64,000 nt of DNA from Oscillospiraceae bacterium (GTDB taxonomy: Bacteria; Bacillota; Clostridia; Oscillospirales; Acutalibacteraceae), in assembly GCA_910574995.1 (NCBI GenBank), contig CAJTCS010000001.1, positions 248,001-312,000 on the forward strand, written 5' to 3'. How positions within the stretch are numbered: the stretch's first letter is position 1; every line of letters begins with the position of its first letter. Below, piece after piece: positions 1-64,000 of the stretch. A program made the translations under genes and the position numbers. The notes beneath the pieces were generated by a model. It did no database searches, was not told where the DNA came from, and saw only the letters and a program-made list of their open reading frames with translations.

Positions 1-53
1 TCGCCTACAACAATTTCCTTGCCCTCGGTCTTATACTCTTTTACGCTTGTCAT
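1..53 (-). CDS. N-terminal 17 codons of an unidentified protein, cut by the window edge
   Basis: The reading frame starts at an ATG complementary to positions 51-53 and runs off the left edge. A strong ribosome binding site (AGGAGG, complementary to 62-67) lies 8-9 bases upstream. The visible peptide begins MTSVKEYKTEGKEIVVG. I do not recognise it. It lies downstream of nrdD on the same strand, where an nrdG activase is often found, but these residues do not resemble an NrdG start. The MITE-like element between them argues against tight coupling with nrdD. Confidence 0.6.
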   Translation of the reverse strand, partial: MTSVKEYKTEGKEIVVG

Positions 54-157
54 GTTGGTTTCCTCCTAATTATATTTTTCATGAACTATTCCCTTCGCGC
101 GGGGACACGCATATTCCAATAACCCTGTATCTCCCATCCCCCGCCCCATATCCAGTT

Positions 158-322
158 TAGGGCTTGTTTGAAAATAGAGAAAGTGCCGGAATTTTTGTTC
201 AAAACGGAGCGGTTTCAAGGCGGAAACCGCAAGAAAACCTTTCGGTTTTCGAGGATTTCCAACACAGGAAACGCCCGTTTTGGGCAAAAAGACGGTGTTT
301 GCGATTTTTCACACGAGCCCTA
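158..322. mobile_element. MITE-like element of about 165 bp with TA-ended terminal inverted repeats
   Basis: The left end (158-175, TAGGGCTTGTTTGAAAAT) and the right end (304-322, read in reverse as TAGGGCTCGTGTGAAAAAT) are imperfect inverted copies of each other. Both ends finish in TA, the target used by IS630/Tc1-type transposases. The interior has no credible gene but holds hairpins, for example GAAAACC/GGTTTTC around 233-250 and GCGGTTTC/GGAAACCGC around 209-230. I read it as a non-autonomous element moved by a transposase encoded elsewhere. The whole 54-418 gap has no gene. Confidence 0.55.
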
Positions 323-345
323 GATTTGATAGCTTCAAAATATAC

Positions 346-381
346 GCGGTCCAGGGGCGTTAGGCCCTGGCAGGGCGCGGG
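346..381. repeat. GC-rich hairpin motif with a relative near 11.2 kb
   Basis: The core CCAGGGGCGTTAGGCCCTGG folds into a short hairpin. A related string occurs at about 11226-11262, where the core reads CCAAGGGGTGTTAGGCC in the same flanking context (GCGG before, GGGC after). It lies between the nrdD stop and the MITE-like element and has no T-run, so it is not an obvious terminator. It may be a small dispersed repeat family. Confidence 0.4.
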
Positions 382-418
382 ACAGCGTCTCGCGGCCTTG
401 CCCTTGCGCCGCGGGCGC

Positions 419-2716
419 TCAGCGGATGAGGCAGGTGTAGTCGGGCACGTCGTGATATTTGCTGCGCAGTTCCTCCAGCTTACTGAGCGGCACGCCTTCC
501 CCGGCCTTGCGGCCGCAGCGGGGGCATACGTCGCCAATGATGCCGTTATACCCGCACACGGGGTCCCGGTCTACCGGGTGGTTGACAGAGCCGTAGCCGA
601 TGCCCGCCTCTTTCATACAGCGGACGACGCTTTCAAAGGCTTCTATGTTCTTGCACACGTCCCCGTCCAGTTCTACATAGCTGATGTGCCCGGCATTGGT
701 CAGGGCGTGGAAGGGGGCCTCCTTCTGGATTTTTTCGAACGCGCCGATGGGGTAATACACAGGTACATGGAAGGAGTTTGTATAATAGCCCCGGTCGGTA
801 ATACCGGGGATCTTGCCATATTTTTTCTGGTCGATGCGCACGAACCGCCCGGAAAGGCCTTCGGCTGGGGTGGCCAATAAGGTGAAATTCAACCCTGTCT
901 TTTCCGAAAGGCTGTCCATATACCCCCGCATGTGGGTGACGATCTCTAGGCCCAGCTTATAGCTCTCCTGGCTTTCCCCGTGGTGCTTGCCTGTCAGGGC
1001 CTTCAGGGTCTCGGCCAGGCCGATGAATCCTACAGACAGGGTGCCGTGCTTCAACACCTCGGCTACCGAGTCGTTCCGGCCCAGCTTTTCCGAATCGATC
1101 CACACGCCCTGGCCCATCAGGAAGGGATAGTTGTACGCTTTTTTGCTGCATTGTATTTTAAAGCGGTGCAACAGCTGTTCAGCGGCCAAGTCCATGCGTG
1201 CATCCAAAATTTTATAAAACCGCTTGATATCCTTTTGCGCCTCTATGCCGATGCGGGGCAGGTTGATGGAGGTGAAGCTCAGGTTGCCCCGGCCGCAGGT
1301 GGTTTCGCGGCTTTTGTCGTGATGGTTCCCCATTACCCGGGTGCGGCAGCCCATGTAGGCCACCTCGGTGTCATAGTCCCCTGGCTTGTAGTATTGCAGG
1401 TTGAAGGGCGCGTCGATAAAGCTGAAGTTGGGGAACAGCCGCTTGGCGGAAACCCGCATGGCCAGCTTGAACAGGTCATAGTTGGGGTCGCCCTCGTTGT
1501 AGTTCACCCCCTCCTTCACCTTGAAGATCTGTACCGGGAAGATAGGCGTCTCCCCATCCCCCAGGCCAGCCTCTGTGGCCAGCAGCAGGTTGCGGATGAC
1601 CATACGGCCCTGCTCGCTGGTGTCCGTGCCGTAGTTCAGGGAGGAGAAGGGCACCTGGGCCCCAGCCCGGGAATTCATGGTGTTCAGGTTGTGCACCAGG
1701 GCTTCCATGGCCTGGTAGGTGGCCCGGTCGGTCTCCCGCCAGGCGGCCTCTTTGGCATAGGCGCAGGCGTCCTCCGCTTCTTCGGTGATGATCTCCTCGA
1801 AGCCGCCCTCCTTCTGGTGCCGGGGCACAAAGGCCGTGAACCGTTGGCTGTATGCGTCCACGTTTTTCATGGTCACCTTCCGGCCCAGCTCCAGCCGGGC
1901 GGCGTCTACCAGGGCCTCGGCATGGCTGTAGGGCATGCCCTTATGGATCTGCAGGAACTGTATCAGCGCCTTGAAATACTCTTTGCAATAGGTCTTATCC
2001 ACCCCCAGGGCCATGGCGTAGTCGAAAATGGGCACGCTTTGGCCGCCGTGCATCTCGTTTTGGTTGGCCTGTATGGCGATGCAGGCCAGGGCGGCGTAGC
2101 TGCGGATATCCTTGGGTTCCCGCAGGTAGCCGTGGCCGGTAGAAAAGCCGTTTTTAAACAGCTTGACCAGGTCGATCTGGCAGCAGGTCTCCGTCAATGT
2201 ATAGAAGTCCTTATCGTGGATGTGGATCTCCCCCTCGGCATGGGCATGGGCGATATGGGGGGGGATGACATATTTATCATAAAAGCTTTTGGCCCCCTCC
2301 GAGCCATACTTCAGCATGGTCCCCATGGCGGTGTCGGCGTTGATATTGGCGTTTTCCCGCTTCAGGTCCGCGTCCTCGGCAGGGACAAAGGTGAGGGCAG
2401 AGTAGATCTTCACCAGCTCGTCGTCCATCTCCCGCAGCTTCTGGTGCTCGGCCCGGTACAGGATATAGGCCTTGGCGGTTTTAGCATAGCCGGCGGCAAT
2501 CAGCTTCTCTTCTACAATATCTTGGGTCTGCTCCACAGTGGGGGACGTTTGCATTTTCTCCAGCTCGGCCACTACTTGGGCGGTCAGCCGGTCCAGCTCC
2601 TTGTCGCTGAACTTTTCTGTGGCAATGCGCACGTTGGCCTTGAAAATGGCGGCCCGTATTTTGGCGGCGTCAAAGGGGGCTTGTTCCCCGCTGCGCTTTA
2701 TAATGGTCTTCAACAT
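419..2716 (-). CDS. nrdD: Anaerobic (class III) ribonucleoside-triphosphate reductase, lacking a recognisable glycyl-radical loop
   Basis: This enzyme reduces ribonucleoside triphosphates to deoxyribonucleotides in anaerobes. Residues 1-95 are an ATP-cone (MLKTIIKRSGEQAPFDAAKI), the allosteric domain. The barrel follows with family landmarks TCCQIDLVKLFKNGFSTGHG and SRAGAQVPFSSLNYGTD. A zinc-type Cys motif (CGYNG... then CPRCGR) lies near the C-terminus. The family normally continues with an RxxGY glycyl-radical loop after this site. Here the protein ends about 30 residues later in DYTCLIR with no such motif. I start at the ATG at 2714-2716 because it begins the ATP-cone and has GAGAGGA upstream; an ATG at 2737 would add seven residues. 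It is transcribed alone from a strong promoter with an NrdR box. No nrdG is visible in the window. The family call is secure, but activity without the loop is doubtful. Confidence 0.93.
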   Translation of the reverse strand: MLKTIIKRSGEQAPFDAAKIRAAIFKANVRIATEKFSDKELDRLTAQVVAELEKMQTSPTVEQTQDIVEEKLIAAGYAKTAKAYILYRAEHQKLREMDDELVKIYSALTFVPAEDADLKRENANINADTAMGTMLKYGSEGAKSFYDKYVIPPHIAHAHAEGEIHIHDKDFYTLTETCCQIDLVKLFKNGFSTGHGYLREPKDIRSYAALACIAIQANQNEMHGGQSVPIFDYAMALGVDKTYCKEYFKALIQFLQIHKGMPYSHAEALVDAARLELGRKVTMKNVDAYSQRFTAFVPRHQKEGGFEEIITEEAEDACAYAKEAAWRETDRATYQAMEALVHNLNTMNSRAGAQVPFSSLNYGTDTSEQGRMVIRNLLLATEAGLGDGETPIFPVQIFKVKEGVNYNEGDPNYDLFKLAMRVSAKRLFPNFSFIDAPFNLQYYKPGDYDTEVAYMGCRTRVMGNHHDKSRETTCGRGNLSFTSINLPRIGIEAQKDIKRFYKILDARMDLAAEQLLHRFKIQCSKKAYNYPFLMGQGVWIDSEKLGRNDSVAEVLKHGTLSVGFIGLAETLKALTGKHHGESQESYKLGLEIVTHMRGYMDSLSEKTGLNFTLLATPAEGLSGRFVRIDQKKYGKIPGITDRGYYTNSFHVPVYYPIGAFEKIQKEAPFHALTNAGHISYVELDGDVCKNIEAFESVVRCMKEAGIGYGSVNHPVDRDPVCGYNGIIGDVCPRCGRKAGEGVPLSKLEELRSKYHDVPDYTCLIR

Positions 2717-2772
2717 GTCAGCTTCGTGTCCTCTCATACATCCAGTTTCCGCGGCGGCCCGCCGCAGGTATC

Positions 2773-2801
2773 ATTATAACGCCTGTGGGATTTTCTGTCA
2801 A
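2773..2801 (-). promoter_or_regulatory. Sigma-A promoter of nrdD
   Basis: On the minus strand, TTGACA (complement of 2796-2801) and TATAAT (complement of 2773-2778) are perfect consensus boxes separated by 17 bases. Transcription would begin near 2766, giving a leader of about 50 bases to the nrdD start at 2716. Confidence 0.85.
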
Positions 2802-2816
2802 CACTATATCTTGTGT
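2801..2816. promoter_or_regulatory. NrdR box
   Basis: ACACTATATCTTGTGT matches the 16-base NrdR consensus (acaCwAtATaTwGtgt) at all but one of its constrained positions. It abuts the -35 box of the nrdD promoter, where NrdR binding would repress. NrdR sites usually come in pairs about three helical turns apart; I see no second good copy, only degenerate AT-rich sequence at 2822-2848. Confidence 0.8.
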
Positions 2817-2855
2817 GTTGTTGTCGCATTTTATCTATACCCATACAAAGTGTAC

Positions 2856-2889
2856 TGCCCCGGCATGGTTTCACAGCCACGCCGGGGCA
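2856..2889 (-). terminator. Hairpin downstream of aspS, possible weak terminator
   Basis: TGCCCCGGC (2856-2864) pairs perfectly with GCCGGGGCA (2881-2889) around a 16-base loop. It lies between the end of aspS and the nrdD promoter on the strand transcribed by aspS. No T-run follows, so intrinsic termination is uncertain. Confidence 0.35.
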
Positions 2890-3021
2890 GTTAGAACGCC
2901 GGTCCCCGCTATTGTTTCACGCTTGTGAAGGGCCTGTCATGCCAGCCCCGCGCCCTGCAAAAATTTTCTATGGGTTTTTTTTAAAAGCCTCCCATAAGGC
3001 GCCCAGGCCGGGCCCGGCCGG

Positions 3022-4800
3022 TCACGCCTGGGGTACGGTGATGCCCAGCTCGTCCAGCTGGGACTGGTCCACCGGCGCGGGGGCCTGGGTCATCAGCTCG
3101 CTCATGTTCTGTACCTTGGGGAAAGCCAGCACGTCGCGCATGCTGGCCGCGCCGGTCATCTGCATCAGCAGGCGGTCCAGCCCCAGGCCGATGCCCCCGT
3201 GGGGCGGCGCGCCAAAACGGAACGCATCCAGCAGGAAGCCAAACTTTTCGTGGGCCTCCTCATCGCTAAGGCCCAGCAGGGCGAAGATGCGCCCTTGCAG
3301 TTCGGGGTCTGTAATGCGGATGGAGCCGGAACACAACTCCATGCCGTTCATTACCAGGTCATAGGCCTTGGCCCGTACCCGGCCTTTGTCCGTCTCCAGG
3401 TAGGGCAGGCATTCGTCTAAGGGGGAGGTGAAGGGATGGTGCATAGCCACCCACTCGTTCAAATCCTCGTCGAACTCGAAGAAGGGCATTTCGGTGATCC
3501 ACAACAGGTTGCGCATGCCCTGGGGCACGACGCCCAGTTTCTGTGCGGTGATGGTGCGCAGGTAGCCCAGCTGGGAGAGCACATGGCTGGTTTTGGAATC
3601 GGCAATGACCAGCAGCACGTCCCCGGCCTGGGCGCCCGTTTTTTCATAGATGGCCTGCATCTCCTCTTCCTTCATAAACTTGAGGAAGGAGCCGGCAGGG
3701 CCCTCGGGCAGCAACCGCACCCAGGCCACGCCCTTGCCGCCAATGCCCTTTACGGCTTCGGTGAGCTTGTCGATCTCCTTGCGTGACAAAGCTTTCACCG
3801 CGTCCTTTGCCAGGATAGCCCGCACGCTGCCCCCGCCGGCCACGGCGTTTGCGAAGACCCCAAAGCCGCACCCCTTTACCAGCCCGCTGATGTCCTGTAT
3901 CTCCATACCATAGCGGGTGTCCGGCTTGTCCGAGCCATACCGCTCCATGGCCTCTTTATAGGTCATACGGGGCAGGGGCAAGGGGATGTCCACATCCAGC
4001 ACCTCGCGGAACACATGGCGCACAAAGCCCTCCGCCATAGACAGCACGTCCTCTACGTCTACGAAGGACATCTCCATATCGATCTGCACGAACTCCGGCT
4101 GGCGGTCAGCCCGCAGCTCCTCGTCACGGAAGCAGCGGGCCAGCTGGATATACCGGTCGAAGCCAGCCACCATGGAAAGCTGCTTGTACAGCTGGGGGGA
4201 CTGGGGCAGCGCGTAAAACTCCCCCTGGTGCAGGCGGGAAGGGACCAAGAAGTCCCGGGCGCCCTCTGGGGTGGAACGGATGAGCATGGGCGTCTCGATC
4301 TCGATAAAGCCGTTATCGTAGAAGTAATCCCGGGTGGCCTTGGAAAGCTTATGGCGCATCAGCAGGTTCCGCTGAAGCTCTGGCCTGCGCAGGTCCAAAT
4401 AGCGGTATTGCAGCCGCAGCTCTTCGTTGGCCTTGGAGTTCTCCACGACCTCAAAGGGCGGCGTTTCCGAGCCGTTGAGCACCCGCAGCTCTTCCACGAA
4501 GATCTCCACGTCCCCGGTGGGGATGTCCTTGTTTTTCGAGGTGCGTTCCCGCACCGTGCCCACCGCTGCCAGCACAAACTCGGCCCGCACCCGGAAAGCC
4601 TTTTCAAAGGCCTCTTTACCGCTGTCTTCGTCAAAGGCCAACTGCACGATGCCGGTACGGTCGCGCAGGTCGATAAAAATCAGCTGGCCCAGGTCCCGCT
4701 GGCGCTGGCACCAGCCGAACACCACCGCCTTTTCCCCTGCGTGCTCCATGCGGAATTCCCCGCAATAGCGGCTCCGTTTCAGGCCCTGTATGGTCTCCAT
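3022..4800 (-). CDS. aspS: Aspartyl-tRNA synthetase
   Basis: It charges tRNA-Asp with aspartate in the cytoplasm. The 592-residue length is normal for the bacterial type. An N-terminal OB-fold anticodon-binding domain (about residues 1-110) is followed by the class II core: FRDEELRADRQPEFVQID is motif 2 and GIGLGLDRLLMQMTG is motif 3. The bacterial GAD insertion lies between them, around residues 290-410. The ATG at 4800 gives the standard N-terminus and is preceded by GAGAGGGGAT. No T-box leader fits in the short upstream gap. I cannot tell from sequence whether it is the discriminating or non-discriminating form. Identification is secure. Confidence 0.97.
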   Translation of the reverse strand: METIQGLKRSRYCGEFRMEHAGEKAVVFGWCQRQRDLGQLIFIDLRDRTGIVQLAFDEDSGKEAFEKAFRVRAEFVLAAVGTVRERTSKNKDIPTGDVEIFVEELRVLNGSETPPFEVVENSKANEELRLQYRYLDLRRPELQRNLLMRHKLSKATRDYFYDNGFIEIETPMLIRSTPEGARDFLVPSRLHQGEFYALPQSPQLYKQLSMVAGFDRYIQLARCFRDEELRADRQPEFVQIDMEMSFVDVEDVLSMAEGFVRHVFREVLDVDIPLPLPRMTYKEAMERYGSDKPDTRYGMEIQDISGLVKGCGFGVFANAVAGGGSVRAILAKDAVKALSRKEIDKLTEAVKGIGGKGVAWVRLLPEGPAGSFLKFMKEEEMQAIYEKTGAQAGDVLLVIADSKTSHVLSQLGYLRTITAQKLGVVPQGMRNLLWITEMPFFEFDEDLNEWVAMHHPFTSPLDECLPYLETDKGRVRAKAYDLVMNGMELCSGSIRITDPELQGRIFALLGLSDEEAHEKFGFLLDAFRFGAPPHGGIGLGLDRLLMQMTGAASMRDVLAFPKVQNMSELMTQAPAPVDQSQLDELGITVPQA

Positions 4801-4888
4801 CCCAATCGATCCCCTCTCTTGTCACAGGATTTTTTCTGCCCCTAATCATAGCACAGGCCGCGCCGCTTTGCAAGGGCCCGCCTGGCCG

Positions 4889-5539
4889 TCAGCGGGCCTT
4901 TGCGCGCGTGTTTTCCACAATGCCCCGGGATTCTTCACACAGCCGGGTAATCTCATCCCACCGGCCGTTTTCGATCAGGTCCGCCGTGACCATGTACGAC
5001 CCGCCGCAGGCGCAGATGCAGGGGCAGGCACAATACTCGGCCAGGTTCTGCAGGGAGACGCCGCCGGTAGGCATTACCTTGAACTGGGGGAAGGGCGCGC
5101 TCATGGCCTTAATTTTGGCAAGCCCGCCGGACTGCTCCGCCGGGAAGAACTTGACGACCTCCAGCCCAAATTTCAAGGCGGCGTGATAGTCGGTGGGCGT
5201 GGTGCACCCGGGGAAGATAGGCACGCCCTTTTGCTGGGCGTATGCCACCAGTTCCCCGTCAAACCCCGGCGTCACGATGAATTCCCCCCCGGCTGCCAGG
5301 GCCAGGTCTATGTGCCCTGTGGTGGTGACGGTACCCGCCCCCACCAGCATGTCCGGGCAGGCTTCTTTCATCAAGCGCATGGCCGTGTCCGCCCCCGCCG
5401 CCCGGAACGTCACCTCTGCCACAGGCACGCCGCCTGCGCACAGGGCCCGGGCCAGGGGCGCCGCGTCCCGCTCCGGGTGTGTCAGCTTGATTACCGGCAC
5501 GATGCCGACGCGGGCAATGGCCTCTTCAATTTTGTTCAT
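4889..5539 (-). CDS. KDPG/KHG-type aldolase (2-keto-3-deoxy-6-phosphogluconate aldolase family)
   Basis: This 216-residue class I aldolase cleaves 2-keto-3-deoxy sugar-acid phosphates to pyruvate and an aldehyde. Family signatures are present: GIVPVIKL at the N-terminus, EVTFR near residue 42, VGAGTV near 66, and the Schiff-base lysine in VVKFFPAE near residue 130, followed by MPTGGV. Near residue 170 the sequence is unusually cysteine-rich (CACPCICACGG). The gene lies 54 bases downstream of a sugar-acid dehydratase on the same strand, so the two probably form an Entner-Doudoroff-like operon for a hexonate or uronate. The exact substrate cannot be read from sequence. AGGAGAG precedes the ATG. 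Confidence 0.92.
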   Translation of the reverse strand: MNKIEEAIARVGIVPVIKLTHPERDAAPLARALCAGGVPVAEVTFRAAGADTAMRLMKEACPDMLVGAGTVTTTGHIDLALAAGGEFIVTPGFDGELVAYAQQKGVPIFPGCTTPTDYHAALKFGLEVVKFFPAEQSGGLAKIKAMSAPFPQFKVMPTGGVSLQNLAEYCACPCICACGGSYMVTADLIENGRWDEITRLCEESRGIVENTRAKAR

Positions 5540-5593
5540 ATGCTCTCCTTTCCTGGGGGCGGCAGCCCCCGTAAGCTTGGCCTTCTTAAAGGC

Positions 5594-7342
5594 TTATTCA
5601 CCATAATCCAGGTACGCGCCCCGCATGGGGGAGGCGGCCAGCTGGGAGAAAAGGCGCAATACGCCCGATTTGTACTTCGGCTCTTTAGGCCGCCAGGCCT
5701 TTTTGCGCTCTTGCAGCACGGCTTCCATTTCCTCTGGGGACTTGCGCTGGCCTTTTACACCTACAATCTCCAGGACGCGCCCCTTTACGTCCAGGTGGAT
5801 TAGGTCGCCTTCCTCCACCAGGGCGATGGGCCCGCCGGCCTGGGCCTCGGGGCTGCAATGGCCGATGACCGGCCCGGTGGAAGCGCCGGAAAAGCGGCCG
5901 TCTGTAATGAGGGCAATGCTGCGGCCCAGCTCCTTGTCCGAGGAGATGGCTTCAGAGGTGTAGAACATCTCTGGCATGCCAGAGCCCTTGGGCCCCTCAT
6001 ACCGGATAAACACCGCGTCGCCAGGCTTTACCTTGTGGTGGATCACCGCGTCGATACAGTCCTCCTCGCTGTCAAAGGGGCGGGCGTTGAGGACGGCGGA
6101 GAACATCTCTTGGGGGCAGGCCGTATGTTTGATGACCGCGCCCTGGGGGGCTAGGTTCCCTTTTAAAATGGCAATCGACCCGTCTGTACCCAGGGCCTCC
6201 CCATAGGGCCGGATGATATCTTCTTTTTTTATGCCAATGCCATATTTCCTGTTGGCCTCTTCCAGCCGCCGCTGGCACCTTTCGTAAAAACCGTCCCGCT
6301 TCAGCCCCTCCAGGTTTTCGCCCAGGGTCTTCCCTGTCACGGTCATGGCGTCCAGGTGCAGGTGGGGTTTGATCTCCTCCATGATGGCGGGCACGCCCCC
6401 GGCATAGTAGAAGAACTCGGCGGGCCAGCGGCCGGCCGGGCGCACGTCCAGCAGGTACCGGGCCCCCCGGTGGAGCCTGTCGAAGGTGTCCCCTGTTATC
6501 TCGATGCCATATTCATGGGCAATGGCGGGCAGGTGCAACAGGCAGTTGGTAGAGCCGGAGATGGCCGCGTGCACCAATATGGCGTTTTCAAAGCTGTCCA
6601 GGGTAACGATGTCCGAGGGGCGCATGCCCGGTGAAAGGGCCAGCTTTACAGAGAGGGCCCCCGCCCTGCGGGCATAGTCCAGCAGGTCTGGGCTGGTGGC
6701 GGGCAGCAGGGCGCTGCCTGGCAGCGAGAGCCCCAAAGCCTCGGCCATAATCTGCATGGTAGAGGCCGTGCCGATGAAAGAGCAGGCCCCGCAGCTGGGG
6801 CAGGCGTTTTCCTTGGCCCAGTCCAGCTTTGCCTCATCGATCTCCCCCCGCTGGTACATGGCGCTGTACATGCCCAGCTGCTCCAGGGTCAGCAGTTCTG
6901 GCCCGGCGGCCATGGTGCCGCCTGTCACCACCACGGAAGGGATGCCTACCCGGGCCAGGCCCATAAGGTTGCCCGGAAGCCCCTTGTCACAGCTGGCCAG
7001 GTATACCCCCGCGTCGAAGGGGGTGGCGTTGGCCTGGATCTCGATCATGTTGGCAATCATCTCCCGGCTGGCCAAAGAGAAATTGATGCCGTCCGTGCCC
7101 TGGCTTTCGCCGTCGCAGATGTCCGTGCAGAAGTACCGGGCCCCCCGGCCCCCGGCTTCCCGGATGCCCTGGCACACGGCCTCCACCAGCTTGTCCAGGT
7201 GGCCGCTGCCCGGGTGGCTGTCGCCAAAGGTGCTTTCCACAAATATCTGCGGCTTCCCCAGGTCTTCCTTGGCCCAGCCTGTGCCCAGGCGCAGGGGGTC
7301 CAGTTCCGGCGCCAGCTCCCGCATTTTTTGACTGGTCAACAT
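5594..7342 (-). CDS. IlvD/Edd-family dehydratase, probably a sugar-acid dehydratase
   Basis: The 582-residue protein belongs to the Fe-S dehydratase family that includes dihydroxy-acid dehydratase, 6-phosphogluconate dehydratase and xylonate-type dehydratases. Fe-S or metal-ligand cysteines are visible in TDICDGESQG, ASCDKGLPGN and CPSCGACSFIGTASTM. DGRFSGAST is the family C-terminal signature. The pairing with a KDPG-type aldolase just downstream favours a sugar-acid substrate over branched-chain amino acid synthesis; no ilv genes are nearby. Translation starts at ATG 7342 after AGGAGGAGAG. The upstream region is full of hairpins, including one just before the ribosome binding site. Family is secure; the substrate is inferred. 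Confidence 0.88.
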   Translation of the reverse strand: MLTSQKMRELAPELDPLRLGTGWAKEDLGKPQIFVESTFGDSHPGSGHLDKLVEAVCQGIREAGGRGARYFCTDICDGESQGTDGINFSLASREMIANMIEIQANATPFDAGVYLASCDKGLPGNLMGLARVGIPSVVVTGGTMAAGPELLTLEQLGMYSAMYQRGEIDEAKLDWAKENACPSCGACSFIGTASTMQIMAEALGLSLPGSALLPATSPDLLDYARRAGALSVKLALSPGMRPSDIVTLDSFENAILVHAAISGSTNCLLHLPAIAHEYGIEITGDTFDRLHRGARYLLDVRPAGRWPAEFFYYAGGVPAIMEEIKPHLHLDAMTVTGKTLGENLEGLKRDGFYERCQRRLEEANRKYGIGIKKEDIIRPYGEALGTDGSIAILKGNLAPQGAVIKHTACPQEMFSAVLNARPFDSEEDCIDAVIHHKVKPGDAVFIRYEGPKGSGMPEMFYTSEAISSDKELGRSIALITDGRFSGASTGPVIGHCSPEAQAGGPIALVEEGDLIHLDVKGRVLEIVGVKGQRKSPEEMEAVLQERKKAWRPKEPKYKSGVLRLFSQLAASPMRGAYLDYGE

Positions 7343-7362
7343 TTGCGCTCTCCTCCTTTTTG

Positions 7363-7801
7363 TTTGGGGATTGCATCCCCAAACCCCTGCCCAGAGACAA
7401 TTTTTGAAAAAATTTTCTCTGGGCTCTTTTAAAACTTGTCCTCGTGCATCCGCCTGCTGCTATGGGCAGGCTTGCCGCCCGGCAGCAGCCAGGCCGGCTT
7501 TTCGATTTTCCCTCTTTCAGCTACGCCGGTTTGCGCGCCTGCCGTCCCGCAGGTTTTGACAAAGTCAAAACTAAAAGCAAGTGTGGGCCGCCTGGAAAAC
7601 CCGCTTTCCAGCGGGCCAACATTCGTTTTTATGGTTTCAGAGCGCCCGCGCTCTGAAACCATAGGGACGGCCACTGGCAGTCGCCGTACGGTCCGGGCCG
7701 GGAAGTGCGCGGCTATAAACCGGCAGCGAAGCGGGCTTCCCGGGATGGGATTCTTAAGGGCCTTTGGCCCTTAAGCGGGAGAGTGAGGGCAGAGCCCTCA
7801 C
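7363..7801. repeat. Gene-free region packed with perfect inverted repeats
   Basis: This 477-base gap between two minus-strand genes has no credible gene but at least six strong hairpins: TTTGGGGAT/ATCCCCAAA (7363-7383), CCCAGAGA/TCTCTGGG (7388-7421, with an AT-rich centre), GTTTTGAC/GTCAAAAC (7553-7571), 15-bp perfect arms around a 2-base loop (7631-7662), CTTAAGGGCC/GGCCCTTAAG (7753-7775) and TGAGGGC/GCCCTCA near 7784-7801. Spacers are not equal, so it is not a CRISPR array. It may be a fused series of REP-like or MITE-like elements, with the first hairpins possibly acting in the dehydratase leader. Confidence 0.6.
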
Positions 7802-7819
7802 AACCCTTGCGTATGAGGA

Positions 7820-10105
7820 TTAGCGCCCGGCGCGCTGGCGGTTGAAGTTAATAAGGCAGCCTGCCTTGACGATTTCCCGTTCGTTTTCGGTCATAGCGGC
7901 CAGGCAGAGGGAAATAGGCTGTACGCCGCTATCCTTAAGGACATAGCCTGTCAGGGCGCTTTGGGCCTTGTCCAGGGCCGTGCGCACGCCGGGGACATAG
8001 ATATAGTCGCCTACCTCAAAGGCCGGATCGCCTTCCAGCTGGAAGGGCAGCATGCCCCAGTTCATCACGTTAGAGCGGTAACGCTTGGTGGCGTACTCTT
8101 GGGTGATGTTGGCCAGGCCGCCTATCACACGCTGGCAAGAGGCCGCCTGTTCCCGGGCAGAGCCGTCGCCGGGCTTTACCGCGTAAAGGACAGAGCCGAT
8201 TTCGGTTTCGGCGGGCTGGGTGTTCTCCTGGCCGGGGATGGAGCGGATTAAACCATATATTTTTTGTAACCCGGGTTCCAGGGCGGTCACGTCCTCGCCG
8301 GCGGCGCGGGCTTTCTCCAGCTTGTCCACCTCTTTCGAACGCCCTACATAGCCGGGGTCCCGGCGGCTTAGGGTGAATTCCGCCAGGCCCAGGGGGTTAG
8401 AGCGGTAGGAGGAGGTCTCGCCAGAGGGGATGAGCTCGTCGGTGGTGGTGACCGGATCCAGGATTTTAGAACATACTTTTAAAAGGATGTTTTCCGTCAG
8501 GGCCCCCATTTGGGGCCAGTCTTTGATGTTGGGGCCGTATACCAGGCCTTCCCCGGTTGCCTTGCCGAAGCCCTGGTATACCCGGCGGTCGTATACGCCC
8601 TTGTCAAAGGCATATTCCGGCACGCTACCCCAGCAGTCCAGGGCCTGGGCGCTGGTAAGTATGCCGCCGTTTGCCGCCGTGGCCGCGATAGAGCGGGCGT
8701 CCATCAGGGCAACGGCGCTCATTTGGCCGTTGCCGGGCTTCGAGCCCTCCCGGTTGGGGAAGTTCCGGGTGGTGTGGCGGATGGACAGGCCGTTGTGGCA
8801 GGGGGTGTCCCCCGCGCCGAAGCAAGGCCCGCAGAAAGCCGTGCGCACCACGGCCCCGGCTTCCATCAAATCGGCCACAAAGCCTTTTTTGGTCAGGTCT
8901 AAGAACACCGGCTGGGAAGAGGGGTACACCGCCAGGGAGAACTCCCCGGCCCCGCAGCTTTTGCCCCGCAGGGCGTTGGCGGCTTCCACCACGTTGGTGT
9001 AGTTGCCCCCGGCACAGCCCGCGATGACCCCCTGCTGGACATGGAGCCTGCCGTCCACGATTTTGTCTGTCAGGGTGTAGCCCGCCCGGCCGCCGGAAAC
9101 CCGGGCGGCTTCCTTTTCCACTTCCCGGAGGATATCGGGGAGGTTCTCGTTCAGGGCGTCGATCTCATACACGTTAGAGGGGTGGAAGGGCAGGGCGACC
9201 ATGGGCTTTATGGAGGACAGGTCCACCTGGACGCAGCCGTCGTAATAAGCTATGCCGGCGGGGTTCAGCTCTTGGTAATCTGCCCCGCGGCCGTGGGCCT
9301 CCAGGTATGCCTTGGTGTCCCCGTCCGTGCGCCAGATGGAGGAAAGGCAGGTGGTCTCGGTGGTCATCACGTCCACGCCGTTGCGGTAGTCGGTGGACAT
9401 GGAGGACACGCCGGGCCCTACGAACTCCATCACCTTGTTTTTTACATAGCCGTTCTGGAACACAGCGCCGATAATGGCCAGGGCGATGTCCTGGGGCCCT
9501 ACATAGGGCTGGGGCTTCCCGGTCAGGTACACGGCCACCACGCCCGGGTACTGGATGTCATAGGTGTCCCGCAGCAGCTGCTTCACCAGCTCGCCGCCGC
9601 CCTCGCCGATAGCCATAGCGCCCAGGGCGCCGTAGCGGGTGTGGGAATCGGAGCCTAAAACCATCTTCCCGCAGCCCGCGTGCATTTCCCGCATATACTG
9701 GTGTATGACAGCCATGTGGGGGGGCACATATACGCCGCCGTATTTTTTAGCGGCGGAAAGGCCGAACATGTGGTCGTCCTCATTGATGGTGCCGCCCACG
9801 GCGCACAGCGTGTTGTGGCAGTTGGTAAGCACATAGGGCAGGGGGAACTCCGTCATGCCGGAAGCCTTGGCGGTCTGCACGATGCCCACGAAGGTGATGT
9901 CGTGGGAGGCCATCGCGTCAAAGCGCAGGCGCAGGCTTTCCATGCTGCCAGAGGTGTTGTGGGCCTGTAGGATCGAATAGGCCATCGTGCCTTTCTTCGC
10001 TTCCTGGGGGTCTGCCTGGGCGTCCAGGCGGGCGGGCGCCTCGGCAGCGGGGACAAGGGTTTCCCCGTTTAACAGGAATACGCCGCCATCGTATAATTTT
10101 ACCAT
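7820..10105 (-). CDS. Aconitase-superfamily hydratase, YbhJ type
   Basis: The 761-residue protein is an aconitase-fold hydratase of the YbhJ group, named after an E. coli protein whose substrate is unsettled. It should isomerise or hydrate a tricarboxylic-type acid using a [4Fe-4S] cluster. Likely cluster cysteines lie in [12 protein letters not shown] near residue 365 and [16 protein letters not shown] near residue 430. [12 protein letters not shown] near residue 170 is a typical aconitase motif, and the C-terminal swivel domain contains [13 protein letters not shown]. The ATG at 10105 follows AGGAGGAAAGACC. It is followed by the hairpin-rich gap and is probably transcribed alone. The role in central carbon metabolism is inferred. 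Confidence 0.88.
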
Positions 10106-10191
10106 GGTCTTTCCTCCTTGGTGCTGTTTCGTTTGTATACTGCAATTTTACCCCACCCGGGGCGGTAAGTCAACAGGGGCGCGCGGGCGGC

Positions 10192-10228
10192 AAAATAAAA
10201 AGGCCCGCGGAAAGCTGCCTTTCGCGGG
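10192..10228 (-). terminator. Intrinsic terminator of the XRE gene at 10.2 kb
   Basis: On the minus strand, CCCGCGAAAG (complement of 10219-10228) pairs with CTTTCCGCGGG (complement of 10204-10214) with one bulged base, followed by CCTTTTTATTTT. It lies just after the stop of the 118-residue regulator and insulates the hydratase gene. Confidence 0.85.
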
Positions 10229-10238
10229 TCCTGCAAGG

Positions 10239-10595
10239 TTATTCCCCTGTTTTTTCCGGTGCCTCCCCCCTCCGGCTGCGGGCTACCAGTTCTTTTTCAG
10301 ACGGGGTCAGCTCTCCCAGGCGCGAGGGCTCTAAGGCAGGGGCGTAATCCGGGCAGGCGCGGGCTTGCTCCAGCCCAGCCCACCTTTCCGGGTATAGGAA
10401 GCAGGCGGGCGGCACATCGAAGGCCCTGCCCAGGGCCAGCAGCTCCTGGGCATTGGGGATCACCCGGCCCGACTCGTAATACACATAGGTTGATAAGCGT
10501 ATCCCTAGTGCATGGGCCACGTTCTCCTGGCTGAAGCCGCAGGCGCGCCGCAGCGCCCGCAGCATTTTGGCCAGGTCTTCTGTGTACTTTGTCAT
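10239..10595 (-). CDS. XRE-family transcriptional regulator, 118 residues
   Basis: An N-terminal helix-turn-helix of the Cro/C1 type spans about residues 8-62: LRALRRACGFSQENVAHALG, then STYVYYESGRVIPNAQELLALGRAFDV. The C-terminal 50 residues are charged and show no known domain. I start at ATG 10593-10595 because GGAAAAGGGGA lies about 7 bases upstream; an ATG two codons earlier overlaps that site. It is divergent from a second small XRE gene at 10788, and a long palindrome lies between them, a layout that suggests autoregulation or cross-regulation. Its target is unknown. Confidence 0.85.
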   Translation of the reverse strand: MTKYTEDLAKMLRALRRACGFSQENVAHALGIRLSTYVYYESGRVIPNAQELLALGRAFDVPPACFLYPERWAGLEQARACPDYAPALEPSRLGELTPSEKELVARSRRGEAPEKTGE

Positions 10596-10686
10596 GTGCA
10601 TTCCCCTTTTCCGGTTTCAAGTTTCCCGCCTCCCCGCGGTATGCCACGGTTTGCCCCAAAAACGGCACAAGGGGGGAGGGGCGGGA

Positions 10687-10731
10687 ATTGCTAACTCAAT
10701 AGGGTTATTTTAACCCTATTGAGTTAGCAAT
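10687..10731. promoter_or_regulatory. 45-bp perfect palindrome between divergent XRE genes
   Basis: Two 21-base arms (10687-10707 and 10711-10731) are exactly complementary around a TTT loop. The arms start ATTGCTAACTCAATAGGG. It lies centrally between the two divergent regulators, about 90 bases from one start and 57 from the other. It could be a regulator operator or the end structure of a small mobile element. No T-run follows on either side, so it is not a typical terminator. Confidence 0.65.
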
Positions 10732-10750
10732 GTCAAGCTATTTTGGGTAT

Positions 10751-10778
10751 CCTCAATTTATCAAATTCGAAATTGAGG
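10751..10778 (+). promoter_or_regulatory. Hairpin that can mask the ribosome binding site of the downstream XRE gene
   Basis: CCTCAATTT (10751-10759) is exactly complementary to AAATTGAGG (10770-10778). The right arm contains the GAGG that serves as ribosome binding site for the ATG at 10788. In mRNA this would sequester the site, suggesting translational control. The effect is inferred from sequence only. Confidence 0.5.
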
Positions 10779-10787
10779 TGCCTTTTT

Positions 10788-11030
10788 ATGAAAGTTGGAG
10801 CAGCGGTAAGCCGGCGTATCCTGGCCCTGTGCGAAGAACGGGGCATTTCTGTAAACAAGCTGTGTACCATCAGCGGGATCACCCAATCTACCATAAACAA
10901 TATCATCAGCGGCCGGAACAAAAGCGCCACAGTCGCCACCATTAAAAAAGTGTGCGACGGCCTGGAGATCACTTTGGGGGAGTTCTTTTCTACGCCGGAA
11001 TTCGACACGCTGGAGCAGGAGATACAATAA
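10788..11030 (+). CDS. Small XRE-family regulator, 80 residues
   Basis: The protein is essentially one Cro/C1-type helix-turn-helix domain: SRRILALCEERGISVNKLCTISGITQSTINNIISGRN covers the DNA-binding helices, followed by KSATVATIKKVCDGLEITLGEFF. This is the usual single-domain repressor of mobile or accessory regions. The ATG at 10788 is preceded by TTGAGGTG at a proper distance; an upstream in-frame start at 10743 would run through the hairpin and lacks a good site. It is divergent from the other XRE gene. Its targets are unknown. Confidence 0.88.
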   Translation: MKVGAAVSRRILALCEERGISVNKLCTISGITQSTINNIISGRNKSATVATIKKVCDGLEITLGEFFSTPEFDTLEQEIQ

Positions 11031-11350
11031 CGCCCCCTGGGGCCTGGGCCATAATAAAGCATGTAAAAAAACGCAGCGCGGGGGGATGTCTATTTGAGTG
11101 TGTTTTAATTATATATAGAATTTTAATTGCTGTCAATATGAGTAATAAAGAAACCTTTTGGATATAATGGGGATATCATAACCCCATTACAGGCTGCCCC
11201 TGCGAACAGCAGTTTGGGAAAATGCGCGGCCAAGGGGTGTTAGGCCTCTTGCGGGGCTTTGCCGCGGGCCATGCCGCACGCTGGCAGCATTTTTCCAACT
11301 ATTTATTCTATAGCGGAAGTAGCCATTTTAGAGTACCAGGAGGGTCGTTT
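11031..11350. other. 320-base gap with an inverted repeat and a dispersed hairpin motif
   Basis: No gene is seen. TAATGGGG (11165-11172) and CCCCATTA (11182-11189) form an inverted repeat around a nine-base centre, overlapping a TATAAT-like box at 11163-11168. At 11226-11262 lies a relative of the hairpin motif at 346-381. The stretch 11104-11160 is AT-rich and is the likely promoter zone of the Arc-like gene. Confidence 0.45.
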
Positions 11351-11575
11351 ATGCCGAGTGGCCGCCACCAGAACCCGCAGTATGCCCTGCGTATCCCCGA
11401 GACCACCATGGACAAGCTGAAATATGTCGCAGAGTACAACGGGCGCTCTGCCAACCGGGAGATCGAACAGCTTATTCTGGCGCACATTGCCGCATTTGAA
11501 CGGAAGCACGGGGCCATCGCCCTGACGCCGGAGGACTATGCCTTTATCCGCAAGCGCAACAAGCCCAGGGGATAG
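11351..11575 (+). CDS. Arc-like ribbon-helix-helix protein, 74 residues
   Basis: The segment NPQYALRIPETTMDKLKYVAEYNGRSANREIEQLILAHIAAFE-type layout (beta strand, helix, turn with GRSANREI, helix) is that of Arc/MetJ-type DNA-binding proteins, which act as dimers on operators. The C-terminal tail ends in KRNKPRG. AGGAGG lies 8 bases before the ATG at 11351, so I exclude the longer upstream extension. It is alone between gaps, 78 bases before apbE on the same strand. No toxin partner is visible, so an antitoxin role is not supported. Confidence 0.8.
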   Translation: MPSGRHQNPQYALRIPETTMDKLKYVAEYNGRSANREIEQLILAHIAAFERKHGAIALTPEDYAFIRKRNKPRG

Positions 11576-11653
11576 GGCCCGCGCGCCGGCAAGTCTTGAC
11601 ATAAAAGCCCTTATAGCGTATTGTATTACGCAGTATGCTTGAGAGGTGATCCC

Positions 11654-12670
11654 ATGATGGGAAAAAAGAAACCCGCCCTATTTGTCTGTTGTGGCCTGGC
11701 GGCGGCAGCCTTGCTGATTGGGTTCCTCCTATTGCGCCCCCAGGAGGAGCCCTTTTCCCTCTCCACTTTTGCCATGGGCTCGTATGTCCAGCAGACGGTG
11801 TATGGCCCCGGGGGAGGGGAGGCCGCCCGGCAGGCCGCCGAGGCCGTTGCCCAGCTGGAGAACCAGATCTCCTGGCGGCGGGAGGGCGGCGCGGTCTGGC
11901 AATTGAATGAAAGCGCCGGGGCCGGGGCCGTGGGGCTGGATGGGCAGGTTCGGCAGGTGCTGGAAACGGCCCTGGCCGTCTGCGGGGCCAGCGGCGGGGC
12001 CTTTGACGTGACCATCGCGCCGGTAAGCCGCCTGTGGGATTTTGACAACGCGCCCCACCTGCCTGGGGACGCGGAATTGCAAGGCGCCTTGGCTTTGGTC
12101 GGTTACCAGGGCCTTTCTGTCACGTCGGAAGGCGCGGCCCTGGCCCAGCCCGGCATGGCGGTGGATTTGGGTGCGGCGGGCAAGGGCGCGGCCTGCGACG
12201 CCGCCATAAGCTGCTACCAGTTGGCAGGGGTAGAAAGCGCCGTGGTGGCGGCGGGGGGCAGCGTAGGCCTATACGGGGAAAAGCCCGGCGGGGGGCTTTG
12301 GCGGGTTCGTGTGCGGGACCCCGACGGCCAGGGCTCGCTGGGCGTTTTGCAGCTGGGACCCGGGTTTGTGTCCACCTCGGGCAGCTATGAGAAATATTTT
12401 GAAGAGGGCGGGGCCGTGTACCACCACCTGTTGGACCCCCGTACCGGGTACCCGGCGGAAAGCGGCCTTGTGTCCGTGACAGTGGTAAGCGGGAACGGGG
12501 CCCTTAGCGACTGCCTGTCCACGGCCTGTTTTGTACTGGGGTATGAAAAAAGCCTGCCCTTGTTGGAACAGTTCGGCGCGCAGGCGCTGTTTGTGGACGA
12601 AAGCCGCGCTATCTCCCTGACCCCTGGCCTGGAAGGGGCTTTTGCCCTGGAGCAGGGGGCGGACGGGTAG
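11654..12670 (+). CDS. apbE: FAD:protein FMN transferase (ApbE family)
   Basis: ApbE attaches FMN covalently to threonine of extracytoplasmic flavoproteins such as Rnf and Nqr subunits. The 338-residue protein begins with a membrane anchor or signal segment (FVCCGLAAAALLIGFLLL, about residues 8-26), as expected outside the cell. Family motifs are TFAMGSYVQQTVYG near residue 38, VDLGAAGKGAACDAA near 175, and LLDPRTGYPAESGLVSVTVV near 265, followed by a DCLSTACFVLG segment. The start at ATG 11654 follows GAGAGGTG; a second ATG comes directly after. No Rnf genes lie in the window. A nearby candidate substrate is not evident. Confidence 0.9.
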   Translation: MMGKKKPALFVCCGLAAAALLIGFLLLRPQEEPFSLSTFAMGSYVQQTVYGPGGGEAARQAAEAVAQLENQISWRREGGAVWQLNESAGAGAVGLDGQVRQVLETALAVCGASGGAFDVTIAPVSRLWDFDNAPHLPGDAELQGALALVGYQGLSVTSEGAALAQPGMAVDLGAAGKGAACDAAISCYQLAGVESAVVAAGGSVGLYGEKPGGGLWRVRVRDPDGQGSLGVLQLGPGFVSTSGSYEKYFEEGGAVYHHLLDPRTGYPAESGLVSVTVVSGNGALSDCLSTACFVLGYEKSLPLLEQFGAQALFVDESRAISLTPGLEGAFALEQGADG

Positions 12671-12744
12671 GGGCAAGGTCAAAAGTAGATAAAAAACCGG
12701 GACGGGAGGGGAAAAAGTTTTCCCCCCCCGTCTTCCTTTGCTGT

Positions 12745-12753
12745 GCTATAATA
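12745..12753 (+). promoter_or_regulatory. Extended -10 promoter of asnA
   Basis: TGCTATAAT contains a TG-n extension and a perfect TATAAT box at 12748-12753. The -35 region is a C-rich tract and is poor, which fits an extended -10 promoter. It lies 50 bases before the asnA start. Confidence 0.55.
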
Positions 12754-12803
12754 AGGTTATCTAAAAAAGATTCCCCCAAGGGGCAAAGAGAGAAGGGCTT
12801 TCC

Positions 12804-13805
12804 ATGACTGTCATCCCCCCCCGCTATAAGGCGGTCCTGCGGCTGTATGAGACCCAAAAGGCCATCGGCCTTATCAAGAACGTGTTCCAGGTGAAGCTGT
12901 GCGCCGCCCTGCATTTGAAACGTGTCACAGCCCCCCTGTTCGTAGACCCGGCCACAGGCCTGAACGACGACCTGAACGGCGTGGAGCGCCCTGTATCCTT
13001 CGATATACCCGCCGTGGGGAAGGACGCCCAAGTGGTGCACTCTTTGGCCAAGTGGAAACGCCTGGCCCTGCATGACTATGAATTTTTCGTGGGCAACGGC
13101 CTTGTTACGGACATGAACGCTATCCGCCGGGACGAGGAGCTGGATAACCTCCATTCTGTCTATGTGGACCAATGGGACTGGGAAAAGGTTATCGACCGCT
13201 CTATGCGCAACGTGGAATACCTGTACGACACGGTGCAGCGCATCGTCAGCGCCATTTGCGGCACCCTGGACGAGCTGAAGTGGCAATTCCCAGACCTGGG
13301 TACCCAGCTGTGCCGGGAGGTGCATTTCTGTACAGCACAGGAATTGGAGGACCGCTGGCCCCAGCTTTCCCCCAAAGAGCGGGAAAACGCCATTGCAAAA
13401 GAGCACAAAACCGTGTTTGTCGGGCAGATTGGCGGCAAGCTGCAAAGCGGCCGGCGCCACGATGGCCGGGCCCCGGACTATGACGACTGGCAGCTGAACG
13501 GCGATTTGCTGTTCTGGCATGAGGCTTTGGGGCTAGCCCTGGAAATTAGCAGCATGGGCATCCGGGTAGACGCGGAAAGCCTTTCCCGCCAGCTGGCCGA
13601 GGCCGGCTGCGAAGAGCGCCGGGCATTGCCCTTCCATCAAATGCTTCTGCGGGATGAATTGCCCCTGACCATTGGCGGCGGCATTGGCCAAAGCCGCCTG
13701 TGTATGCTGTTGCTGGGCAAGGCCCACATCGGCGAGGTGCAGGCTTCCCTTTGGGACGAGGAGACCCGGCGGGTTTGCAAAGAGGCGCATGTTACCCTTT
13801 TATAA
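12804..13805 (+). CDS. asnA: Aspartate-ammonia ligase (asparagine synthetase A)
   Basis: AsnA makes asparagine from aspartate, ammonia and ATP, using a class II aminoacyl-tRNA synthetase-like fold. The 333-residue length is normal. Landmarks are [15 protein letters not shown] at the N-terminus, [15 protein letters not shown] near residue 52, and the C-terminal [23 protein letters not shown], which corresponds to synthetase motif 3. The ATG at 12804 has AGAGAGAAGGG upstream. A bidirectional terminator follows. No T-box is seen in the 130-base leader. Identification is secure. Confidence 0.95.
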
Positions 13806-13840
13806 GAGCGCATCCCATGTCCGCCCGCGCTTTTGGCTTT

Positions 13841-14257
13841 TCAAGGCCAAATCTTCCAGACGAAAAAAAGCCCCGGGGTCCCGGGGCTTTTTTTCGCGAA
13901 TACTTTATTATATCCACAGGATGTGAACGCACGACTAAAAAGATATTTTCTCCAAATCAGTGTGCGTATCCGAACCCTCACATCAAACTGGTATTGTTTG
14001 TTCAACTTCCAATCCTCCCGCACCGGCCGGTCATCATACTCCATCGGATGATTTTCCAGCCCCTCTAGGATAGTAAAAATTTCATCCAGCCGGGACTGTG
14101 TGTATTCTTGTTCCTGTTGCACATTGCCATACTGAGCTAGCTGCTGCTCTAGGTTGTTCTTTTCAGCCATGAGCGCTGTGGCCCGCTGCTCATCGAATTC
14201 CTCGACCGTATCGGTAGCTATGGCCTGTAACATATGGAGCGGAATCGATATCCGCAT
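13841..14257 (-). pseudogene. C-terminal coiled-coil piece of a large serine recombinase
   Basis: The segment TVEEFDEQRATALMAEKNNL through EIFTILEGLENHPMEYDD is the coiled-coil and C-terminal part typical of large serine recombinases. The frame then runs into unrelated sequence and the asnA terminator, so the true C-terminus is missing or replaced. It overlaps the preceding recombinase piece in another frame, which marks a frameshift or deletion junction near 14200-14257. There is no catalytic domain. I read it as debris of an integrated element. Confidence 0.65.
13863..13894 (+). terminator. Bidirectional intrinsic terminator after asnA
   Basis: GCCCCGGG (13870-13877) pairs with CCCGGGGC (13880-13887), with seven A on the left and seven T on the right. 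It can stop transcripts from asnA and from the recombinase remnants on the other strand. Confidence 0.9.
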
Positions 14258-14933
14258 ATTTCATGGAAACACACTCCAACATCTTCTTTCTCAAGGTATT
14301 TTTATCGTAATCGAGGGTATCCAATGTCCGGGCAATTTCGTTCTCCATCTTGCGAACCTGCACACTTGACCCATGCGCTGGTTCAGCGGGAATTTGCACC
14401 AACTCAGGATTGACAACCAGACGGTTAAGCAGTACAGTTATATCATCCAGCAGGTCGCTGTCAGCCTTGTGAATTACTGTGCGGCAGTCCGTGTTGGAGC
14501 ATATCCACCGCTGCTGGCACTTCTTGAACCGGCTGTCGTACCGACGGTTCATTTCAGAACCGCAGGCCGGGCAAATTATCGGCACATCTATATGAAAAAT
14601 CTCATGGCTGCGGTCAGTGCCATGCTGAGTATTCTTTTGAGCTTTCATCTCTATCATGGCCTGGTGAGTTTTCTCATCAATGATTGCCGGAAAACCGTCC
14701 TTGCCGGTGTATCGTTCATCCTCTATCAGCCGCATGATGCGGGATTTGTTCCAGCCGGTAACGCCGGGCTGATACTCGATATTTTCATCGTTCAGGTGGC
14801 TGGCAATTTCCAGCAGAGACATACCGTTATGGTACTCGCTGAAAATGCGCTTTATTATGGCAATTTCCTGAGGATGGATGACTATTACGCCTTTTTGATA
14901 CTGATACCCGAACGGAACATTCCTCTTTTTCAT
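14190..14933 (-). pseudogene. Recombinase-domain protein without catalytic domain
   Basis: The frame starts MKKRNVPFGYQYQ (the ATG at 14933 is better than 14945) and goes directly into the recombinase domain, VIHPQEIAIIKRIFSEYHNG. A zinc beta-ribbon follows (CPACGSEMNRR ... CSNTDC). The resolvase catalytic domain with its serine is absent. Short proteins of this kind are known beside full recombinases in Firmicutes integrative elements, so the lack of a catalytic domain may be original. However, the C-terminus (SYRYGRGIR) shifts out of the family pattern where the next frame begins. It follows the upstream recombinase fragment with a four-codon overlap, as in an operon. Confidence 0.7.
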
Positions 14934-15124
14934 GCCGTGTGACACCTCACATTCTTTGGAATTTGTTCCGTAAAGGCCAGTCCACCGACGATATGAAAGG
15001 TCAGTTTTGAATTGTCCACGACTGTGATACTCTGCACAATTTCCTCGAACAGTGCTTGGCTGAACGGCGTACCCGGTACATATCCCGCCATGGTGTCATC
15101 CAGCGATTTCAGCGTGTATATCAA
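14930..15124 (-). pseudogene. C-terminal fragment of a serine recombinase, shifted out of frame from 15.1-16.4 kb
   Basis: The 64 residues contain FEEIVQSITVVDNSKLTFHI followed by GGLAFTEQI, the usual end of a large serine recombinase. The frame begins inside the stop region of the preceding recombinase (15121-15124), so a single frameshift appears to have split one original gene in two. Confidence 0.7.
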
Positions 15125-16392
15125 TTCATCATCTTCATTCTCTGCAAGCCCTTCTTGCGATCCAGCCGCAGGGCGTTGATTTTATTGCTTATTACTGAGG
15201 ATTGCGCGGCGAAGTCAGTTGCGTTCAGAACGCCGTTGGTGTGGAGCCGGGCGACCACCAGATTCTGCGCACTCAGGTCGGCTATCTGCTTATCTATCTG
15301 CCGTATCTTATCTTGGCTTTCGCCGCCACGGTTCTGCATCATCTCCAACTGATGGATAAGGGTACCGAATAGGTCATTGCGGTGGGCAGACAGCTTATCC
15401 ACCATTAAGCAAAAAGCATCGTAGACAGCATTTTCCCTCACACGCCTGCTCTGGCAGTTTGTGGCACCAGCCGCCTTGCCGCTGCACAGCCAGTAGGCGG
15501 TACCGTTCAGGAGCAGCCTGCGGAACGAGCGGCCACATTCTGGACAGTGAAGGATACCGGTCAGGAGATGCACACCCTCGCGCTTATGGCTGATATTGCG
15601 CGATTTTTGCAACTCCTGCGCCGCCTGATAGGTTTCCCGGCTGATGATGGGAGGGTTACTGTTCTCCACATAATACTGCGGTTTTTCGCCGCGATTCTTT
15701 TTCTTTCTGAATGGCAGGGTATCCGTGGTGAACTTCTTTTGCAGGAGGGCATCGCCCATATAGCGTTCGTTTCTGATAACATAGTCGATCGTGGTATGGT
15801 GCCATTTTTGTTGTCCGTGCCGTCGGGAAACACCCTCCGCGTTGAGGATATTGGCAATATTCTGCTTACCGATCCCCTGCAAGTAAAGGTCAAAAATGCG
15901 GCGAATCACAGCCGCCTCATCCTCCTTGACCACATCCCTGTCCTTATAGAGCGCGGCCCATTCCCGTTCCCCGCCGTAAAGGGCGGCGGCTATTTTCTCC
16001 CTGTACCCGCCCCGGCACCAGGCGGCAAGGGTATCCCGCCGGAATTCCTCATCCGATATGGGCAGGTAGCCCGGCTTCTCCGGGAAGGGGGATACCTCAA
16101 AGCCGCATATGTTTTCATTACAAGCAGGGGTCATCTGGTTTTCCCCCCCTCTCCGGGCATTTTCCTGCTTCTTCATGCAAAAAGCCAGTTCCTGGTTTGC
16201 CCTGGCGAGCAAGTCCTTCATAGCCAAAAGCGGATCGGAGAAATAGTGCCCCCAGAAATAGTCCGTGCCGTTTTTGCAGGCCCAGCTCACAAACTGTGAG
16301 GGGGCCTTGCTGTGTACTCCCATTACAAACTCCGTCTCACCAACGTGGACAGAATCTGTAATGATATAACCCGCGTTTATCCTTATACTCAT
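15121..16392 (-). pseudogene. Chimeric protein: small element protein fused to a recombinase lacking its catalytic domain
   Basis: Residues 1-70 (starting MSIRINAGYIITDSVHVGET, with NGTDYFWGHYF) resemble a small protein found beside recombinases in Firmicutes integrative elements. From about residue 95 the frame continues into recombinase sequence: VKEDEAAVIRRIFDLYLQGIGKQN is the recombinase domain and CPECGRSFRR with a later Cys pair is the zinc ribbon. A coiled coil follows, then an early stop. The resolvase domain that carries the catalytic serine is missing. GGAGGTG precedes the ATG at 16392. The fusion probably arose by internal deletion between adjacent element genes. The C-terminus is in the frame-shifted piece at 14930-15124. 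Confidence 0.7.
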
Positions 16393-16394
16393 AG

Positions 16395-16577
16395 CTAAAG
16401 CACCTCCATCTGATTTTTTCTTCTTTCCCCGCGCCGCAGGAAATCCAGCCCTTGATGGCGCAGGCTGGCTTCTATTTCCTTCCAGTTTTCCATTTGCTCT
16501 TTCAGCATCTTGTCATGGCTTTCCCTGTACTCCCGTCTTAGCTGGGCAACCTTTCCGCCTATGGTATCCGCTTGGGC
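16395..16577 (-). pseudogene. C-terminal fragment of an unidentified element protein
   Basis: The last 50-60 residues before the stop at 16395 are strongly helical and charged (LRREYRESHDKMLKEQMENW, RRGERRKNQMEVL). The stop lies three bases before the next start, with that gene's ribosome binding site inside this frame, a coupled arrangement typical of real genes. Upstream the frame becomes unlike protein. I do not recognise the family. Confidence 0.4.
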
Positions 16578-16660
16578 CGGGTGCAATGGCACACCCACGC
16601 CACCCGGCAAAAGCAGGAACAAGCCGCAGAAAAGATGGGAAATTTCATGGACAAGGTCAT

Positions 16661-16822
16661 GTGAGTGTGGGTCAAACGAGAAAAACGGCTGGAACTTCCT
16701 ACCCGGAGGTATCCAGCCGCTTCCGTTTATTTCGGCGTGTGGGGTGAGCGAGCGCCAGTGGCGCTCATGTGCGAACCGACCGAGCCGACAGGCGAGACCA
16801 CGGTGTGGGTCAAAAAGAGAGA
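16661..16822. repeat. Direct repeats and hairpins in the remnant zone
   Basis: GTGTGGGTCAAA occurs at 16665-16676 and 16803-16814. Between them lie two hairpins: CGGCTGGA/TCCAGCCG (16686-16719) and GAGCGCCA/TGGCGCTC (16750-16766). No reading frame here is convincing. It could be a structured RNA or transfer-origin-like sequence of the decayed element, or chance structure in GC-rich DNA. Confidence 0.4.
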
Positions 16823-16903
16823 AGGCACAGGAGCTTTCCTGCGCCAATTTTATACATGCCCTCAAAATCTGCACCGCTAAACAAAGAAAAAGGCTGTCTC
16901 CCC

Positions 16904-17926
16904 CTACGAATCCGCCGCGCCATCATACCGTTGGCCCCGCTCCAGGGTGTGCTGGATAACCACCCGGTAGTCTCGCTCTAACTCGCCGTTGATGGCGGCG
17001 TGGAGAAGGTGTACGGCTGTACTGCCCATTTCATCATGGTGCGGGTTGATATAAGGGAAGCTGCAGTGGTTAAAATCCCAGCCGTCGTTGTCATCCATGG
17101 CCAGGACCCCTACCTGGTCAAAGGTTTTTCCAGCCAGCCGCAGGGCATAGGAAGCGCCTAAGGCCACCACGTCCGTTACGCCCACCACTGCCTCTAAATC
17201 CGGGTGATCCGCCAGCAGCTTCCAGCAGCCCTCATATCCCCCCTCCATGGACATGTCCACAATGCGCACCAGGCTAGGATCCGGCTGGATGCCATGGTTC
17301 ATCATGGCAAGATAATAGCCGTTAAGCCGCTTTTTTTCAAAGAGCGGTATATGGGTTGCCAGGTCTACCGACAATATCCCGATTTTTTTCTTCCCCTGAG
17401 ACAAAAAGAAAGATGCCGCGTCCTCGCCTATCTGCACCTCGTCGTTATATACCACCCGGTTATAGCCCTGGGTCATGACAGGCTCCCCTATCTGCACCAG
17501 GGGATAAGCCCCCACCAGCCGCTGGAATCGTGGGGTGACGTCCGCGCAGTTGACCAGGAGGATGCCCGCCAGAAGGGGGGACAGGGATTCCATGGTGTCC
17601 ACAAGGTTCTGGTATTCGTCAGGGCTGTCATAGTGGACGCTTACAGCCCTGTACCCCATAGCAGCCGCCGTACTCTGGAAGGAATACAGGATGCCCGGGA
17701 GGAAGTCGCTGCAGACAGCCAGCAGGATCTTCCTGTCCCCTGTCTGCCTGGAGGGGCTGTTGGGAATAGGGCGGTTGCGCTCGGGCACCGTGTACCCTAC
17801 CCTTTCCACCGCTTCCATAACGCGCTGCCGCTTTTCTTCCGTAACGGAATAGCTGCCGTTTAAGACACGGGAAACTGTGGCGGTTGAAACGCCCGCCTCT
17901 TTTGCTACGTCTAAAATGGATGCCAT
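16904..17926 (-). CDS. LacI-family transcriptional regulator of the 18-27 kb locus
   Basis: The 340-residue protein has a LacI helix-turn-helix at residues 3-25 (ILDVAKEAGVSTATVSRVLNG), the hinge helix region near 45-58, and a periplasmic-binding-protein-like sensor domain from about residue 65 (KILLAVCSDFLPGILYSF, with GVLAMDDND and SCFPYINPH-like C-terminal signatures). It is divergent from the flavodoxin-like gene at 18231. The 304-base space between them carries LacI-type operators, so it most likely represses the catabolic operon until a sugar-containing ligand binds. The ATG at 17926 follows AAAGGAGC. The inducer is unknown; the context suggests a plant glycoside or its sugar. Confidence 0.92.
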   Translation of the reverse strand: MASILDVAKEAGVSTATVSRVLNGSYSVTEEKRQRVMEAVERVGYTVPERNRPIPNSPSRQTGDRKILLAVCSDFLPGILYSFQSTAAAMGYRAVSVHYDSPDEYQNLVDTMESLSPLLAGILLVNCADVTPRFQRLVGAYPLVQIGEPVMTQGYNRVVYNDEVQIGEDAASFFLSQGKKKIGILSVDLATHIPLFEKKRLNGYYLAMMNHGIQPDPSLVRIVDMSMEGGYEGCWKLLADHPDLEAVVGVTDVVALGASYALRLAGKTFDQVGVLAMDDNDGWDFNHCSFPYINPHHDEMGSTAVHLLHAAINGELERDYRVVIQHTLERGQRYDGAADS

Positions 17927-17977
17927 ATCCAGCTCCTTTCACAGCGTTTCCAAAGAAATCAATCATTTTATAAGGGT

Positions 17978-18006
17978 ATTATACCGGATCGGGAATTAAA
18001 AAGCAA
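17978..18006 (-). promoter_or_regulatory. Promoter of the LacI gene
   Basis: On the minus strand, TTGCTT (complement of 18001-18006) and TATAAT (complement of 17978-17983) are 17 bases apart. The -10 box lies within the palindrome GGTATTATACC. Confidence 0.65.
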
Positions 18007-18044
18007 GCACATGGATGTAACGTTTTCTGATATTTTCTGTAAGC

Positions 18045-18060
18045 GCACAACTTGTTGTGC
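18045..18060. promoter_or_regulatory. 16-bp palindrome in the divergent control region
   Basis: GCACAAC-TT-GTTGTGC is a perfect palindrome midway between the LacI gene and the operon. Its sequence does not resemble the LacI-type operators at 18174 and 18197, so it may bind a second regulator. Confidence 0.45.
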
Positions 18061-18129
18061 ACTTTGTATGAAACCAACAGCATTGGTATGGTAAAAGAGT
18101 GGATTTTGCTTCTGTGGCCTGAAAATGTC

Positions 18130-18206
18130 TTGAAAATTTTCTGAAAAGTAGTACTATAAATATAACAAATTCAGAAACGTTTCAAACCGCATTCTTGAAA
18201 TGTTTC
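18130..18206 (+). promoter_or_regulatory. Operon promoter with two LacI-type operators
   Basis: TTGAAA (18130-18135) and TACTAT (18152-18157) are spaced by 16 bases. Just downstream, GAAACGTTTC (18174-18183, a perfect palindrome) and GAAATGTTTC (18197-18206) are typical LacI/GalR-family half-site pairs and would block transcription. They are spaced 23 bases apart, about two helical turns. Around the -35 region CTGAAAA is repeated at 18119 and 18141, a motif also found near 59.2 kb. Confidence 0.65.
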
Positions 18207-18230
18207 TAAAAATGATGAGGAGGAAAAAAC

Positions 18231-19205
18231 GTGAAAATTTTGGGCATTTCGTTTGGCCGCAAAAACCAGCGCTGCGACATCATGGTGAAAGAGGCGCTCT
18301 TTGCGGCGAAGGGGGCCGGGGCCGAGGTGCAGTTCATCAACACCATGGGCCTGCGCATCGACCACTGCCACGCCTGCGACTACTGCGCCCGCTGCCGGGA
18401 CAGGGGCGATGTGGAAGTCCGCTGCTGCCTGAAGGACGACTACCACATCCTGGAGGAAGCCTACTACGACTGCGACGGCATCATCATCGGCGCCCCGGTG
18501 TACGCCGTGGGCATTGTGGGGCAGTTCAAGAATTTTCTTGACCGCCTCTGCCCCTCCCACGACCGGGCGGAGATGTGGGAGACAAACAAGAAGCGTGAGG
18601 CCGAGGGCAAGCCCCTTCTGGACGAGCGCTACTTCAAAGACCGCTATTCCGCCTACATATCCGTGGGCGGCGCCAACACCCGCAACTGGGTGGCCCTGGG
18701 GCTTCCCATGCTCCACCTGTTCGACTTCTCCTTCATCCAGAAGTGCGTGGGCCATGTGGACGCCTACGACCAGGGCAACACCGGCAGCCCCATCCTGGAC
18801 CGGGCGCTGCTGGACCGCTGCGCCTCCCTGGGCACCGCCGTGGCACAGTCCATCGGCAAGCCCTACAGCGAAGTGGACACCTGGGCCGGCGACCCCGACG
18901 ACGGCGTGTGCCCCGTGTGCCACTGCCGGATGCTGAACATCAACGGCACCACCGACGTGGAGTGCCCCATCTGCGGCACCTGGGGCAAGATGGAGGTTGC
19001 GGACGGCAAGGTGAAGGTGAGCTGGAGCGAGGAGCAGTTGAACCGTGCCCGCAACACCCCCAACGGCATCTACGAGCACTACAACGAAATCCAGAACATG
19101 ATAAAAATCTGCGTGCCCAAGCTCACCGACCCGGACAACAAGGCCCTTATCGACCGGGAGATGGACCGCTACAAGCGATTTGACCAGATTGTGGGCAACA
19201 AATAA
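18231..19205 (+). CDS. Flavodoxin-fold NAD(P)H:FMN oxidoreductase with C-terminal zinc ribbon
   Basis: Residues 1-190 are an NADPH-dependent FMN reductase-like domain: MKILGISFGRKNQRCDIMV starts the flavin-phosphate loop, and GIIIGAPVYAVGIVGQFKNFLDRL is the second flavin-binding segment. Cysteines near residue 43-65 (CHACDYCARC, then RCCLKDD) resemble iron-sulfur flavoproteins. Near residue 225-245 a four-cysteine ribbon (CPVCHC ... CPICGTWG) is added. Translation starts at GTG 18231 after GAGGAGG. It is the first gene of the LacI-controlled operon. It could reduce the aglycone or serve as electron acceptor or donor for the downstream oxidoreductases. Function in the pathway is inferred. Confidence 0.85.
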   Translation: MKILGISFGRKNQRCDIMVKEALFAAKGAGAEVQFINTMGLRIDHCHACDYCARCRDRGDVEVRCCLKDDYHILEEAYYDCDGIIIGAPVYAVGIVGQFKNFLDRLCPSHDRAEMWETNKKREAEGKPLLDERYFKDRYSAYISVGGANTRNWVALGLPMLHLFDFSFIQKCVGHVDAYDQGNTGSPILDRALLDRCASLGTAVAQSIGKPYSEVDTWAGDPDDGVCPVCHCRMLNINGTTDVECPICGTWGKMEVADGKVKVSWSEEQLNRARNTPNGIYEHYNEIQNMIKICVPKLTDPDNKALIDREMDRYKRFDQIVGNK

Positions 19206-19256
19206 GAGGGTATTGCTGAACGGCGCACCGCGCGCCCTTTGAGAGGATGGATTATA

Positions 19257-20633
19257 ATGGAAAACACGTTGAAGCCTTTGGGCTTTAAAGAGTATTTTGT
19301 CTATGGGCTGGGCAACTTCGCGTCCCAGCTTTCGTGGACAATGGTAGGCACCTACCTTTCCCTGTTCTACACCGACGTGTTCGGCCTGACCCCCATGGCC
19401 GTCTCCCTGCTGATGCTGGTGGCCAAGGTCTGGGACGGCATTAACGACCCCATGATGGGCACCCTGATGGAGCGCACCCACACCAAGTGGGGCCGCTTCC
19501 GGCCGTACATTTTCATCGGCGCGCCCCTGCTGGTAGTGTTCACCGTGCTGACCTTCACCGTGCCAAACTTCGGCGGCTCCGCCAAGCTTATTTACGCATA
19601 CGTTACATACATCGGCCTGGGCATGGCCTACACGGTTACCAACGTGCCTTACCTGGCCCTGCCCGCCGTTATGACCAACAACCCCAAGGAGACCAGCCGC
19701 CTCATGTCCGCCCAGATGATGGGCATGACCATCGGCCAGATTCTGCTGAACCTCACCGTGCTGCCCCTTATCGAGTTTATCGGCAAGGGCGACCAGGCCG
19801 CGGGCTACCACAGCACCGCCATCCTGCTGGCGGCGATTTCCCTGCCCATGTTCTGGGCCGTGGCTGCCCTGTGCAAGGAGCGCATCACCGTAAAGAAAGA
19901 GAACCAGGGCTCCATCTGGGAGGGCCTGAAGCTGGTTGCCAAAAACCGCAACCTGGTGTGCGCCATCCTGTACGCCATGATTAACATGACCGGCATGCTG
20001 GGCCGCATCGCCATTGCCGTGTACTTCTACCTGTACTGCGTGGGTGACTTCCGCTTCATCACCGTGTTCATGATGATGCAGATGATTGTGGGCACCCTTA
20101 TCATGCCCCTGGCCCCCAAAGTCATTGAGAAAATCGGCAACCAGAAGACCGCCATCCTGTCCATGCTCATCCAGGGCGGCTCCCTGCTCATCCTGTTCTT
20201 CGGCCCCTCCACCAGCGTGCCCTTTGTGTTCATCATGCTGGTTATTTACGGCCTGGGCTACATCGCAGGCCCCTGCGGCAGCGTGATGATGATTGACGCC
20301 ATTGACGACTATGAGGACAAATACGGCATCCGCAACGACGGCATGGCCTTCTCTTTCCAGGGCCTGGGCACGAAAATTGGCTCGGCTATCGGCAACTCCG
20401 TGTGCCTGATGATTATCGGCGCTTTCGGCTATGAGGGCGGCGTGGAGATGACCGAACACATCCAGTTCGGCATCAACTTCTCCGTAAACTTCTTCCCTGC
20501 CCTCATCTACTTTGTCGGCATCATCCCCCTGTTGCTCTACAAGCTGGATAAGCCCGGCTACATGGACGGCGTCCGGGAGCGCCTCCAGAAGAAGCGCGAG
20601 GCCGCAAAAGCTAAGACTGAGACTGCCGAATAA
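19257..20633 (+). CDS. GPH-family (glycoside-pentoside-hexuronide:cation) symporter
   Basis: The 458-residue membrane protein has about 12 transmembrane segments. The start, GFKEYFVYGLGNFASQLSW, and the motif DGINDPMMGTLMERTHTKWGRFRP are classic for GPH symporters, which import glycosides with Na+ or H+. The C-terminus is charged and cytoplasmic (KKREAAKAKTETAE). The ATG at 19257 follows GAGAGG. It lies 51 bases after the flavodoxin-like gene and is probably cotranscribed. It is the likely import step for the substrate of this locus. Confidence 0.92.
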   Translation: MENTLKPLGFKEYFVYGLGNFASQLSWTMVGTYLSLFYTDVFGLTPMAVSLLMLVAKVWDGINDPMMGTLMERTHTKWGRFRPYIFIGAPLLVVFTVLTFTVPNFGGSAKLIYAYVTYIGLGMAYTVTNVPYLALPAVMTNNPKETSRLMSAQMMGMTIGQILLNLTVLPLIEFIGKGDQAAGYHSTAILLAAISLPMFWAVAALCKERITVKKENQGSIWEGLKLVAKNRNLVCAILYAMINMTGMLGRIAIAVYFYLYCVGDFRFITVFMMMQMIVGTLIMPLAPKVIEKIGNQKTAILSMLIQGGSLLILFFGPSTSVPFVFIMLVIYGLGYIAGPCGSVMMIDAIDDYEDKYGIRNDGMAFSFQGLGTKIGSAIGNSVCLMIIGAFGYEGGVEMTEHIQFGINFSVNFFPALIYFVGIIPLLLYKLDKPGYMDGVRERLQKKREAAKAKTETAE

Positions 20634-20838
20634 GCCCCCTACCGGGCTTGTTCCATAAAAACCGCCCCTTATCTGGCCCTGCATCCTTTTTGCCATGGGG
20701 CGCGGGAGCTTTGCCGGGGCGGCTCCTCCTCAAAAGGCAGGGGAGAGGGTATTGCGTGACGCTTTCTCCCCAGTGCCTTTGGGAAAAGAAAATCCGGACA
20801 TTTTAATAAAACTTACAATTGTAAAGGAGCGATTTCTT

Positions 20839-21945
20839 ATGTCTAAAGTGAAAATCGGTATTGTAGGCTGCGGCGGCATTGCCAACCAGAAGCACATGCC
20901 CTCCATCAAAGCAAACGCGGATCTGGCGGAAATGGTGGCTTTCTGCGACATCATCCCCGAGCGGGCCGAGAAGGCCGCAAAAGAGTACGGCACAGAGGGC
21001 GCCAAAGTCTACACCGACTACCATGATTTACTGGCAGACCCGGATGTTGAGGTGGTGCACGTGCTGACCCCCAACGTGGCCCACTGCCCCATCACCGTGG
21101 CAGCCTTTGAGGCGGGCAAGCACGTGATGTGCGAAAAGCCCATGGCCCACAACACCGCAGACGCCCAGAAGATGATCGACGCCTGGAAGGCTTCCGGGAA
21201 GCTGTTCACCATCGGCTACCAGAACCGCCTGCGCACCGACACCCAGACTCTGCACAAGTCCTGCGAAAAGGGCGACCTGGGCGACATCTACTTTGCAAAG
21301 GCCCATGCCATCCGCCGCCGGGCTGTGCCCACCTGGGGCGTGTTCCCGGACAAATCCAAGCAGGGCGGCGGGCCGCTGATTGACATCGGCACCCACGCGC
21401 TGGACATCACCTTGTGGATGATGAACAACTATGAGCCTGCAAGCGTATCCGGCCAGGTGTTCTACAAGCTGGGCCGCCAGGCCGACGGCCCCGAGGGCAA
21501 TGTCTTCGGCCCCTGGGATCCCGAAACCTTTGAGGTGGAGGATTCCGCTTTCGGCCTTATCAAGATGAAAAATGGCGCCACCATCTACCTGGAGGCCTCC
21601 TGGGCGCTGAACATCCTGAAGAGCATGGAAGCTTCCACCACCCTGTGCGGCACAAAGGCCGGGGCGGAAATCCACCATGGCGGCAGCTACCCCCAGGACG
21701 AGCTGATTTACAACTTTGCCGAGAACGGCCAGCTTATGGAAAAGACCATCTCCCCCGCGGGCGTGGTGGACTTCTTCGAGGGCGGCGCGTCCGCAGAGGG
21801 CGTGGCCGAGCAGAAGCAGTGGCTGGAAGCCATCCAGGGCAAGGGCGAGCCGCTGGTGAAGCCCGAGCAGGCTTATGTGGTCACCCAGATTTTGGAGGCC
21901 ATTTACCAGTCTGCCGAAACAGGCAAAGAGGTTTACTTAGATTAA
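20839..21945 (+). CDS. Gfo/Idh/MocA oxidoreductase, candidate glycoside 3-dehydrogenase
   Basis: Residues 1-125 form an NAD(P)-binding Rossmann fold: KIGIVGCGGIANQKHMP is the dinucleotide loop, and GKHVMCEKPMAHN contains the family EKP motif. The C-terminal domain has GGGPLIDIGTHALDITLWMM with the catalytic-type histidine. The start at ATG 20839 follows AAAGGAG; an upstream extension to 20695 is unlikely. In C-glycoside degradation, a protein of this family (DgpA type) oxidises the sugar at C3 so that the adjacent C-deglycosidase can eliminate it. The DUF6379 and TIM-barrel genes just downstream make that role likely here, but the sequence alone does not fix the substrate. Confidence 0.88.
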   Translation: MSKVKIGIVGCGGIANQKHMPSIKANADLAEMVAFCDIIPERAEKAAKEYGTEGAKVYTDYHDLLADPDVEVVHVLTPNVAHCPITVAAFEAGKHVMCEKPMAHNTADAQKMIDAWKASGKLFTIGYQNRLRTDTQTLHKSCEKGDLGDIYFAKAHAIRRRAVPTWGVFPDKSKQGGGPLIDIGTHALDITLWMMNNYEPASVSGQVFYKLGRQADGPEGNVFGPWDPETFEVEDSAFGLIKMKNGATIYLEASWALNILKSMEASTTLCGTKAGAEIHHGGSYPQDELIYNFAENGQLMEKTISPAGVVDFFEGGASAEGVAEQKQWLEAIQGKGEPLVKPEQAYVVTQILEAIYQSAETGKEVYLD

Positions 21946-22094
21946 AAATATAAGATTATTTTACCATTCCTTTTGGGTGGGCGGGGCCTGCCCTGCAGAC
22001 TTGGCTTTCCCCGTCCGCCCACCCCTGTGCGGGGGAGTGGGAAATCCTGCTGCCGGGACAGGCGGCAGGGGCAATACATGAAAGGAGCGATAAC

Positions 22095-22466
22095 ATGCTG
22101 GAAACCCATATGCTGAACCCTGACGGCTATAAGAACACCGACCAGGGATTTGCTTTTCAGATGCGCGTGCCCTATTACAGGGGCATTACGCTTTCGATTA
22201 TCCGGAATATCCAGGTGACGGTTGACGGGGTGGAGTATCCCCGGGAGACCGTAACCATCACCGTAAACGGCGAAACCTTTACGCTGGAGGAGGCCCGCAC
22301 GGTTATCTCCAACCGCTGGCTTTTCGGGCAGTTTGGAGAAATCGGCGTGAAGAAGGAGGGCGGGCTGGCCCCCGGGCAGCACGACCTGTCCGTGACCATC
22401 ACGGTGGCCCCCTCTTACATGCCCATGCAGTTAGTGAAGACGGGCCGCGCACAGTTCACCATTTAA
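22095..22466 (+). CDS. DUF6379 protein, C-glycoside deglycosidase beta-subunit type
   Basis: The 123-residue beta-rich protein fits DUF6379, the small subunit of C-glycoside deglycosidases (DgpB, DfgB and CarC type), which forms a heteromer with a TIM-barrel subunit and helps build the active site. Recognisable parts are YKNTDQGFAFQMRVPYYRG near the start and VDGVEYPRETVTITVNGETF in the middle. The ATG at 22095 has AAAGGAG upstream. It lies 15 bases before the TIM-barrel gene, which argues for a two-subunit enzyme. No catalytic residue can be assigned from sequence alone. Confidence 0.82.
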   Translation: MLETHMLNPDGYKNTDQGFAFQMRVPYYRGITLSIIRNIQVTVDGVEYPRETVTITVNGETFTLEEARTVISNRWLFGQFGEIGVKKEGGLAPGQHDLSVTITVAPSYMPMQLVKTGRAQFTI

Positions 22467-22481
22467 GGGAGGGTAACGTAT

Positions 22482-23531
22482 ATGAGCTACGATATCAAAA
22501 AGAGCGTCTCCCTCTACAGCTACCAGGAGGCTTATTTTACCGGCAAGCTGGATTTGGAGGGCTGCATCCGGGAGGCGTCTAAAGCCGGGGCCACGGGCAT
22601 TGAGCTGCTGGCCGAGCAGATGGTGGATGAATTCCCGGTGATTACGCCGGAATTCAAAGCGAAGTGGTTCAAGTGGATGGAAAAATACGGCACAGAACCT
22701 AGCTGCATGGACGCTTTCCTGGAGAACCACATCTATGACAACCGGGTATGCACCCTGCGGGAGCAGATTGAGAACATGCGCCGGGACATTGAAATCGCCC
22801 ACACCCTGGGCTTTAAGGTGTTGCGCACGCTGGTGTCCACGCCCATGGAGGTTATTGAGGGCAGCCTGCCCATTGCCGAGGCCTTTGACGTAAAAATCGG
22901 CCTGGAGGTGCACTCGCCCTTTTCCCTGAACTCCGGGTGGTCGGAAGGCTACATGGAGATGATCCGCCGCACAGGCACCAAATATTTCGGGTTCATCCCG
23001 GACTTCGGCATCTTCTGCAACAAGATCCCCACAGAACTGACAAACCAGGCCCTGAAAAATGGTGCCCACCCCGAATGCGTGGAGCTGGTGCAGCAGGCTT
23101 TCAAGAACCGCTGCGAGAAGGGCTTTGTAAAAATCCGCTATGACAAAAACCTGGGCGCCGCCAACATGGACTACCGCATGGCAAACGGCCAGGGGGAACT
23201 GATGGCCGCCATCAAAAAGGCGGGAGGCAACGATGCGGACTTCGGCTACGCGGGGGCCTCCTTTGCCTACACCTGGAACGATCCCCAGGACATCATCGAC
23301 AACATCGACTACATTTTCCACACCCACGCCAAGTGCTACCACATCAACGAGGATTACGAGGAGACCTGCATCCCCATGCAGCAGGTGGTGGATGCTTACA
23401 AAAAGGCGGGCTACCATGGCTACCTCTCCACCGAATGGGAAGGCGCGGAAATGGTGGAGGACGCTTCCGAAAGCTGCATCGAACAGGTGCACAGGCACCA
23501 GGAGTGCATGCGCCGGTGCATTGAGGGCTGA
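22482..23531 (+). CDS. Sugar phosphate isomerase/epimerase-like TIM barrel, C-glycoside deglycosidase alpha-subunit candidate
   Basis: The 349-residue protein belongs to the xylose-isomerase-like TIM-barrel family. Candidate metal ligands are Glu in GLEVHSPF (near residue 142), Asp in FIPDFGIF (near 173), His in FHTHAKCYH (near 280) and Glu in STEWEG (near 318). In DgpC, DfgA and CarB enzymes such a subunit removes a proton from a 3-oxo-glycoside and drives cleavage of the C-C bond to the aglycone. The adjacent DUF6379 subunit gene, 15 bases upstream, is the usual partner. GGGAGG precedes the ATG. Alternatives are an inosose- or keto-sugar isomerase, which also neighbour Gfo/Idh/MocA genes but lack DUF6379. 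Confidence 0.85.
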   Translation: MSYDIKKSVSLYSYQEAYFTGKLDLEGCIREASKAGATGIELLAEQMVDEFPVITPEFKAKWFKWMEKYGTEPSCMDAFLENHIYDNRVCTLREQIENMRRDIEIAHTLGFKVLRTLVSTPMEVIEGSLPIAEAFDVKIGLEVHSPFSLNSGWSEGYMEMIRRTGTKYFGFIPDFGIFCNKIPTELTNQALKNGAHPECVELVQQAFKNRCEKGFVKIRYDKNLGAANMDYRMANGQGELMAAIKKAGGNDADFGYAGASFAYTWNDPQDIIDNIDYIFHTHAKCYHINEDYEETCIPMQQVVDAYKKAGYHGYLSTEWEGAEMVEDASESCIEQVHRHQECMRRCIEG

Positions 23532-23538
23532 GGACGCT

Positions 23539-23874
23539 ATGACGAACAAAGAGATTGTCCTCAGGTTTTATGAGGAATTTTTCAACGCCCACGATGTGTC
23601 CGCCGCCCTGCGCTATGTGCGGGAGGGCTACATCCAGCACAACCCCGGCATAGCCCAGGGGCGCAAAGGGCTGATGGACGCCTTCGAAGAGAAGTTTGCC
23701 CAGCACCCGGAGTTTAAGCTGGAGGTGCAGATGGCGATAGCCGAGGGCGACATGGTGGCGGTGTATCACCACAGCGTAAGCGCCCAGGGCGTGCCCCAGA
23801 CGAAAATTGTGGACTGGTACCGCCTGGAGGGCGGGAAGCTTGCCGAGCACTGGGACGTGCTGCAAGCTTTGTAA
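23539..23874 (+). CDS. NTF2-like/SnoaL-fold protein
   Basis: The 111-residue protein has the SnoaL/NTF2 pattern: VLRFYEEFFNAHDVSAALRYV, then YIQHNPGIAQGRKGLMDAF, then a beta sheet ending in VDWYRLEGGKLAEHWDV. Small proteins of this fold bind hydrophobic or oxo ligands and include ketosteroid isomerase-like enzymes. It starts seven bases after the TIM-barrel stop and is surely cotranscribed. In this locus it could isomerise or bind the keto-sugar or the aglycone, but that is inference. Confidence 0.85.
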   Translation: MTNKEIVLRFYEEFFNAHDVSAALRYVREGYIQHNPGIAQGRKGLMDAFEEKFAQHPEFKLEVQMAIAEGDMVAVYHHSVSAQGVPQTKIVDWYRLEGGKLAEHWDVLQAL

Positions 23875-23908
23875 GGCCCTATTTGGATTAAACGGAGGTA
23901 ACCGAGGA

Positions 23909-26005
23909 ATGAAACCAGTAGTTTTTAAGCTGGACGGGGCTACCGTCACGGCGAGGGAGGGGCAGAGTGTACTCAGCGCGGCGCTGGAGGCCGGGGTGTA
24001 CATCCCGCACCTGTGCCACCATCCAGACCTGCCGGACGCCGGGGCCTGCGGGCTGTGCCTGGTGGAAACGGAGGGGAAGGTTGTGTCCTCCTGCACGCTG
24101 GCTGCGCGGGAAGGGATGGAAGTCCGCACAAAGGGCGAAAAGGTGCAGGCCCGGCGGGAGCTGGCGCTGAAGCTCCTGCTGGCCGCCCACCCCGAGGACT
24201 GCTCTACCTGCCCCAAGTATGGCAAATGCGAGCTGCAGACTTTGATGCAGTATATGGGCGTAAGCCCCGAGGGCCTGGGCAGGCGTTTAAAGCCCATCGC
24301 CTATAACGACCAGAACCCCCTTATTATCCACGACATGATGCGCTGCGTGCTGTGCGGCCGCTGCGTGCGGGCCTGCCATAAGGCGCGGGGCGTGGGGGCC
24401 ATTGATTATACGAAAAAGGATGGGGAAACCCTCGTTTCCCCTGTGAAAGGCCTCTTGATGGACTCGGACTGCCGCTTCTGCGGGGCCTGCGTGCAGGTGT
24501 GCCCTACTGGCTCTCTGATGGACAAAGAGGGACAAGGGGAGCAGGGCTTCACCGCCCCCTGCAAGGCCACCTGCCCTGCCGGAACCAACGTGCCGGAGTA
24601 TGTGCGGCTGGTAAAGGAGGGGCGCTATGAGGAGGCCTCCTGCCTGATCCACGAGCGGCTGCCGCTCCCCAGGAGCCTGGGGCATATCTGCTCCCACCCC
24701 TGCGAGGACGCCTGCAGGCGGGAATGCCTCAATGAAGCGGTGTCCATCCGCAACCTGAAGCTGGCGGCACTGGAGAACGACCCGGACAAGGTGTGGAAAC
24801 CTAAACGCAAGCTGCTCCCGGCAACCGGAAAGCGGGTGGCTGTGGTGGGCGCGGGGCCTTGCGGGCTTTCGGCGGCCTACTACCTGCGCAAGCAGGGGCA
24901 CAGCGTGAAAATCTTTGAGCGCCAGGCCGAGCCTGGCGGCATGCTGCGCTATGGCATTCCCGCATACCGCATGCCCCGGGACGTGGCGGCGGATGAAATC
25001 AACGACCTGCTGGAGGTGGGCGTTGAGGTGGCATATAACAGCCCCATCGGCGACTACAAGAAACTTTCCGGGGAATTTGACGCGGTGGTGATTGCCATTG
25101 GCAACCAGCAGGGCGTGCGCCTGCCCATTGAGGGCAGCGACAAGCCCATGGCCTATGTGAACCTGGACTTTCTGCGCCTGACTGCCGAAGGGAATCCGCC
25201 CAAGCTGGGAGATAATGTGCTGATTTTGGGCGGCGGCAACGTGGCCTTTGACTGCTCCCGCACCGCTGTGCGGCTGGGGGCCAAACAGGTGCATATGGCC
25301 TGCCTGGAGAACGAAACCAACCTGCCCGGCGACCAGGAGGAGATGGAAGCGGCCCTGGAAGAGGGCGTTACCATGCACTTCGGCAAATCCTTCCTGGAAA
25401 TCGTGGGGGAAGGCGATGCCATCACCGGCGTGAAAACCGTGGATGTGGCCTCTATGTCCTTTGAGGACGGCAGGCTGCACCTGGAAACGGTGCCGGGGTC
25501 GGAAGGGGTTATCCCCTGCGACACCGTCATTTTCGCCACGGGCCAGCGGGCCGAGATGGCCCCTGAGATGGGCCTGGCCCTGGGCCGGGGCAACAGCATC
25601 GTGGTGGACGGCAGCGGGCGCACGGGCCTTGCAAATGTCTTTGCTGGGGGCGATGTGACCTACGGCACCCAGTCTGTGGTGAAGGCTGTGGCTTCGGGGC
25701 GCAGCGTTGCCGAAAGCGTGGACAGATTCCTGGGCGGTACGGGCGACACCAGCGAAAAGCTGGTAGAACTGGACACCGCCAGCCCCCATATCGGCAAGGA
25801 GCCGGGCTTTGGGGCGCGGCCCAGGGTGAAAAACGGCATCCTGCCCGCGGGCGTGCGCCGCACAGGGTTCATGCGGGCGGAGAAATCCTTTACCTGCGAG
25901 GAGGCCCGGCGCGAGGCCGGGCGGTGCCTCCAGTGCCAACTGCGGGAGCAGTTGCAGCCGCCTAAGACGTGGACGGATTTTGAAGAAGGGGGTGCGGGCA
26001 GATGA
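23909..26005 (+). CDS. Fused [2Fe-2S]/[4Fe-4S] ferredoxin and GltD-type FAD/NAD(P) oxidoreductase
   Basis: This 698-residue protein strings together a [2Fe-2S] ferredoxin (cysteines in LCHHPDLPDAGACGLC, about residues 34-50), a NuoG-type cysteine segment (CSTCPKYGKCELQ, near 98-110), and two [4Fe-4S] sites (CVLCGRCVRAC near 146 and CRFCGACVQVCP near 188). A GltD/DPYD-type module with CPAGTNVPEY (near 222), an FAD loop VAVVGAGPCGLSAAYY (near 310) and an NAD(P) loop VLILGGGNVAFDCSR (near 437) completes it. Such fusions route electrons between NAD(P)H, flavin and ferredoxin. The ATG at 23909 follows ACGGAGG. The next gene overlaps it by four bases, so the two proteins probably form a complex. 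Its presence in a glycoside operon suggests redox recycling for the oxidation step. Confidence 0.88.
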   Translation: MKPVVFKLDGATVTAREGQSVLSAALEAGVYIPHLCHHPDLPDAGACGLCLVETEGKVVSSCTLAAREGMEVRTKGEKVQARRELALKLLLAAHPEDCSTCPKYGKCELQTLMQYMGVSPEGLGRRLKPIAYNDQNPLIIHDMMRCVLCGRCVRACHKARGVGAIDYTKKDGETLVSPVKGLLMDSDCRFCGACVQVCPTGSLMDKEGQGEQGFTAPCKATCPAGTNVPEYVRLVKEGRYEEASCLIHERLPLPRSLGHICSHPCEDACRRECLNEAVSIRNLKLAALENDPDKVWKPKRKLLPATGKRVAVVGAGPCGLSAAYYLRKQGHSVKIFERQAEPGGMLRYGIPAYRMPRDVAADEINDLLEVGVEVAYNSPIGDYKKLSGEFDAVVIAIGNQQGVRLPIEGSDKPMAYVNLDFLRLTAEGNPPKLGDNVLILGGGNVAFDCSRTAVRLGAKQVHMACLENETNLPGDQEEMEAALEEGVTMHFGKSFLEIVGEGDAITGVKTVDVASMSFEDGRLHLETVPGSEGVIPCDTVIFATGQRAEMAPEMGLALGRGNSIVVDGSGRTGLANVFAGGDVTYGTQSVVKAVASGRSVAESVDRFLGGTGDTSEKLVELDTASPHIGKEPGFGARPRVKNGILPAGVRRTGFMRAEKSFTCEEARREAGRCLQCQLREQLQPPKTWTDFEEGGAGR

Positions 26006-27192
26006 AACAGGAGCTGGTTCAGAAAACGCTGGGTGCGGGGCTGTATGAATATGGGCATCACGCATGCCCGCTGGCCCAAAAGTGGGAACCCTTCCTCACG
26101 GGAGGCGTGCAGGCGGAAAAGCTGCTGGTGGCCTATGACAACGCGGACTACACCTTTGCCTCCCTGCCGCTGTTTACAGAGGAGAAAGCCCTCCTGCTTA
26201 AGGGCCTGGGCATCCTGCGGGAGGCTTTTAGTGTGGAGCGCGTGGAGATTTACCTGCCGGAAAGCGCGCCGGAGGAAGTAAAAACGGCGTGGGCTGGGGA
26301 GCCGGGGCTTCCGGTGGTTTACGGCAAGGTGGACGTGCGGGAGGTTGGAAGTAAAGACTTGCTGCACCACCCGGAAACTGTTGCGAACATTGCCCGGGTG
26401 CAGGCGGGGCAGGAGCCCATGCTCTATGCACAGGTGGCCCAGGATGAGCAGGAAAAGACACTATGCCTGCCCTTAGAGTCCACAGTGGGCAAGTTTGTGA
26501 AGGCCGCGGGCTTTGCCATTGCCGAGGGGGCCGTGGTGGCAGGCGGGTATTTCGGGCGCATGCTGGCCCCCGGCCAGCTTAACCAGCCCCTTTACGGCCT
26601 TTCCAACTGCCGCATTGAGCTTTACCCTGGCAGCTTCTGCGCGGTGAGTTTTGCTCAGAAAGCCTCTGCCCATGCCGCCGCCGAAAGCTGCGGCAGGTGC
26701 ACCTTCTGCCGGGAAGGGAATTACCAGATTTCCCGTTTCCTCAAGAGCGCGGTGACAGGGCGCGGGGCCGAGGAGGACACCGCCTGGCTGCGCTCCCTCT
26801 CGGAGGCCGTGGGCGAGGAGAGCGTATGCAGCTTTGGGCAGGAGAGCGTGCGGTTTTTACGGGACGCGCTGGTAAGCGAAAGCAAATCCTTTGACGCCCA
26901 TATCAAGGGCAAGCGCTGCGACGCGGGCGTGTGCCAGGCCTTTACCGATTACGCGGTAGACGGCAGCCTGTGCGTAGGCTGCGACAAGTGCCGCCAGGCC
27001 TGCCGCTATGGGGCCATTGAGGACGGCCCCGGGTTCATCCACCGCATTGACGTGTTTGACTGCGCCAAATGCGGTGAGTGCGCCGCCGTCTGCCCGGAGA
27101 AGGCTATCTACCGGGTGCGGGTGGGCAGGCTTATCGGGCCGACAAAGGCTACAAAGGTGGGCCGGTTCCGCACCAGCCGCAAGCAGTATTAA
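26002..27192 (+). CDS. NuoF/RnfC-like iron-sulfur protein without the NADH/FMN-binding fold
   Basis: The 396-residue protein starts in an ATGA overlap with the upstream fusion. Residues 1-125 resemble nothing specific; an SLBB-like stretch follows (VGKFVKAAGFAIAEGAVVAGG, about 155-180). The NuoF-type cluster motif SCGRCTFCREG lies near residues 229-240, and two C-terminal [4Fe-4S] motifs (CVGCDKCRQACRYG near 322, CAKCGECAAVCP near 354) end the protein. The glycine-rich NADH/FMN loop of NuoF and RnfC is not present, so electrons must enter through another subunit, probably the fusion protein just upstream. It is the last gene of the operon before a terminator. Confidence 0.82.
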   Translation: MKQELVQKTLGAGLYEYGHHACPLAQKWEPFLTGGVQAEKLLVAYDNADYTFASLPLFTEEKALLLKGLGILREAFSVERVEIYLPESAPEEVKTAWAGEPGLPVVYGKVDVREVGSKDLLHHPETVANIARVQAGQEPMLYAQVAQDEQEKTLCLPLESTVGKFVKAAGFAIAEGAVVAGGYFGRMLAPGQLNQPLYGLSNCRIELYPGSFCAVSFAQKASAHAAAESCGRCTFCREGNYQISRFLKSAVTGRGAEEDTAWLRSLSEAVGEESVCSFGQESVRFLRDALVSESKSFDAHIKGKRCDAGVCQAFTDYAVDGSLCVGCDKCRQACRYGAIEDGPGFIHRIDVFDCAKCGECAAVCPEKAIYRVRVGRLIGPTKATKVGRFRTSRKQY

Positions 27193-27213
27193 GGGATATA
27201 AAGCGGATAAAAC

Positions 27214-27244
27214 GCCCCGGGTTTTTTGCCCGGAGGGCCCTTTT
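27214..27244 (+). terminator. Probable terminator of the glycoside operon
   Basis: CCGGG (27217-27221) pairs with CCCGG (27229-27233) around a T-rich loop, extended by CCC/GGG with a bulge, then CCCTTTTGTG. It separates the operon from the convergent transporter gene and may work in both directions. Confidence 0.55.
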
Positions 27245-27265
27245 GTGTTGCCGCCTCTTTTATGG

Positions 27266-28891
27266 TCATTCCCGCATCGAGGCTGCGATATACGTCAGGT
27301 GGTCCCCCAGCCTTTCCAGGTTTGAGACCATGTTGATGAATACGCCGCTGCAGGCGGGCTGGCACTCCCTCTGGTTCAGCCGCTTGATGTGGTTGTCGAT
27401 AGACCGCTTGCGCAGCCCGTCGATACGCTCTTCCACCTGGTCCACCTGATCCAGCAGGCCAGGCTCCTTGTCCAACAAAAGCCGCCGGATCAGCCCATAC
27501 AGGGCCTCTACCTGCCCCACCATCTCGTCCAGCTCCTCCTTGCCGCTGGGGGTGAACTGCAGCCCCTGGTCAATGGCCCGGGCTGTATATTTCGTAAAAT
27601 TATCCGCAATCTCGGCAATCCTCATGATATCCCCCACGCTGTTATGCAGCTGGGAGATGCTCTGCTCGTCGGAAAGCTTACTTTGGGCCGACAGGCGGAT
27701 CAAGTAGTTGATGATAGACTGGGCGGTGCCGTTAGCCTCCTCCATCAAGGCCTGGGCCGGGGCGATCATCCCCTTATCCCGGGCCTGGAACGAGCGGTAA
27801 GCCCCCCGGAAAGCCCCCATGGCGGAATCGGACAGCAGCACCAGCTCTTTTTCCAGCTGGGAAATCGCCAGCGACGTGGAAGACAGCATGCGCTCGTCCA
27901 AATAGGTAACAGCAGCCGGCCGGGGCTTGTCCCCTTTGATGAGGAGCTGGGAGGCCTTTACAAACAAGCCGCAGAAGGGCAGGAAAAGCACCGTGCAGGC
28001 CACGTTGAAAAAGGTGTGGAACATGGCGATCTGGGTGGCCACAGAGGGGAACCACCGCTGGAAAGTGCTTTCCATAAAGCCAGGCCAGCAAATAAGGAGG
28101 GCCAAGAAAAGCAGAGAACCAAAGGAATTGAACAGCAGGTGGATAAGCCCCGCCCGCCTGGCGTTGGCGCCGGCGGTGGCGGAGGACATTAAGGCCGTGA
28201 CGCAGGAGCCGATGTTGGTACCCAGTATCAGGAACAGCACCTCGTTGCCCCCGGTGCCGATGGTCAACTCCGCCACCGACATGGCAATGACCACCGAGGT
28301 GGTGGCCGAGCTGGACTGGACCAAGGCCGTAAGGGCGATGCCAATGAAAAACAGCAGGAACGGGTTTGTCACCGTCTGGAAAATCCCCTGGATGGCCTCG
28401 CGGCTGCCCTTCATGGCGTCCGACATCAGGGACAGGCCGATAAAGATCAGCCCCAGCCCTGCCAGGATCATGCCTGTGCGCTTTAGGTTATCCCGTTTGC
28501 AGGCCATCTGCATCATAATACCCACAAAAACCAATACCTGGACATACGTAGTGACCGGGAACGCGCTAAGAGCGGCTATTTGGGCTGTGATCGTGGTGCC
28601 GATGTTCGCGCCCATGATCATGGCCGTGGCCTGGAACAGGTTGACCACACCCACGTTGACAAAGCCTACAATCAGCACAGTGGTCACGCCCGAGCTTTGG
28701 ATAAGCGCCGTGGCCGCCGCGCCGATACCCACGTTTACCAGCCGCCTGTTGGCGGTGCGCTCGAAAAGGGCGCGTATCCTTTCGGTGGCAAGCTGCTCGA
28801 TGTTGGCGGTCAGCAGGTGTACCCCCACCAAAAACACGCCTGTCCCCGCCAACAGCTTGACAAGGAACAACAGCATCTCTGCAAAGTCCAT
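27266..28891 (-). CDS. Na/Pi-cotransporter (NptA-like) with C-terminal PhoU-like domain
   Basis: The 541-residue protein has two homologous membrane halves with the signature repeats ALIQSSGVTTVLIVGFVNVG (near residue 50) and ALVQSSSATTSVVIAMSV (near 180), the hallmark of SLC34-type Na/phosphate carriers. The C-terminal 200 residues are helical and PhoU-like. The ATG at 28891 follows GGAGGAAG; upstream in-frame starts lie inside the leader. The gene is preceded by a leader matching the yybP-ykoY riboswitch, which responds to Mn2+ and usually controls manganese exporters and related membrane proteins. Either this carrier counters metal or phosphate imbalance, or its substrate differs from phosphate. 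Family is secure; physiological role is open. Confidence 0.9.
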   Translation of the reverse strand: MDFAEMLLFLVKLLAGTGVFLVGVHLLTANIEQLATERIRALFERTANRRLVNVGIGAAATALIQSSGVTTVLIVGFVNVGVVNLFQATAMIMGANIGTTITAQIAALSAFPVTTYVQVLVFVGIMMQMACKRDNLKRTGMILAGLGLIFIGLSLMSDAMKGSREAIQGIFQTVTNPFLLFFIGIALTALVQSSSATTSVVIAMSVAELTIGTGGNEVLFLILGTNIGSCVTALMSSATAGANARRAGLIHLLFNSFGSLLFLALLICWPGFMESTFQRWFPSVATQIAMFHTFFNVACTVLFLPFCGLFVKASQLLIKGDKPRPAAVTYLDERMLSSTSLAISQLEKELVLLSDSAMGAFRGAYRSFQARDKGMIAPAQALMEEANGTAQSIINYLIRLSAQSKLSDEQSISQLHNSVGDIMRIAEIADNFTKYTARAIDQGLQFTPSGKEELDEMVGQVEALYGLIRRLLLDKEPGLLDQVDQVEERIDGLRKRSIDNHIKRLNQRECQPACSGVFINMVSNLERLGDHLTYIAASMRE

Positions 28892-28948
28892 CTTCTTCCT
28901 CCTCATAGTTTTGATCCGCAAGGAGCGGCGTGTACAGACTGTGCCATA

Positions 28949-29090
28949 AAAAACAAAAAGCGAGGCCTGCCGTGGATCCCATCCGATCGCACCAGCAAAG
29001 TCTCGCTATTTCATCACAAAGCCGGATCTGTAAGAGATCGTACTGACGGCCAAGGAACACATCCCCCTGTGCAAGCTACTCCCTTTGTAC
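28949..29090 (-). ncRNA. yybP-ykoY-type (Mn2+) riboswitch with terminator
   Basis: The minus-strand leader shows the family landmarks: 5' CAAAGGGAGTAGC (complement of about 29076-29088), a middle CGTCAGTA, GATGAAATAGCGAGACTTTG (ending at about 28996), with the outer stem CAAAG/CTTTG closing. The conserved AGCGAG that closes the aptamer can instead pair with CTCGCT just before a T-run (complement of 28949-28960), forming an intrinsic terminator. Ligand binding would hold AGCGAG in the aptamer and allow read-through into the NptA-like gene. The match is from memory of the consensus; a covariance-model search would settle it. Confidence 0.78.
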
Positions 29091-29094
29091 CCTT

Positions 29095-29124
29095 AGTATA
29101 AGGGATAGGGCATAGGGATGTCAA
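29095..29124 (-). promoter_or_regulatory. Promoter of the riboswitch-controlled transporter gene
   Basis: TTGACA (complement of 29119-29124) and TATACT (complement of 29095-29100) are separated by 18 bases on the minus strand. The start point would fall just ahead of the riboswitch. Confidence 0.8.
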
Positions 29125-29145
29125 GCCCCATCTTACAGGCCATCC

Positions 29146-29174
29146 TTGACACCCCTACCGGAGGGGATTATAAT
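29146..29174 (+). promoter_or_regulatory. Promoter of the SLH-protein gene
   Basis: TTGACA (29146-29151) and TATAAT (29169-29174) are perfect boxes with a 17-base spacer. Between its -35 and that of the divergent transporter promoter lie only 21 bases, so the two promoters could influence each other. Confidence 0.85.
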
Positions 29175-29214
29175 GGGACGGTAAGGAAAAACGGTAGGGA
29201 GGAGCATATTTGTG

Positions 29215-32202
29215 ATGAAACAGATGAAAAAGAGAGCCCTGGCGGTGTTATGCTGCCTGTGCTTGTTCGTAACAAGCCTGCCCATGGGGGCGCAGGCAGC
29301 CAGCGCGCCTTTCCGGGACGTACAGGAGGGCGACTGGATGTACCCGGCCGTAGAATACGTCCGCCAACACGGATTGATGTCTGGCACCGGAAGCGGCGCC
29401 ACCTTTTCCCCCAACGCCACCCTGACCCGCAGTATGTTTGTCACCATCTTGGGGCGGCTGGCCGGCGTGGGCAAGCAAGACTATCCAGGCATATCCTTTT
29501 CCGACGTCAAAGCCGGGGAATGGTACGCCCCCTATGTAGAGTGGGCCAGCCAAAAAGGGGTCACCTCCGGCGTAGGCAACGGGAAATTTGGCGTGGAAAA
29601 CGCCATCACCCGTCAGGAAATGGCCAGCATGGTCAACCGGTATTTGGATATGGAGGGGTTTACCCTTGCCCAGGCCAAAGACGTGCTGCCCCATTTTACA
29701 GACAGCGGGGACATCGCTTCTTGGGCAGCCGGGAATGTAGAAGCCCTGCGCAAAACCGGCCTCTTCAAGGGCAACGACAAGGGCCAGTTCCTGCCTACAA
29801 AATCCGCCCTGCGCAGCGAGGCCGCCGTGGTGTTCACCAACCTGCACCAGGCCCTGCAGGCCGTGCTGGAGGCAAACCCAGAGGTATTCTATTCCATTAC
29901 GGGCGTCACCTGTGAAAACGGGGAGGCCACTGTCACCGTCTCCACCACCCGGTCGGCCCGGGTCTCCCTGCGCATCCTGTCCGAGGACGGCGCCCAGGTG
30001 CTGGCCAGCGGCACTGCCCTGGCCAAGGGCGGCCTATCCATGGAGGACATCCCGGTAGACCTTTCCGCTGAGCTGCCCGGATATTTCCTGGCCCAGGCCA
30101 GCCTGTTGGACGACAGCGGCGGGCTTCTGTGCGATAGCTACACCTCCCGGGTGTACACCCGGGCCTACGAGGAGTTCCAGGCGCTGGAGGTCGCGGACTT
30201 CCCCGAGGAGAAGGTGCTGAACCTGGACGGGGACCCGGGCAATAACTTTATTGTGGTGTCCGATTCCGTTACCCTGGTGGAGGCGGCGGAGGGTGCCGTC
30301 ATAGGGCAAGCCCCCGGCGGCAGCTATACGATTGCCGGGGCGGGGGACCTTATCCCCGGCAGCCGGGTTGTGGTACAGGACGGGGAAGAAACCTTGCTGC
30401 TGGTAGTGCAATCGAATGAAAGCGGGGCCATTGTGGCCGCGCCCGAAGCCGAACCGGACTTTACCGAATACTTCAACTGCGTAAAGATCGACACCCAGCT
30501 TACCGGCCAGCCAGAGCTGCTGGAGGAACCCCAGGCCCAGGCGGCCAGCGCACGCGGCCTGCTGGACTGGAACGTGGAGCCCATCGAACTGGATAACCTG
30601 GTGATAGCAGAGGACGGCTCGTTAGCCATCCCCCTGCATTTCGGCGCAGAGGCCGGGCCCCTGAACCTAGATGTGGACGCCACCTGCACCCTGCGGGTAC
30701 ACTTCCAGTTCCAGTATTCCCTGGTGCTGTTCGGGAAAGACTACCTGTTCCTGGATTTCCATGTAGCCCTGGACCAGGATACCGACGCAAAGGTTGGCCT
30801 GAAAGCCGAGCATGACGACGGATACGATAAGGTCTATGACGAGGTAAACCTGGCCAACCTGCTGGTCCCCCTGGGGCCCACGGGCCTGGCGGCAAAGGTG
30901 GCCGTTACTATGCCGCTGGACTGGAGCCTGGAGGGCGGCTTGCACCTGGTCATGGAAAGCACCGTACAGGCAGGCTTCCAATTTGCATTGAACGGCAACA
31001 ACAAAGGCCTGCACCCCTATACGGATAACCGCAGCACGGCCACCGCCACTGTAGAGGCCGAGGGCTCTATAAAAATCGGGCCCAAGCTGGCCGTAGGCCT
31101 TACATACCTGACCGTGTTCAACGGCGAACTGAACTTGTTTGCCGGCGTGGAGCTGAAAGGCGTGGCGGCCCATCCCTTGGGTACCGTTACCAACGTGGCC
31201 CAGGCTGGGGCCCATGCCTGCCAATGGTGCGTAGACGGCGAAGTGGACACCGCGGTCATCGTGGGGGCGGAGGCCGGCGTAGAGATTTTGGGCTTCTTTG
31301 AGGCCAACGTAATCGACGGGGAGATCCCCGTTGTAAACGAGCACCTGCTGGACTTCTACCTCTCTTTACAGAACGACGGGGAAAGCGTGCACGGCGGCGC
31401 CCCCACGTTCGGCCTGAAAGACTGCCCCAATTTCCTTTGGCGGGTCGATTTCCCTGTGACAGACTCTACGGGCAAGGCCATAAACGCCGTTGTAAACGCC
31501 CCCGGCGCAAAGATCCCCGGCAAGAACTGCGGGATGTATTACCCTGGCGATTATACCGCCTCCGTTACGGTGGACGGCCAGACCTACACACAGGGCTTCA
31601 CCGTGACAAACGGGCCCCAGACCGTCCCATTTGTTTTACAGCCCGCCTATTTGCAGGAATACGCAAAAATATTGCGGAACCTACCCAAGATAAGTGGCAA
31701 CAACTGGTATTTTGGTTTGGCTTATATTGACAACGACGATATCCCCGAGCTGATCACCTGCGGCAGCGGCAGCCATGTGTCCCAGTCGGATATTTACTTC
31801 TATAAAAATGGTAAAATTTCTAAACAGGAATTGGGCACATCATATGGCGCATTCCGTTTCAGTCCCAGAACCGGGATGCTTTGGCGGTGGGATCTATCCT
31901 TTGGCCATGAAAGCCAATCCTTTGGTACCCTTAGCGCGTCCGGCTATCAGTCTACTATCTATTTTACAAACAACGGAGGTACTGTAAGCGACCCTGGAGA
32001 AATCCAATATTGGATACGGGATAGTGAGGTTTCCAAAAGCCAATATGACAGCGAGCTACGGAAAGCCCAGACTGCTTACAAATGGGTACAGTTTTCCTAT
32101 GGTTCTTCTACGGACAGCCGTAAGGTTACCAGCGCCAACATCAACGGCATGCTGGAAAACCCCCAGCGGTATGTCCTTTCCAAAATATACACACCCCAAT
32201 AA
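29215..32202 (+). CDS. Secreted SLH-domain surface protein, 995 residues
   Basis: A signal peptide (KKRALAVLCCLCLFVTSLPMGAQA, first 28 residues) precedes three S-layer homology domains: FRDVQEGDWMYPAVEYVRQH (about 33-80), FSDVKAGEWYAPYVEWASQK (about 97-142) and a third ending in LRSEAAVVFTNL (about 160-205). These bind pyruvylated cell-wall polysaccharide, so the protein is anchored at the surface. The remaining 790 residues are beta-rich, without a domain I recognise; one part (residues about 470-720) contains long amphipathic strands, and the C-terminus ends in a small YxWVQFSYGSS-type region. AGGGAGGAG precedes the start; GTG 29212 is an alternative first codon. It could be an S-layer or adhesin component. 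Confidence 0.88.
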   Translation: MKQMKKRALAVLCCLCLFVTSLPMGAQAASAPFRDVQEGDWMYPAVEYVRQHGLMSGTGSGATFSPNATLTRSMFVTILGRLAGVGKQDYPGISFSDVKAGEWYAPYVEWASQKGVTSGVGNGKFGVENAITRQEMASMVNRYLDMEGFTLAQAKDVLPHFTDSGDIASWAAGNVEALRKTGLFKGNDKGQFLPTKSALRSEAAVVFTNLHQALQAVLEANPEVFYSITGVTCENGEATVTVSTTRSARVSLRILSEDGAQVLASGTALAKGGLSMEDIPVDLSAELPGYFLAQASLLDDSGGLLCDSYTSRVYTRAYEEFQALEVADFPEEKVLNLDGDPGNNFIVVSDSVTLVEAAEGAVIGQAPGGSYTIAGAGDLIPGSRVVVQDGEETLLLVVQSNESGAIVAAPEAEPDFTEYFNCVKIDTQLTGQPELLEEPQAQAASARGLLDWNVEPIELDNLVIAEDGSLAIPLHFGAEAGPLNLDVDATCTLRVHFQFQYSLVLFGKDYLFLDFHVALDQDTDAKVGLKAEHDDGYDKVYDEVNLANLLVPLGPTGLAAKVAVTMPLDWSLEGGLHLVMESTVQAGFQFALNGNNKGLHPYTDNRSTATATVEAEGSIKIGPKLAVGLTYLTVFNGELNLFAGVELKGVAAHPLGTVTNVAQAGAHACQWCVDGEVDTAVIVGAEAGVEILGFFEANVIDGEIPVVNEHLLDFYLSLQNDGESVHGGAPTFGLKDCPNFLWRVDFPVTDSTGKAINAVVNAPGAKIPGKNCGMYYPGDYTASVTVDGQTYTQGFTVTNGPQTVPFVLQPAYLQEYAKILRNLPKISGNNWYFGLAYIDNDDIPELITCGSGSHVSQSDIYFYKNGKISKQELGTSYGAFRFSPRTGMLWRWDLSFGHESQSFGTLSASGYQSTIYFTNNGGTVSDPGEIQYWIRDSEVSKSQYDSELRKAQTAYKWVQFSYGSSTDSRKVTSANINGMLENPQRYVLSKIYTPQ

Positions 32203-32213
32203 CGGCTGTAAAA

Positions 32214-32249
32214 AAGGCCCGCGCTACCCGGCGCGGGCCTTCTCTTTTT
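32214..32249 (+). terminator. Terminator of the SLH-protein gene
   Basis: AAGGCCCGCGC (32214-32224) pairs perfectly with GCGCGGGCCTT (32231-32241), followed by CTCTTTTT. Confidence 0.9.
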
Positions 32250-32396
32250 CAAAAAACCTGGCGGAACCCTATCAGACGGCGTACTGTGTCCGCAGATATT
32301 GTGTGTATAGTTAACACGGTTCAAAAGAGGTATACTGCTTTTGAGCCGGGCGGCTTTGCGCTATCCAAACTTGGTTCTGGCCTACATTTTCGCCCT

Positions 32397-33328
32397 TTAA
32401 AACCGCTCTATGCCCTTTTCCGTCTTTATCCACCCAGCTGTTAACTTACACCCTTCTTCAAAGCCAATTTCTGGGCGAAAGCCCGTATCATGTTCTGTGT
32501 CATAGCAATCAAATGCCGGCAATGGCAAGTCCACTCCTGTAAAAGGTATACTGCCAAATTCGAACGGCAAATCCGGCGCAACCGCCCTCTGCATCTCAAC
32601 TAAGAAGTCTTTCAAGGGCCGAGCCGCAGAACTGCCAACCGTATATTTATGGAACGGCCTGCCCTTTTCCCCAATCAAGCGAAATGCCCGGGCCACATCG
32701 TCTATATACACAAAGTCATAATTCTGTGTACCTGCCGTAAATTCCGGAATTTCCCCACGCAAGCACTTCCGTATTGTTGAATTGACCAGACGTAGACTTT
32801 TCTCCCCTGGCCCATAGGCATTGGTGACTTCAGCCCATAACAATTTCTATCCCCACTTGTGCTGCCAAAGCTTTGCACATTATATGCGCAAGTAACTTGG
32901 CTCCGCCATATATATCTCCTCTTCCTGGGTAACTTCCCTGTGCCAGCATACCAGCAAGTGCCTCATACTCCATAATGCTGCCCGCACCAACGAACCGTCT
33001 GCATCCTATTTTTTTTTGCGGTGCGCAGCGCATTAATTGTCTGCTGTACATTTTCAATTTGTAATTCCGGGCAGTCCCGGGAGCTATCTGCAACTCCTTT
33101 CCATGCCAAATGATAAAAGCAGGAGTAGGAATTCTTTGGGATCATCTCTTCCAATTTCTGTATTTCGCACAAATCGCAAAAAATGATTTCTATACGATCG
33201 GCATGCGGGATATTTGCACAAGAATTCTCTCTGCACAACGCATATATTTTATAATCATGCTCCAACAATTCCCTTACCAGGGCGCTGCCAATGAAGCCGT
33301 TCGCACCAGAAACAATGGCTGTTTTCAT
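32397..33328 (-). pseudogene. NAD-dependent sugar epimerase/dehydratase with frameshifts
   Basis: Three frames together give one SDR-family nucleotide-sugar enzyme: MKTAIVSGANGFIGSALVRE (start 33328), then CRRFVGAGSIMEYEALAG, then AEVTNAYGPGEKSLRLVNST to the stop at 32397. The first shift lies in a run of nine A (complement of 33009-33017); eight would restore the frame. The second, near 32836-32841, is a one-base insertion before TGGGCTGAA. Placed after an RfbH-like fragment, it was probably the ketoreductase of a CDP-3,6-dideoxyhexose pathway such as CDP-abequose synthesis. It cannot make a full protein unless the homopolymer slips. Confidence 0.8.
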
Positions 33329-33647
33329 AGATTGACAGCCCCCCCCCAACCACCTGCACCATATACGCCAGCATCTCCTGTGTCATGCCCGGGTACACCC
33401 CAACCCAGAAAGTGTCCCTTACAATCCTGTCCGTATTGGTAAGGTCGCCCACTACGCGGTACCCGGTTCCCGCCTTCCGCAATTCATCAAAACATGGGTG
33501 CCGCAGCAGGTTGCCAGAGAACAGCATGCGGGTCTGCACGCCCTTCTTTTCTATGTACCGCACAACCTTTTCCCGGTCAATTCCTTCTCGGACCGTCAGC
33601 AAAAATCCGAACCAGCTGGGGCTAGCGTTATCCTCATGGTAAGGCAA
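33329..33647 (-). pseudogene. C-terminal fragment of an RfbH-like CDP-4-keto-6-deoxyglucose-3-dehydrase
   Basis: The residues SPSWFGFLLTVREGIDREKV, then TRMLFSGNLLRHPCFDEL and RIVRDTFWVGVYPGMTQEML, match the C-terminal third of RfbH, a PLP-dependent sugar dehydrase of 3,6-dideoxyhexose synthesis. About 300 N-terminal residues, including the PLP-binding part, are absent; the break is near 33650. A run of nine C at about 33339-33347 shifts the last codons, where the original stop probably overlapped the start of the epimerase gene as TATGA. It is a relic of a surface-polysaccharide locus. Confidence 0.8.
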
Positions 33648-33657
33648 CTGTCTCGGA

Positions 33658-33747
33658 ATGGTTGAAAGAGGGTTGTACGCAGCCTATCAGTCTGATTATT
33701 CAAATTATGGAGAGATGTGTGATGAGCGGAAAAGAGGAAAAGGATAA
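33658..33747 (+). pseudogene. Possible protein tail of unknown origin
   Basis: The frame reads GLYAAYQSDYSNYGEMCDER before a stop, a protein-like composition, and lies exactly at the broken end of the RfbH fragment. It may be the end of another element gene. I do not recognise the family. Confidence 0.25.
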
Positions 33748-33807
33748 TGACCTATGAAAGATTCTGGTAAAGGAAACGCTTCAATTTAGGCGAAAGCCAT
33801 ACTTTGC

Positions 33808-34686
33808 CTATCTCAATTTTACTATCTGCGCCAGCACCGTCCCAATATCCCCCTCCAAGCAAACCGACTGCTTTACAATCTTGCTGGGGCAGAGTGCCTG
33901 CCCGGCGTTTACGCAAACATAAACCGCCTCCTGGTTCTCCGCCGTCATCTGCCAGAAGGGGTACTTGACGATGCCGGGTGTGTTGTAGCCTACCCCTAAT
34001 TCCAAGAACAACACCCGGCCGGCCCGGTGAGACTTGACGAAACTGCTGTACCTTTCTGCGGCTTTCAGCCAGCCTTCGTCCTCTACAAAGGTGTCGTCTG
34101 CCCGCAGATTCATGGCCATAGGCGCGCCGCACTTGGGACAGTATGGGATCAGCTCCGTGGGCGTCTTCATGTCCCCCTGCTCCTCTACCATGCGTCGAAT
34201 GGTTTCCTTGTTATCGTAGGTGCCGAGGTGACAGGGCCTGCTGCACTGGAACAGGCCGTAGTCCCCCTGGGTGTAGAACAGCCGCATCTTGTCAAACCCC
34301 GCCCGTTGAAAGCAGTGGTCCACGTTGGTGGTCAGCACGAAATAGTCTCTATCCTTAATCAGTTGATAGAGTTGGTCATAGACTGGTTTGGGCGGGGCCA
34401 TATATCGGTTGATATAGACATAGCGGCTCCAATAAGCCCAATGCTCTTCAAGGGTTTTGTAGGGGTAAAATCCGCCGGAGTACATATCCCGAAAGCCATA
34501 TTTCGCCGCAAAATCCCCGAAGTACTTTTCAAATCGCTCCCCGGAATAAGTAAACCCCGCCGAGGTGGAAAGCCCCGCTCCCGCGCCGATGAGCACGCTG
34601 TCCGCCCGGTCAAGAGCCTCTTTCAGCCGTTCAAGTTCCGCTGAGTAATTCTTGATATATTTTGTAGTCGCTGTCCTTGAAAACAT
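33808..34686 (-). CDS. Macrodomain-linked sirtuin (SirTM-like)
   Basis: The 292-residue protein has the SIR2 NAD-binding signature GAGAGLSTSAGFTYSG (near residue 33), TTNVDHCFQRAG (near 117) and a Zn ribbon with CSRPCHLGTYDN and YCPKCGAPM. The long segment around DMYSGGFYPYKTLEEHWAYW is typical of SirTM, the M-class sirtuins that ADP-ribosylate a lipoylated GcvH-like protein and are encoded with a macrodomain hydrolase. Here the macrodomain gene lies directly upstream but is a chimera. GGAGG precedes the ATG at 34686, which overlaps the upstream gene by 56 bases. GcvH-L and LplA2 genes, the other usual partners, are not seen. The gene itself looks intact. Confidence 0.88.
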   Translation of the reverse strand: MFSRTATTKYIKNYSAELERLKEALDRADSVLIGAGAGLSTSAGFTYSGERFEKYFGDFAAKYGFRDMYSGGFYPYKTLEEHWAYWSRYVYINRYMAPPKPVYDQLYQLIKDRDYFVLTTNVDHCFQRAGFDKMRLFYTQGDYGLFQCSRPCHLGTYDNKETIRRMVEEQGDMKTPTELIPYCPKCGAPMAMNLRADDTFVEDEGWLKAAERYSSFVKSHRAGRVLFLELGVGYNTPGIVKYPFWQMTAENQEAVYVCVNAGQALCPSKIVKQSVCLEGDIGTVLAQIVKLR

Positions 34687-35254
34687 TAAAAACTACCTCC
34701 ACATTGTCCTTATATTTCCGTACCGTTTCCACGGCAATCTCTGCCGCCAGCCAGTTGGGAAAGCGGAAAACCCCAGTAGAAACGCAGCAGAACGCCACGC
34801 TTTTTATGCCGTTTTCCTTTGCAACCTCCAAGCAAGAGATATAACAATCTTTCAAATCCTGCTCATCTTCCGGCGTAACCCTACCGCTGACAATCGGCCC
34901 GACTGTATGCAAAATGCGGTCGCAAGGGAGGTTATACGCCCTGGTGATTTTCGCCCCGCCGGTAGGTTCCTTGTGGCCCTGATTTTTCATGATTTCCGCG
35001 CACTCTAAACGAAGCTGCACTCCGGCAAAGGCAAGTTCTCGCACATATTTCCGCACGGTATTCTCGCTCATACCCACTGTCCTGCCGATAGTTTTATAGC
35101 TTGGCCAGCACTGGTGCGATTTTCTGTCCTCACAATACATGAGGTAGGCGTAGACTGCCAGCTCACCCGCTGAAAGACCTAAACTGAAAATTGCATTTGG
35201 CAGAGGGAAAAAGTTTTTTGCGCCGCTGCATGACGCTCTCAGAAGATTATTCAT
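34631..35254 (-). CDS. Chimeric protein: HTH domain fused to a truncated macrodomain
   Basis: Residues 1-70 (from MNNLLRASCSGAKNFFPLPN to MSENTVRKYVRELAF) are a winged-HTH of the kind found in element replication or regulatory proteins. From about residue 73 (VQLRLECAEIMKNQGHKEPT) to the end the sequence is the C-terminal two thirds of a MacroD-type macrodomain: GGAKITRAYNLPCDRILHTVGP and CCVSTGVFRFPNWLAAEIAV are family motifs. The first macrodomain strand with the NAANxxLxGGGGVDGAIH loop is missing, so ADP-ribose hydrolysis is unlikely. GACAGGAGG precedes ATG 35254. The fusion is in frame and may still be made, but I read it as a deletion product between a mobile-element gene and the SirTM operon. 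Confidence 0.75.
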   Translation of the reverse strand: MNNLLRASCSGAKNFFPLPNAIFSLGLSAGELAVYAYLMYCEDRKSHQCWPSYKTIGRTVGMSENTVRKYVRELAFAGVQLRLECAEIMKNQGHKEPTGGAKITRAYNLPCDRILHTVGPIVSGRVTPEDEQDLKDCYISCLEVAKENGIKSVAFCCVSTGVFRFPNWLAAEIAVETVRKYKDNVEVVFNVFKDSDYKIYQELLSGT

Positions 35255-35310
35255 GCTGTGCACCTCCTGTCTGTTTCCCGACCCAAGCGAGGAATTTTTC
35301 CTTCGGAACA

Positions 35311-35430
35311 ACCAAGATAAGCCCCTGTACTTTCTATGCCTGGAGCGCTACTGCCAAGGGCAAACGCGACGAGTGCGCTGCTGGCAGAATGTCCTTTGAT
35401 GAGATCAAGAAGTGGCTGACAGAATCCTAA
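35311..35430 (+). pseudogene. C-terminal fragment of a DUF6076-like protein
   Basis: The last 40 residues, KISPCTFYAWSATAKGKRDE to KKWLTES, are nearly the same as the end of the broken gene at 57.8 kb (KISPGTFYAWSATAKGKRGE to KKWLSES). The rest of the gene is missing here. A 26-base sequence that follows both fragments is also shared. The protein family is common in Firmicutes mobile elements; its function is not known to me. Confidence 0.7.
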
Positions 35431-35440
35431 CTGCCGTATT

Positions 35441-35466
35441 CTTTAGTTTAGCGGCGCAGATTTTGA
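35441..35466. repeat. Copy 1 of a 26-base repeat (also at 56.8 and 57.9 kb)
   Basis: The core TTTAGCGGCGCAGATTTTGA differs by one or two bases from those at 56823-56848 and 57928-57953. At two sites the repeat lies after the end of a DUF6076-like gene and just before a convergent transporter gene. It may mark the end of a small mobile element. Confidence 0.65.
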
Positions 35467-35509
35467 TGCCACCCGTGCTTCTCCTGCAACTGCCTGTTTT
35501 GCCTCTTCG

Positions 35510-36859
35510 TTACATCTGTTTATGCTTTTTGCCCAGCTCTGCATGGATGGCAGGATATTCCTTATCCAAATGATAAAACAGGAACAACACCACGCATACC
35601 AAGGCGGCGGCACAAGGCAGGAAGATAAAATTTGCCTTGATTGCAAAGAGCGCCTCTTCTGTCTGCGGCTGGTCTGGGACATAGCCTCCGTGCTCCAGCA
35701 CAAAGGCGGAGAGCAGGCTGGAAAACACGATGCCCAGCTTGACCATGAACATGGACATAGATGTGAGCAGTCCCTCCTGCCGCACGCCTACCGCGTATTC
35801 CGAGTGGTCGATGGCCTCGCCTAAAATCAGGAAATACACCCCTGCGGCCAGGCCCGCGCCCAGGTTTATGACGCAGTTCAGAAGGAATATGGCGGGCAGG
35901 CTGTCCCCCGCCAGGTACATCAGCGCGCTGCCCCCTGCAAAAAGGCCGTAACCCCAAAGGCTGATGGCTTTTTTGGTCACTCGGCCCGCTAGGGCTGGTC
36001 CTATGAAAGCGCAGACAAAATTAGCTATGGCACTGACCGCCAGCAGCAGGCTGGCAAAGTCCTGGTCCCCCAAGTGGTATTTGGCGTAGTAGAGGGTCGT
36101 GGAGTTCCGGGTAGCCGTGGCAAAATAATGGAAAAATTGCACGGCGCAGCACAGCACCCAGGGCGTGCTTTTTCTCACGGTGCTGCCCAGCGTGCGCAGT
36201 GAGAAGGGCACCGGCGGGGACTGGATACGCTCTTTCGTATTAAAAAAGCAGAAAAGCACCAGGGTTATGATGATAGCTGCAAACAGCAGGGAAAGCCCGA
36301 GAAAGCCCCGGTGTTCATCCCCTTGCCCGAACAGGCCCGCCAGTGGCATGGCAAGCCCCATGGAGAGGAACCCGCCTGTGGAGGCCAGGGCCATGCGCGA
36401 CATATTTAGCTGCCTGCGCTGGCCGGGGTCTTCCGTGAGGTTGGGCATCATGGCGCTGTAGGGGACGTTGCAGACCGTATACAGCAGGCAGAACGCCGCG
36501 TAAGTAACCATGGCGTAAGCGCCCCGGGCGCTGGAGGGCACCTGGGCGGTGAGGAACATCAGCACCACGGAGAGGGCCAAAGGTACAGCCGAAAACAGCA
36601 GCCAGGGCCGCAGTTTGCCCCAGCGGCTGCGAGTCTTGTCGCTGAGCATCCCCACTACCGGGTTCGCAAAAGCGTCCACCAGGCGGGCAGCGCTCATGAC
36701 GGCCCCGGCGGCGCCTACGGCGATACCGGCCACGTCTGTATAATAATATAAAAGATAGGAGGACATGAAATTAAAGACCATGCTGCACGCCATGTCCCCC
36801 AGGCCGTAGCCCACTTTTTCCCGCAAGGGGAGTGCGTCCCCGCCCTTTTTCTTTTCCAT
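35510..36859 (-). CDS. GPH-family sugar:cation symporter
   Basis: The 449-residue protein has the GPH signatures KVGYGLGDMACSMVFNFMSS at the start, DAFANPVVGMLSDKTRSRWG (near residue 65) and LGEAIDHSEYAVGVRQEGLL (near 345), with about 12 membrane segments. It is intact and close to the transporter at 49.9 kb, which carries a nonsense mutation, so the pair arose by duplication or import of related loci. AAAGGAT precedes the ATG at 36859. No catabolic genes are adjacent; both flanks are mobile-element debris, so it may have been separated from its operon by rearrangement. The substrate is probably a glycoside or uronide. Confidence 0.9.
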   Translation of the reverse strand: MEKKKGGDALPLREKVGYGLGDMACSMVFNFMSSYLLYYYTDVAGIAVGAAGAVMSAARLVDAFANPVVGMLSDKTRSRWGKLRPWLLFSAVPLALSVVLMFLTAQVPSSARGAYAMVTYAAFCLLYTVCNVPYSAMMPNLTEDPGQRRQLNMSRMALASTGGFLSMGLAMPLAGLFGQGDEHRGFLGLSLLFAAIIITLVLFCFFNTKERIQSPPVPFSLRTLGSTVRKSTPWVLCCAVQFFHYFATATRNSTTLYYAKYHLGDQDFASLLLAVSAIANFVCAFIGPALAGRVTKKAISLWGYGLFAGGSALMYLAGDSLPAIFLLNCVINLGAGLAAGVYFLILGEAIDHSEYAVGVRQEGLLTSMSMFMVKLGIVFSSLLSAFVLEHGGYVPDQPQTEEALFAIKANFIFLPCAAALVCVVLFLFYHLDKEYPAIHAELGKKHKQM

Positions 36860-36898
36860 TTTACCATATCCTTTCTGTGCTGTTTATTTTATATCGCA

Positions 36899-36947
36899 GC
36901 GCGGAGAAAGCGCCAGGGGGAGGCATATCCCCGGCACTTTTCCGCGC
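36899..36947. other. Long hairpin at the junction between the transporter and the ClpP fragment
   Basis: GCGCGGAGAAAG (36899-36910) pairs with CTTTTCCGCGC (36937-36947) with one bulge, and the inside also pairs in part (GCC/GGC, GGGG/CCCC). It is just upstream of the transporter gene on the minus strand and ends only six bases before the recognisable ClpP coding sequence, so it may mark an insertion edge. Confidence 0.5.
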
Positions 36948-36952
36948 TCTGC

Positions 36953-37348
36953 TTTTACTTTAACAGCCCCGGCGGCGAGGTCAGCAGCGGCCTTGCGCTC
37001 TATGACGTGATGCAGGCTGTCAAGTGCCCTGTCCGTACTGTCTGTCTGGGCACAGCCGCCAGCATGGCCGCTATATTGTTTGCCAGCGGCGATAAGCGCG
37101 GCATCCTCCCACACGGGAAAGTCATGATTCACGACCCGCTGACCACCGGCGTCGGCGGCAGCGCTTTGACCATTGACAGCTTGAGCAAGAACCTGATGCA
37201 GACCCGGCAAATCACGGCGGGGATTCTGGCCCGGCACACCGGGCGCTCTCTGGACGAGATTTACGCCTGCACCGCTAAGGACACATACTTCAACGCCCAG
37301 GAGGCCATCGACTTCGGGCTGGCCGACTTCATTATGGAAGAAATGTGA
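36953..37348 (+). pseudogene. ClpP-like serine protease, N-terminus missing
   Basis: The frame begins abruptly at FYFNSPGGEVSSGLALYDVM and continues with the catalytic serine loop GTAASMAAILFASG, the histidine in KVMIHDPL and the C-terminal AIDFGLADFIMEEM. About the first 50-60 residues of a normal ClpP are absent, because a different sequence (the hairpin near 36.9 kb) is joined at this point. It is followed after nine bases by a VirD4 gene, and ClpP homologs of this type occur beside VirD4 in Firmicutes conjugative elements. An internal start at 37007 could give a 113-residue piece. A working protease is unlikely. Confidence 0.8.
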
Positions 37349-37357
37349 GGTGAGTAA

Positions 37358-38635
37358 ATGAGCTTCCGAATCCTGTCCCAAGACTGCCGGATAAGCAACG
37401 AGTCTTATCTCACAGACCTTAACAACAACGACCTGATTGTCGGCCCCAGCGGCGCGGGCAAGACGCGTGGGTATGTGCTGCCCAATATCTTGCAGTGCAG
37501 CGAGAGCCTGATTGTGGCCGACACCAAGAACACCCTGCGGGCCGAGACCGAGGCGGTCCTCCGTCAAAATGGCTACAAGATATACAGCTTAGACCTGTGC
37601 GGGGGCCCTTCCAGCGGCTACGACCCTCTGGACTACATCCGGCTGGACCCCCGGACAGAGCGTTACAACGAGCAGGACATCATGGCTGTTGCCGCCGCCC
37701 TGGTGCCTATTGAGTCGCCCCAGGAACCCTTCTGGGAGTTTTCCGCCCGGATTTACCTGGAGAGCATCATCGGCTATGTGCTGGAATGTCTGCCGGAGGA
37801 GGAACACACCATGGACATGGTGGTGCGCCTTTCCCGGGAGCTCGGTACGGGCAGGCTGGCAAAGCTCATGGACGGGCTGGCCCTTTTGGACCCGGACTCC
37901 TTTGCCGTCCGCCGCTACACGATCTGCCGGGACGGGGAACGGGCGGATAAGACCAATGCCTGCGTCCTGATGTTCCTGGCCGAGAAACTGGCCCCTTTGG
38001 ACTACGAGGGGGCCAGGGCCATGTTCCACAACCCGGAGAAAATCCCCATGGCCCGGCTGGGCCGGGAAAAGACCGCTGTGTTCCTGGGCGTCAGCGACAC
38101 AGACCGCTCCATGGACCGGCTGGCGAACCTGTTCTATGCGCAGGCCCTGCACGTCCTGTGTGATGAAGCGGACCGCAGCCCGAGCCGCCGCCTGAACGTT
38201 CCCGTGCGCTTCATCCTGGACGACTTTGCCGCCAACGCTTTCATCCCGGACTTTGACAAGATTCTCTCCGTCATCCGCTCCCGGAACATCTCCGCCAGCG
38301 TGATTTTGCAGAGCATTTCCCAGCTGGAAGGCATGTACGGCCACGCGGCGGCTATGACCATCCTCAACAACTGCGACCACTGCCTGTATCTGGGCGGCCA
38401 GGACGTGGAGACTGCCCGGTATATGGGGGTCAAGGCCAACCGCAGCGTGGGCACCATGCTGTCTATGCCCCTGGATTCCGCGTGGCTGTTCGCAAGTGGA
38501 GAGCCGGCGAGGCTCACCAAGAAGTTTGACCTGCGCAGCCACCAGCGCTATTGTGAACTTTCGCAGGTTGGGGGCCGCTGCACGGAATATGAAGAGATTG
38601 AGCAGAAGGAGGCCTGCTATGCCTGCTGCCTATGA
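37358..38635 (+). CDS. VirD4/TraG-like type IV coupling protein
   Basis: The ATPase brings DNA to the conjugation channel. The Walker A motif is VGPSGAGKTRG (near residue 28), followed by NILQCSESLIVADTKNTL. The Walker B region is FILDDFAANAFIPDFDKI (near 290) and the conserved glutamine motif is SASVILQSISQLEGMYG (near 320). At 425 residues it lacks the N-terminal transmembrane helices of typical VirD4, as many Firmicutes versions of this kind do. GAGGTGAG precedes the ATG. It overlaps the next gene by 17 bases. It looks intact, although the surrounding conjugation module is not complete. Confidence 0.87.
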   Translation: MSFRILSQDCRISNESYLTDLNNNDLIVGPSGAGKTRGYVLPNILQCSESLIVADTKNTLRAETEAVLRQNGYKIYSLDLCGGPSSGYDPLDYIRLDPRTERYNEQDIMAVAAALVPIESPQEPFWEFSARIYLESIIGYVLECLPEEEHTMDMVVRLSRELGTGRLAKLMDGLALLDPDSFAVRRYTICRDGERADKTNACVLMFLAEKLAPLDYEGARAMFHNPEKIPMARLGREKTAVFLGVSDTDRSMDRLANLFYAQALHVLCDEADRSPSRRLNVPVRFILDDFAANAFIPDFDKILSVIRSRNISASVILQSISQLEGMYGHAAAMTILNNCDHCLYLGGQDVETARYMGVKANRSVGTMLSMPLDSAWLFASGEPARLTKKFDLRSHQRYCELSQVGGRCTEYEEIEQKEACYACCL

Positions 38636-39566
38636 TTCACTCCGCGCCCTAAGCCGCCAGACCATGAAGGGGCTGCTGAACGTGCCGGGCTGGCAGAAGT
38701 TCCTTGCCTTTGCCGGCCGGAGTTTCAAGCTGCCGTTCCCGGCCCAGGTGCTGGCCTATGCCCAGCGCCCGGAGGCTTTTGCCCTGATGAAGTCTAGCGA
38801 ATGGGACGCTTTTGGGCGGCCCGTTAAGAAAGGCAACCACGGCATCCCTGTGCCGGAGGGGGGCGGGAAGAAGCTGGTATACTACTACGACATAGCGGAT
38901 ACCAGGGAAACGGATAAGTCTAAGCCTGTCCCTCTCTGGCGTGTACAGCCGGAGCATCAAAAGGGGATAGTTAAGGCTCTGGAATCTTACTTTGGCAAGC
39001 TGGAGGACGCCTCTGGCTTTGCCGGAACCCTGCTTGCCGCTGCCCGGAAGGCCACCGCGTACACGGTAGACGACCGCCTGGACGACCTGGCCGCCCACAG
39101 GCCCGGCAGCCTGTTGGAAGAGCTGGACGGGGACAGCCTGCTGGCTGCGTACAGCACCGTCATGGAGAACAGCGTGGGTTATATGCTGCTGGCCCGCTGC
39201 GGGGTTGAGCCCACACCGTACTTAATTGGCGAGGACTTTCGCGGCCTGCTGGACTTCAACACGCCGTCTACCCTGTCTATCCTGGGCAGCGCCGTGGTGG
39301 AGACCGCCGCCATGTGCCTGTCTGTGATTGCCAAGGCTGTGCGGGGGATGCAGGCATCTCCCGTCCCGTTCCAATCGGACGCTGGGGAGCGCTACACGCT
39401 GCAAGGCAGGTGGGAGCTCTCTGTGGTGGGCGGCGACGCGGATTCCATCCTGTACCGCTTTCTGGACTTGCCGGAGCAAGGGCCAGCCTCCGCGTCCCGC
39501 AAGGACTTTGAGCAATGGCTGGCAGCTGGATTTGTCCAGCCTGTAACAGCCGCGATACCGGCATGA
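38619..39566 (+). CDS. Element-encoded protein resembling the N-terminus of large ICE helicase/antirestriction proteins
   Basis: The 315-residue protein contains NVPGWQKFLAFAGRSFKLPF followed by AQVLAYAQRPEAFALMKSSE and RPVKKGNHGIPV. This is the pattern of the N-terminal domain of very large proteins in Firmicutes integrative elements and of ArdC/LtrC-like proteins. The helicase parts are not present. The ATG at 38619 follows AGAAGGAGG and overlaps the coupling-protein gene. The stop overlaps the next start in ATGA. I infer a role in DNA processing during transfer, with low confidence in detail. Confidence 0.65.
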   Translation: MPAAYDSLRALSRQTMKGLLNVPGWQKFLAFAGRSFKLPFPAQVLAYAQRPEAFALMKSSEWDAFGRPVKKGNHGIPVPEGGGKKLVYYYDIADTRETDKSKPVPLWRVQPEHQKGIVKALESYFGKLEDASGFAGTLLAAARKATAYTVDDRLDDLAAHRPGSLLEELDGDSLLAAYSTVMENSVGYMLLARCGVEPTPYLIGEDFRGLLDFNTPSTLSILGSAVVETAAMCLSVIAKAVRGMQASPVPFQSDAGERYTLQGRWELSVVGGDADSILYRFLDLPEQGPASASRKDFEQWLAAGFVQPVTAAIPA

Positions 39567-40486
39567 TGTATTACGATAAAGACGCGGTTGCAAGGGCCCG
39601 GGAAGCCGGCCTGCTGGCCTACCTGCGGCGCTGTGAGCCGGACAATCTGCGCCAGGTCTCGCCAGGGGTATACTGCACCAGGGAGCATGACTCCCTGCGT
39701 ATCAGCAACGGCAAGTGGTACTGGTTCTCCCAGGGGTTTGGTGGTTATTCGGCGCTGGATTATCTTGTGAAAGTCCGGAGGATGCCATTCCTGGAAGCCA
39801 TGGAACGGCTTAACGGAGAGGCGGCGGATGTGCCGCCTTTTTTTGCGCCCCAAAAGCACGGGCATAAGCTAATTCTGCCCAGCCGCAGCCAATCCAGTGG
39901 GAAAGTGGCCGCGTACCTGCTGGGGCGGGGCATTGCCCGGCCTGTGATAGATTACTGCCTGCACACCGGGCTGCTCTATGAGAGCCTGCCTTACCATAAC
40001 GCCGTGTTCGTGGGCTTCGACCTGGGCGGCCGGCCCAGGTATGCCGCCCTGCGGGGGACTGCTTCCTGCTTCAAAGGCGAGGCCAGGGGCAGCGACAAGC
40101 GGTTTGCGTTCTGCATCCGAGCCCCGGACAGCCCGGCCCTCCATGTGTTCGAGGGGGCTGTGGACCTGCTGTCCTATGCCTCCCTGGAAGGGCTGGATGG
40201 CCGGGACTGGCGGCAGGATAACCTGCTGTCCCTGGGCGGCGTATCGGGGAAAGAGGTGCCGCCTGCTTTGGGGCAGTTCCTCCACGATGGAAAGGGTGTC
40301 CGGAGCATCTGCCTGCGCCTGGATAACGATGATACTGGGCGCAGGGCTGCGGAGGGGATTATGGAGGCCTTGCAGGGCCCATATGGGCTTTGCAATCTTC
40401 CCCCGCCACAGGGCAAAGACTACAATGACTGGCTGCGTATGCGGCTGGAAGAAGGAGGACTGAATGTCACAGCTGAAAATATATGA
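39563..40486 (+). CDS. DUF3991/TOPRIM-domain protein (primase-like, LtrC type)
   Basis: The 307-residue protein begins in an ATGA overlap with the preceding gene. An N-terminal segment of about 100 residues (VSPGVYCTREHDSLRISNGK, then WYWFSQGFGGYSALDYLVKV) matches the DUF3991 and zinc-finger-free CHC2-like region. A TOPRIM fold follows: LHVFEGAVDLLSYASLEGLD holds the glutamate and VRSICLRLDNDDTGRRAAEG the DxD. The end, PPPQGKDYNDWL, is typical. Proteins of this group act in priming during conjugation or replication of ICEs. The cysteine-containing codons upstream of 39563 overlap the previous gene and are probably not translated. Confidence 0.8.
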   Translation: MMYYDKDAVARAREAGLLAYLRRCEPDNLRQVSPGVYCTREHDSLRISNGKWYWFSQGFGGYSALDYLVKVRRMPFLEAMERLNGEAADVPPFFAPQKHGHKLILPSRSQSSGKVAAYLLGRGIARPVIDYCLHTGLLYESLPYHNAVFVGFDLGGRPRYAALRGTASCFKGEARGSDKRFAFCIRAPDSPALHVFEGAVDLLSYASLEGLDGRDWRQDNLLSLGGVSGKEVPPALGQFLHDGKGVRSICLRLDNDDTGRRAAEGIMEALQGPYGLCNLPPPQGKDYNDWLRMRLEEGGLNVTAENI

Positions 40487-42074
40487 GGGAGAGGTCAATG
40501 CGGGCCTGCTCAACGATATTGTTGCGTTCGTGCTGGAAACCGCCGGGGCAGGCCATCCCCAGCGGCAGCTGGTAAGAGGACGCTGCCTGTTTTATGACAA
40601 TGGGTCCAGCGGGGACAGCCTGCGGGACAAGTATGGCTTTCTCTACCTGGGCGAGCTGCTGGAACGCTATGAGGCCCGGTTCGGCATGGCCCTCTGCGAC
40701 CTGCGGGCCATTGCCCTGGCTTTGGGCTACACCATGGAACTGCTCACGGACGAGATGTTCGTGGGTTCCCAGCGCGGGGACTTCCTGCGGAAAGTGCGGC
40801 AGCAGAGCCAGGGGGACATATACCTTACCGCCGCCCGCTATCTGCTGGCGGACGAAAAGGACGCCGCCCGTTGGGAGCGGGCGCTGCTGGGGACGCGGTA
40901 CACAAAGACAGAAGAGCTGCTTTTCGCCATGAGCGTCCTGCCGGACTTTGCCCAGGCCGAACAGGCCCTGCGCCCCCAGCTGAACGCCTTGCTGGGAGCC
41001 GGGCGCACCCTGCCCGTTATTGGCAATACGCGCCTGTTCGACTGGCTGATTTCCCACGCGCTTCCCCATATCAAGGCCATGCGGGGCAAGGACACGGCCC
41101 TGCTCCGGGCCCTATGCGCCCTGCCCGGGTCCTATGTCAAGCCTGGAAGCAGGCCCTGGGGCGTGCTGGAATCCCAGGGCTATACGGCCTTTGAGACTGC
41201 CTGCCTGAACACGCGGGCCGCGCTCACCCTGGAGGGCGGGCTGGGCCCCGGCTCCCTGGTAACAGAGAAAATCGTGGTGGGCCTGTTCAAGACTGCCCTG
41301 GGCCAGCCGGACCCTCTCCCGGAAGAGGTGTACCAGAGCCTGGAAAGGCTGTTTTATAAGTACAGCCGGTTCCGTATCAAGTGCTATGGCTGCGGGACGC
41401 TGCCGGATGCCCTCAAGGAGGACGTGCAAATCCAGGAGCCTGCCGCCTTCGCCTGGTTCGCGGGGCTGGCGGGGCTTGAGCATCCGGCCCTTGCCGGCTT
41501 TGATATCCTGGACCCTAAGTGGGATTCCCTGGCTGCCGCCATGAAGCCGGAAAAGTACCGGGCGCTCTTTGGGTTGAGCTTAACGGAAGCCATGCCTGCG
41601 GAGGACCTGAAAGCCCGGGCCGCCCGCTATAACCAGCTGACCGGCAATAGCTTCCAAGACGCCTGCGCGGGGGAGCGGTACAGCCCCCACTTCCCCCTGC
41701 TGGTAAACAAGGGGCTGCTGGACCTGTGGCAGTGCTTCCAGGACAGCCTGGACAGCGGGGGCAATGTGCAAAACCCGGATACCCTGGATAATATCCGGCG
41801 GTATCTGCGGGGGATCGGGACAGCCCAGGCATACCGGTTCTATCAAAGGTTCTTTCAGGAGTACGGTATGCCCGGATTGAAGCGCTTCTGGGACTGGGGA
41901 CACAGGGATTTCAAGGAAAGCCTGTTCCGTGCCTCCAGAAGCTGCTGCTCCGGCTCGGAATCGCTGCACCTGCAGCGGGATTTCCTGGATAGAGAGGGCC
42001 AGAGGCAGCTGCTGGACTGGCTTCAAGACTACTGTCTTTCGTCCAATGTGCATAGACGGTCACACTTGATGTAA
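40464..42074 (+). pseudogene. Unidentified element protein, C-terminus replaced at a junction
   Basis: The 536-residue frame begins at ATG 40464 with GGAGGACTGA upstream and overlaps the primase-like gene by 23 bases, so it belongs to the same operon. It is a soluble, alpha-rich protein without transmembrane segments. I recognise no domain; conspicuous parts are GSSGDSLRDKYGFLYLGELL near residue 48 and LLVNKGLLDLWQCFQDSLDS near 412. The last about 10 codons (from 42042) run into the antisense of a surface-protein fragment, so the original C-terminus is lost. The residues before this point look normal. Confidence 0.6.
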
Positions 42075-42633
42075 AGATGGTATCAAGGGTGATTTTATCG
42101 CCGCCTGTTTTTGCAGTGTACCAGCCGTTAAAGGAATACCCGCTTTGAGTGGAAGTCGGCAGGTTTGTCAATTTCCCGCCTGTGGTGGTCTGCGCCGCCG
42201 GGCTTGTGCCGCCGTTCCCATCAAAGGTCACGCTGTATTCCGCAGGCTGTGGCGGTGTAGTACCGCCGTCCTTTTCAAACATCGCTTTGACAGTCACATT
42301 TGCGGCGGGCATGGTAAAGCTGTTATTACTGATTGTCACGCCGCCGGAAATCACTTGCCATTCCTTGAAGTGATAGCCGCTGTCCGGTGTGGCGTTCAGG
42401 GTGATTTTTGTTCCTTTCTCCGCTGATGTCGGAGAAGCGGAAGCTGTGCCGCCGGTTCCGGCCTGCACTGTTACGGTGTATTTAGCAGGCGGCAAGGGTT
42501 TACTGGTAATTGTCAGGGTTCCGTTCTCATAGACGATTCTGTCTTTGTAATTACCGCCCTCCGGGACTTCCGCTCCGCTGGCCGTGACCGTCACAGAGCC
42601 GGTTTTGGAGGTATCCGGGGCTTCGGCATATGT
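42042..42633 (-). pseudogene. Internal fragment of an InlB-like repeat surface protein
   Basis: The minus-strand frame has no start or end of its own. It holds an Ig-like piece (GNYKDRIVYENGTLTIT), a divergent InlB B repeat (TASASPTSAEKGTKITLNAT and YHFKEWQVISGG), and a Listeria-Bacteroides repeat ending in VTVYAHWT. Similar repeats occur in the giant SLH protein at 51.7-56.5 kb, but it is not a copy. Both edges are sharp: on the left it interrupts the unidentified element protein and on the right it meets a recombinase in the middle of its catalytic region. Confidence 0.75.
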
Positions 42634-43376
42634 CCAGAATGGGCCGGGACTATCTGAAAGTCGGCCAAGTGATGGAAATTCTTCGCCAGCGGGGAGTGCG
42701 GCTGATTGCCATTAACGACAATGTAGACACCGAAAAAGGGGACAATGACATGACCCCGTTCTTGAATATCATGTACGAGTTTTACGCCCGTGACACGAGC
42801 CGTAAAATCAAGTCGGTATTCAAGGCCAAGGGCATGAGCGGCAAGCATCTGACCGGGACAGTAATCTATGGCTATCTATGGGACGAAAAGCGGGAAAACT
42901 GGATTGTGGATGACGAGGCCGCCGCCGTTGTTCGCCGTATCTTCGCCATGTCGCTGGCGGGCTACGGCCCCTATCAAATCGCCACCCGGCTCACCCAGGA
43001 CAAGGTTGAGATTCCATCGGTACATCTGGCAAGATTTGACGAGGGTGTGAACCGAACCAAGCCGGTCAAGGATATTTACGGCTGGGGTTCCTCTACCATC
43101 GTTCACATTCTCAAAAAACGGGAATACCTGGGCCATACCGTCAACTTCAAGACCCGCAAGCACTTCAAGGACAAAAAGAGCCATTATGTCGATGAAAGCG
43201 AGTGGATGATTTTCGAGAATACCCATGCTCCCATCATCGACCAAGAAACCTTTGACAACGTACAGCGCATCCGGGGGAATGTCAAGCGTTACCCGGACGG
43301 CTGGGGGGAGGCCGCGCCGCTGACCGGCCTGATGTATTGTGCCGACTGCGGCGGCAAAATGTTTCCTACTCGCTGA
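42634..43376 (+). pseudogene. Large serine recombinase lacking both ends
   Basis: The frame begins inside the resolvase domain (SRMGRDYLKVGQVMEILRQR, IAINDNVDT) and goes on through the recombinase domain (IVDDEAAAVVRRIFAMSLAG) to the first half of the zinc ribbon (MYCADCGGKMF). The first about 70 residues with the catalytic serine and the C-terminal 200 residues are missing. It is of a different type from the fragments at 14-16 kb. Both ends are joined to unrelated genes, so it is dead. Confidence 0.85.
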
Positions 43377-43594
43377 TCTGCCGCTGGTTCCGGGCCGCTG
43401 TGCTGCCGCTGGACGGGGAACTGTGCGCCGCCCTGCTGCCCCAGCGAGACATGAAGATTTGTGCCGAGTGTCGGGGGCTGTTCCGACCCGGCTCCAACCG
43501 GGCCAAATACTGCCCCGATTGTGCGCCCATTGTCCACCGCCGCCAGAAAGCCGCCAGTGAGCGGCGGCGCAGGGCATCAGGCGTGGACAAATAG
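43365..43594 (+). pseudogene. Fragment of a cysteine-rich element protein
   Basis: The frame following the recombinase junction encodes MKICAECRGLFRPGSNRAKY and CPDCAPIVHRRQKA, a small zinc-ribbon-like cysteine pattern (CxxC, CxxC) with a basic tail. Similar small cysteine-rich proteins accompany replication genes in Firmicutes transposons. The N-terminus merges with the recombinase fragment, so the original start is missing. Confidence 0.5.
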
Positions 43595-43705
43595 AGATTT
43601 GAAAGCCTTGCAAATCAAGGACTTTTGAGGCGTGGTCGATAGGGGGGGTGTATGTTATCATTCCGAGGTCCTAAAACAGCCCTCTAACGGCCCACAAATC
43701 GGGAG

Positions 43706-44443
43706 GTGAACACGATTGCTGACTACATGACCAGCGACACCAAGTTACTCCCCTATCTGCCCTACCCCCGTTTCCTGCTGGGGGCCGACCTAACACAGAC
43801 CGCCAAGGTGCTGTACGCTGTCCTTCTGGACAGGTCGAACCTCTCCCGCGCCAACGGCTGGACAGACGAGGACGGAAATATCTTCATTGTCTTTCCGCTC
43901 AATAAGCTGGCTGATATGGTGGATAAAGGCCCCACCACCATCAAGACTGCATTGACCGAATTAGAGGCGGCGGGGCTGATTGAGCGGCAGCGCTGTGGGA
44001 ATGGGATGCCCAATCGCATCTATGTGAAACAGCCTGACAGTCAGGAAATTGACCGTCTGATGGACAGAAAACCGGCCACCAGACAGCCGGAAAACCGGCC
44101 CTCTGATAGCCGGAAAATTGACCGTCAGATGGCCGGAAAACTGACCCCTAATAAAATAAGTGATAGTAACTTAAAGAATAACTTGAGTGGAGTGAGTGAG
44201 AGCGCCCGCATTTTTGGCCGGTATGGAAACGTCTTTTTGACCGAGGCGGAGTTATCCGAACTGCAAGCCGATTTCCCCGCCGTTTGGCAGGAGTACATCG
44301 AGCGTTTATCCGAGTACATGGCCTCCACCGGCAAGACCTACAAGAGCCACGCCGCCACTATTCGCCGCTGGGCCAAGGAGGATAGGAGAAAGGGCAAGGG
44401 CGGCATATCTGATTATTCGTGCAAGGAGGGCGAGAGCCTATGA
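43706..44443 (+). CDS. RepA_N-type replication initiator of an integrative element
   Basis: The 245-residue protein contains the RepA N-terminal domain: LLPYLPYPRFLLGADLTQTA (about residues 14-33), FPLNKLADMVDKGPTTIKTA as helix-turn-helix, then EAAGLIERQRCGNGMPNRIY. A polar linker with repeats of (R/K)QP and KID follows, then a C-terminal domain. Such proteins start replication of plasmids and Tn916/Tn1549-like elements. The start is uncertain: GTG 43706 lies inside GGGAGG, an ATT at 43715 would be better placed, and the first ATG is at 43727. It overlaps dnaC-like sequence by four bases. Confidence 0.82.
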   Translation: MNTIADYMTSDTKLLPYLPYPRFLLGADLTQTAKVLYAVLLDRSNLSRANGWTDEDGNIFIVFPLNKLADMVDKGPTTIKTALTELEAAGLIERQRCGNGMPNRIYVKQPDSQEIDRLMDRKPATRQPENRPSDSRKIDRQMAGKLTPNKISDSNLKNNLSGVSESARIFGRYGNVFLTEAELSELQADFPAVWQEYIERLSEYMASTGKTYKSHAATIRRWAKEDRRKGKGGISDYSCKEGESL

Positions 44444-45196
44444 ATGATTTTACCAGCATCATCAAGCGCATCACCGTGACCCGGCTGGAGCCGGGGGACT
44501 ACACCGGCGAGGACGGGCTTTTGTACTGCGGCAAGTGCCGCACCCCGAAACAGTTTCGCATGGAGGCCCCGCCGTTGGAGGGCCGCTTGCTCCCCCACCC
44601 CTGCCGCTGTGAGCAGGAACGGCTTTACCGACCCGGCTATGAGGGGATGGACGTTTGCCAATGACAATGGTAAATGCCCGCAGATGAAACACGCCCGTTT
44701 TTATGTCGAGCATTGGGACACCATGCAGGAGGAAAACATCGGCTATCTGCTCTGGGGCGGCGTAGGAACCGGGAAAAGCTACTTCGCCGGTTGCATCGCC
44801 AACGCTTTGATGGAGCAGGAAGTAGCCGTCCGCATGACAAACTTTGCCCTGATACTGAACGATTTGACCGCCAGCTTTGAGGGCCGCAACGAGTACATAG
44901 CCCGCCTCTGCCGCGCCCCGCTGCTGATACTGGACGACTTCGGCATGGAGCGCGGGACGGAGTACGGTTTGGAACAGGTTTACAACGTGATTGACAGCCG
45001 TTACCGCAGCCGCAGGCCGCTGATCGTCACCACGAACCTCTCCCTTCAAGACTTGCAGCACCCCCAGGACACCGCCCACGCCCGCATTTATGACCGCTTA
45101 CTGGAGATGTGCGCCCCTATCCGTTTTTCCGGCGAGAACTTCCGAAAGGCAACGGCACAGGACAAGCTGGCACGTCTGAAAAATCTGATGGACTGA
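44440..45196 (+). pseudogene. DnaC-like helicase loader with internal deletion and frameshift
   Basis: The first frame encodes IIKRITVTRLEPGDYTGEDG and YCGKCRTPKQF with a CRC ending in CEQER. The second frame, from about 44630, continues FTDPAMRGWTFANDNGKC and the IstB/DnaC ATPase with Walker A GGVGTGKSYFAG (near 44757-44790), Walker B LLILDDFGMER and VTTNLSLQDL. The usual charged linker after CEQER is missing and the frames do not match, so a short deletion at about 44625-44632 broke the gene. The ATG at 44440 follows AAGGAGGGCGAG. It was the replication partner of RepA_N. Confidence 0.82.
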
Positions 45197-45208
45197 AAGG
45201 AGCCGCCT

Positions 45209-45412
45209 ATGGCAAATAAACTTCCCAACGCTACCGCAGGCATGACCTTCCCCCGGCCCAAGCCGGACACCCCGCCCTCGATGGTGAAGAAAATCGGCAA
45301 GACCACCTATCTTGTATGGGCGCATTTCAGTGAAACCAGCACCGAGACGATGGAGGACAAAATCAAGCGTATGCTCCGCGAGGAAGTTCGCCAGATGATG
45401 GCGCAGGAGTAA
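45209..45412 (+). CDS. tnpW: TnpW-family transposon-encoded protein
   Basis: The 67-residue protein contains KIGKTTYLVWAHFSETSTET followed by MEDKIKRMLREE, the pattern of TnpW proteins found in Tn1549/CTn-type elements after the RepA-DnaC pair. AAAGGAG precedes the ATG. Its function is not known. It looks intact and is followed by a terminator-like hairpin. Confidence 0.8.
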   Translation: MANKLPNATAGMTFPRPKPDTPPSMVKKIGKTTYLVWAHFSETSTETMEDKIKRMLREEVRQMMAQE

Positions 45413-45427
45413 GCACCGCACGAGCAG

Positions 45428-45455
45428 GCCGGGAGCCGTGAGGCCCCCGGCTTTT
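45428..45455 (+). terminator. Hairpin after tnpW, probable terminator
   Basis: GCCGGGAGCC (45428-45437) pairs with GGCCCCCGGC (45442-45451) with one mismatch, followed by TTTT. A short T-run makes it moderate. Confidence 0.55.
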
Positions 45456-45511
45456 GCGGTGTCAATTTTTTGAATATTTTGTGAACAGTATTAAAAAGTC
45501 CTTGACAACTC

Positions 45512-45672
45512 GTTACAGGTGATACCGATTGGGAGAAGCTGATGCGCAAAATGCGCCGGAAATCTCTGGCAGTCTGTAAAGACTGTCATGAAAAAATACA
45601 TGCTTAGAGTAGTAGATGGAGAGCCGGACACGCTGAGAGGTGTACGTCCGGTTCGGGGGAGAGTCTGCCCGA
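45512..45672 (+). mobile_element. 3' remnant of a group II intron (end of maturase ORF and domain V)
   Basis: The frame ending at 45606 encodes WEKLMRKMRRKSLAVCKDCH and then EKIHA, the typical C-terminal HNH end of a group II intron reverse transcriptase. About 15 bases later GAGCCGGACACGCTGAGAGG at 45621-45640 starts a domain V hairpin that closes with GTACGTCCGGTTC (45642-45654). The intron's 5' end, its ribozyme domains I-IV and most of the maturase are missing. The following exon is the second half of a VirD4 gene. Confidence 0.85.
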
Positions 45673-46812
45673 AACCAGCTGTGGCGACACTGCCAGGCGC
45701 GGGTGGGCTTATCCCATTACGATGCCGCCGAGGGGCTTCTCACATCCGTAATTTTGCTGACAGCCGAGTTCTGCCCACGCGAAGAACGACACATCGTGTC
45801 CATTTTCAAGTTGATCCAGGACTTGCTGGCACCCAGCAAGGTCAAAGGAAAGACACTGTTCCACATCCTCATGGATGCCCTGCCCCCAGAGCACAAAGCA
45901 AGGTGGTTTGCCGGGGCAGCATTGTCCTCCAGTGAGCAGGCCATGGCTAGTGTTATGTCAACAGCACTTGCCAGACTGAACGCGTTCTTGGATTCGGAAT
46001 TGGAGCAGCTTCTGTGCTTTGGGACAGCGGTAGACGCGGAAACCTTCTGTAAAGAGAAGTCCGCCATCTTCCTTGTCATGCCGGAGGAAGATCCCGGAAA
46101 ATTCTTCATGGTGTCGCTGGTGATCCAGCAGTTATACCGGGAGATATTGGCTGTGGCAGATGAAAATGGCGGCAAACTGAACAATAGGGCTGTTTTTTAC
46201 TGTGATGAATTCGGCACATTACCTAAAATTGAATCAGCAGAAATGATGTTTTCTGCATCCCGCTCACGCCGCTTGAGTATCGTGCCTATCATCCAATCCT
46301 TGGCCCAACTTGAGAAAAACTACAGCAAAGAGGGCGCAGAAATTATCGTAGATAATACGCAGCTCACGATTTTCGGCGGCTTTGCCCCTAACAGCGAGAC
46401 AGCAGGGGCCATGAGCAAATCCCTGGGAAGCCGCACTGTATTTTCGGGTTCTGTAAACCGTGGCAAGAACGACCCAAGCCAATCCTTACAGATGATGGAT
46501 CGGCCTTTGATGACACCGGATGAGCTGAAGTCCATGCCTAAAGGCGAGTTTATCGTCATGAAAACCGGGGCTTACCCCATGAAGGTCAAACTAAAGCTGT
46601 TCTTCAAGTGGGGCATCACGTTCGGTGAACCATACCAGGTGCCAGAGCGTGGGGGCCGACCTGTTCATTACGCCAGCCGGATGGGCCTGATGACGACTAT
46701 ATGGGAAAAATTTCCTCGAACAAAGCGGGAAGAGATCACAGAGCAGGAGCCTCCTGCGAAGTCAAAACTCAGGCCCGAGCGGACAGATACCAAGGAGGAT
46801 GAGTATGAATAG
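45670..46812 (+). pseudogene. C-terminal two thirds of a second VirD4/TraG-like coupling protein
   Basis: The frame continues directly from the intron's 3' splice region. It encodes HYDAAEGLLTSVILLTAEFC, then DENGGKLNNRAVFYCDEFGT (Walker B, near 46190), SRSRRLSIVPIIQSLAQLEK and PKGEFIVMKTG, all typical of CD1115-type VirD4 proteins. The N-terminal membrane part and the Walker A motif are missing: the 5' exon and most of the intron have been deleted. It differs from the VirD4 at 37.4 kb and probably comes from another element. Confidence 0.85.
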
Positions 46813-47076
46813 GATTGAATACATATACAGAAGCGAACTGCCCAGCCGTGCCATTGTGGTCTATCTTTACTTGGCAGACCGGGCCGGGAAGGAGGGCACC
46901 TGTTTCCCCTATGTGCCAAGAATAGCCCGTGACACTGGCCTTTCCGGGCAGACAGTGCAGCGGCTATCCTTGATTTGAAAAGGGCAGGCTTCGTCCGGGT
47001 AGACGGTCGGTTGAGAAAAAATAGGGCGGATTCTTCCAACTTGTATACGCTTACAGAAGAAAGCGCGGACTGGTAA
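46805..47076 (+). pseudogene. Small helix-turn-helix protein with a one-base deletion
   Basis: The frame from ATG 46805 reads RSELPSRAIVVYLYLADRAG and PRIARDTGLSGQTVQR, then hits a stop at 46976-46978. In the next frame it continues LDLKRAGFVRVDGRLRKNRA up to a stop at 47074. One G is missing at about 46960-46965. It is a winged helix-turn-helix of the type that accompanies VirD4 genes in Tn1549-like elements. Confidence 0.75.
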
Positions 47077-47393
47077 TTTTCTAAACCCACTCACAAGGGG
47101 GAACTCTTGCCGCTCGCTGTCACCGGGAGGGTGTCATGGTGACAGGGGGGAGTTAACCTCCCAAGTGAAGTGAAGCAGAAAGAAAAAGTCTTAAGTGCTG
47201 AGATGAGTTTTCACCAGTAAGCGATTGGGGGGCGCGCTTTTTTCTTCTCTGCTTATTGTAGTTTATATATGCCTTGCAAATCGTGCTGATCAGAAGGGGA
47301 CTTGTTTTCCCTCCATACCAAGGATAGTCATTATAAACCTATATGCTTATCATGACATTGAAAAATGAGAAAGATGTCAAACAAGCCTTTCTG
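47077..47393. other. 317-base gap with no gene seen
   Basis: No reading frame here looks like protein. GTCACC/GGTGAC around 47119-47147 can form a weak hairpin, and the region after 47250 is AT-rich. It lies between the broken element genes and a convergent LacI gene. Confidence 0.5.
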
Positions 47394-48449
47394 TTACCGA
47401 GAAGTTGCCCCCTCCCTCGGGCCAGTAGAATTTCGGATAACCAAATCTGTGGGCAGAATAACTCGTCTGTTTCTGGCTGTACTGCTGTTAATCTCCTCTA
47501 AAAGCAGTTCACAGGCTTGTGAGGCCAACTTGTCTACAGGTTGTGCTACAGTCGTTAGAGCGGGGGTAATCATACTGGCAATATCTATATCGTCAAATCC
47601 TATGACGGATAAATCCTGTGGAATCCGCAGCCCAAGCTGTGTTGCTACATTTATAACCGCCATACCAAAAACATCTGCACAGCAAAGAACGGCCTCGGGC
47701 AGCTCTTCATTCTGGAATAATCCTTTTATTGCTTCCTCTGCCAAAAAATAGTCGGTAGAAAACAACTGGAATGTCCAGTCTGCTCGGACAGGCAGGGCGA
47801 ATTCTTCCATGGCGGCACGGAATCCCGCCATCCTCTGCCGAGAATAAGCGGAGGAAGAATGACTCCCAATATATGCCAGTTTGCGATGCCCCATTGACAG
47901 CAGATACTTCGTGGCAGTATAGGTGGCGGCATAATTGTCAATCGTTACGCCGGCAATCCCGGTCTCGTCGATTTCATCAATCAAGCTGGAGCATATCACA
48001 GTGGGGAACCGCTTTGCCAATTCCACAACCGGGGTATAAGAAATAGCCGGAGTTGTAATGATAATGCCTGCCGGGGCCAAACGGAACAGAATGTTCTCTA
48101 CGGTTTCCCAGCCTGCATTGATAACGCGCTCGGGCAGATATACCGTTTGATATCCCCGTAGCATCGCTTGTTTTGTAACAGCAGAAGCCAAAACAGCATC
48201 AAAATGGTGGGAGGTTTCAGGGGAAAGCAGCAAAATCAAAGAATTCTTTACATTGGACTCCCGTCCCAATACATCTGCCACAGCACGTACGGATACATTC
48301 TGGATAAACCCCAAGGTTGAGATAGCATCCATCACTCGTGTACGGGTGGCTTCTTTCACTTTGCCAGTTTGGTTCAACACTCTGGACACAGTGGCCACAG
48401 ATACATTTGCGTATTCCGCAACATCCTGCATAGTAACTTCTTTTGCCAT
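47394..48449 (-). CDS. LacI-family regulator of the 48.9-51.2 kb locus
   Basis: The 351-residue protein has a LacI helix-turn-helix (TMQDVAEYANVSVATVSRVL, residues 6-25), a hinge region with VRAVADVLGRESN and a ligand-binding domain ending in GFDDIDIASMITPALTTVAQ, the typical family signature. ATG 48449 is preferred because GGAAGGA lies upstream. It is divergent from a TIM-barrel gene, followed by a GPH transporter, the same layout as at 16.9-23.5 kb but with much diverged proteins. The inducer is unknown. Confidence 0.9.
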   Translation of the reverse strand: MAKEVTMQDVAEYANVSVATVSRVLNQTGKVKEATRTRVMDAISTLGFIQNVSVRAVADVLGRESNVKNSLILLLSPETSHHFDAVLASAVTKQAMLRGYQTVYLPERVINAGWETVENILFRLAPAGIIITTPAISYTPVVELAKRFPTVICSSLIDEIDETGIAGVTIDNYAATYTATKYLLSMGHRKLAYIGSHSSSAYSRQRMAGFRAAMEEFALPVRADWTFQLFSTDYFLAEEAIKGLFQNEELPEAVLCCADVFGMAVINVATQLGLRIPQDLSVIGFDDIDIASMITPALTTVAQPVDKLASQACELLLEEINSSTARNRRVILPTDLVIRNSTGPREGATSR

Positions 48450-48867
48450 AGGCAGCCGTCCTTCCATTTGTGAGGGAATATGTACTGCACATCATTTTAC
48501 CACTAAGCGCTGCAGGCCGTCCAGAGAAAAATGTAAAATTTTTCACAATTGTAAAAAATTCCAAAAAAGCATTTTTATCTTTGTCGCTTTTTCAGAATTG
48601 ACAGCTAGACCTGCTTGGGGTTTGATGGAATTGAAAATTTTTCAGTAAATATTTGCTTTGCGATTTATTTATGCAAGAATTTTCACACAGCAGTTCTTGC
48701 CTGTTTTTCCTGATGTACAGCAAATATGCAAAACCGACAGGAGGCGGTGTCTGTAAGCTTACATAGATATCTAAAGCAGTTGAGAGCTCAGCCAACAGAC
48801 AGTGGCGCAACAGTGATGTGCCAAAAATTTATGAGAAGCAGACTATTTATAAAAAAGGAGAAAAAAT
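48450..48867. promoter_or_regulatory. 418-base divergent control region between the LacI and TIM-barrel genes
   Basis: The region is AT-rich. TGTAAAATTTTTCACAATTG around 48532-48551, followed by TAAAAAATT, contains imperfect inverted repeats that could be LacI operators, but no clear palindrome of the GAAACGTTTC type is present. No gene is seen. AAAAAAGGAG lies before the ATG at 48868. Confidence 0.4.
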
Positions 48868-49740
48868 ATGGCTATAAAAGTTGGTATCCAGTTGTATTCC
48901 GTACGAAATGCCTTAGCAGAAAGGCCCTATGAGACATTGGAATCTGTTTCAGAGATTGGCTATAAGTACATAGAAGCCGCGAACCATAATGCCGCTGAGG
49001 ATGATGGCGTGGGGTTTGGTGTGCCTGCCGCTAAGATGAAGGAATCTATGGACCGCTATGGACTGCAGATTGCCGGTTGCCACATTAACCCTCTGTTGCC
49101 CCAACGGCTGCCGGAGATTTTGGAGTATCACAGCAAAATTGGGAATAAGCAGATCGGGTGTGATATTGAGTTCTTTCCTTATGGGGATATGGATTACCTT
49201 AAGCGCCGCTGTGAGCTTTTTAACGAGGTTGGACACATCTGCAAAGAAAACGGTTTCCGGTTTTATTACCACAACCACTATCAAGAGTTCCAAGCCTTTG
49301 GTGACACGACGGTCTATGATTACATCATGTCCCATACAGATCCCTCCCTCGTTTTCGTGGAGATGGATCTGTACTGGATCGTTCGGGGCGGAATGGATCC
49401 CCTCGCCTATATTGAAAAATATAAAGACCGGATCATTTTGATCCACCAAAAGGATTTCCCTGCCACGGCCCCGCAAGCCTTGAATATGTTCGATGGGGTG
49501 CTGCGGAAGGATGGAAATTTGACGGATGGTGTGTTCAGCGCCACAAAGTTTCCCGAATGCTTTGTCGAAGTAGGCACCGGTATACTGCCTATCCAAAAAT
49601 ATATTGATGCGCTTAGTGATGCCCCAAATCTGGAATATTTGATATTAGAGCAGGATCATACCGCCTGTCCTACAGAACTGGAATCTATTAAAAAAAGCAT
49701 GGAAGCTTTCAAAAAGTTGCAAGGTATTCAGCTTCATTGA
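48868..49740 (+). CDS. Sugar phosphate isomerase/epimerase-family TIM barrel
   Basis: The 290-residue protein starts IKVGIQLYSVRNALAERPYE, the usual opening of this family. Candidate metal or substrate residues are His and Asn in FYYHNHYQEF (near residue 134), Glu-Asp in VFVEMDLYWIVRGG (near 163), His in ILIHQKDF (near 190) and the acidic cluster in YLILEQDHT (near 270). The family includes keto-sugar isomerases, inosose dehydratases and C-glycosidase alpha subunits. No DUF6379 gene is beside it, so a C-glycosidase role is not supported. AAAAGGAG precedes the ATG. It is followed by a broken GPH transporter. Confidence 0.9.
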   Translation: MAIKVGIQLYSVRNALAERPYETLESVSEIGYKYIEAANHNAAEDDGVGFGVPAAKMKESMDRYGLQIAGCHINPLLPQRLPEILEYHSKIGNKQIGCDIEFFPYGDMDYLKRRCELFNEVGHICKENGFRFYYHNHYQEFQAFGDTTVYDYIMSHTDPSLVFVEMDLYWIVRGGMDPLAYIEKYKDRIILIHQKDFPATAPQALNMFDGVLRKDGNLTDGVFSATKFPECFVEVGTGILPIQKYIDALSDAPNLEYLILEQDHTACPTELESIKKSMEAFKKLQGIQLH

Positions 49741-49883
49741 CCCTCATGTAAACTGCTTACGCCAAGGCTTTCCCGGAGGATGGTCTCCTTCTTTCAGAAG
49801 AGCTTATTGTTAAGAACTGCGAGGAAGTGCCGGGGAATGGCTCCCTCTGGCACTTCTTTCGCGCATGAGAAAGGTAGGATACA

Positions 49884-51230
49884 ATGGTAAAGCAAGATTC
49901 AAGTAAAAATGAGCTTTCCCGCCGGGAAGTGCTGGGCTATGGCATAGGAGATCTCGCCTGCAATGTGGTGTTCAGCTTCATGTCCTCTTATCTCCTGTAT
50001 TATTATACGGATGTAGCCGGCCTTACAGTAGGCGCTGCCGGTGCGGTCTTAAGCAGGGCGCGCTTTATGGATGCCATCGCAAATCCTGTAGTCGGGGCGC
50101 TCAGCAACAGAACGAACACCCGTTAGGGCAAGCTGCGTCCCTGGTTGTTGTTTTCCGCAGTGCCGTTGGGCCTCTCCGTAGTTCTGATGTTTGCGGCAGG
50201 TCAGATATCCACGGGCTCGCGGAGTTTTTATGCGTTGGTTACATACGCATTGTTTTGTCTGTTATATACCGTGTGCAATGTCCCTTACAGCGCCATGATG
50301 CCCAATCTTTCGGAAGACCCAGGCCAACGGGCCCGGCTCAACCGTTCCCGGATGGTCTTTTCTTCGCTGGGCAGCTTCGTAGCTGCAGGGGCTTCCCTGC
50401 CACTCATCGGAATCTTTGGGAGAGGCGGTGAAAAACAGGGATTTCTGGGATTAAGTTTCTTTTTTGCAGGGATCGTTATCGTCCTGATATTTTTGTGCTT
50501 TTTCAATACGAAAGAACGCATACAGTCCCCGCCCGTGCCCTTCTCCCTGAAAACCCTGGGCCAGACCATCCGGAAAAGCAAGCCTTGGGTAATATGCTGC
50601 GTCATGCAGCTTTTTCAATATATTGCTACCTCCACCCGCGGTTCGACCACCCTGTTTTACGCTGAATATGAGCTGGGAAATCAGAATTTCGCAAGCCTGC
50701 TTATGACATCAAGATCTGTTATAAGCTTCTTCGTGGCCTTTATAGTTCCGACCTTAGTAAAAAGATTCACAAAGCGGGGCATCAGCTTGTTCGGCTGTGT
50801 ATTGTTCATTCTAGGCAGCCTGCTGATCAACTGGGCAGGCACAAACCTAGCATTGATCTTCCTTCTCAATGCCATGGCTGGGCTGGGAGCTACCTTGTCT
50901 GTCAGCCTCTCGTACCTGATATTGGGCGAGGCCATCGACCATTCGGAGTATGTTACCGGACTGCGCCAGCAAGGGCTGCTAACTTCCGTATCCATGTTCA
51001 TGGTGAAAATGGGCGTGGTATTTTCCAGCGCCATCTCCGCCTTTGTGCTGGATTGGGGCGGTTATGTCCCTGACCAGCCCCAAACAGCCGTAGGGATGCT
51101 GGCTATTCGCATAAACTTTATCTTCCTTCCGGCCCTGGGCGGCGTGGTTTCTCTGGTATTGCTGCTGTTTTATCGGTTAGACAAGGAGTACCCAGCCATC
51201 CGTGAAGCACTGAACAAAAAGCGGCAATAA
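49884..51230 (+). pseudogene. GPH-family symporter inactivated by an internal amber codon
   Basis: The frame is open from ATG 49884 to 51230 apart from one TAG at 50124-50126. The sequence around it reads NRTNTR-stop-GKLRPWLLF, where the intact paralog at 35.5 kb has TRSRWGKLRPWLLF, so a tryptophan TGG has become TAG by one base change. The rest of the 448-codon gene is well kept (LGEAIDHSEYVTGLRQQGLL), which means the mutation is recent. AAAGGTAG precedes the ATG. The locus would have lost its importer unless another transporter takes over. Confidence 0.92.
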
Positions 51231-51238
51231 AAAGGAAC

Positions 51239-51264
51239 CCTGGTCAAGATGACCCTTGGCCAGG
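51239..51264 (+). terminator. Hairpin after the broken transporter
   Basis: CCTGGTCAAG (51239-51248) pairs with CTTGGCCAGG (51255-51264), one G-T pair, followed by ATTCTGCTGTTTTCTT. Moderate intrinsic terminator. Confidence 0.5.
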
Positions 51265-51721
51265 ATTCTGCTGTTTTCTTAACTTGCCCATGACATTTAG
51301 AGAAGCAATGTCGACCTTCCCCTCTTGCTCCAGCAGTTCCTCTCCTGTTGTGTAAGAGGCATAGTCTGGCCGGTGCAAAGGGCTTTTTAAAAAAACTCCT
51401 GGAGGATGCCCTCCAAATCGTCACAAATGCCCCAAAATGGCGTTTTAGGCCGGTGGCCGATTGTTCTCCCTGATCGCCGGCCTAAATTTCCCAACACGGC
51501 CCTCACAGGGGCCACAAACGCTCACATCAATAATTGGAACTCGTTGCAGTATTCTGTAGAGTTGGTGTCAAGAGTGGAAGTTGGAATCTTCTCTATATTG
51601 CTTTGGTTTGGCTTAATATTTTCCCCTGTAATGATGATAAAGCGTGAGGGCGGGTTTTCTTTCACGCTTTCCATGGCTGTCCGGCCGTTTATTTTTGACG
51701 GAGGATCCCTCTTGACACCAT
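51265..51721. other. 457-base gap with an inverted repeat, no gene seen
   Basis: TTTAGGCCGG (51444-51453) and CCGGCCTAAA (51477-51486) form a perfect 10-bp inverted repeat with further pairing inside. Short frames on both strands are not convincing. It separates the broken transporter from the convergent giant gene. Confidence 0.45.
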
Positions 51722-54700
51722 TCATTCTCTCTGTTTAGAGAGATGATTCTTTATTATCTGCGCAACCTCTGCACGAGTGGCCCGGCCCTTAGGGTCTAAT
51801 ACCTTCCCTGGCTTGCCACTAATAATACAGTTTTCATTTGCCCAACAGAGAGATTTCCAAGCATACTTGCTGGTGCTTCCGGCATCCATAAAATCAAGTT
51901 TGCAATTCCTTGGCTCAGGGCTGCCATCATAGCGCCAGAGCATAAGCGCCAGGTCCTGTCGAGTGATGGGATCATCAGGGCCAAACTTTCCATTGCCATA
52001 GCCGCAGACAATACCTTGTGATGCAGCCCAATTTACAGCTTCCGTATACCACTGACCGATTTTCACATCATTAAATCTGCTGTTAGCGGTATCGGGCCTG
52101 CCTGTCTGATTATAGAGAATTTGTGCAAACTGAGCGCGGGTCAGATTGTCGTTTGGTCCAAATTTCCCATTCCCATAGCCGCTCATCAGCCCATGAGTAT
52201 GGACAAACTCAATAGCCTTGATGTACCAGCCCGTGTCACTCACGTCCGTGAAAGGGTTATTCCACAGTTCCGGCGCAGGTGAAATGGTGGGTATTGGTGA
52301 TTCTGTCGGAGTGGGAGAATATGATGGCACCGGTGTTGGCGTCGATATCGGTGAGGGTGAAATAGTAGGTGCTGGAGCAGACGAACCCGATGGTGTCGGT
52401 GTAGGTGTGGTTGTTGGCGAGGGTGAAACAACCGGTGCCGGTGGTCCTGTTGGAGTGGGAGCACCTGATGCCACTGGTGTTGGCGTTGCCGCCCCTACAG
52501 ACACAAACATAGCCTGTACAGTTACACTCTGGCCGGGCATTTTGAATGAATAAATGCCATCCTCTCCGGTGAATTCCACTTTTTTGTTCTGGCTGTCAGT
52601 AATGATGATTTTCGCCAGCTGATACCCATCTTCTGGCGTGACCGTTAAGGTCACAACACCCCCGGAATACATACTTGTAGAACTGGCTGTCACCATTCCG
52701 TGTTCGGACTTGCTAATGCTTACGCTATAGTAGGTTACTGTGGGTTGCCCATCATCAGTACCGCCTCCGCTGGAGTATTTCTGCCAGTGGGCATAGATGG
52801 TAGTGTCTTGGGTAAAGACGGTGTCTGCTGTTACCTGGGTGCCGCCTGTGGGGGCAGTGAACCAACCAAGAAAAGTGTAGCCGGGGCGGGTGGGTGTGGA
52901 TAAAGAGATAAGTTTCCCATCCACATCTGTCTGTAAAAAAGGAACAGACAAAGTGCCACCATTTGATTCCAACGTAATAGTATGTGTAGATGCTGTGGGT
53001 TCAATGGATAAACTTTCTATCTTACCACATACTGGGCATAGGCGTTTCTTAAGACCGAAACTATTATTTGTAGGTTCGATTTCAATGACCCATTCTTCCC
53101 AGGTATGTCCCGCTTGACCACAGGAGAGCTCTCTGTCACTATCGTAATCGGCTTCTATAGTTTCTGCATTGGTTAATAATACATATTCGACATCAGCAAT
53201 ACCAAAACCTTTGGGAATATCCCCAGAAAACTCCTGCCCAGCATTTAACTCAATGTCATAAAACTCAGAATAACGCGTAGTGTCATCACCATCGATTTCC
53301 GCTATCGAATAGTCCATCATTCCTGCTTCCCTAGCGACAATCCTTATGTGATAATCATCATTATTGGAATACATCAATGATTTCTCTCCATCATAATTCA
53401 TAACTGTAACGTATGGATCAGTATATGTTTCCAGCACATCATTAATAATAGCAACAACCAATTCACCGGAAGCATTATAAAGATAGACATCCGTGGGACA
53501 TGCTATACTTATGTATTTGCTGCGATTACCGATCACTTTATTATGGCAATCAGCCAAGGTCCACATATGCTTTAGAATAGTAGCCGCTTCCATATCGCTT
53601 TTATTATTTGCGTGAACTGCAAAATTATAGACGGCATCGTAAAGATATTTATTTGTGTATCTTAACATGCCATATGCCGTTTCAAATCGATTGGAATTAT
53701 CCACAGAAGGAGATGATATCAAGTTTTCTCCAAAAACTTTAACAGTAGTTTCCATGTTCTTTTCTACAGGAGCAACGTAATTCATGATAAAATATTGCTC
53801 GCCACAATCCTCTAATTTTATTGCAAAGCTTAATAGCTTAAATGCAGCTTTATATAGAGCAATGTAGAATTTCAAATTGGCAAGTGGGATACTAAGATAT
53901 TCAGAGATTGCCTTATAAGTACATTCTTTTATGACATCTTTCACTCCACTTTTATATGTGATTTTTCCAACATCAATCAAGGCGTTATCTATGAGATGCT
54001 TGGTTATAGCATTTCTGTCAGTTGCCATTTTATAGTATTTGTCTATGGCTTTAACAAACCACTTTGAATAGGACGGGTTCATCATTTCAAGTTCCTGCGC
54101 AGACAAATATAGAACATTATAAATGTCTTCGTTAACCAAAGCGGCACTTTCAGCGACTATATAGGCATTCGTTATGTTAGCAATAAAGTCTACGATGTCT
54201 GAGCCCGCCGATATTAACGTGGAGGCAGCATCTAATCCTTCAAATATATCATACCATAGTTCACTATCACAAAGATTTCTTAAGGCATTATCAATGAAGA
54301 TTTTTTCAGTATCATTTAGTTTATCTTTTCCATTGAGTAATTTGGTAATTGATGAGTTAGCCTCGTCCCAAATTTCCTGGTAACTCTTATCTTTCGCTTC
54401 ACCATAAACTAACTCTACCACAGCATCAACCAAATCATTTTTGACTTCCTTGTAAACTTTGTTGTATATCTTAAATGCAGTATTATCAAAGGTAGTGTTT
54501 TTTTCATTTCCTGTTAAATCCAAAACCAAATCAGACATGAAAGCGTCGTACCAATTCATCCATATAGTCAAGTCATCAAGTTCAAATGATGCCAATTCGC
54601 CAACGTCACCAACAAGATTCAAAAAGTAGAAAGCCCATAGATGTTTTCCAGCACCGTCATCCCCAGACAACCTGTCCCAAACTGTGGTATAAAAACCGTA

Positions 54701-56527
54701 TTTCTCTGTTACTTCTTTGTACCTTGTCCTGGCGAAATCTATGTGATCCCCAATAAGTGCTTTTTCTTCAGTGCTAGGAGATTGTTCACTTTCCTTTTCC
54801 ATATAGATTGAATTAGTCGATCGCTCTTCATAGGTATCTCCTATATCCAAATCTGAATAAAAACAGGTAAATTTCTTATAGCCAGATTTGTAAAATGATA
54901 TAGGTAAATCTTTTGCAAAAATTGATCCAGGTCCGGGCAGTACAAAGTGTCCATCAGTTTCTACATATCCGAGTAGGGTATCCGTGGTGTCATCAAAGAT
55001 AGAAACATCTGACAACGGCTCATAGCTCTCGGAATCCATAATTGCCAACTCACACCAAAGACTAGGCATCTCTATTGAGACACCACTCAATTTAAAAGGA
55101 CGATAATCAATACTAGCTAAGATAGGAAATCCTCCATTTATGCCCTCTAAATCATTCTTCCAAGTGCTACTGGATCCATTTAGAGTTGATAGGAAATCCT
55201 TTCGGAGCATTTCTATGCTTGATTTTTCCTTTACATAGTTAGAAAAATTATTCACATAACTCAAACCACATGAGTTTCGCTTATAGAAAACGTTATTGGC
55301 AGAGGCACAACCGACATTGAAAATCGCGCCACAATTAGAGCCGGTTCCAAAAGTGCAACTGCCGATATTATAGCAATTGGTATAATGACACATATTCGCA
55401 CCGAAGAAACCACCGCCGGTGTTGTGTATTGCGGCCTGTCCGGTAATACCGCCAATATAATCGCCCGTACCAGCAACATCACCCGCATTATAGCAATTTG
55501 TAATATAGCAGGGATAGAGGCTACTATGTACATGAGAAATTCCATATATTCCGCCAACGTAGCTATTTCCGGAAATAGAACCTGCATTGAATGAGGTAGT
55601 AATTTCGGCAGATTTATCTCCGAAGTATCCCCCTTCGCCGAAAATTCCGCCTACATAGTTTGAGCCAACAATTTTGCCCGCATTCCAGCATGAGGTTGCG
55701 CGAATAGCATATCCACCCACTCCGCCAACCCAATTTGTTCCGCTTATATCTGCCGTATTGTAGCTGTCAAAAATGTAACCAAAATTTGCTTTGCCAGTTA
55801 TTCCTCCAACGTATTGCTGGCCTTGAATCTTGCCAGTATTATGACAATTTCGGATATTGACTTCATAATCACCGGCCCATGAATGGCGGTTGCCCATTCC
55901 TCCTACAATTCCACCAACACAGTTTCGCCCAAAGACTGCCGAATCACTATGACAATTACTGATGTTACCAGAACAATACCCTAAAATTGCGCCAATATTG
56001 TCTAGCCCCTTGACATAAGATTTTTCAACCCCCACATTGCTGATGGTAATATCCTGAGGAACATAGCCCAAAAGTCCTTGGAAACTTTCTTCTGAAGAAA
56101 TGTACAAACCGAATACAGTATGCCCCGCTCCATCAAAGTGGCTTGCAAACTGATTGGAAGAATTTCCTATTGGAATCCAGGTGTTTTGCGGAGGAGATAT
56201 TTCCCAGTTATCTACCGATGATATATCGTTTAGATATATATCATCTAAGAGTTTGTAGTATTTTCCGCTCTCGATACCGTTATTCGTTTGTTGTGCCACT
56301 CTAGCCAGTTGCTCTGCCGTAGCAATAAGATATGGACTACCAGAAGAGCCAGTGCCTCCCGCATAGCTGTCAGCAATGGAGCCATCCCAGATTTTTGGTA
56401 CGGTTTGAGGTTCTGTGAAGTTATCCTCAGGAACGGCCATCTCTTCGTCCAGCGCAAACACACGGATAGGGAAGGAACTGAGTACTAGACATAGTACCAG
56501 TATGACAAATAAAAATCTTCTTTTCAT
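51722..56527 (-). CDS. Giant secreted surface protein with GLUG repeats and C-terminal SLH domains, 1601 residues
   Basis: A signal peptide (KRRFLFVILVLCLVLSSFPI, first 25 residues) is followed by GLUG-type repeats (about 110-430; units such as NVGAILGYCSGNISNCHSD and GGITGKANFGYIFDSYNTAD) that form a beta helix. Residues about 580-1010 are alpha-helical and AT-rich in DNA. A Listeria-Bacteroides repeat (GYTFLGWFTAPTGGTQVTAD) and a divergent InlB-like repeat follow at about 1190-1355. A Pro/Thr/Ser linker (about 1360-1435) leads to three SLH domains (FTDVSDTGWYIKAIEFVHTH, FNDVKIGQWYTEAVNWAASQ and a third) that anchor it in the cell wall. GGAGGGC precedes the ATG. The low GC of the middle part differs from its neighbours and suggests separate origin. 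An adhesin role is likely but inferred. Confidence 0.9.
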   Translation of the reverse strand: MKRRFLFVILVLCLVLSSFPIRVFALDEEMAVPEDNFTEPQTVPKIWDGSIADSYAGGTGSSGSPYLIATAEQLARVAQQTNNGIESGKYYKLLDDIYLNDISSVDNWEISPPQNTWIPIGNSSNQFASHFDGAGHTVFGLYISSEESFQGLLGYVPQDITISNVGVEKSYVKGLDNIGAILGYCSGNISNCHSDSAVFGRNCVGGIVGGMGNRHSWAGDYEVNIRNCHNTGKIQGQQYVGGITGKANFGYIFDSYNTADISGTNWVGGVGGYAIRATSCWNAGKIVGSNYVGGIFGEGGYFGDKSAEITTSFNAGSISGNSYVGGIYGISHVHSSLYPCYITNCYNAGDVAGTGDYIGGITGQAAIHNTGGGFFGANMCHYTNCYNIGSCTFGTGSNCGAIFNVGCASANNVFYKRNSCGLSYVNNFSNYVKEKSSIEMLRKDFLSTLNGSSSTWKNDLEGINGGFPILASIDYRPFKLSGVSIEMPSLWCELAIMDSESYEPLSDVSIFDDTTDTLLGYVETDGHFVLPGPGSIFAKDLPISFYKSGYKKFTCFYSDLDIGDTYEERSTNSIYMEKESEQSPSTEEKALIGDHIDFARTRYKEVTEKYGFYTTVWDRLSGDDGAGKHLWAFYFLNLVGDVGELASFELDDLTIWMNWYDAFMSDLVLDLTGNEKNTTFDNTAFKIYNKVYKEVKNDLVDAVVELVYGEAKDKSYQEIWDEANSSITKLLNGKDKLNDTEKIFIDNALRNLCDSELWYDIFEGLDAASTLISAGSDIVDFIANITNAYIVAESAALVNEDIYNVLYLSAQELEMMNPSYSKWFVKAIDKYYKMATDRNAITKHLIDNALIDVGKITYKSGVKDVIKECTYKAISEYLSIPLANLKFYIALYKAAFKLLSFAIKLEDCGEQYFIMNYVAPVEKNMETTVKVFGENLISSPSVDNSNRFETAYGMLRYTNKYLYDAVYNFAVHANNKSDMEAATILKHMWTLADCHNKVIGNRSKYISIACPTDVYLYNASGELVVAIINDVLETYTDPYVTVMNYDGEKSLMYSNNDDYHIRIVAREAGMMDYSIAEIDGDDTTRYSEFYDIELNAGQEFSGDIPKGFGIADVEYVLLTNAETIEADYDSDRELSCGQAGHTWEEWVIEIEPTNNSFGLKKRLCPVCGKIESLSIEPTASTHTITLESNGGTLSVPFLQTDVDGKLISLSTPTRPGYTFLGWFTAPTGGTQVTADTVFTQDTTIYAHWQKYSSGGGTDDGQPTVTYYSVSISKSEHGMVTASSTSMYSGGVVTLTVTPEDGYQLAKIIITDSQNKKVEFTGEDGIYSFKMPGQSVTVQAMFVSVGAATPTPVASGAPTPTGPPAPVVSPSPTTTPTPTPSGSSAPAPTISPSPISTPTPVPSYSPTPTESPIPTISPAPELWNNPFTDVSDTGWYIKAIEFVHTHGLMSGYGNGKFGPNDNLTRAQFAQILYNQTGRPDTANSRFNDVKIGQWYTEAVNWAASQGIVCGYGNGKFGPDDPITRQDLALMLWRYDGSPEPRNCKLDFMDAGSTSKYAWKSLCWANENCIISGKPGKVLDPKGRATRAEVAQIIKNHLSKQRE

Positions 56528-56822
56528 TTTGTTGCCCTCCTAAAAAATGTTGGTAAAAATAGTTCGAGATCCAGCCATCTTCTTCCCACCATTCTCAAAA
56601 AGTAACTCTTTGAGAACTGTCTTTATTATTTCATTATTTCAATATATTACCATATTTTTCTAGGGGATTTCAAGGACTAATGAAGGAGTTTTGCCTAATG
56701 GCAAGACCATATTACCCCTGGAGTAAGGCTCCTGTCACTATCAAAGTCTCTAACCATATGCGGGCTATTTGCTTTCGAGGGTAGTCAGTGGTCTTGTACC
56801 TGATAGCAGAAGATAGCCTTTT
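56528..56822. other. 295-base gap upstream of the giant gene
   Basis: The AT-rich half nearest the giant gene (56530-56680) is its likely promoter region; CTCAAAAAG/CTCTTTGAG-like repeats occur near 56597-56617. A 28-codon frame from 56698 (MARPYYPWSKAPVTIKVSNH) has AAGGAG upstream and may be the remains of an element protein. Nothing else is seen. Confidence 0.4.
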
Positions 56823-56848
56823 CTTTGTTAAGCGGCGCAAATTTTGAG
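56823..56848. repeat. Copy 2 of the 26-base repeat
   Basis: TTAAGCGGCGCAAATTTTGA differs from copy 3 (57928-57953) by one base over 26 bases (CTTTGTTAAGCGGCGCA(A/G)ATTTTGAG). The two copies are in direct orientation and bound a 1.1-kb segment. Confidence 0.7.
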
Positions 56849-57029
56849 CGTACCTATTGGGATTGCTTTCTGGGGTTGTTTGCTATGTTTCCTGGCTTGA
56901 CCCACACCCCGACCCACACGGCAAAAAAACTGGGCGGACACAGTGGAGGGGATAAGGCGGAAAGCTGCCTGTATGTGTGCTGGAAAGGTCTATAAACCGC
57001 TGGAAACCTCCAAATGTACGCTCCCCACA

Positions 57030-57077
57030 CTGCTTGTAATCAGCGGGTCAGGGCTTCGAGTCCGTTCACCAGCTCCA
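57030..57077 (+). tRNA. 3' half of a tRNA-Thr (TGT), probable attachment-site remnant
   Basis: The sequence runs from the anticodon arm (CTTGTAATCAGC, anticodon TGT) through the variable loop and TTCGAGT T-loop to an acceptor end CACCAGCTCCA with an encoded CCA. It matches Firmicutes tRNA-Thr closely, but the T-stem has mismatches and there is no D-arm or 5' acceptor strand upstream. Integrative elements often carry such a 3' half at one end. It is not a functional tRNA gene. Confidence 0.75.
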
Positions 57078-57234
57078 AACTGGGCGGTCCGGCCCGATAG
57101 GAAGGCTGGACAAGCCTTGTATAAATGCTCATGTACGGTAAAGAAGCAAGCACCCGAAAACAAGAGATAGACCGCCAGCACCACACTATTCCGAACCAAA
57201 GAAGCTAAAGACCAAAAGACAAGCACCGTGGAAA

Positions 57235-57360
57235 TGTGTATAACTTGCTATTCCGTCATGGAAAAGCCCGTTCACAGAACATGGAAAAGCTAAAGTGCAG
57301 CTTTCCCACATTCTGCAAACAGACTTTCCCACAACTCCATAAGACAGCAAGTTATGCACA
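57235..57360. repeat. Inverted repeat with DnaA-box-like ends
   Basis: TGTGTATAA (57235-57243) and TTATGCACA (57352-57360) both fit the DnaA box TTATNCACA, in inverted orientation. They lie in longer arms (ATAACTTGCT and AGCAAGTTAT). Between them ATGGAAAAGC occurs twice and TTTCCCACA twice, the latter one base from a DnaA-box variant. This may be the remains of an origin, but it could also be part of the old DUF6076-like coding region. Confidence 0.4.
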
Positions 57361-57896
57361 TTACGCACAGTGCCGACTACTACGAAATCCCCTAAGTTGC
57401 AAGCGTATCTCGAAAAAGAGAAAGCCCATCCGCTTTATGCCTACAAGTTCCAACCGATTTCTACTGCCTACGAACGGGTAGGCATGGGCAGCTTTGCTGA
57501 AACCCTCCACCCGGCTTCCCTCTATGACCTTATCGAGTTCGCCCTCCGCGAGTGCATCAAGCGCGAACAGCGCATGCGCATCTGTTCCTACTGCGGGAAA
57601 TATTTTGCCATCCCGCACCGTAACACGGCGGAGTTTTGTACCTTGACCGTAGATGAAAATGGCCACACCTGCAAAGAAGTCGGCGCGATCAAACGCTGGG
57701 CCGAGAAAAAAACTCGGATGAGTTGTTCAAGGAGTACCGCCGGGAATACAAAAAGCGATTCAACTGGATAAAGGCAGGCAAGATAAGCCCCGGCACATTC
57801 TACGCTTGGAGTGCTACTGCAAAAGGTAAGCGGGGCGAGTGCGCGGAGGGGAAAATGTCTTTCGATGAATTTAAAAAATGGCTAAGCGAATCATAA
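57340..57896 (+). pseudogene. DUF6076-like protein, truncated and frameshifted
   Basis: Three frames join: ITHSADYYEIP, then KLQAYLEKEKAHPLYAYKFQ with CSYCGKYFAIPHRNTAEFC (a zinc-finger-like cysteine pattern) and VGAIKRWAEKK, then FKEYRREYKKRFNWIKAGKI to the stop at 57894-57896. A T is inserted at about 57394 and a second shift lies at about 57712. The N-terminal half of the family is not visible. The same C-terminus occurs at 35.3-35.4 kb. The family is typical of Firmicutes mobile elements; the function is unknown. Confidence 0.75.
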
Positions 57897-57927
57897 AGAA
57901 AAGGGGCGGGAATCCTCCAGTCCTTCT

Positions 57928-57953
57928 CTTTGTTAAGCGGCGCAGATTTTGAG
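57928..57953. repeat. Copy 3 of the 26-base repeat
   Basis: It lies 31 bases after the end of the DUF6076-like pseudogene and 14 bases before the end of the convergent MFS gene, the same setting as copy 1 at 35441-35466. Confidence 0.7.
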
Positions 57954-57967
57954 TGTGGCTCAAAAAA

Positions 57968-59122
57968 TTATTTTGCGTGTATCCGGTTGACCACTGCCGA
58001 TGCCACCCCGCAGGCCATAATAGCCGCACCGCACATCAGGTACCGCTGGGCCGTACCCTCCCCGGCAAGGCCGGAAACGGCGTTCACCACCACCGGGGAC
58101 AGAGCCGCGCCTACATTTATCACCGCCATGTATACGGAAACCGTAAACGCGTTGTTTTGGGGTTTCAGGTATTTTGACAAAAGGTAGGTGCCCACCGCGT
58201 TATAAAAGGCAAAGGCCGCGCCAACTAAGGCCCCGCCCGCCAGCACGGGTACAAGCGACCGCACAAAGAATGCCAGCAAAAAGCCTGCCCCCGCCAGGGC
58301 CAGCGCCACAGTCTGGGCCTGGTCCTTCGCCTTCTTCACCAGCAGACCGAAAACCGACCCGCCCGCGATGCCTCCCAGGGTGTTGCACATGGTAGCCAGC
58401 CCGGCGGCTTCCGGCCCGCCGATGCCGGTTTCGCTTATGTACAGGGAAGAGTTTGTGTTAAAAGCATTCTGCATGACAAAGTATAAAAACCCGATGCCGA
58501 AGATGAAGGCCACATAAGGGTTCATTTCAAAGCCGCTGCCAGATTCTTCCTTCTGCTGTGCGGGGCCGCTGTCTGGCAGGCACAGCAGCGCCACTGCAAG
58601 CACAGGGATAAGCAGCAGGAAGGAAAGATAGCAATAAAACCAGTCTCCTAAAAGCGACACAAGCTGCCCGCCCACAAAGATGAACAGCATGGCCCCAATC
58701 GCCACAAAGGTGGCGTTCAGGCCCATGAGCTGCGCCCGCTCTTCCTCTTCAAAGCAGTCGCATATGATAGCGTTAATCACGGGCATCAAAAGGCCGCTGC
58801 CGCAGCCGATAACCACGCTGCCCATGAGTACCAGCCAGATATTGCTGTGGAAAAAGAAGGGGAACAGGCCGCCAATGAGGTACATCAGTAGCGAAGCTGT
58901 GACAAGGGTTTTCTTGCGGATGCGCTGGGTAAGCTTCCCGGCTAAGGGGGAAAACACGATGAACATGAAGGAGGGCAGGGTCATAACCATTTGCACCAGG
59001 GAAATGTCCGTATCGGGGAACGCCGCCGCCATGCCCGCGATGATGGGTGAAAACGCCATATAGCACAGCGAGACGGTGCACGTTACCAGGATGCCAGCCT
59101 TTGCTTTTGCCTTGTTTATCAT
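57968..59122 (-). CDS. MFS transporter divergent from a flavoprotein
   Basis: The 384-residue protein has 12 predicted membrane segments. The opening KAGILVTCTVSLCYMAFSPI, the loop PLAGKLTQRIRKKTL (the MFS motif between helices 2 and 3) and GLLVKKAKDQAQ (its repeat in the second half) place it in the major facilitator superfamily. GAGGAGACCC precedes the ATG at 59122. It is divergent from a fumarate-reductase-like flavoprotein, with shared control motifs between. It probably imports the substrate or exports the product of that enzyme, which is inferred from position only. Confidence 0.88.
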   Translation of the reverse strand: MINKAKAKAGILVTCTVSLCYMAFSPIIAGMAAAFPDTDISLVQMVMTLPSFMFIVFSPLAGKLTQRIRKKTLVTASLLMYLIGGLFPFFFHSNIWLVLMGSVVIGCGSGLLMPVINAIICDCFEEEERAQLMGLNATFVAIGAMLFIFVGGQLVSLLGDWFYCYLSFLLLIPVLAVALLCLPDSGPAQQKEESGSGFEMNPYVAFIFGIGFLYFVMQNAFNTNSSLYISETGIGGPEAAGLATMCNTLGGIAGGSVFGLLVKKAKDQAQTVALALAGAGFLLAFFVRSLVPVLAGGALVGAAFAFYNAVGTYLLSKYLKPQNNAFTVSVYMAVINVGAALSPVVVNAVSGLAGEGTAQRYLMCGAAIMACGVASAVVNRIHAK

Positions 59123-59168
59123 AAGGGTCTCCTCGCTTCCTTTCTGATATGCCTATATTGTACCGCCG

Positions 59169-59243
59169 TTTTCAGAAAATTTCAATATATTTTCAAAATA
59201 TTTTCAGAAAATTATTGATTTTTTCAGCAACAGACAATATAAT
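59169..59243. promoter_or_regulatory. Divergent control region with repeated TTTTCAG motifs and promoter of the flavoprotein
   Basis: TTTTCAGAAAATTTCAA (59169-59185), TTTTCAGAAAATTA (59201-59214) and TTTTCAGCAA (59221-59230) are direct repeats, with a TTTTCAA at 59190. TTGATT (59215-59220) and TATAAT (59238-59243), 17 bases apart, form the plus-strand promoter, so two repeats lie upstream and one lies in the spacer. The reverse complement of 18130-18147 is almost the same as the first repeat. Confidence 0.6.
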
Positions 59244-59281
59244 TAAGAATACCGGAATATTTTGACTGGAGGATGTCAAAC

Positions 59282-60739
59282 ATGAAAACAATGCAAGCTG
59301 ACGTGGTGGTGATAGCCTGCGGGCCTTCCGGGCTTGCCGCCGCTATTTCCGCCGCCGAATCCGGCTTTTCCGTCATCGCCCTGGAAAAAGCCATCAATAC
59401 CGGGGGCGCCGCCAATATGGGCATGGGTCCCCTGGGGCTGAACACGACCATCCAGACCCAGGAGCTTTCCAACGTCACCGTGGACAAGGCCTTTAAGATG
59501 TTCATGGAGTACACCCACTGGCGGGTAGACGCAAATCTGGTGAAGCAGTATTTTGAAAAGTCCGCCGACACCATCGCGTGGCTTCAGGACATGGGCGTGG
59601 AGTTTTTTAAGGCGTCCCGGTACTTCCCCGGCAGTGAAGCCACCTGGCACATTGTAAGGCCCGAGTCCGGCAAGCCCGGCCCCCGGGCCGCCGCCACCAT
59701 GATGAAGCGCATGACCGAGCGCGCACAGGCCCTGGGTGTGGAAATCTTCTTTGAAACGGCGGGCGACCACCTTGTAACAGAGGACGGCAGGATTACAGGC
59801 GTCATCGCCAAAACGAAGGACGGCGGGGAACTGCGCATCGGCTGCAAGGCCGCCATCATCTGCACAGGGGGCTTTGGCGCCAATGAAAAGCTGGTGCATG
59901 AAAAAACCGGCTATACATACGATAAAGATTTCTTTGGCTTCCGCATCCCGGGCCTCGTTGGGGACGGCATGCGCATGGCCCAGGAGGTGGGCGCGGGCAC
60001 CACGGACATCAACATGGAGCTTGTTATTTCTATGGCGGGCGAGCACATGACCGACCCCATCCGCGCCGCTTTCAACCAGCCCAATCTGCTGGTGAACCTA
60101 GAAGGTGAACGGTTCTTCAATGAAGAGTTTTTTGAAAACTCCACTTTTGCCGCCAATGCTACCGCTATCCAGAAGGCCCGCTGCGGCGTGATGATCATTG
60201 ACGAAGCCATTAAGCGCCACTATGTAAAGCACGGCATCGACGTGCGCAGCATGGTGCTGAACCGGGAAAATGCCGAAGGCTTTGATGAGGACATCGAAGT
60301 CGCCATAAACAGCGGCAACCCCTACGTCTACAAGGCGGACACCCTGGAGGATCTGGCCGAAAAGGCCGGGGTCAAAAAGGAAACGTTTCTGAAAACGGTA
60401 GATATGTACAATTATTACTGCGAAACATACGACGCCCAGTTCGGCAAGCGGCAGGACTATTTAAAGCCCATCGTCAAGGCTCCCTTCTACGGGGCGAAGT
60501 TCTTCCCCGGCGCATACGGCACCTTGGGCGGCATCAAGGTGAACCACTATATGGAGGTTATCACCCCGGACTTCGAGCCTATCCCGGGCCTGTACGCCGC
60601 CGGCACGGACACCTGCACCATCTATGGCGACAGCTACATGTTCCTGCTGCCCGGAAACACCATGGGCTATGCCCTGAATTCAGGCCGCATGGCAGGCGAA
60701 AACGCCGCCGGATACCTGAAAAGCCTAACCAGAGTATAA
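59282..60739 (+). CDS. Fumarate-reductase-type FAD-dependent oxidoreductase
   Basis: The 485-residue flavoprotein has the FAD-binding loop VVIACGPSGLAAAISAAESG (near residue 8), GGAANMGMGP (near 42), AAIICTGGFGANEKLVHE (near 195) and the C-terminal GLYAAGTDTCTIYGDSYMFL with GNTMGYALNSGRMAGENA. It resembles the flavoprotein subunit of fumarate reductase/succinate dehydrogenase and soluble enoate reductases, which use FAD to reduce C=C bonds. The ATG at 59282 follows GGAGG at 9 bases. No Fe-S or membrane subunits are adjacent, so the electron donor is separate. In gut anaerobes such enzymes reduce plant phenolics, bile acids or urocanate; the substrate here is unknown. Confidence 0.88.
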   Translation: MKTMQADVVVIACGPSGLAAAISAAESGFSVIALEKAINTGGAANMGMGPLGLNTTIQTQELSNVTVDKAFKMFMEYTHWRVDANLVKQYFEKSADTIAWLQDMGVEFFKASRYFPGSEATWHIVRPESGKPGPRAAATMMKRMTERAQALGVEIFFETAGDHLVTEDGRITGVIAKTKDGGELRIGCKAAIICTGGFGANEKLVHEKTGYTYDKDFFGFRIPGLVGDGMRMAQEVGAGTTDINMELVISMAGEHMTDPIRAAFNQPNLLVNLEGERFFNEEFFENSTFAANATAIQKARCGVMIIDEAIKRHYVKHGIDVRSMVLNRENAEGFDEDIEVAINSGNPYVYKADTLEDLAEKAGVKKETFLKTVDMYNYYCETYDAQFGKRQDYLKPIVKAPFYGAKFFPGAYGTLGGIKVNHYMEVITPDFEPIPGLYAAGTDTCTIYGDSYMFLLPGNTMGYALNSGRMAGENAAGYLKSLTRV

Positions 60740-60770
60740 GCGTTTTTTATCGCTATCACTTCTTTACCCA

Positions 60771-60800
60771 AAGCCGCCCTTCGGGGCGGTTTTCCTTTTC
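60771..60800 (+). terminator. Terminator of the flavoprotein gene
   Basis: CCGCCC-TTCG-GGGCGG (60774-60789), a UUCG-tetraloop hairpin, is followed by TTTTCCTTTT. Confidence 0.92.
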
Positions 60801-60814
60801 CCCTTCCTGCCGCC

Positions 60815-60846
60815 GAAAAAGGCCCCGGGCAAATGCCGGGGGCCTT
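60815..60846 (-). terminator. Terminator of ispE
   Basis: On the minus strand the hairpin GGCCCCCGGC/GCCCGGGGCC (complement of 60821-60844, one mismatch) is followed by TTTTTC. It faces the flavoprotein terminator. Confidence 0.8.
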
Positions 60847-60873
60847 TCACCATATAAACGGGGGATGCAAACG

Positions 60874-61734
60874 TCAGATCCGGATTTCGGAGGAGCGCAG
60901 GGGGCGGGTGACATATACCTTCCCCTTTTCGTGGAGGAGGGAGGCGGCGTTCTGGGCGGCTTCCTCGCCGCTGAAAACGCCATATACCACCGAGCCGCTG
61001 CCTGTCATCATTGCGCCCAGGGCCCCGGCCCCCAACAGGGATTTCTTAATGTCCCGCACCTGCATCAGGCGCAGGGTTTCGTCAAAGCGGTTGGAAAGGC
61101 TTTGGGCCACCTGGCGCAGGTCGCCCTGCTCCAGCGCCGCCAGCATTTTGGGGGTGCCAAAACAGCGCGTCATGGGGTACTGGTCCAAAAGCGCATAGGC
61201 GCGCAGGGTGCTCATGCCCGCCGGCGGCTTGCAGATTACCAGGAAGCAGTCTGGCATCCTGGCCACTGGCTCCAGTATTTCCCCAATGCCTGTGCACCGG
61301 GCCGTGCCCCCTTCCAGGCAGAAAGGCACGTCCGCCCCCACCCGGGTGGCCAGCTCCCGCAGGGTGCCCATGGGGAGCTTGGCGTCGTATATCTTGTTCA
61401 AGGCCCGCAGCACCGCCGCTGCGTCTGTGCTGCCGCCCCCCATGCCCGCCCGGCTGGGGATACGCTTGCGGATGTTGATGGCAAGCCCCTCGTCCGGCTT
61501 GCCGATCTGCTGGAAAAAATACCGGGCGGCCCGGTAGGCCGTGTTAGAGTTGTCCACAGGCAGGTAACTGCGGCTGCACTGCAGGCGGATGCCTGCCGGG
61601 CCGCCGGGGGTCAGCTCCACCTCGTCCCACATGGCCACGCTTTGCATAATGGTATCTACCGTATGCAGGCCGTCCTCCCGGCGGCCTGTGATGTCCAGCG
61701 TCAAGTTGATTTTGGCATACGCTCTCACTTTCAT
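60874..61734 (-). CDS. ispE: 4-diphosphocytidyl-2-C-methyl-D-erythritol kinase
   Basis: IspE phosphorylates CDP-methylerythritol in the MEP route to isoprenoids. The 286-residue protein starts MKVRAYAKINLTLDI, the standard opening, and has the GHMP-kinase ATP loop IPSRAGMGGGSTDAAAVL near residue 90 and the C-terminal GALGAMMTGSGSVVYGVFSG. I chose ATG 61734 because AAAAGGAG lies upstream; a longer frame from 61842 overlaps the neighbouring gene. It is 26 bases downstream of the DUF362 gene and may be cotranscribed. Identification is secure. Confidence 0.95.
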   Translation of the reverse strand: MKVRAYAKINLTLDITGRREDGLHTVDTIMQSVAMWDEVELTPGGPAGIRLQCSRSYLPVDNSNTAYRAARYFFQQIGKPDEGLAINIRKRIPSRAGMGGGSTDAAAVLRALNKIYDAKLPMGTLRELATRVGADVPFCLEGGTARCTGIGEILEPVARMPDCFLVICKPPAGMSTLRAYALLDQYPMTRCFGTPKMLAALEQGDLRQVAQSLSNRFDETLRLMQVRDIKKSLLGAGALGAMMTGSGSVVYGVFSGEEAAQNAASLLHEKGKVYVTRPLRSSEIRI

Positions 61735-61760
61735 ACCGAATAAACTCCTTTTCGAGTCTG

Positions 61761-62894
61761 TCACAGGGTGAACAGCCCCAACCGCTTTACCTCTACCACA
61801 TGCCGGGGGCACATTTCGTGGCAGCAGAAGCACCGTATACACCGGCTATAGTCGATGCGGGCCCGCTTGCCTTCTATGGCGATAGCTTTCTGGGGGCAGC
61901 TTTCGGCGCACCTGCCGCAGCCCACGCACCCTGTTTTGCTGATGCGCGGCCAAGGCGTGGCCAGCCTTTTGGCGGCGGGGCGCAAAAGCCGGGGCAGCCT
62001 GTCCACAAAATCGGTGCTGGCAGCCTTGGCTTTTTTGAAATCCCCGGACCGCAGGCGGTCCATGGGCATACCCAATATTTCTATGTGTTCCGGCGATGGG
62101 GGCCCTAGGCCCCGCTGGGCCGCCAGCTCCAGCATCCGCACCGCCCCTGCTGGGAAACCGATCAGCCCGGCCATGCATACATCCAGGGCATAGGGGCTTT
62201 TCGAGGCCCCTAAAAGCCCGGCTTCCCGCCGGTCCCCGCCGGTAGGGCCGTCCCCTTCCATGGCCCAAACGCCGTCCATCAAGGCCAGGTCCGGCTGGAG
62301 GAAGTCACAGATATCTACCAGGGCGTGGGAGAAATCCTCCCGGTCGGGGAAACGGCAATGGATCTCCGGCTTTTGCAGGCCAGGCACCGCCCCGAACAGG
62401 TTCTTCACGGCCCCCGAATACCCCACCATGCCGTGGGTTTTCAGCTTCGCCAGGTCAATTAGGTAGTCATGCTCTAAAAAAGGCTCTACAATGGCGGCTT
62501 CCCGCAGCCGCTGCCCCTGGCGCAGGGGGACCTCCCGGCTTTTGCACTGGGTGTACAGCTGGAAGCCCCAGGCTTCCGCCATGTCCGTATAGCCGCTGCT
62601 TTTGAACACGGCCTTCATCCGGCCGGGGGTATAGGGGCCGCCGGGGCTTTCGGCAATCAGTACCTTGCCCCCCGCCCGCTGGACGCACCGCCCTACCGCG
62701 CAGGTAAAGGCCGGGTGGGTGCAGATGGCCGCCTCTGGCCTGGCCCCCATGATCAGGTTGGGCTTCAGCACCACCTGCATCCCCGGCTTGATCTCGTTAT
62801 ATATGCCCAACGCCTGGAAAGCGGCGTCTACCTGCCGCAACAGGGCGTCGGGCTCGTAACTGGGGCAGGCCCCCAGCCAGACTTTTTCCCTCAT
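61761..62894 (-). CDS. DUF362 protein with C-terminal 2x[4Fe-4S] ferredoxin domain
   Basis: The 377-residue protein has a DUF362 domain over residues 1-300: VVLKPNLIMGARPEAAICTH near residue 45, LIDLAKLKTHGMVGYSGAVK near 150 and LALMDGVWAMEGDGPTGGD near 205. The C-terminal ferredoxin part has CVGCGRCAESCPQ and CIRCFCCHEMCP. DUF362/ferredoxin proteins are widespread in Clostridia; their function is not settled, although electron transfer is likely. The start at ATG 62892-62894 overlaps the aminotransferase stop in ATGA, so the two are translationally coupled. Confidence 0.88.
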   Translation of the reverse strand: MREKVWLGACPSYEPDALLRQVDAAFQALGIYNEIKPGMQVVLKPNLIMGARPEAAICTHPAFTCAVGRCVQRAGGKVLIAESPGGPYTPGRMKAVFKSSGYTDMAEAWGFQLYTQCKSREVPLRQGQRLREAAIVEPFLEHDYLIDLAKLKTHGMVGYSGAVKNLFGAVPGLQKPEIHCRFPDREDFSHALVDICDFLQPDLALMDGVWAMEGDGPTGGDRREAGLLGASKSPYALDVCMAGLIGFPAGAVRMLELAAQRGLGPPSPEHIEILGMPMDRLRSGDFKKAKAASTDFVDRLPRLLRPAAKRLATPWPRISKTGCVGCGRCAESCPQKAIAIEGKRARIDYSRCIRCFCCHEMCPRHVVEVKRLGLFTL

Positions 62895-64000
62895 AGTTCC
62901 TGTAAAAACGCTTCCATGCGCTCCAAAGCCTCTGTGATATGCTTTACCGAATAACAATAGGAAATGCGCAGGAAGCCCTCGCCGCAGGCCCCGAAAGCAT
63001 CCCCGGGCACCACGGCCACGTGCTTGGAATAGATCAGCCTCTCACAGAATTCCCCGCTGGTCAGCCCCGTGCATTTGATAGAGGGGAACACGTAGAAAGC
63101 CCCTTCGGGTTCAAAGCACTTTAGCCCCAGCTTGTCCAGCCCGTCCAGGATCAGCCTGCGCCGCATGTCATATTGCCCCCGCATGTATTCCATGTCGTCG
63201 TCGCCGCCCCGCATGGCTTCGATGGCCGCGTACTGGCTGGTGGTGGGGGCGCTCATAATGGCGAACTGGTGTAGCTTGGTCATCAGGGAGATCAACTCTT
63301 TTGGGCCGCAGGCATAGCCCAGCCGCCATCCTGTCATAGAGTGGGACTTGGAAAACCCATTCACCAAAACGGTACGCTCTTGCATACCGGGCAGGGCCGC
63401 AATGGACACATGTTTTTCCTCCCCATAGGTCAGAGAGGCGTATATTTCATCGGAAAGCACCAGCAGCCCGTGTTTTTCCACCACCCGGGCCACAGCCTCC
63501 AGGTCGCCCCGGCGCATAACGGCCCCCGTGGGGTTGTTGGGGTAGGGCAGCACCAGCAGCTTGGTCTTCCCCGTGACTTTTTCCTCAATCTCCTCCGCCG
63601 TCAGCCGGAAGCCGTTTTCCGGCTTTGTCTCGATGGTCACCGGCACGCCCCCGGCCATGCGGGCGATGGGCTCGTAACAGACAAAGCTGGGCTGGGGGAT
63701 AAGCACCTCGTCGCCAGGGGAAAGCACGCAGCGCATGCACAGGTCGATGGCCTCCGAGCCGCCCACCGTAACCAATACATCGGTTTCCGGCGTGTAATCT
63801 ACCCGGTAATGCCGGGAGACAAAGGCCGCGATCTCCTCCCGCAGCTTAGCGAAGCCCCGGTTTGGCGTATAGCGGGTACGGCCCTTTTCCAGGCTTTCAA
63901 TGCCCGCCTCCCGGATATGCCAGGGGGTGTGGAAATCCGGCTCGCCTACGGAAAGGGAGATCACGTCCTCCATCTCGTTGGCGATATCGAAGTATTTCCG
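62891..64000 (-). CDS. Class I/II PLP-dependent aminotransferase, N-terminus beyond the window
   Basis: The visible 369 residues begin RKYFDIANEMEDVISLSVGE and include NNPTG (substrate contact) and VNGFSKSHSMTGWRLGY with the Schiff-base lysine. This is the aspartate/alanine aminotransferase-like group, close to PatA/AspC-type enzymes. About 15-25 N-terminal residues and the start lie to the right of the window. It heads a cluster with the DUF362 and ispE genes on the same strand, overlapping the former by four bases. The amino-acid substrate cannot be read from sequence. Confidence 0.9.
   Translation of the reverse strand, partial: RKYFDIANEMEDVISLSVGEPDFHTPWHIREAGIESLEKGRTRYTPNRGFAKLREEIAAFVSRHYRVDYTPETDVLVTVGGSEAIDLCMRCVLSPGDEVLIPQPSFVCYEPIARMAGGVPVTIETKPENGFRLTAEEIEEKVTGKTKLLVLPYPNNPTGAVMRRGDLEAVARVVEKHGLLVLSDEIYASLTYGEEKHVSIAALPGMQERTVLVNGFSKSHSMTGWRLGYACGPKELISLMTKLHQFAIMSAPTTSQYAAIEAMRGGDDDMEYMRGQYDMRRRLILDGLDKLGLKCFEPEGAFYVFPSIKCTGLTSGEFCERLIYSKHVAVVPGDAFGACGEGFLRISYCYSVKHITEALERMEAFLQEL

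Follow-up and report, generated by a model that had tools for sequence, protein, structure and literature searches.

The window, a stretch of 64,000 nucleotides, appears more probably than otherwise to hold an inducible locus for the use of flavonoid C-glucosides, predicted to combine import, oxidation of the sugar at C3, cleavage of the C–C bond and NAD(P)H-driven reduction of the released aglycone (Table 1). Few plant phenol conjugates in food and medicine are as stable as C-glycosides. From gene content, conserved residues, synteny and gene fusions in relatives we infer which reactions occur, how electrons travel, what the substrate is and how the locus is regulated. A sequence-only reading of this DNA had placed a C-glycoside cleavage trio on one strand with a GPH importer, a flavodoxin-like protein, an NTF2-like protein, two Fe–S proteins and a divergent LacI. 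All nine genes were found in the sequence, eight of them co-oriented and the LacI gene divergent. The extent then given, 16904..27192, covers these nine genes but is probably too narrow for the functional unit, as an FADred/MFS gene pair at 57968–60739 probably goes with the locus.

Table 1. Features of the locus and of the distant gene pair, in window positions
Feature	Position	Strand	Evidence
LacI-family repressor, divergent	16904..17926	-	Pfam LacI 3.1e-17 and Peripla_BP domains
Three GAAANNTTTC palindromes, candidate LacI operators	18132, 18174, 18197 (18132..18206)	.	3 of 5 such sites in 64 kb
TTTCWGAAA site	18137..18147	.	also in the FADred/MFS intergenic stretch
Flavone reductase (FLR) homologue, FMN_red fold, GTG start	18231..19205	+	FMN_red 6.1e-12; PDB 7d38 7.1e-35
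GPH-family glycoside:cation symporter	19257..20633	+	TIGR00792 328 bits, cut-off 231
DgpA, Gfo/Idh/MocA glycoside 3-oxidoreductase	20839..21945	+	PDB 7xr9 DgpA 597 bits
DgpB-type beta subunit (CGDB)	22095..22466	+	PF19906 3.2e-34; PDB DfgB 7bvs_B 3e-17
DgpC-type alpha subunit, TIM barrel	22482..23531	+	PDB 8qvc_A 226 bits; AP_endonuc_2 fold
SnoaL/NTF2-like protein	23539..23874	+	SnoaL 1.5e-17 (Pfam)
Fe–S flavoprotein, StnC-like: NuoG-like N-terminus and GltD-like FAD/NAD(P)H domain	23909..26005	+	Pfam domains; PDB StnC 8oh5_C 1e-116
NuoF′, NuoF/HydB/StnB-like Fe–S protein without NADH/FMN loop	26002..27192	+	sequence and predicted fold
MFS transporter, divergent partner of FADred	57968..59122	-	MFS_1 4.3e-40
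Pair of TTTCWGAAA sites, shared with the FLR promoter region	59170..59210	.	FADred/MFS intergenic
FADred, FAD_binding_2 ene-reductase-like protein	59273..60739	+	FAD_binding_2 4.1e-50

The oxidoreductase most likely starts at 20839, not 20695, and the bounds of the NTF2-like gene and of the first Fe–S gene were corrected to those in Table 1. NCBIfam assigned no family to DgpB, DgpC, the SnoaL protein or the FLR homologue; the tRNA search found none, and at the Rfam gathering thresholds a group II intron was the sole match. A SnoaL/NTF2-like gene occurs in six of the nine loci having a window-type DgpC.

The signature of C-glycoside cleavage read from the trio is well supported at the level of sequence, being borne out by the identity of DgpA, the family of the small protein and the active-site residues of the TIM barrel. 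DgpA is identical at 255 of 362 aligned residues (70%) to PDB 7xr9, which we take to be DgpA of strain PUE. The small protein had been assigned to DUF6379, a point named beforehand as refutable, and the profile search places it inside Pfam PF19906 (CGDB, "C-glycoside deglycosidase beta subunit"; 117.6 bits, cut-off 27.6), presumably the same family under its later name; its PDB relatives carry the label DUF6379. Its top PDB match is, narrowly, DfgB (7bvs_B, 66 bits), with 8umc_B and 8qvc_B at 64 bits. DgpC scores highest to 8qvc_A, followed by 7bvs_A (159 bits), 7bvr_A (144) and 7dnm_A (108). The metal-binding and catalytic residues of C-glycoside deglycosidases (CGDs) have been described (PMC8563793), and all seven are present in the window TIM barrel; E142, H144, D174, H282, K284, E318 and E320 are invariant across eight aligned sequences. 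The metal ligands (two Glu, Asp, His and Lys) are kept as E142, D174, H282, K284 and E318, with positions set by alignment to PuCGD, the published positions being those of AgCGD2 (PMC8563793). The catalytic His and its supporting Glu are kept as H144 (PuCGD H143) and E320 (PuCGD E301).

The protein read as flavodoxin-like is an FLR homologue, which points to flavone-type aglycones. Its residues 1–289 align to residues 1–277 of the Flavonifractor plautii FLR (PDB 7d38), so that the homology spans both domains, the end of the C-terminal tail being unaligned, and 90 of the 277 aligned residues (32%) are identical. The activity-critical W149, H271 and I275 are conserved across the five aligned FLR-like proteins, the match at W149 needing a three-residue gap that the phmmer alignment did not open. 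H271 and I275 are the residues that hold the flavone A and C rings. G106, whose mutation lowers FLR activity, is replaced by Cys in the window protein and in locus L014, is Gly in L019 and L034, and falls in a gap in L033; the FMN-phosphate residues 14 and 15 of the window protein also differ from FLR. Four cysteines are invariant in FLR and five relatives, and may form an Fe–S cluster that accepts electrons from the redox module described below. The F. plautii enzyme and 11 further FLR homologues all converted apigenin, and FLR was assayed together with an added FMNH2-generating enzyme (PMC7862272). An AlphaFold model of the window homologue was discarded (mean pLDDT 43, three-sequence alignment).

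Downstream of the trio, the C-terminal part of NuoF′ matches HydB/StnB by sequence and the entire chain does so by predicted fold, the structure model being confident in about the first 210 residues only and serving for fold matching only. The NADH/FMN loop pattern G.GG.GFP, present in HydB, is absent from all ten NuoF′ proteins (one of them a C-terminal fragment), and NuoF′ seems from its sequence to have lost the FMN site. The FMN-motif pattern GE[ED][TS] is matched by three of the ten, the window match being a GEES stretch of the Fe–S domain, so that this pattern tells nothing about an FMN site; the cluster cysteines are invariant in five aligned sequences. None of the nine proteins of the locus is a StnA (NuoE-like) protein. 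An electron-bifurcating complex was rejected, given the lack of an FMN/NADH loop in NuoF′ and of StnA in the locus.

FADred lies 32 kb from the rest of the locus and was located by searching the window's own genome with the neighbour gene from L014 (93% identity). It probably belongs to the redox set, as its relatives keep the gene beside Fe–S genes and, in three of the ten genomes found with FADred (L035, L063 and L064), FADred homologues and NuoF′ are fused in one ORF; no fusion joins FLR to NuoF′. We tentatively propose that the Fe–S/FAD module is a portable electron supply, in which a StnC-like NAD(P)H dehydrogenase and a NuoF′ relay would be the natural donor for FADred and FLR, coupled to C-deglycosylation with the aglycone as electron sink.

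Taken together, the FLR homologue and the module of Fe–S proteins and FADred indicate that reduction of the aglycone is most likely a further function of the locus. The sequence-only reading was right about C-glycoside cleavage but missed this probable second half, and the substrate, which it called open, is less so. Most likely it is a C-glucoside of the flavone type, for example orientin, vitexin or one of their 6-C isomers. The glycoside would enter via the GPH symporter and be oxidised at sugar C3 by DgpA using bound NAD+. The DgpB–DgpC complex (Mn2+, His144 as base) would then eliminate the aglycone, leaving 2-hydroxy-3-keto-glucal. The FLR homologue would reduce the C-ring double bond of the aglycone, and FADred probably a later C=C bond, with electrons drawn from NAD(P)H by the StnC-like protein, carried over its FAD and Fe–S clusters to the NuoF′ relay and handed on to FLR and FADred. 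Because DgpA recycles its NAD with 3-oxo-glucose (PMC11239390), the sugar branch needs no Fe–S/FAD module. The top own-genome matches to TIM2 and Gfo2, a putative hydratase and reductase, are 34% identical. The phloretin hydrolase family had no match in the own genome, but the controls were likewise without a match, so that this does not establish absence.

The divergent repressor with operators in the sequence-only reading agrees with the LacI family call and with the three candidate operator palindromes, and LacI would repress the operon when substrate is absent. None of 2000 shuffles of the LacI–FLR intergenic stretch reached three GAAANNTTTC palindromes; the matching stretches hold one in L014, one in L016 and none in L019, and the FADred/MFS stretches hold no LacI-type palindrome. 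Three of the four TTTCWGAAA sites in the window, and six of seven in L014, lie in the FLR and FADred/MFS intergenic stretches, for a motif picked by eye from the sequences and then counted, so that its shuffle values are descriptive; it is missing from the L016 and L019 LacI stretches.

L014 matches the window in all nine genes and in their order, its LacI being 61% identical and at the equivalent position; together with partial versions in other genera, this argues that the gene set is not due to chance. Redox genes accompany DgpBC also in L017, L018 and L019, and in L062 they occur with a DgpC of 28% identity; in L034, FLR adjoins a DgpABC set whose own DgpC is likewise 28% identical. The MFS gene adjoins FADred, and FADred adjoins NuoF′, in both L014 and L017. 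The redox module is also found without DgpABC and with divergent DgpBC. Conversely, DgpBC stands without any redox gene in the examined stretches of L020 and L021, and L015 has none of the four redox genes. In a sample of 398 genomes of the family, matches at the cut-offs numbered six for FADred, five for FLR and four for NuoF′. FADred was shared with NuoF′ in four genomes (P 1.5e-8) and with FLR in four (P 7e-8), whereas FLR met NuoF′ in just two (P 7.5e-4) and DgpC in just one (P 0.037); these hypergeometric values ignore shared ancestry, depend on the E-value cut-offs and assume the same 398 genomes in all four family searches. The cut-offs missed the NuoF′ of G396 and G313, which were found by neighbourhood reading, and in G229 and G298, which have both DgpC and NuoF′, no FLR match reached the cut-off.

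Several other readings share parts of this evidence. The same chemistry might serve another aglycone (isoflavone, xanthone or anthraquinone) or O-glycosides, with the FLR-like protein acting on a different phenolic. The oxidoreductase is closest to DgpA, which is known for puerarin, CGD enzymes are broad (PMC8563793) and a paralogue of FLR in F. plautii does not act on apigenin (PMC8398226), but each of the five FLR-like proteins keeps the flavone-ring residues H271 and I275, and we regard this reading as rather unlikely. Nor does it seem likely that C-glycosides are cleaved while the Fe–S/flavin module balances cofactors (NADPH/NADH/ferredoxin, or DgpA reoxidation) in place of reducing the aglycone. 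The closest resemblance of the two Fe–S proteins is indeed to components of bifurcating hydrogenases and of Stn/Nfn transhydrogenases; set against this are the glycine loop missing throughout the ten NuoF′ proteins examined, the lack of a StnA-like gene among the nine, the three fusions that tie NuoF′ to an FAD ene-reductase, and the NAD recycling of DgpA.

It is very improbable that the ene-reductases act on 2-hydroxy-3-keto-glucal, giving a reductive route in place of hydration. Close relatives of TIM2 and Gfo2 are missing from the genome of the window, as such a route would have it, but L017, L062 and L019 carry TIM2, Gfo2 and the redox genes together, so that the module is no substitute for hydration there. 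A cluster that encodes just a sugar isomerase and dehydrogenase, with no relation to phenol glycosides, could draw on the AP_endonuc_2 fold, which by itself is generic; a simple sugar isomerase was rejected on the CGDB membership, the DgpA identity and the CGD active-site residues, and we give this reading hardly any weight. Flavonoid C-glucoside cleavage coupled to aglycone reduction is the reading that we prefer. Speaking against it are the low FLR identity with its changed Gly106 and FMN-phosphate residues, the few genomes that FLR shares with NuoF′ or DgpC, the loci with DgpBC and no redox gene, the own-genome results for phloretin hydrolase, TIM2 and Gfo2, the distance of FADred and its palindrome-free promoter stretch, and the lack of a fusion between FLR and NuoF′. 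If true, it would join the two processes in one regulon and suggest what donates electrons to flavone reductases in the cell. Such a locus in a gut-type anaerobe could explain both the unlocking and the consumption of dietary flavonoid C-glycosides, and FADred, NuoF′, a GltD-like protein and often FLR would make a gene signature by which genomes could be screened for likely flavonoid reducers.

Both C-deglycosylation and flavone reduction are known on their own; in the literature searched, we found neither the Fe–S/FAD module nor a connection between it and DgpABC described. The window resembles the dgp cluster of strain PUE (DgpABC, puerarin) in DgpA, in DgpB/DgpC homology and in the catalytic residues, but its DgpC scores higher to 8qvc_A and 7bvs_A than to PuCGD 7bvr_A, and it adds the FLR homologue and the Fe–S/FAD module, in a comparison that leaves out the PUE accessory genes. 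The dfgABCDE cluster of Eubacterium cellulosolvens supplies the narrowly top PDB match of the beta subunit and is set apart, by description, in that DfgCD act on O-glucosides (PMC11170127). With F. plautii FLR the window protein shares three of four activity-critical residues and the four cysteines, and it differs in its overall identity, the Gly106 to Cys change, the FMN-phosphate residues and its place in a C-glycoside operon with Fe–S proteins. The Stn/Nfn transhydrogenases (StnABC) share with the window StnC-like GltD and NuoG domains and a StnB/HydB-like fold and Fe–S part; given the missing loop pattern, the lack of StnA among the nine and the shorter StnC-like protein (698 versus 1172 aa), bifurcation is not expected of the window module. 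Vinyl phenol reductase VprA is the top NCBIfam model for the L014 homologue of FADred, yet at 300.5 bits falls below the cut-off of 600 and so does not establish orthology, and the gene partner of FADred is an Fe–S protein.

All nine genes of the LacI-controlled locus claimed by the sequence-only reading are present at 16904–27192 (Table), and its core interpretation, a signature of oxidative C-glycoside cleavage, proved correct. The small protein, whose family placement we checked, belongs to the C-glycoside deglycosidase (CGD) beta subunits (PF19906; 117.6 bits versus a cut-off of 27.6, Pfam); it is the only protein of this type in the whole genome, and some family member occurs in 8 of 29 congeneric genomes. 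In the PDB, the oxidoreductase matched DgpA (7xr9) with 597 bits, 255 of 362 residues being identical, and DgpA1 of W974-1 (9m3d) with 490 bits, the next match reaching 109. Among selected chains of two-subunit enzymes, with some others scoring in between, the alpha subunit ranked 8qvc_A (226 bits) above 7bvs_A (159), 9m3b_A (149), 7bvr_A (PuCGD, 144) and 7dnm_A (108). The metal ligands and catalytic residues of a CGD alpha subunit have been published (PMC8563793); alignment to 7bvr_A placed them at E142, D174, H282, K284 and E318 and at H144 and E320, respectively, and all seven positions are invariant in eight aligned sequences. Because of the homology of the trio and these seven residues, cleavage of C-glycosides is well supported as a prediction.

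Table. Genes of the operon and of the separate FADred/MFS pair in the window.
Feature	Position	Strand or orientation	Remark
LacI-family gene	16904-17926	minus
FMN_red protein (FLR homologue)	18231-19205	plus
GPH symporter	19257-20633	plus
Gfo/Idh/MocA oxidoreductase (DgpA-type)	20839-21945	plus
Small protein (DgpB-type)	22095-22466	plus	Pfam PF19906
TIM barrel (DgpC-type)	22482-23531	plus
SnoaL/NTF2-like protein	23539-23874	plus
Fe-S protein 1 (GltD-like/StnC-like)	23909-26005	plus
Fe-S protein 2 (NuoF')	26002-27192	plus
MFS gene	57968-59122	divergent from FADred
FADred (FAD_binding_2)	59273-60739	divergent from MFS gene	93% identity to L014 gene

The unit appears larger and more specific than first described, probably including the FADred/MFS pair at 57968–60739. 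In L014, a locus with the same nine genes in identical order, a FAD_binding_2 gene directly follows NuoF' and is divergent from an MFS gene; searching the window's own genome with it returned FADred. The L014 protein scored best against the vinyl phenol reductase model, but below the cut-off (300.5 versus 600 bits). From equal coordinates and identities, L014 appears to be G025, a genome of the same genus. Since conjugation genes, a recombinase piece, surface-layer proteins, a group II intron and others lie between NuoF' and the pair in the window, the pair was probably split from the operon by insertion and inversion.

The conjugation genes occupy part of this gap (37358–46812), and the intron (Rfam RF00029, 45619–45717) lies beside a TraG-like coupling protein fragment. 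Serine recombinase pieces are found at 14190–14945, 15121–16392 and 42630–43376, the two upstream of the LacI gene having Recombinase (and zinc-ribbon) domains only, without the Resolvase catalytic domain. A second LacI gene (minus), a TIM-barrel isomerase-like gene (plus) and a GPH symporter gene (plus) at 47394–51230 form a possible further sugar or glycoside locus; its GPH gene (49887–51227) is 63% identical to another at 35510–36859.

Sites of the motif TTTCWGAAA, chosen by eye, fall in the intergenic stretches of the operon and the FADred/MFS pair in three of four cases in the window and six of seven in L014; L017 carries one between its FADred and MFS genes, and the motif is absent from the LacI stretches of L016 and L019. 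Palindromes of the form GAAANNTTTC (three of the five in the window are near the FLR start) are the likelier candidate LacI operators. As they are absent from the FADred/MFS stretches, the two units need not share LacI.

The protein previously called flavodoxin-like does belong to the FMN_red family, and is more specifically a homologue of flavone reductase (FLR): up to E 0.01 its sole PDB match was 7d38 (labelled Cd1; E 7.1e-35, residues 1–289), the Flavonifractor plautii FLR with chrysin (PMC7862272). Its identity to FLR, 90 of 277 residues, is within the range reported between two characterised FLRs, those of F. plautii and C. ljungdahlii (29.69%; PMC7862272). Four FLR residues strongly lower activity when mutated, G106, W149, H271 and I275 (PMC7862272). 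The last three are kept in all five aligned FLR-like proteins, the placement of W149 hinging on a small gap, whereas in the window and L014 Cys replaces G106; the FMN-phosphate-binding residues 14 and 15 also differ in the window homologue. In FLR, H271 touches the A-ring hydroxyl and I275 stacks onto the A and C rings (PMC7862272), and as both are kept we propose an aglycone of the flavone type. Four cysteines, 46, 49, 52 and 64 in FLR numbering, are invariant across FLR and all five relatives. They correspond to C46, C49, C52 and C65 of the window protein (18231–19205), with a spacing resembling a cluster site; the main text of PMC7862272 contains neither "iron-sulfur" nor "Cys", and "4Fe-4S" once, about another enzyme. 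The FLR assay included added NADH:FMN oxidoreductase (PMC7862272).

The first Fe-S protein has a NuoG-like N-terminus of the [2Fe-2S]/[4Fe-4S] kind joined to a GltD-like FAD/NAD(P)H domain (Pfam), and its top PDB match was StnC (8oh5_C, 1e-116). The second, NuoF', resembles HydB and StnB well in sequence in the Fe-S part alone (residues 211–371); its predicted fold, with good pLDDT for about residues 1–210 only, matches both along its length (Foldseek E 4e-18 to 9e-17, query TM 0.64–0.68). The cluster cysteines are invariant in five aligned NuoF' proteins, and a wider set of ten has losses: one [4Fe-4S] ligand in L033, one motif in L064 and one absent from the L061 fragment. In Stn, electrons from NADPH reach the FMN of StnB by way of the FAD and Fe-S clusters in StnC (PMC10482914). 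Unlike HydB, window NuoF' is without the NADH/FMN glycine loop by pattern, as are all ten NuoF' proteins, one being a C-terminal fragment. If NuoF' has lost the FMN site, relaying electrons elsewhere is all that it can do; electrons from the StnC-like protein would then pass via NuoF' to another acceptor, for which we propose FADred.

Scanning 84,980 species genomes with DgpC, a single-protein query recovering close relatives only, gave eight loci (L014–L021), several stopping at contig edges. Across these and the window, GltD-like and NuoF' occur together in five of nine (window, L014, L017, L018, L019), FADred in five (window, L014, L016, L017, L019), FLR in four (window, L014, L016 in part, L019) and SnoaL in six; all four redox genes are absent from the stretches of L015, L020 and L021. 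L019 (Clostridium puniceum) has LacI, GltD-like, NuoF', FLR, DgpB, DgpC and a second DgpBC pair, with FADred, TIM2, DgpA and Gfo2 a few kb further on. Within L019:587-12693, that second pair directly follows the first, its DgpB and DgpC sharing 33% and 29% identity with those of the window; a BaiCD/OYE-type reductase nearby (587–2563) could be a flavanone-cleaving reductase. In L021 (Catenibacillus scindens), DgpBC is flanked by two CocE/S15-type hydrolase genes (7139–12951), and the 21 kb there contain no redox gene.

Among 398 genomes of the window's family, which we take to be Acutalibacteraceae, DgpC matched 3, FLR 5, NuoF' 4 and FADred 6 at chosen cut-offs. Ignoring kinship, FADred co-occurred with NuoF' in four genomes (P 1.5e-8), FLR in four (7e-8) and DgpC in three (2e-6), NuoF' with DgpC in three (4e-7), and FLR with NuoF' in two (7.5e-4) and DgpC in one (0.037). 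In one family genome, G229, the contig coordinates of DgpC equal those in the record of Candidatus Heritagella gallinarum from which L018 derives. FADred was found in 6 of 365 genomes of the order, two of them found before, giving ten overall. NuoF' lies at most about 3.5 kb from FADred in eight of the ten (G298, G313, G396, G419, G497, G524, G562, G703), 32 kb off in the window and on another contig in G229. In G396, G703 and G524 the two form a single open frame (912, 912 and 906 codons), and these predicted fusions are the best evidence for electron transfer from NuoF' to FADred. FLR, GltD-like, NuoF' and FADred occur without DgpBC in the examined stretches of L033, L035, L063 and L064. L061 has GltD-like (frame broken), NuoF' and FADred without FLR; at L061:1-10822, with no FLR or DgpBC, there seem by eye to be further FAD proteins, and the relay there may serve other ene-reductions. 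L062 holds all four redox genes with TIM2, DgpA, Gfo2 and DgpBC, its DgpC being 28% identical to the window's, and in L034 FLR adjoins DgpA and another distant DgpBC, the remaining redox genes being absent. Redox genes have thus been linked to C-deglycosylation systems whose DgpBC types differ clearly.

Reducing power could alternatively be directed at the sugar. 3-Oxo-glucose lets DgpA recycle NAD (PMC11239390), and the sugar route of oxidation, elimination, hydration and reduction (PMC10628242) is, as we take it, redox-neutral overall, so this branch would need no Fe-S chain. Action of the module on a sugar enone is further argued against by L017, L062 and L019, which carry TIM2 and Gfo2, a putative hydratase and reductase named by analogy with PMC10628242, alongside redox genes; the best matches to these two in the window's genome are 34% identical. 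We therefore favour an operon for C-glycoside cleavage that has its own dedicated redox module, which probably reduces the flavonoid aglycone.

In the literature searched (titles, abstract openings and text passages, mainly of open-access papers, including PMC12101588, PMC12940152 and PMC12141560), we found no account of an Fe-S/FAD module accompanying FLR or DgpABC. The PUE genes belong to a large cluster that also contains transporters and accessory genes whose role is unclear (PMC8398226). In Catenibacillus, FLR and DgpBC are listed, with dgpA apart from dgpBC (PMC11170127), and in C. butyricum FLR, Fcr and Phy are consecutively arranged (PMC11868195).
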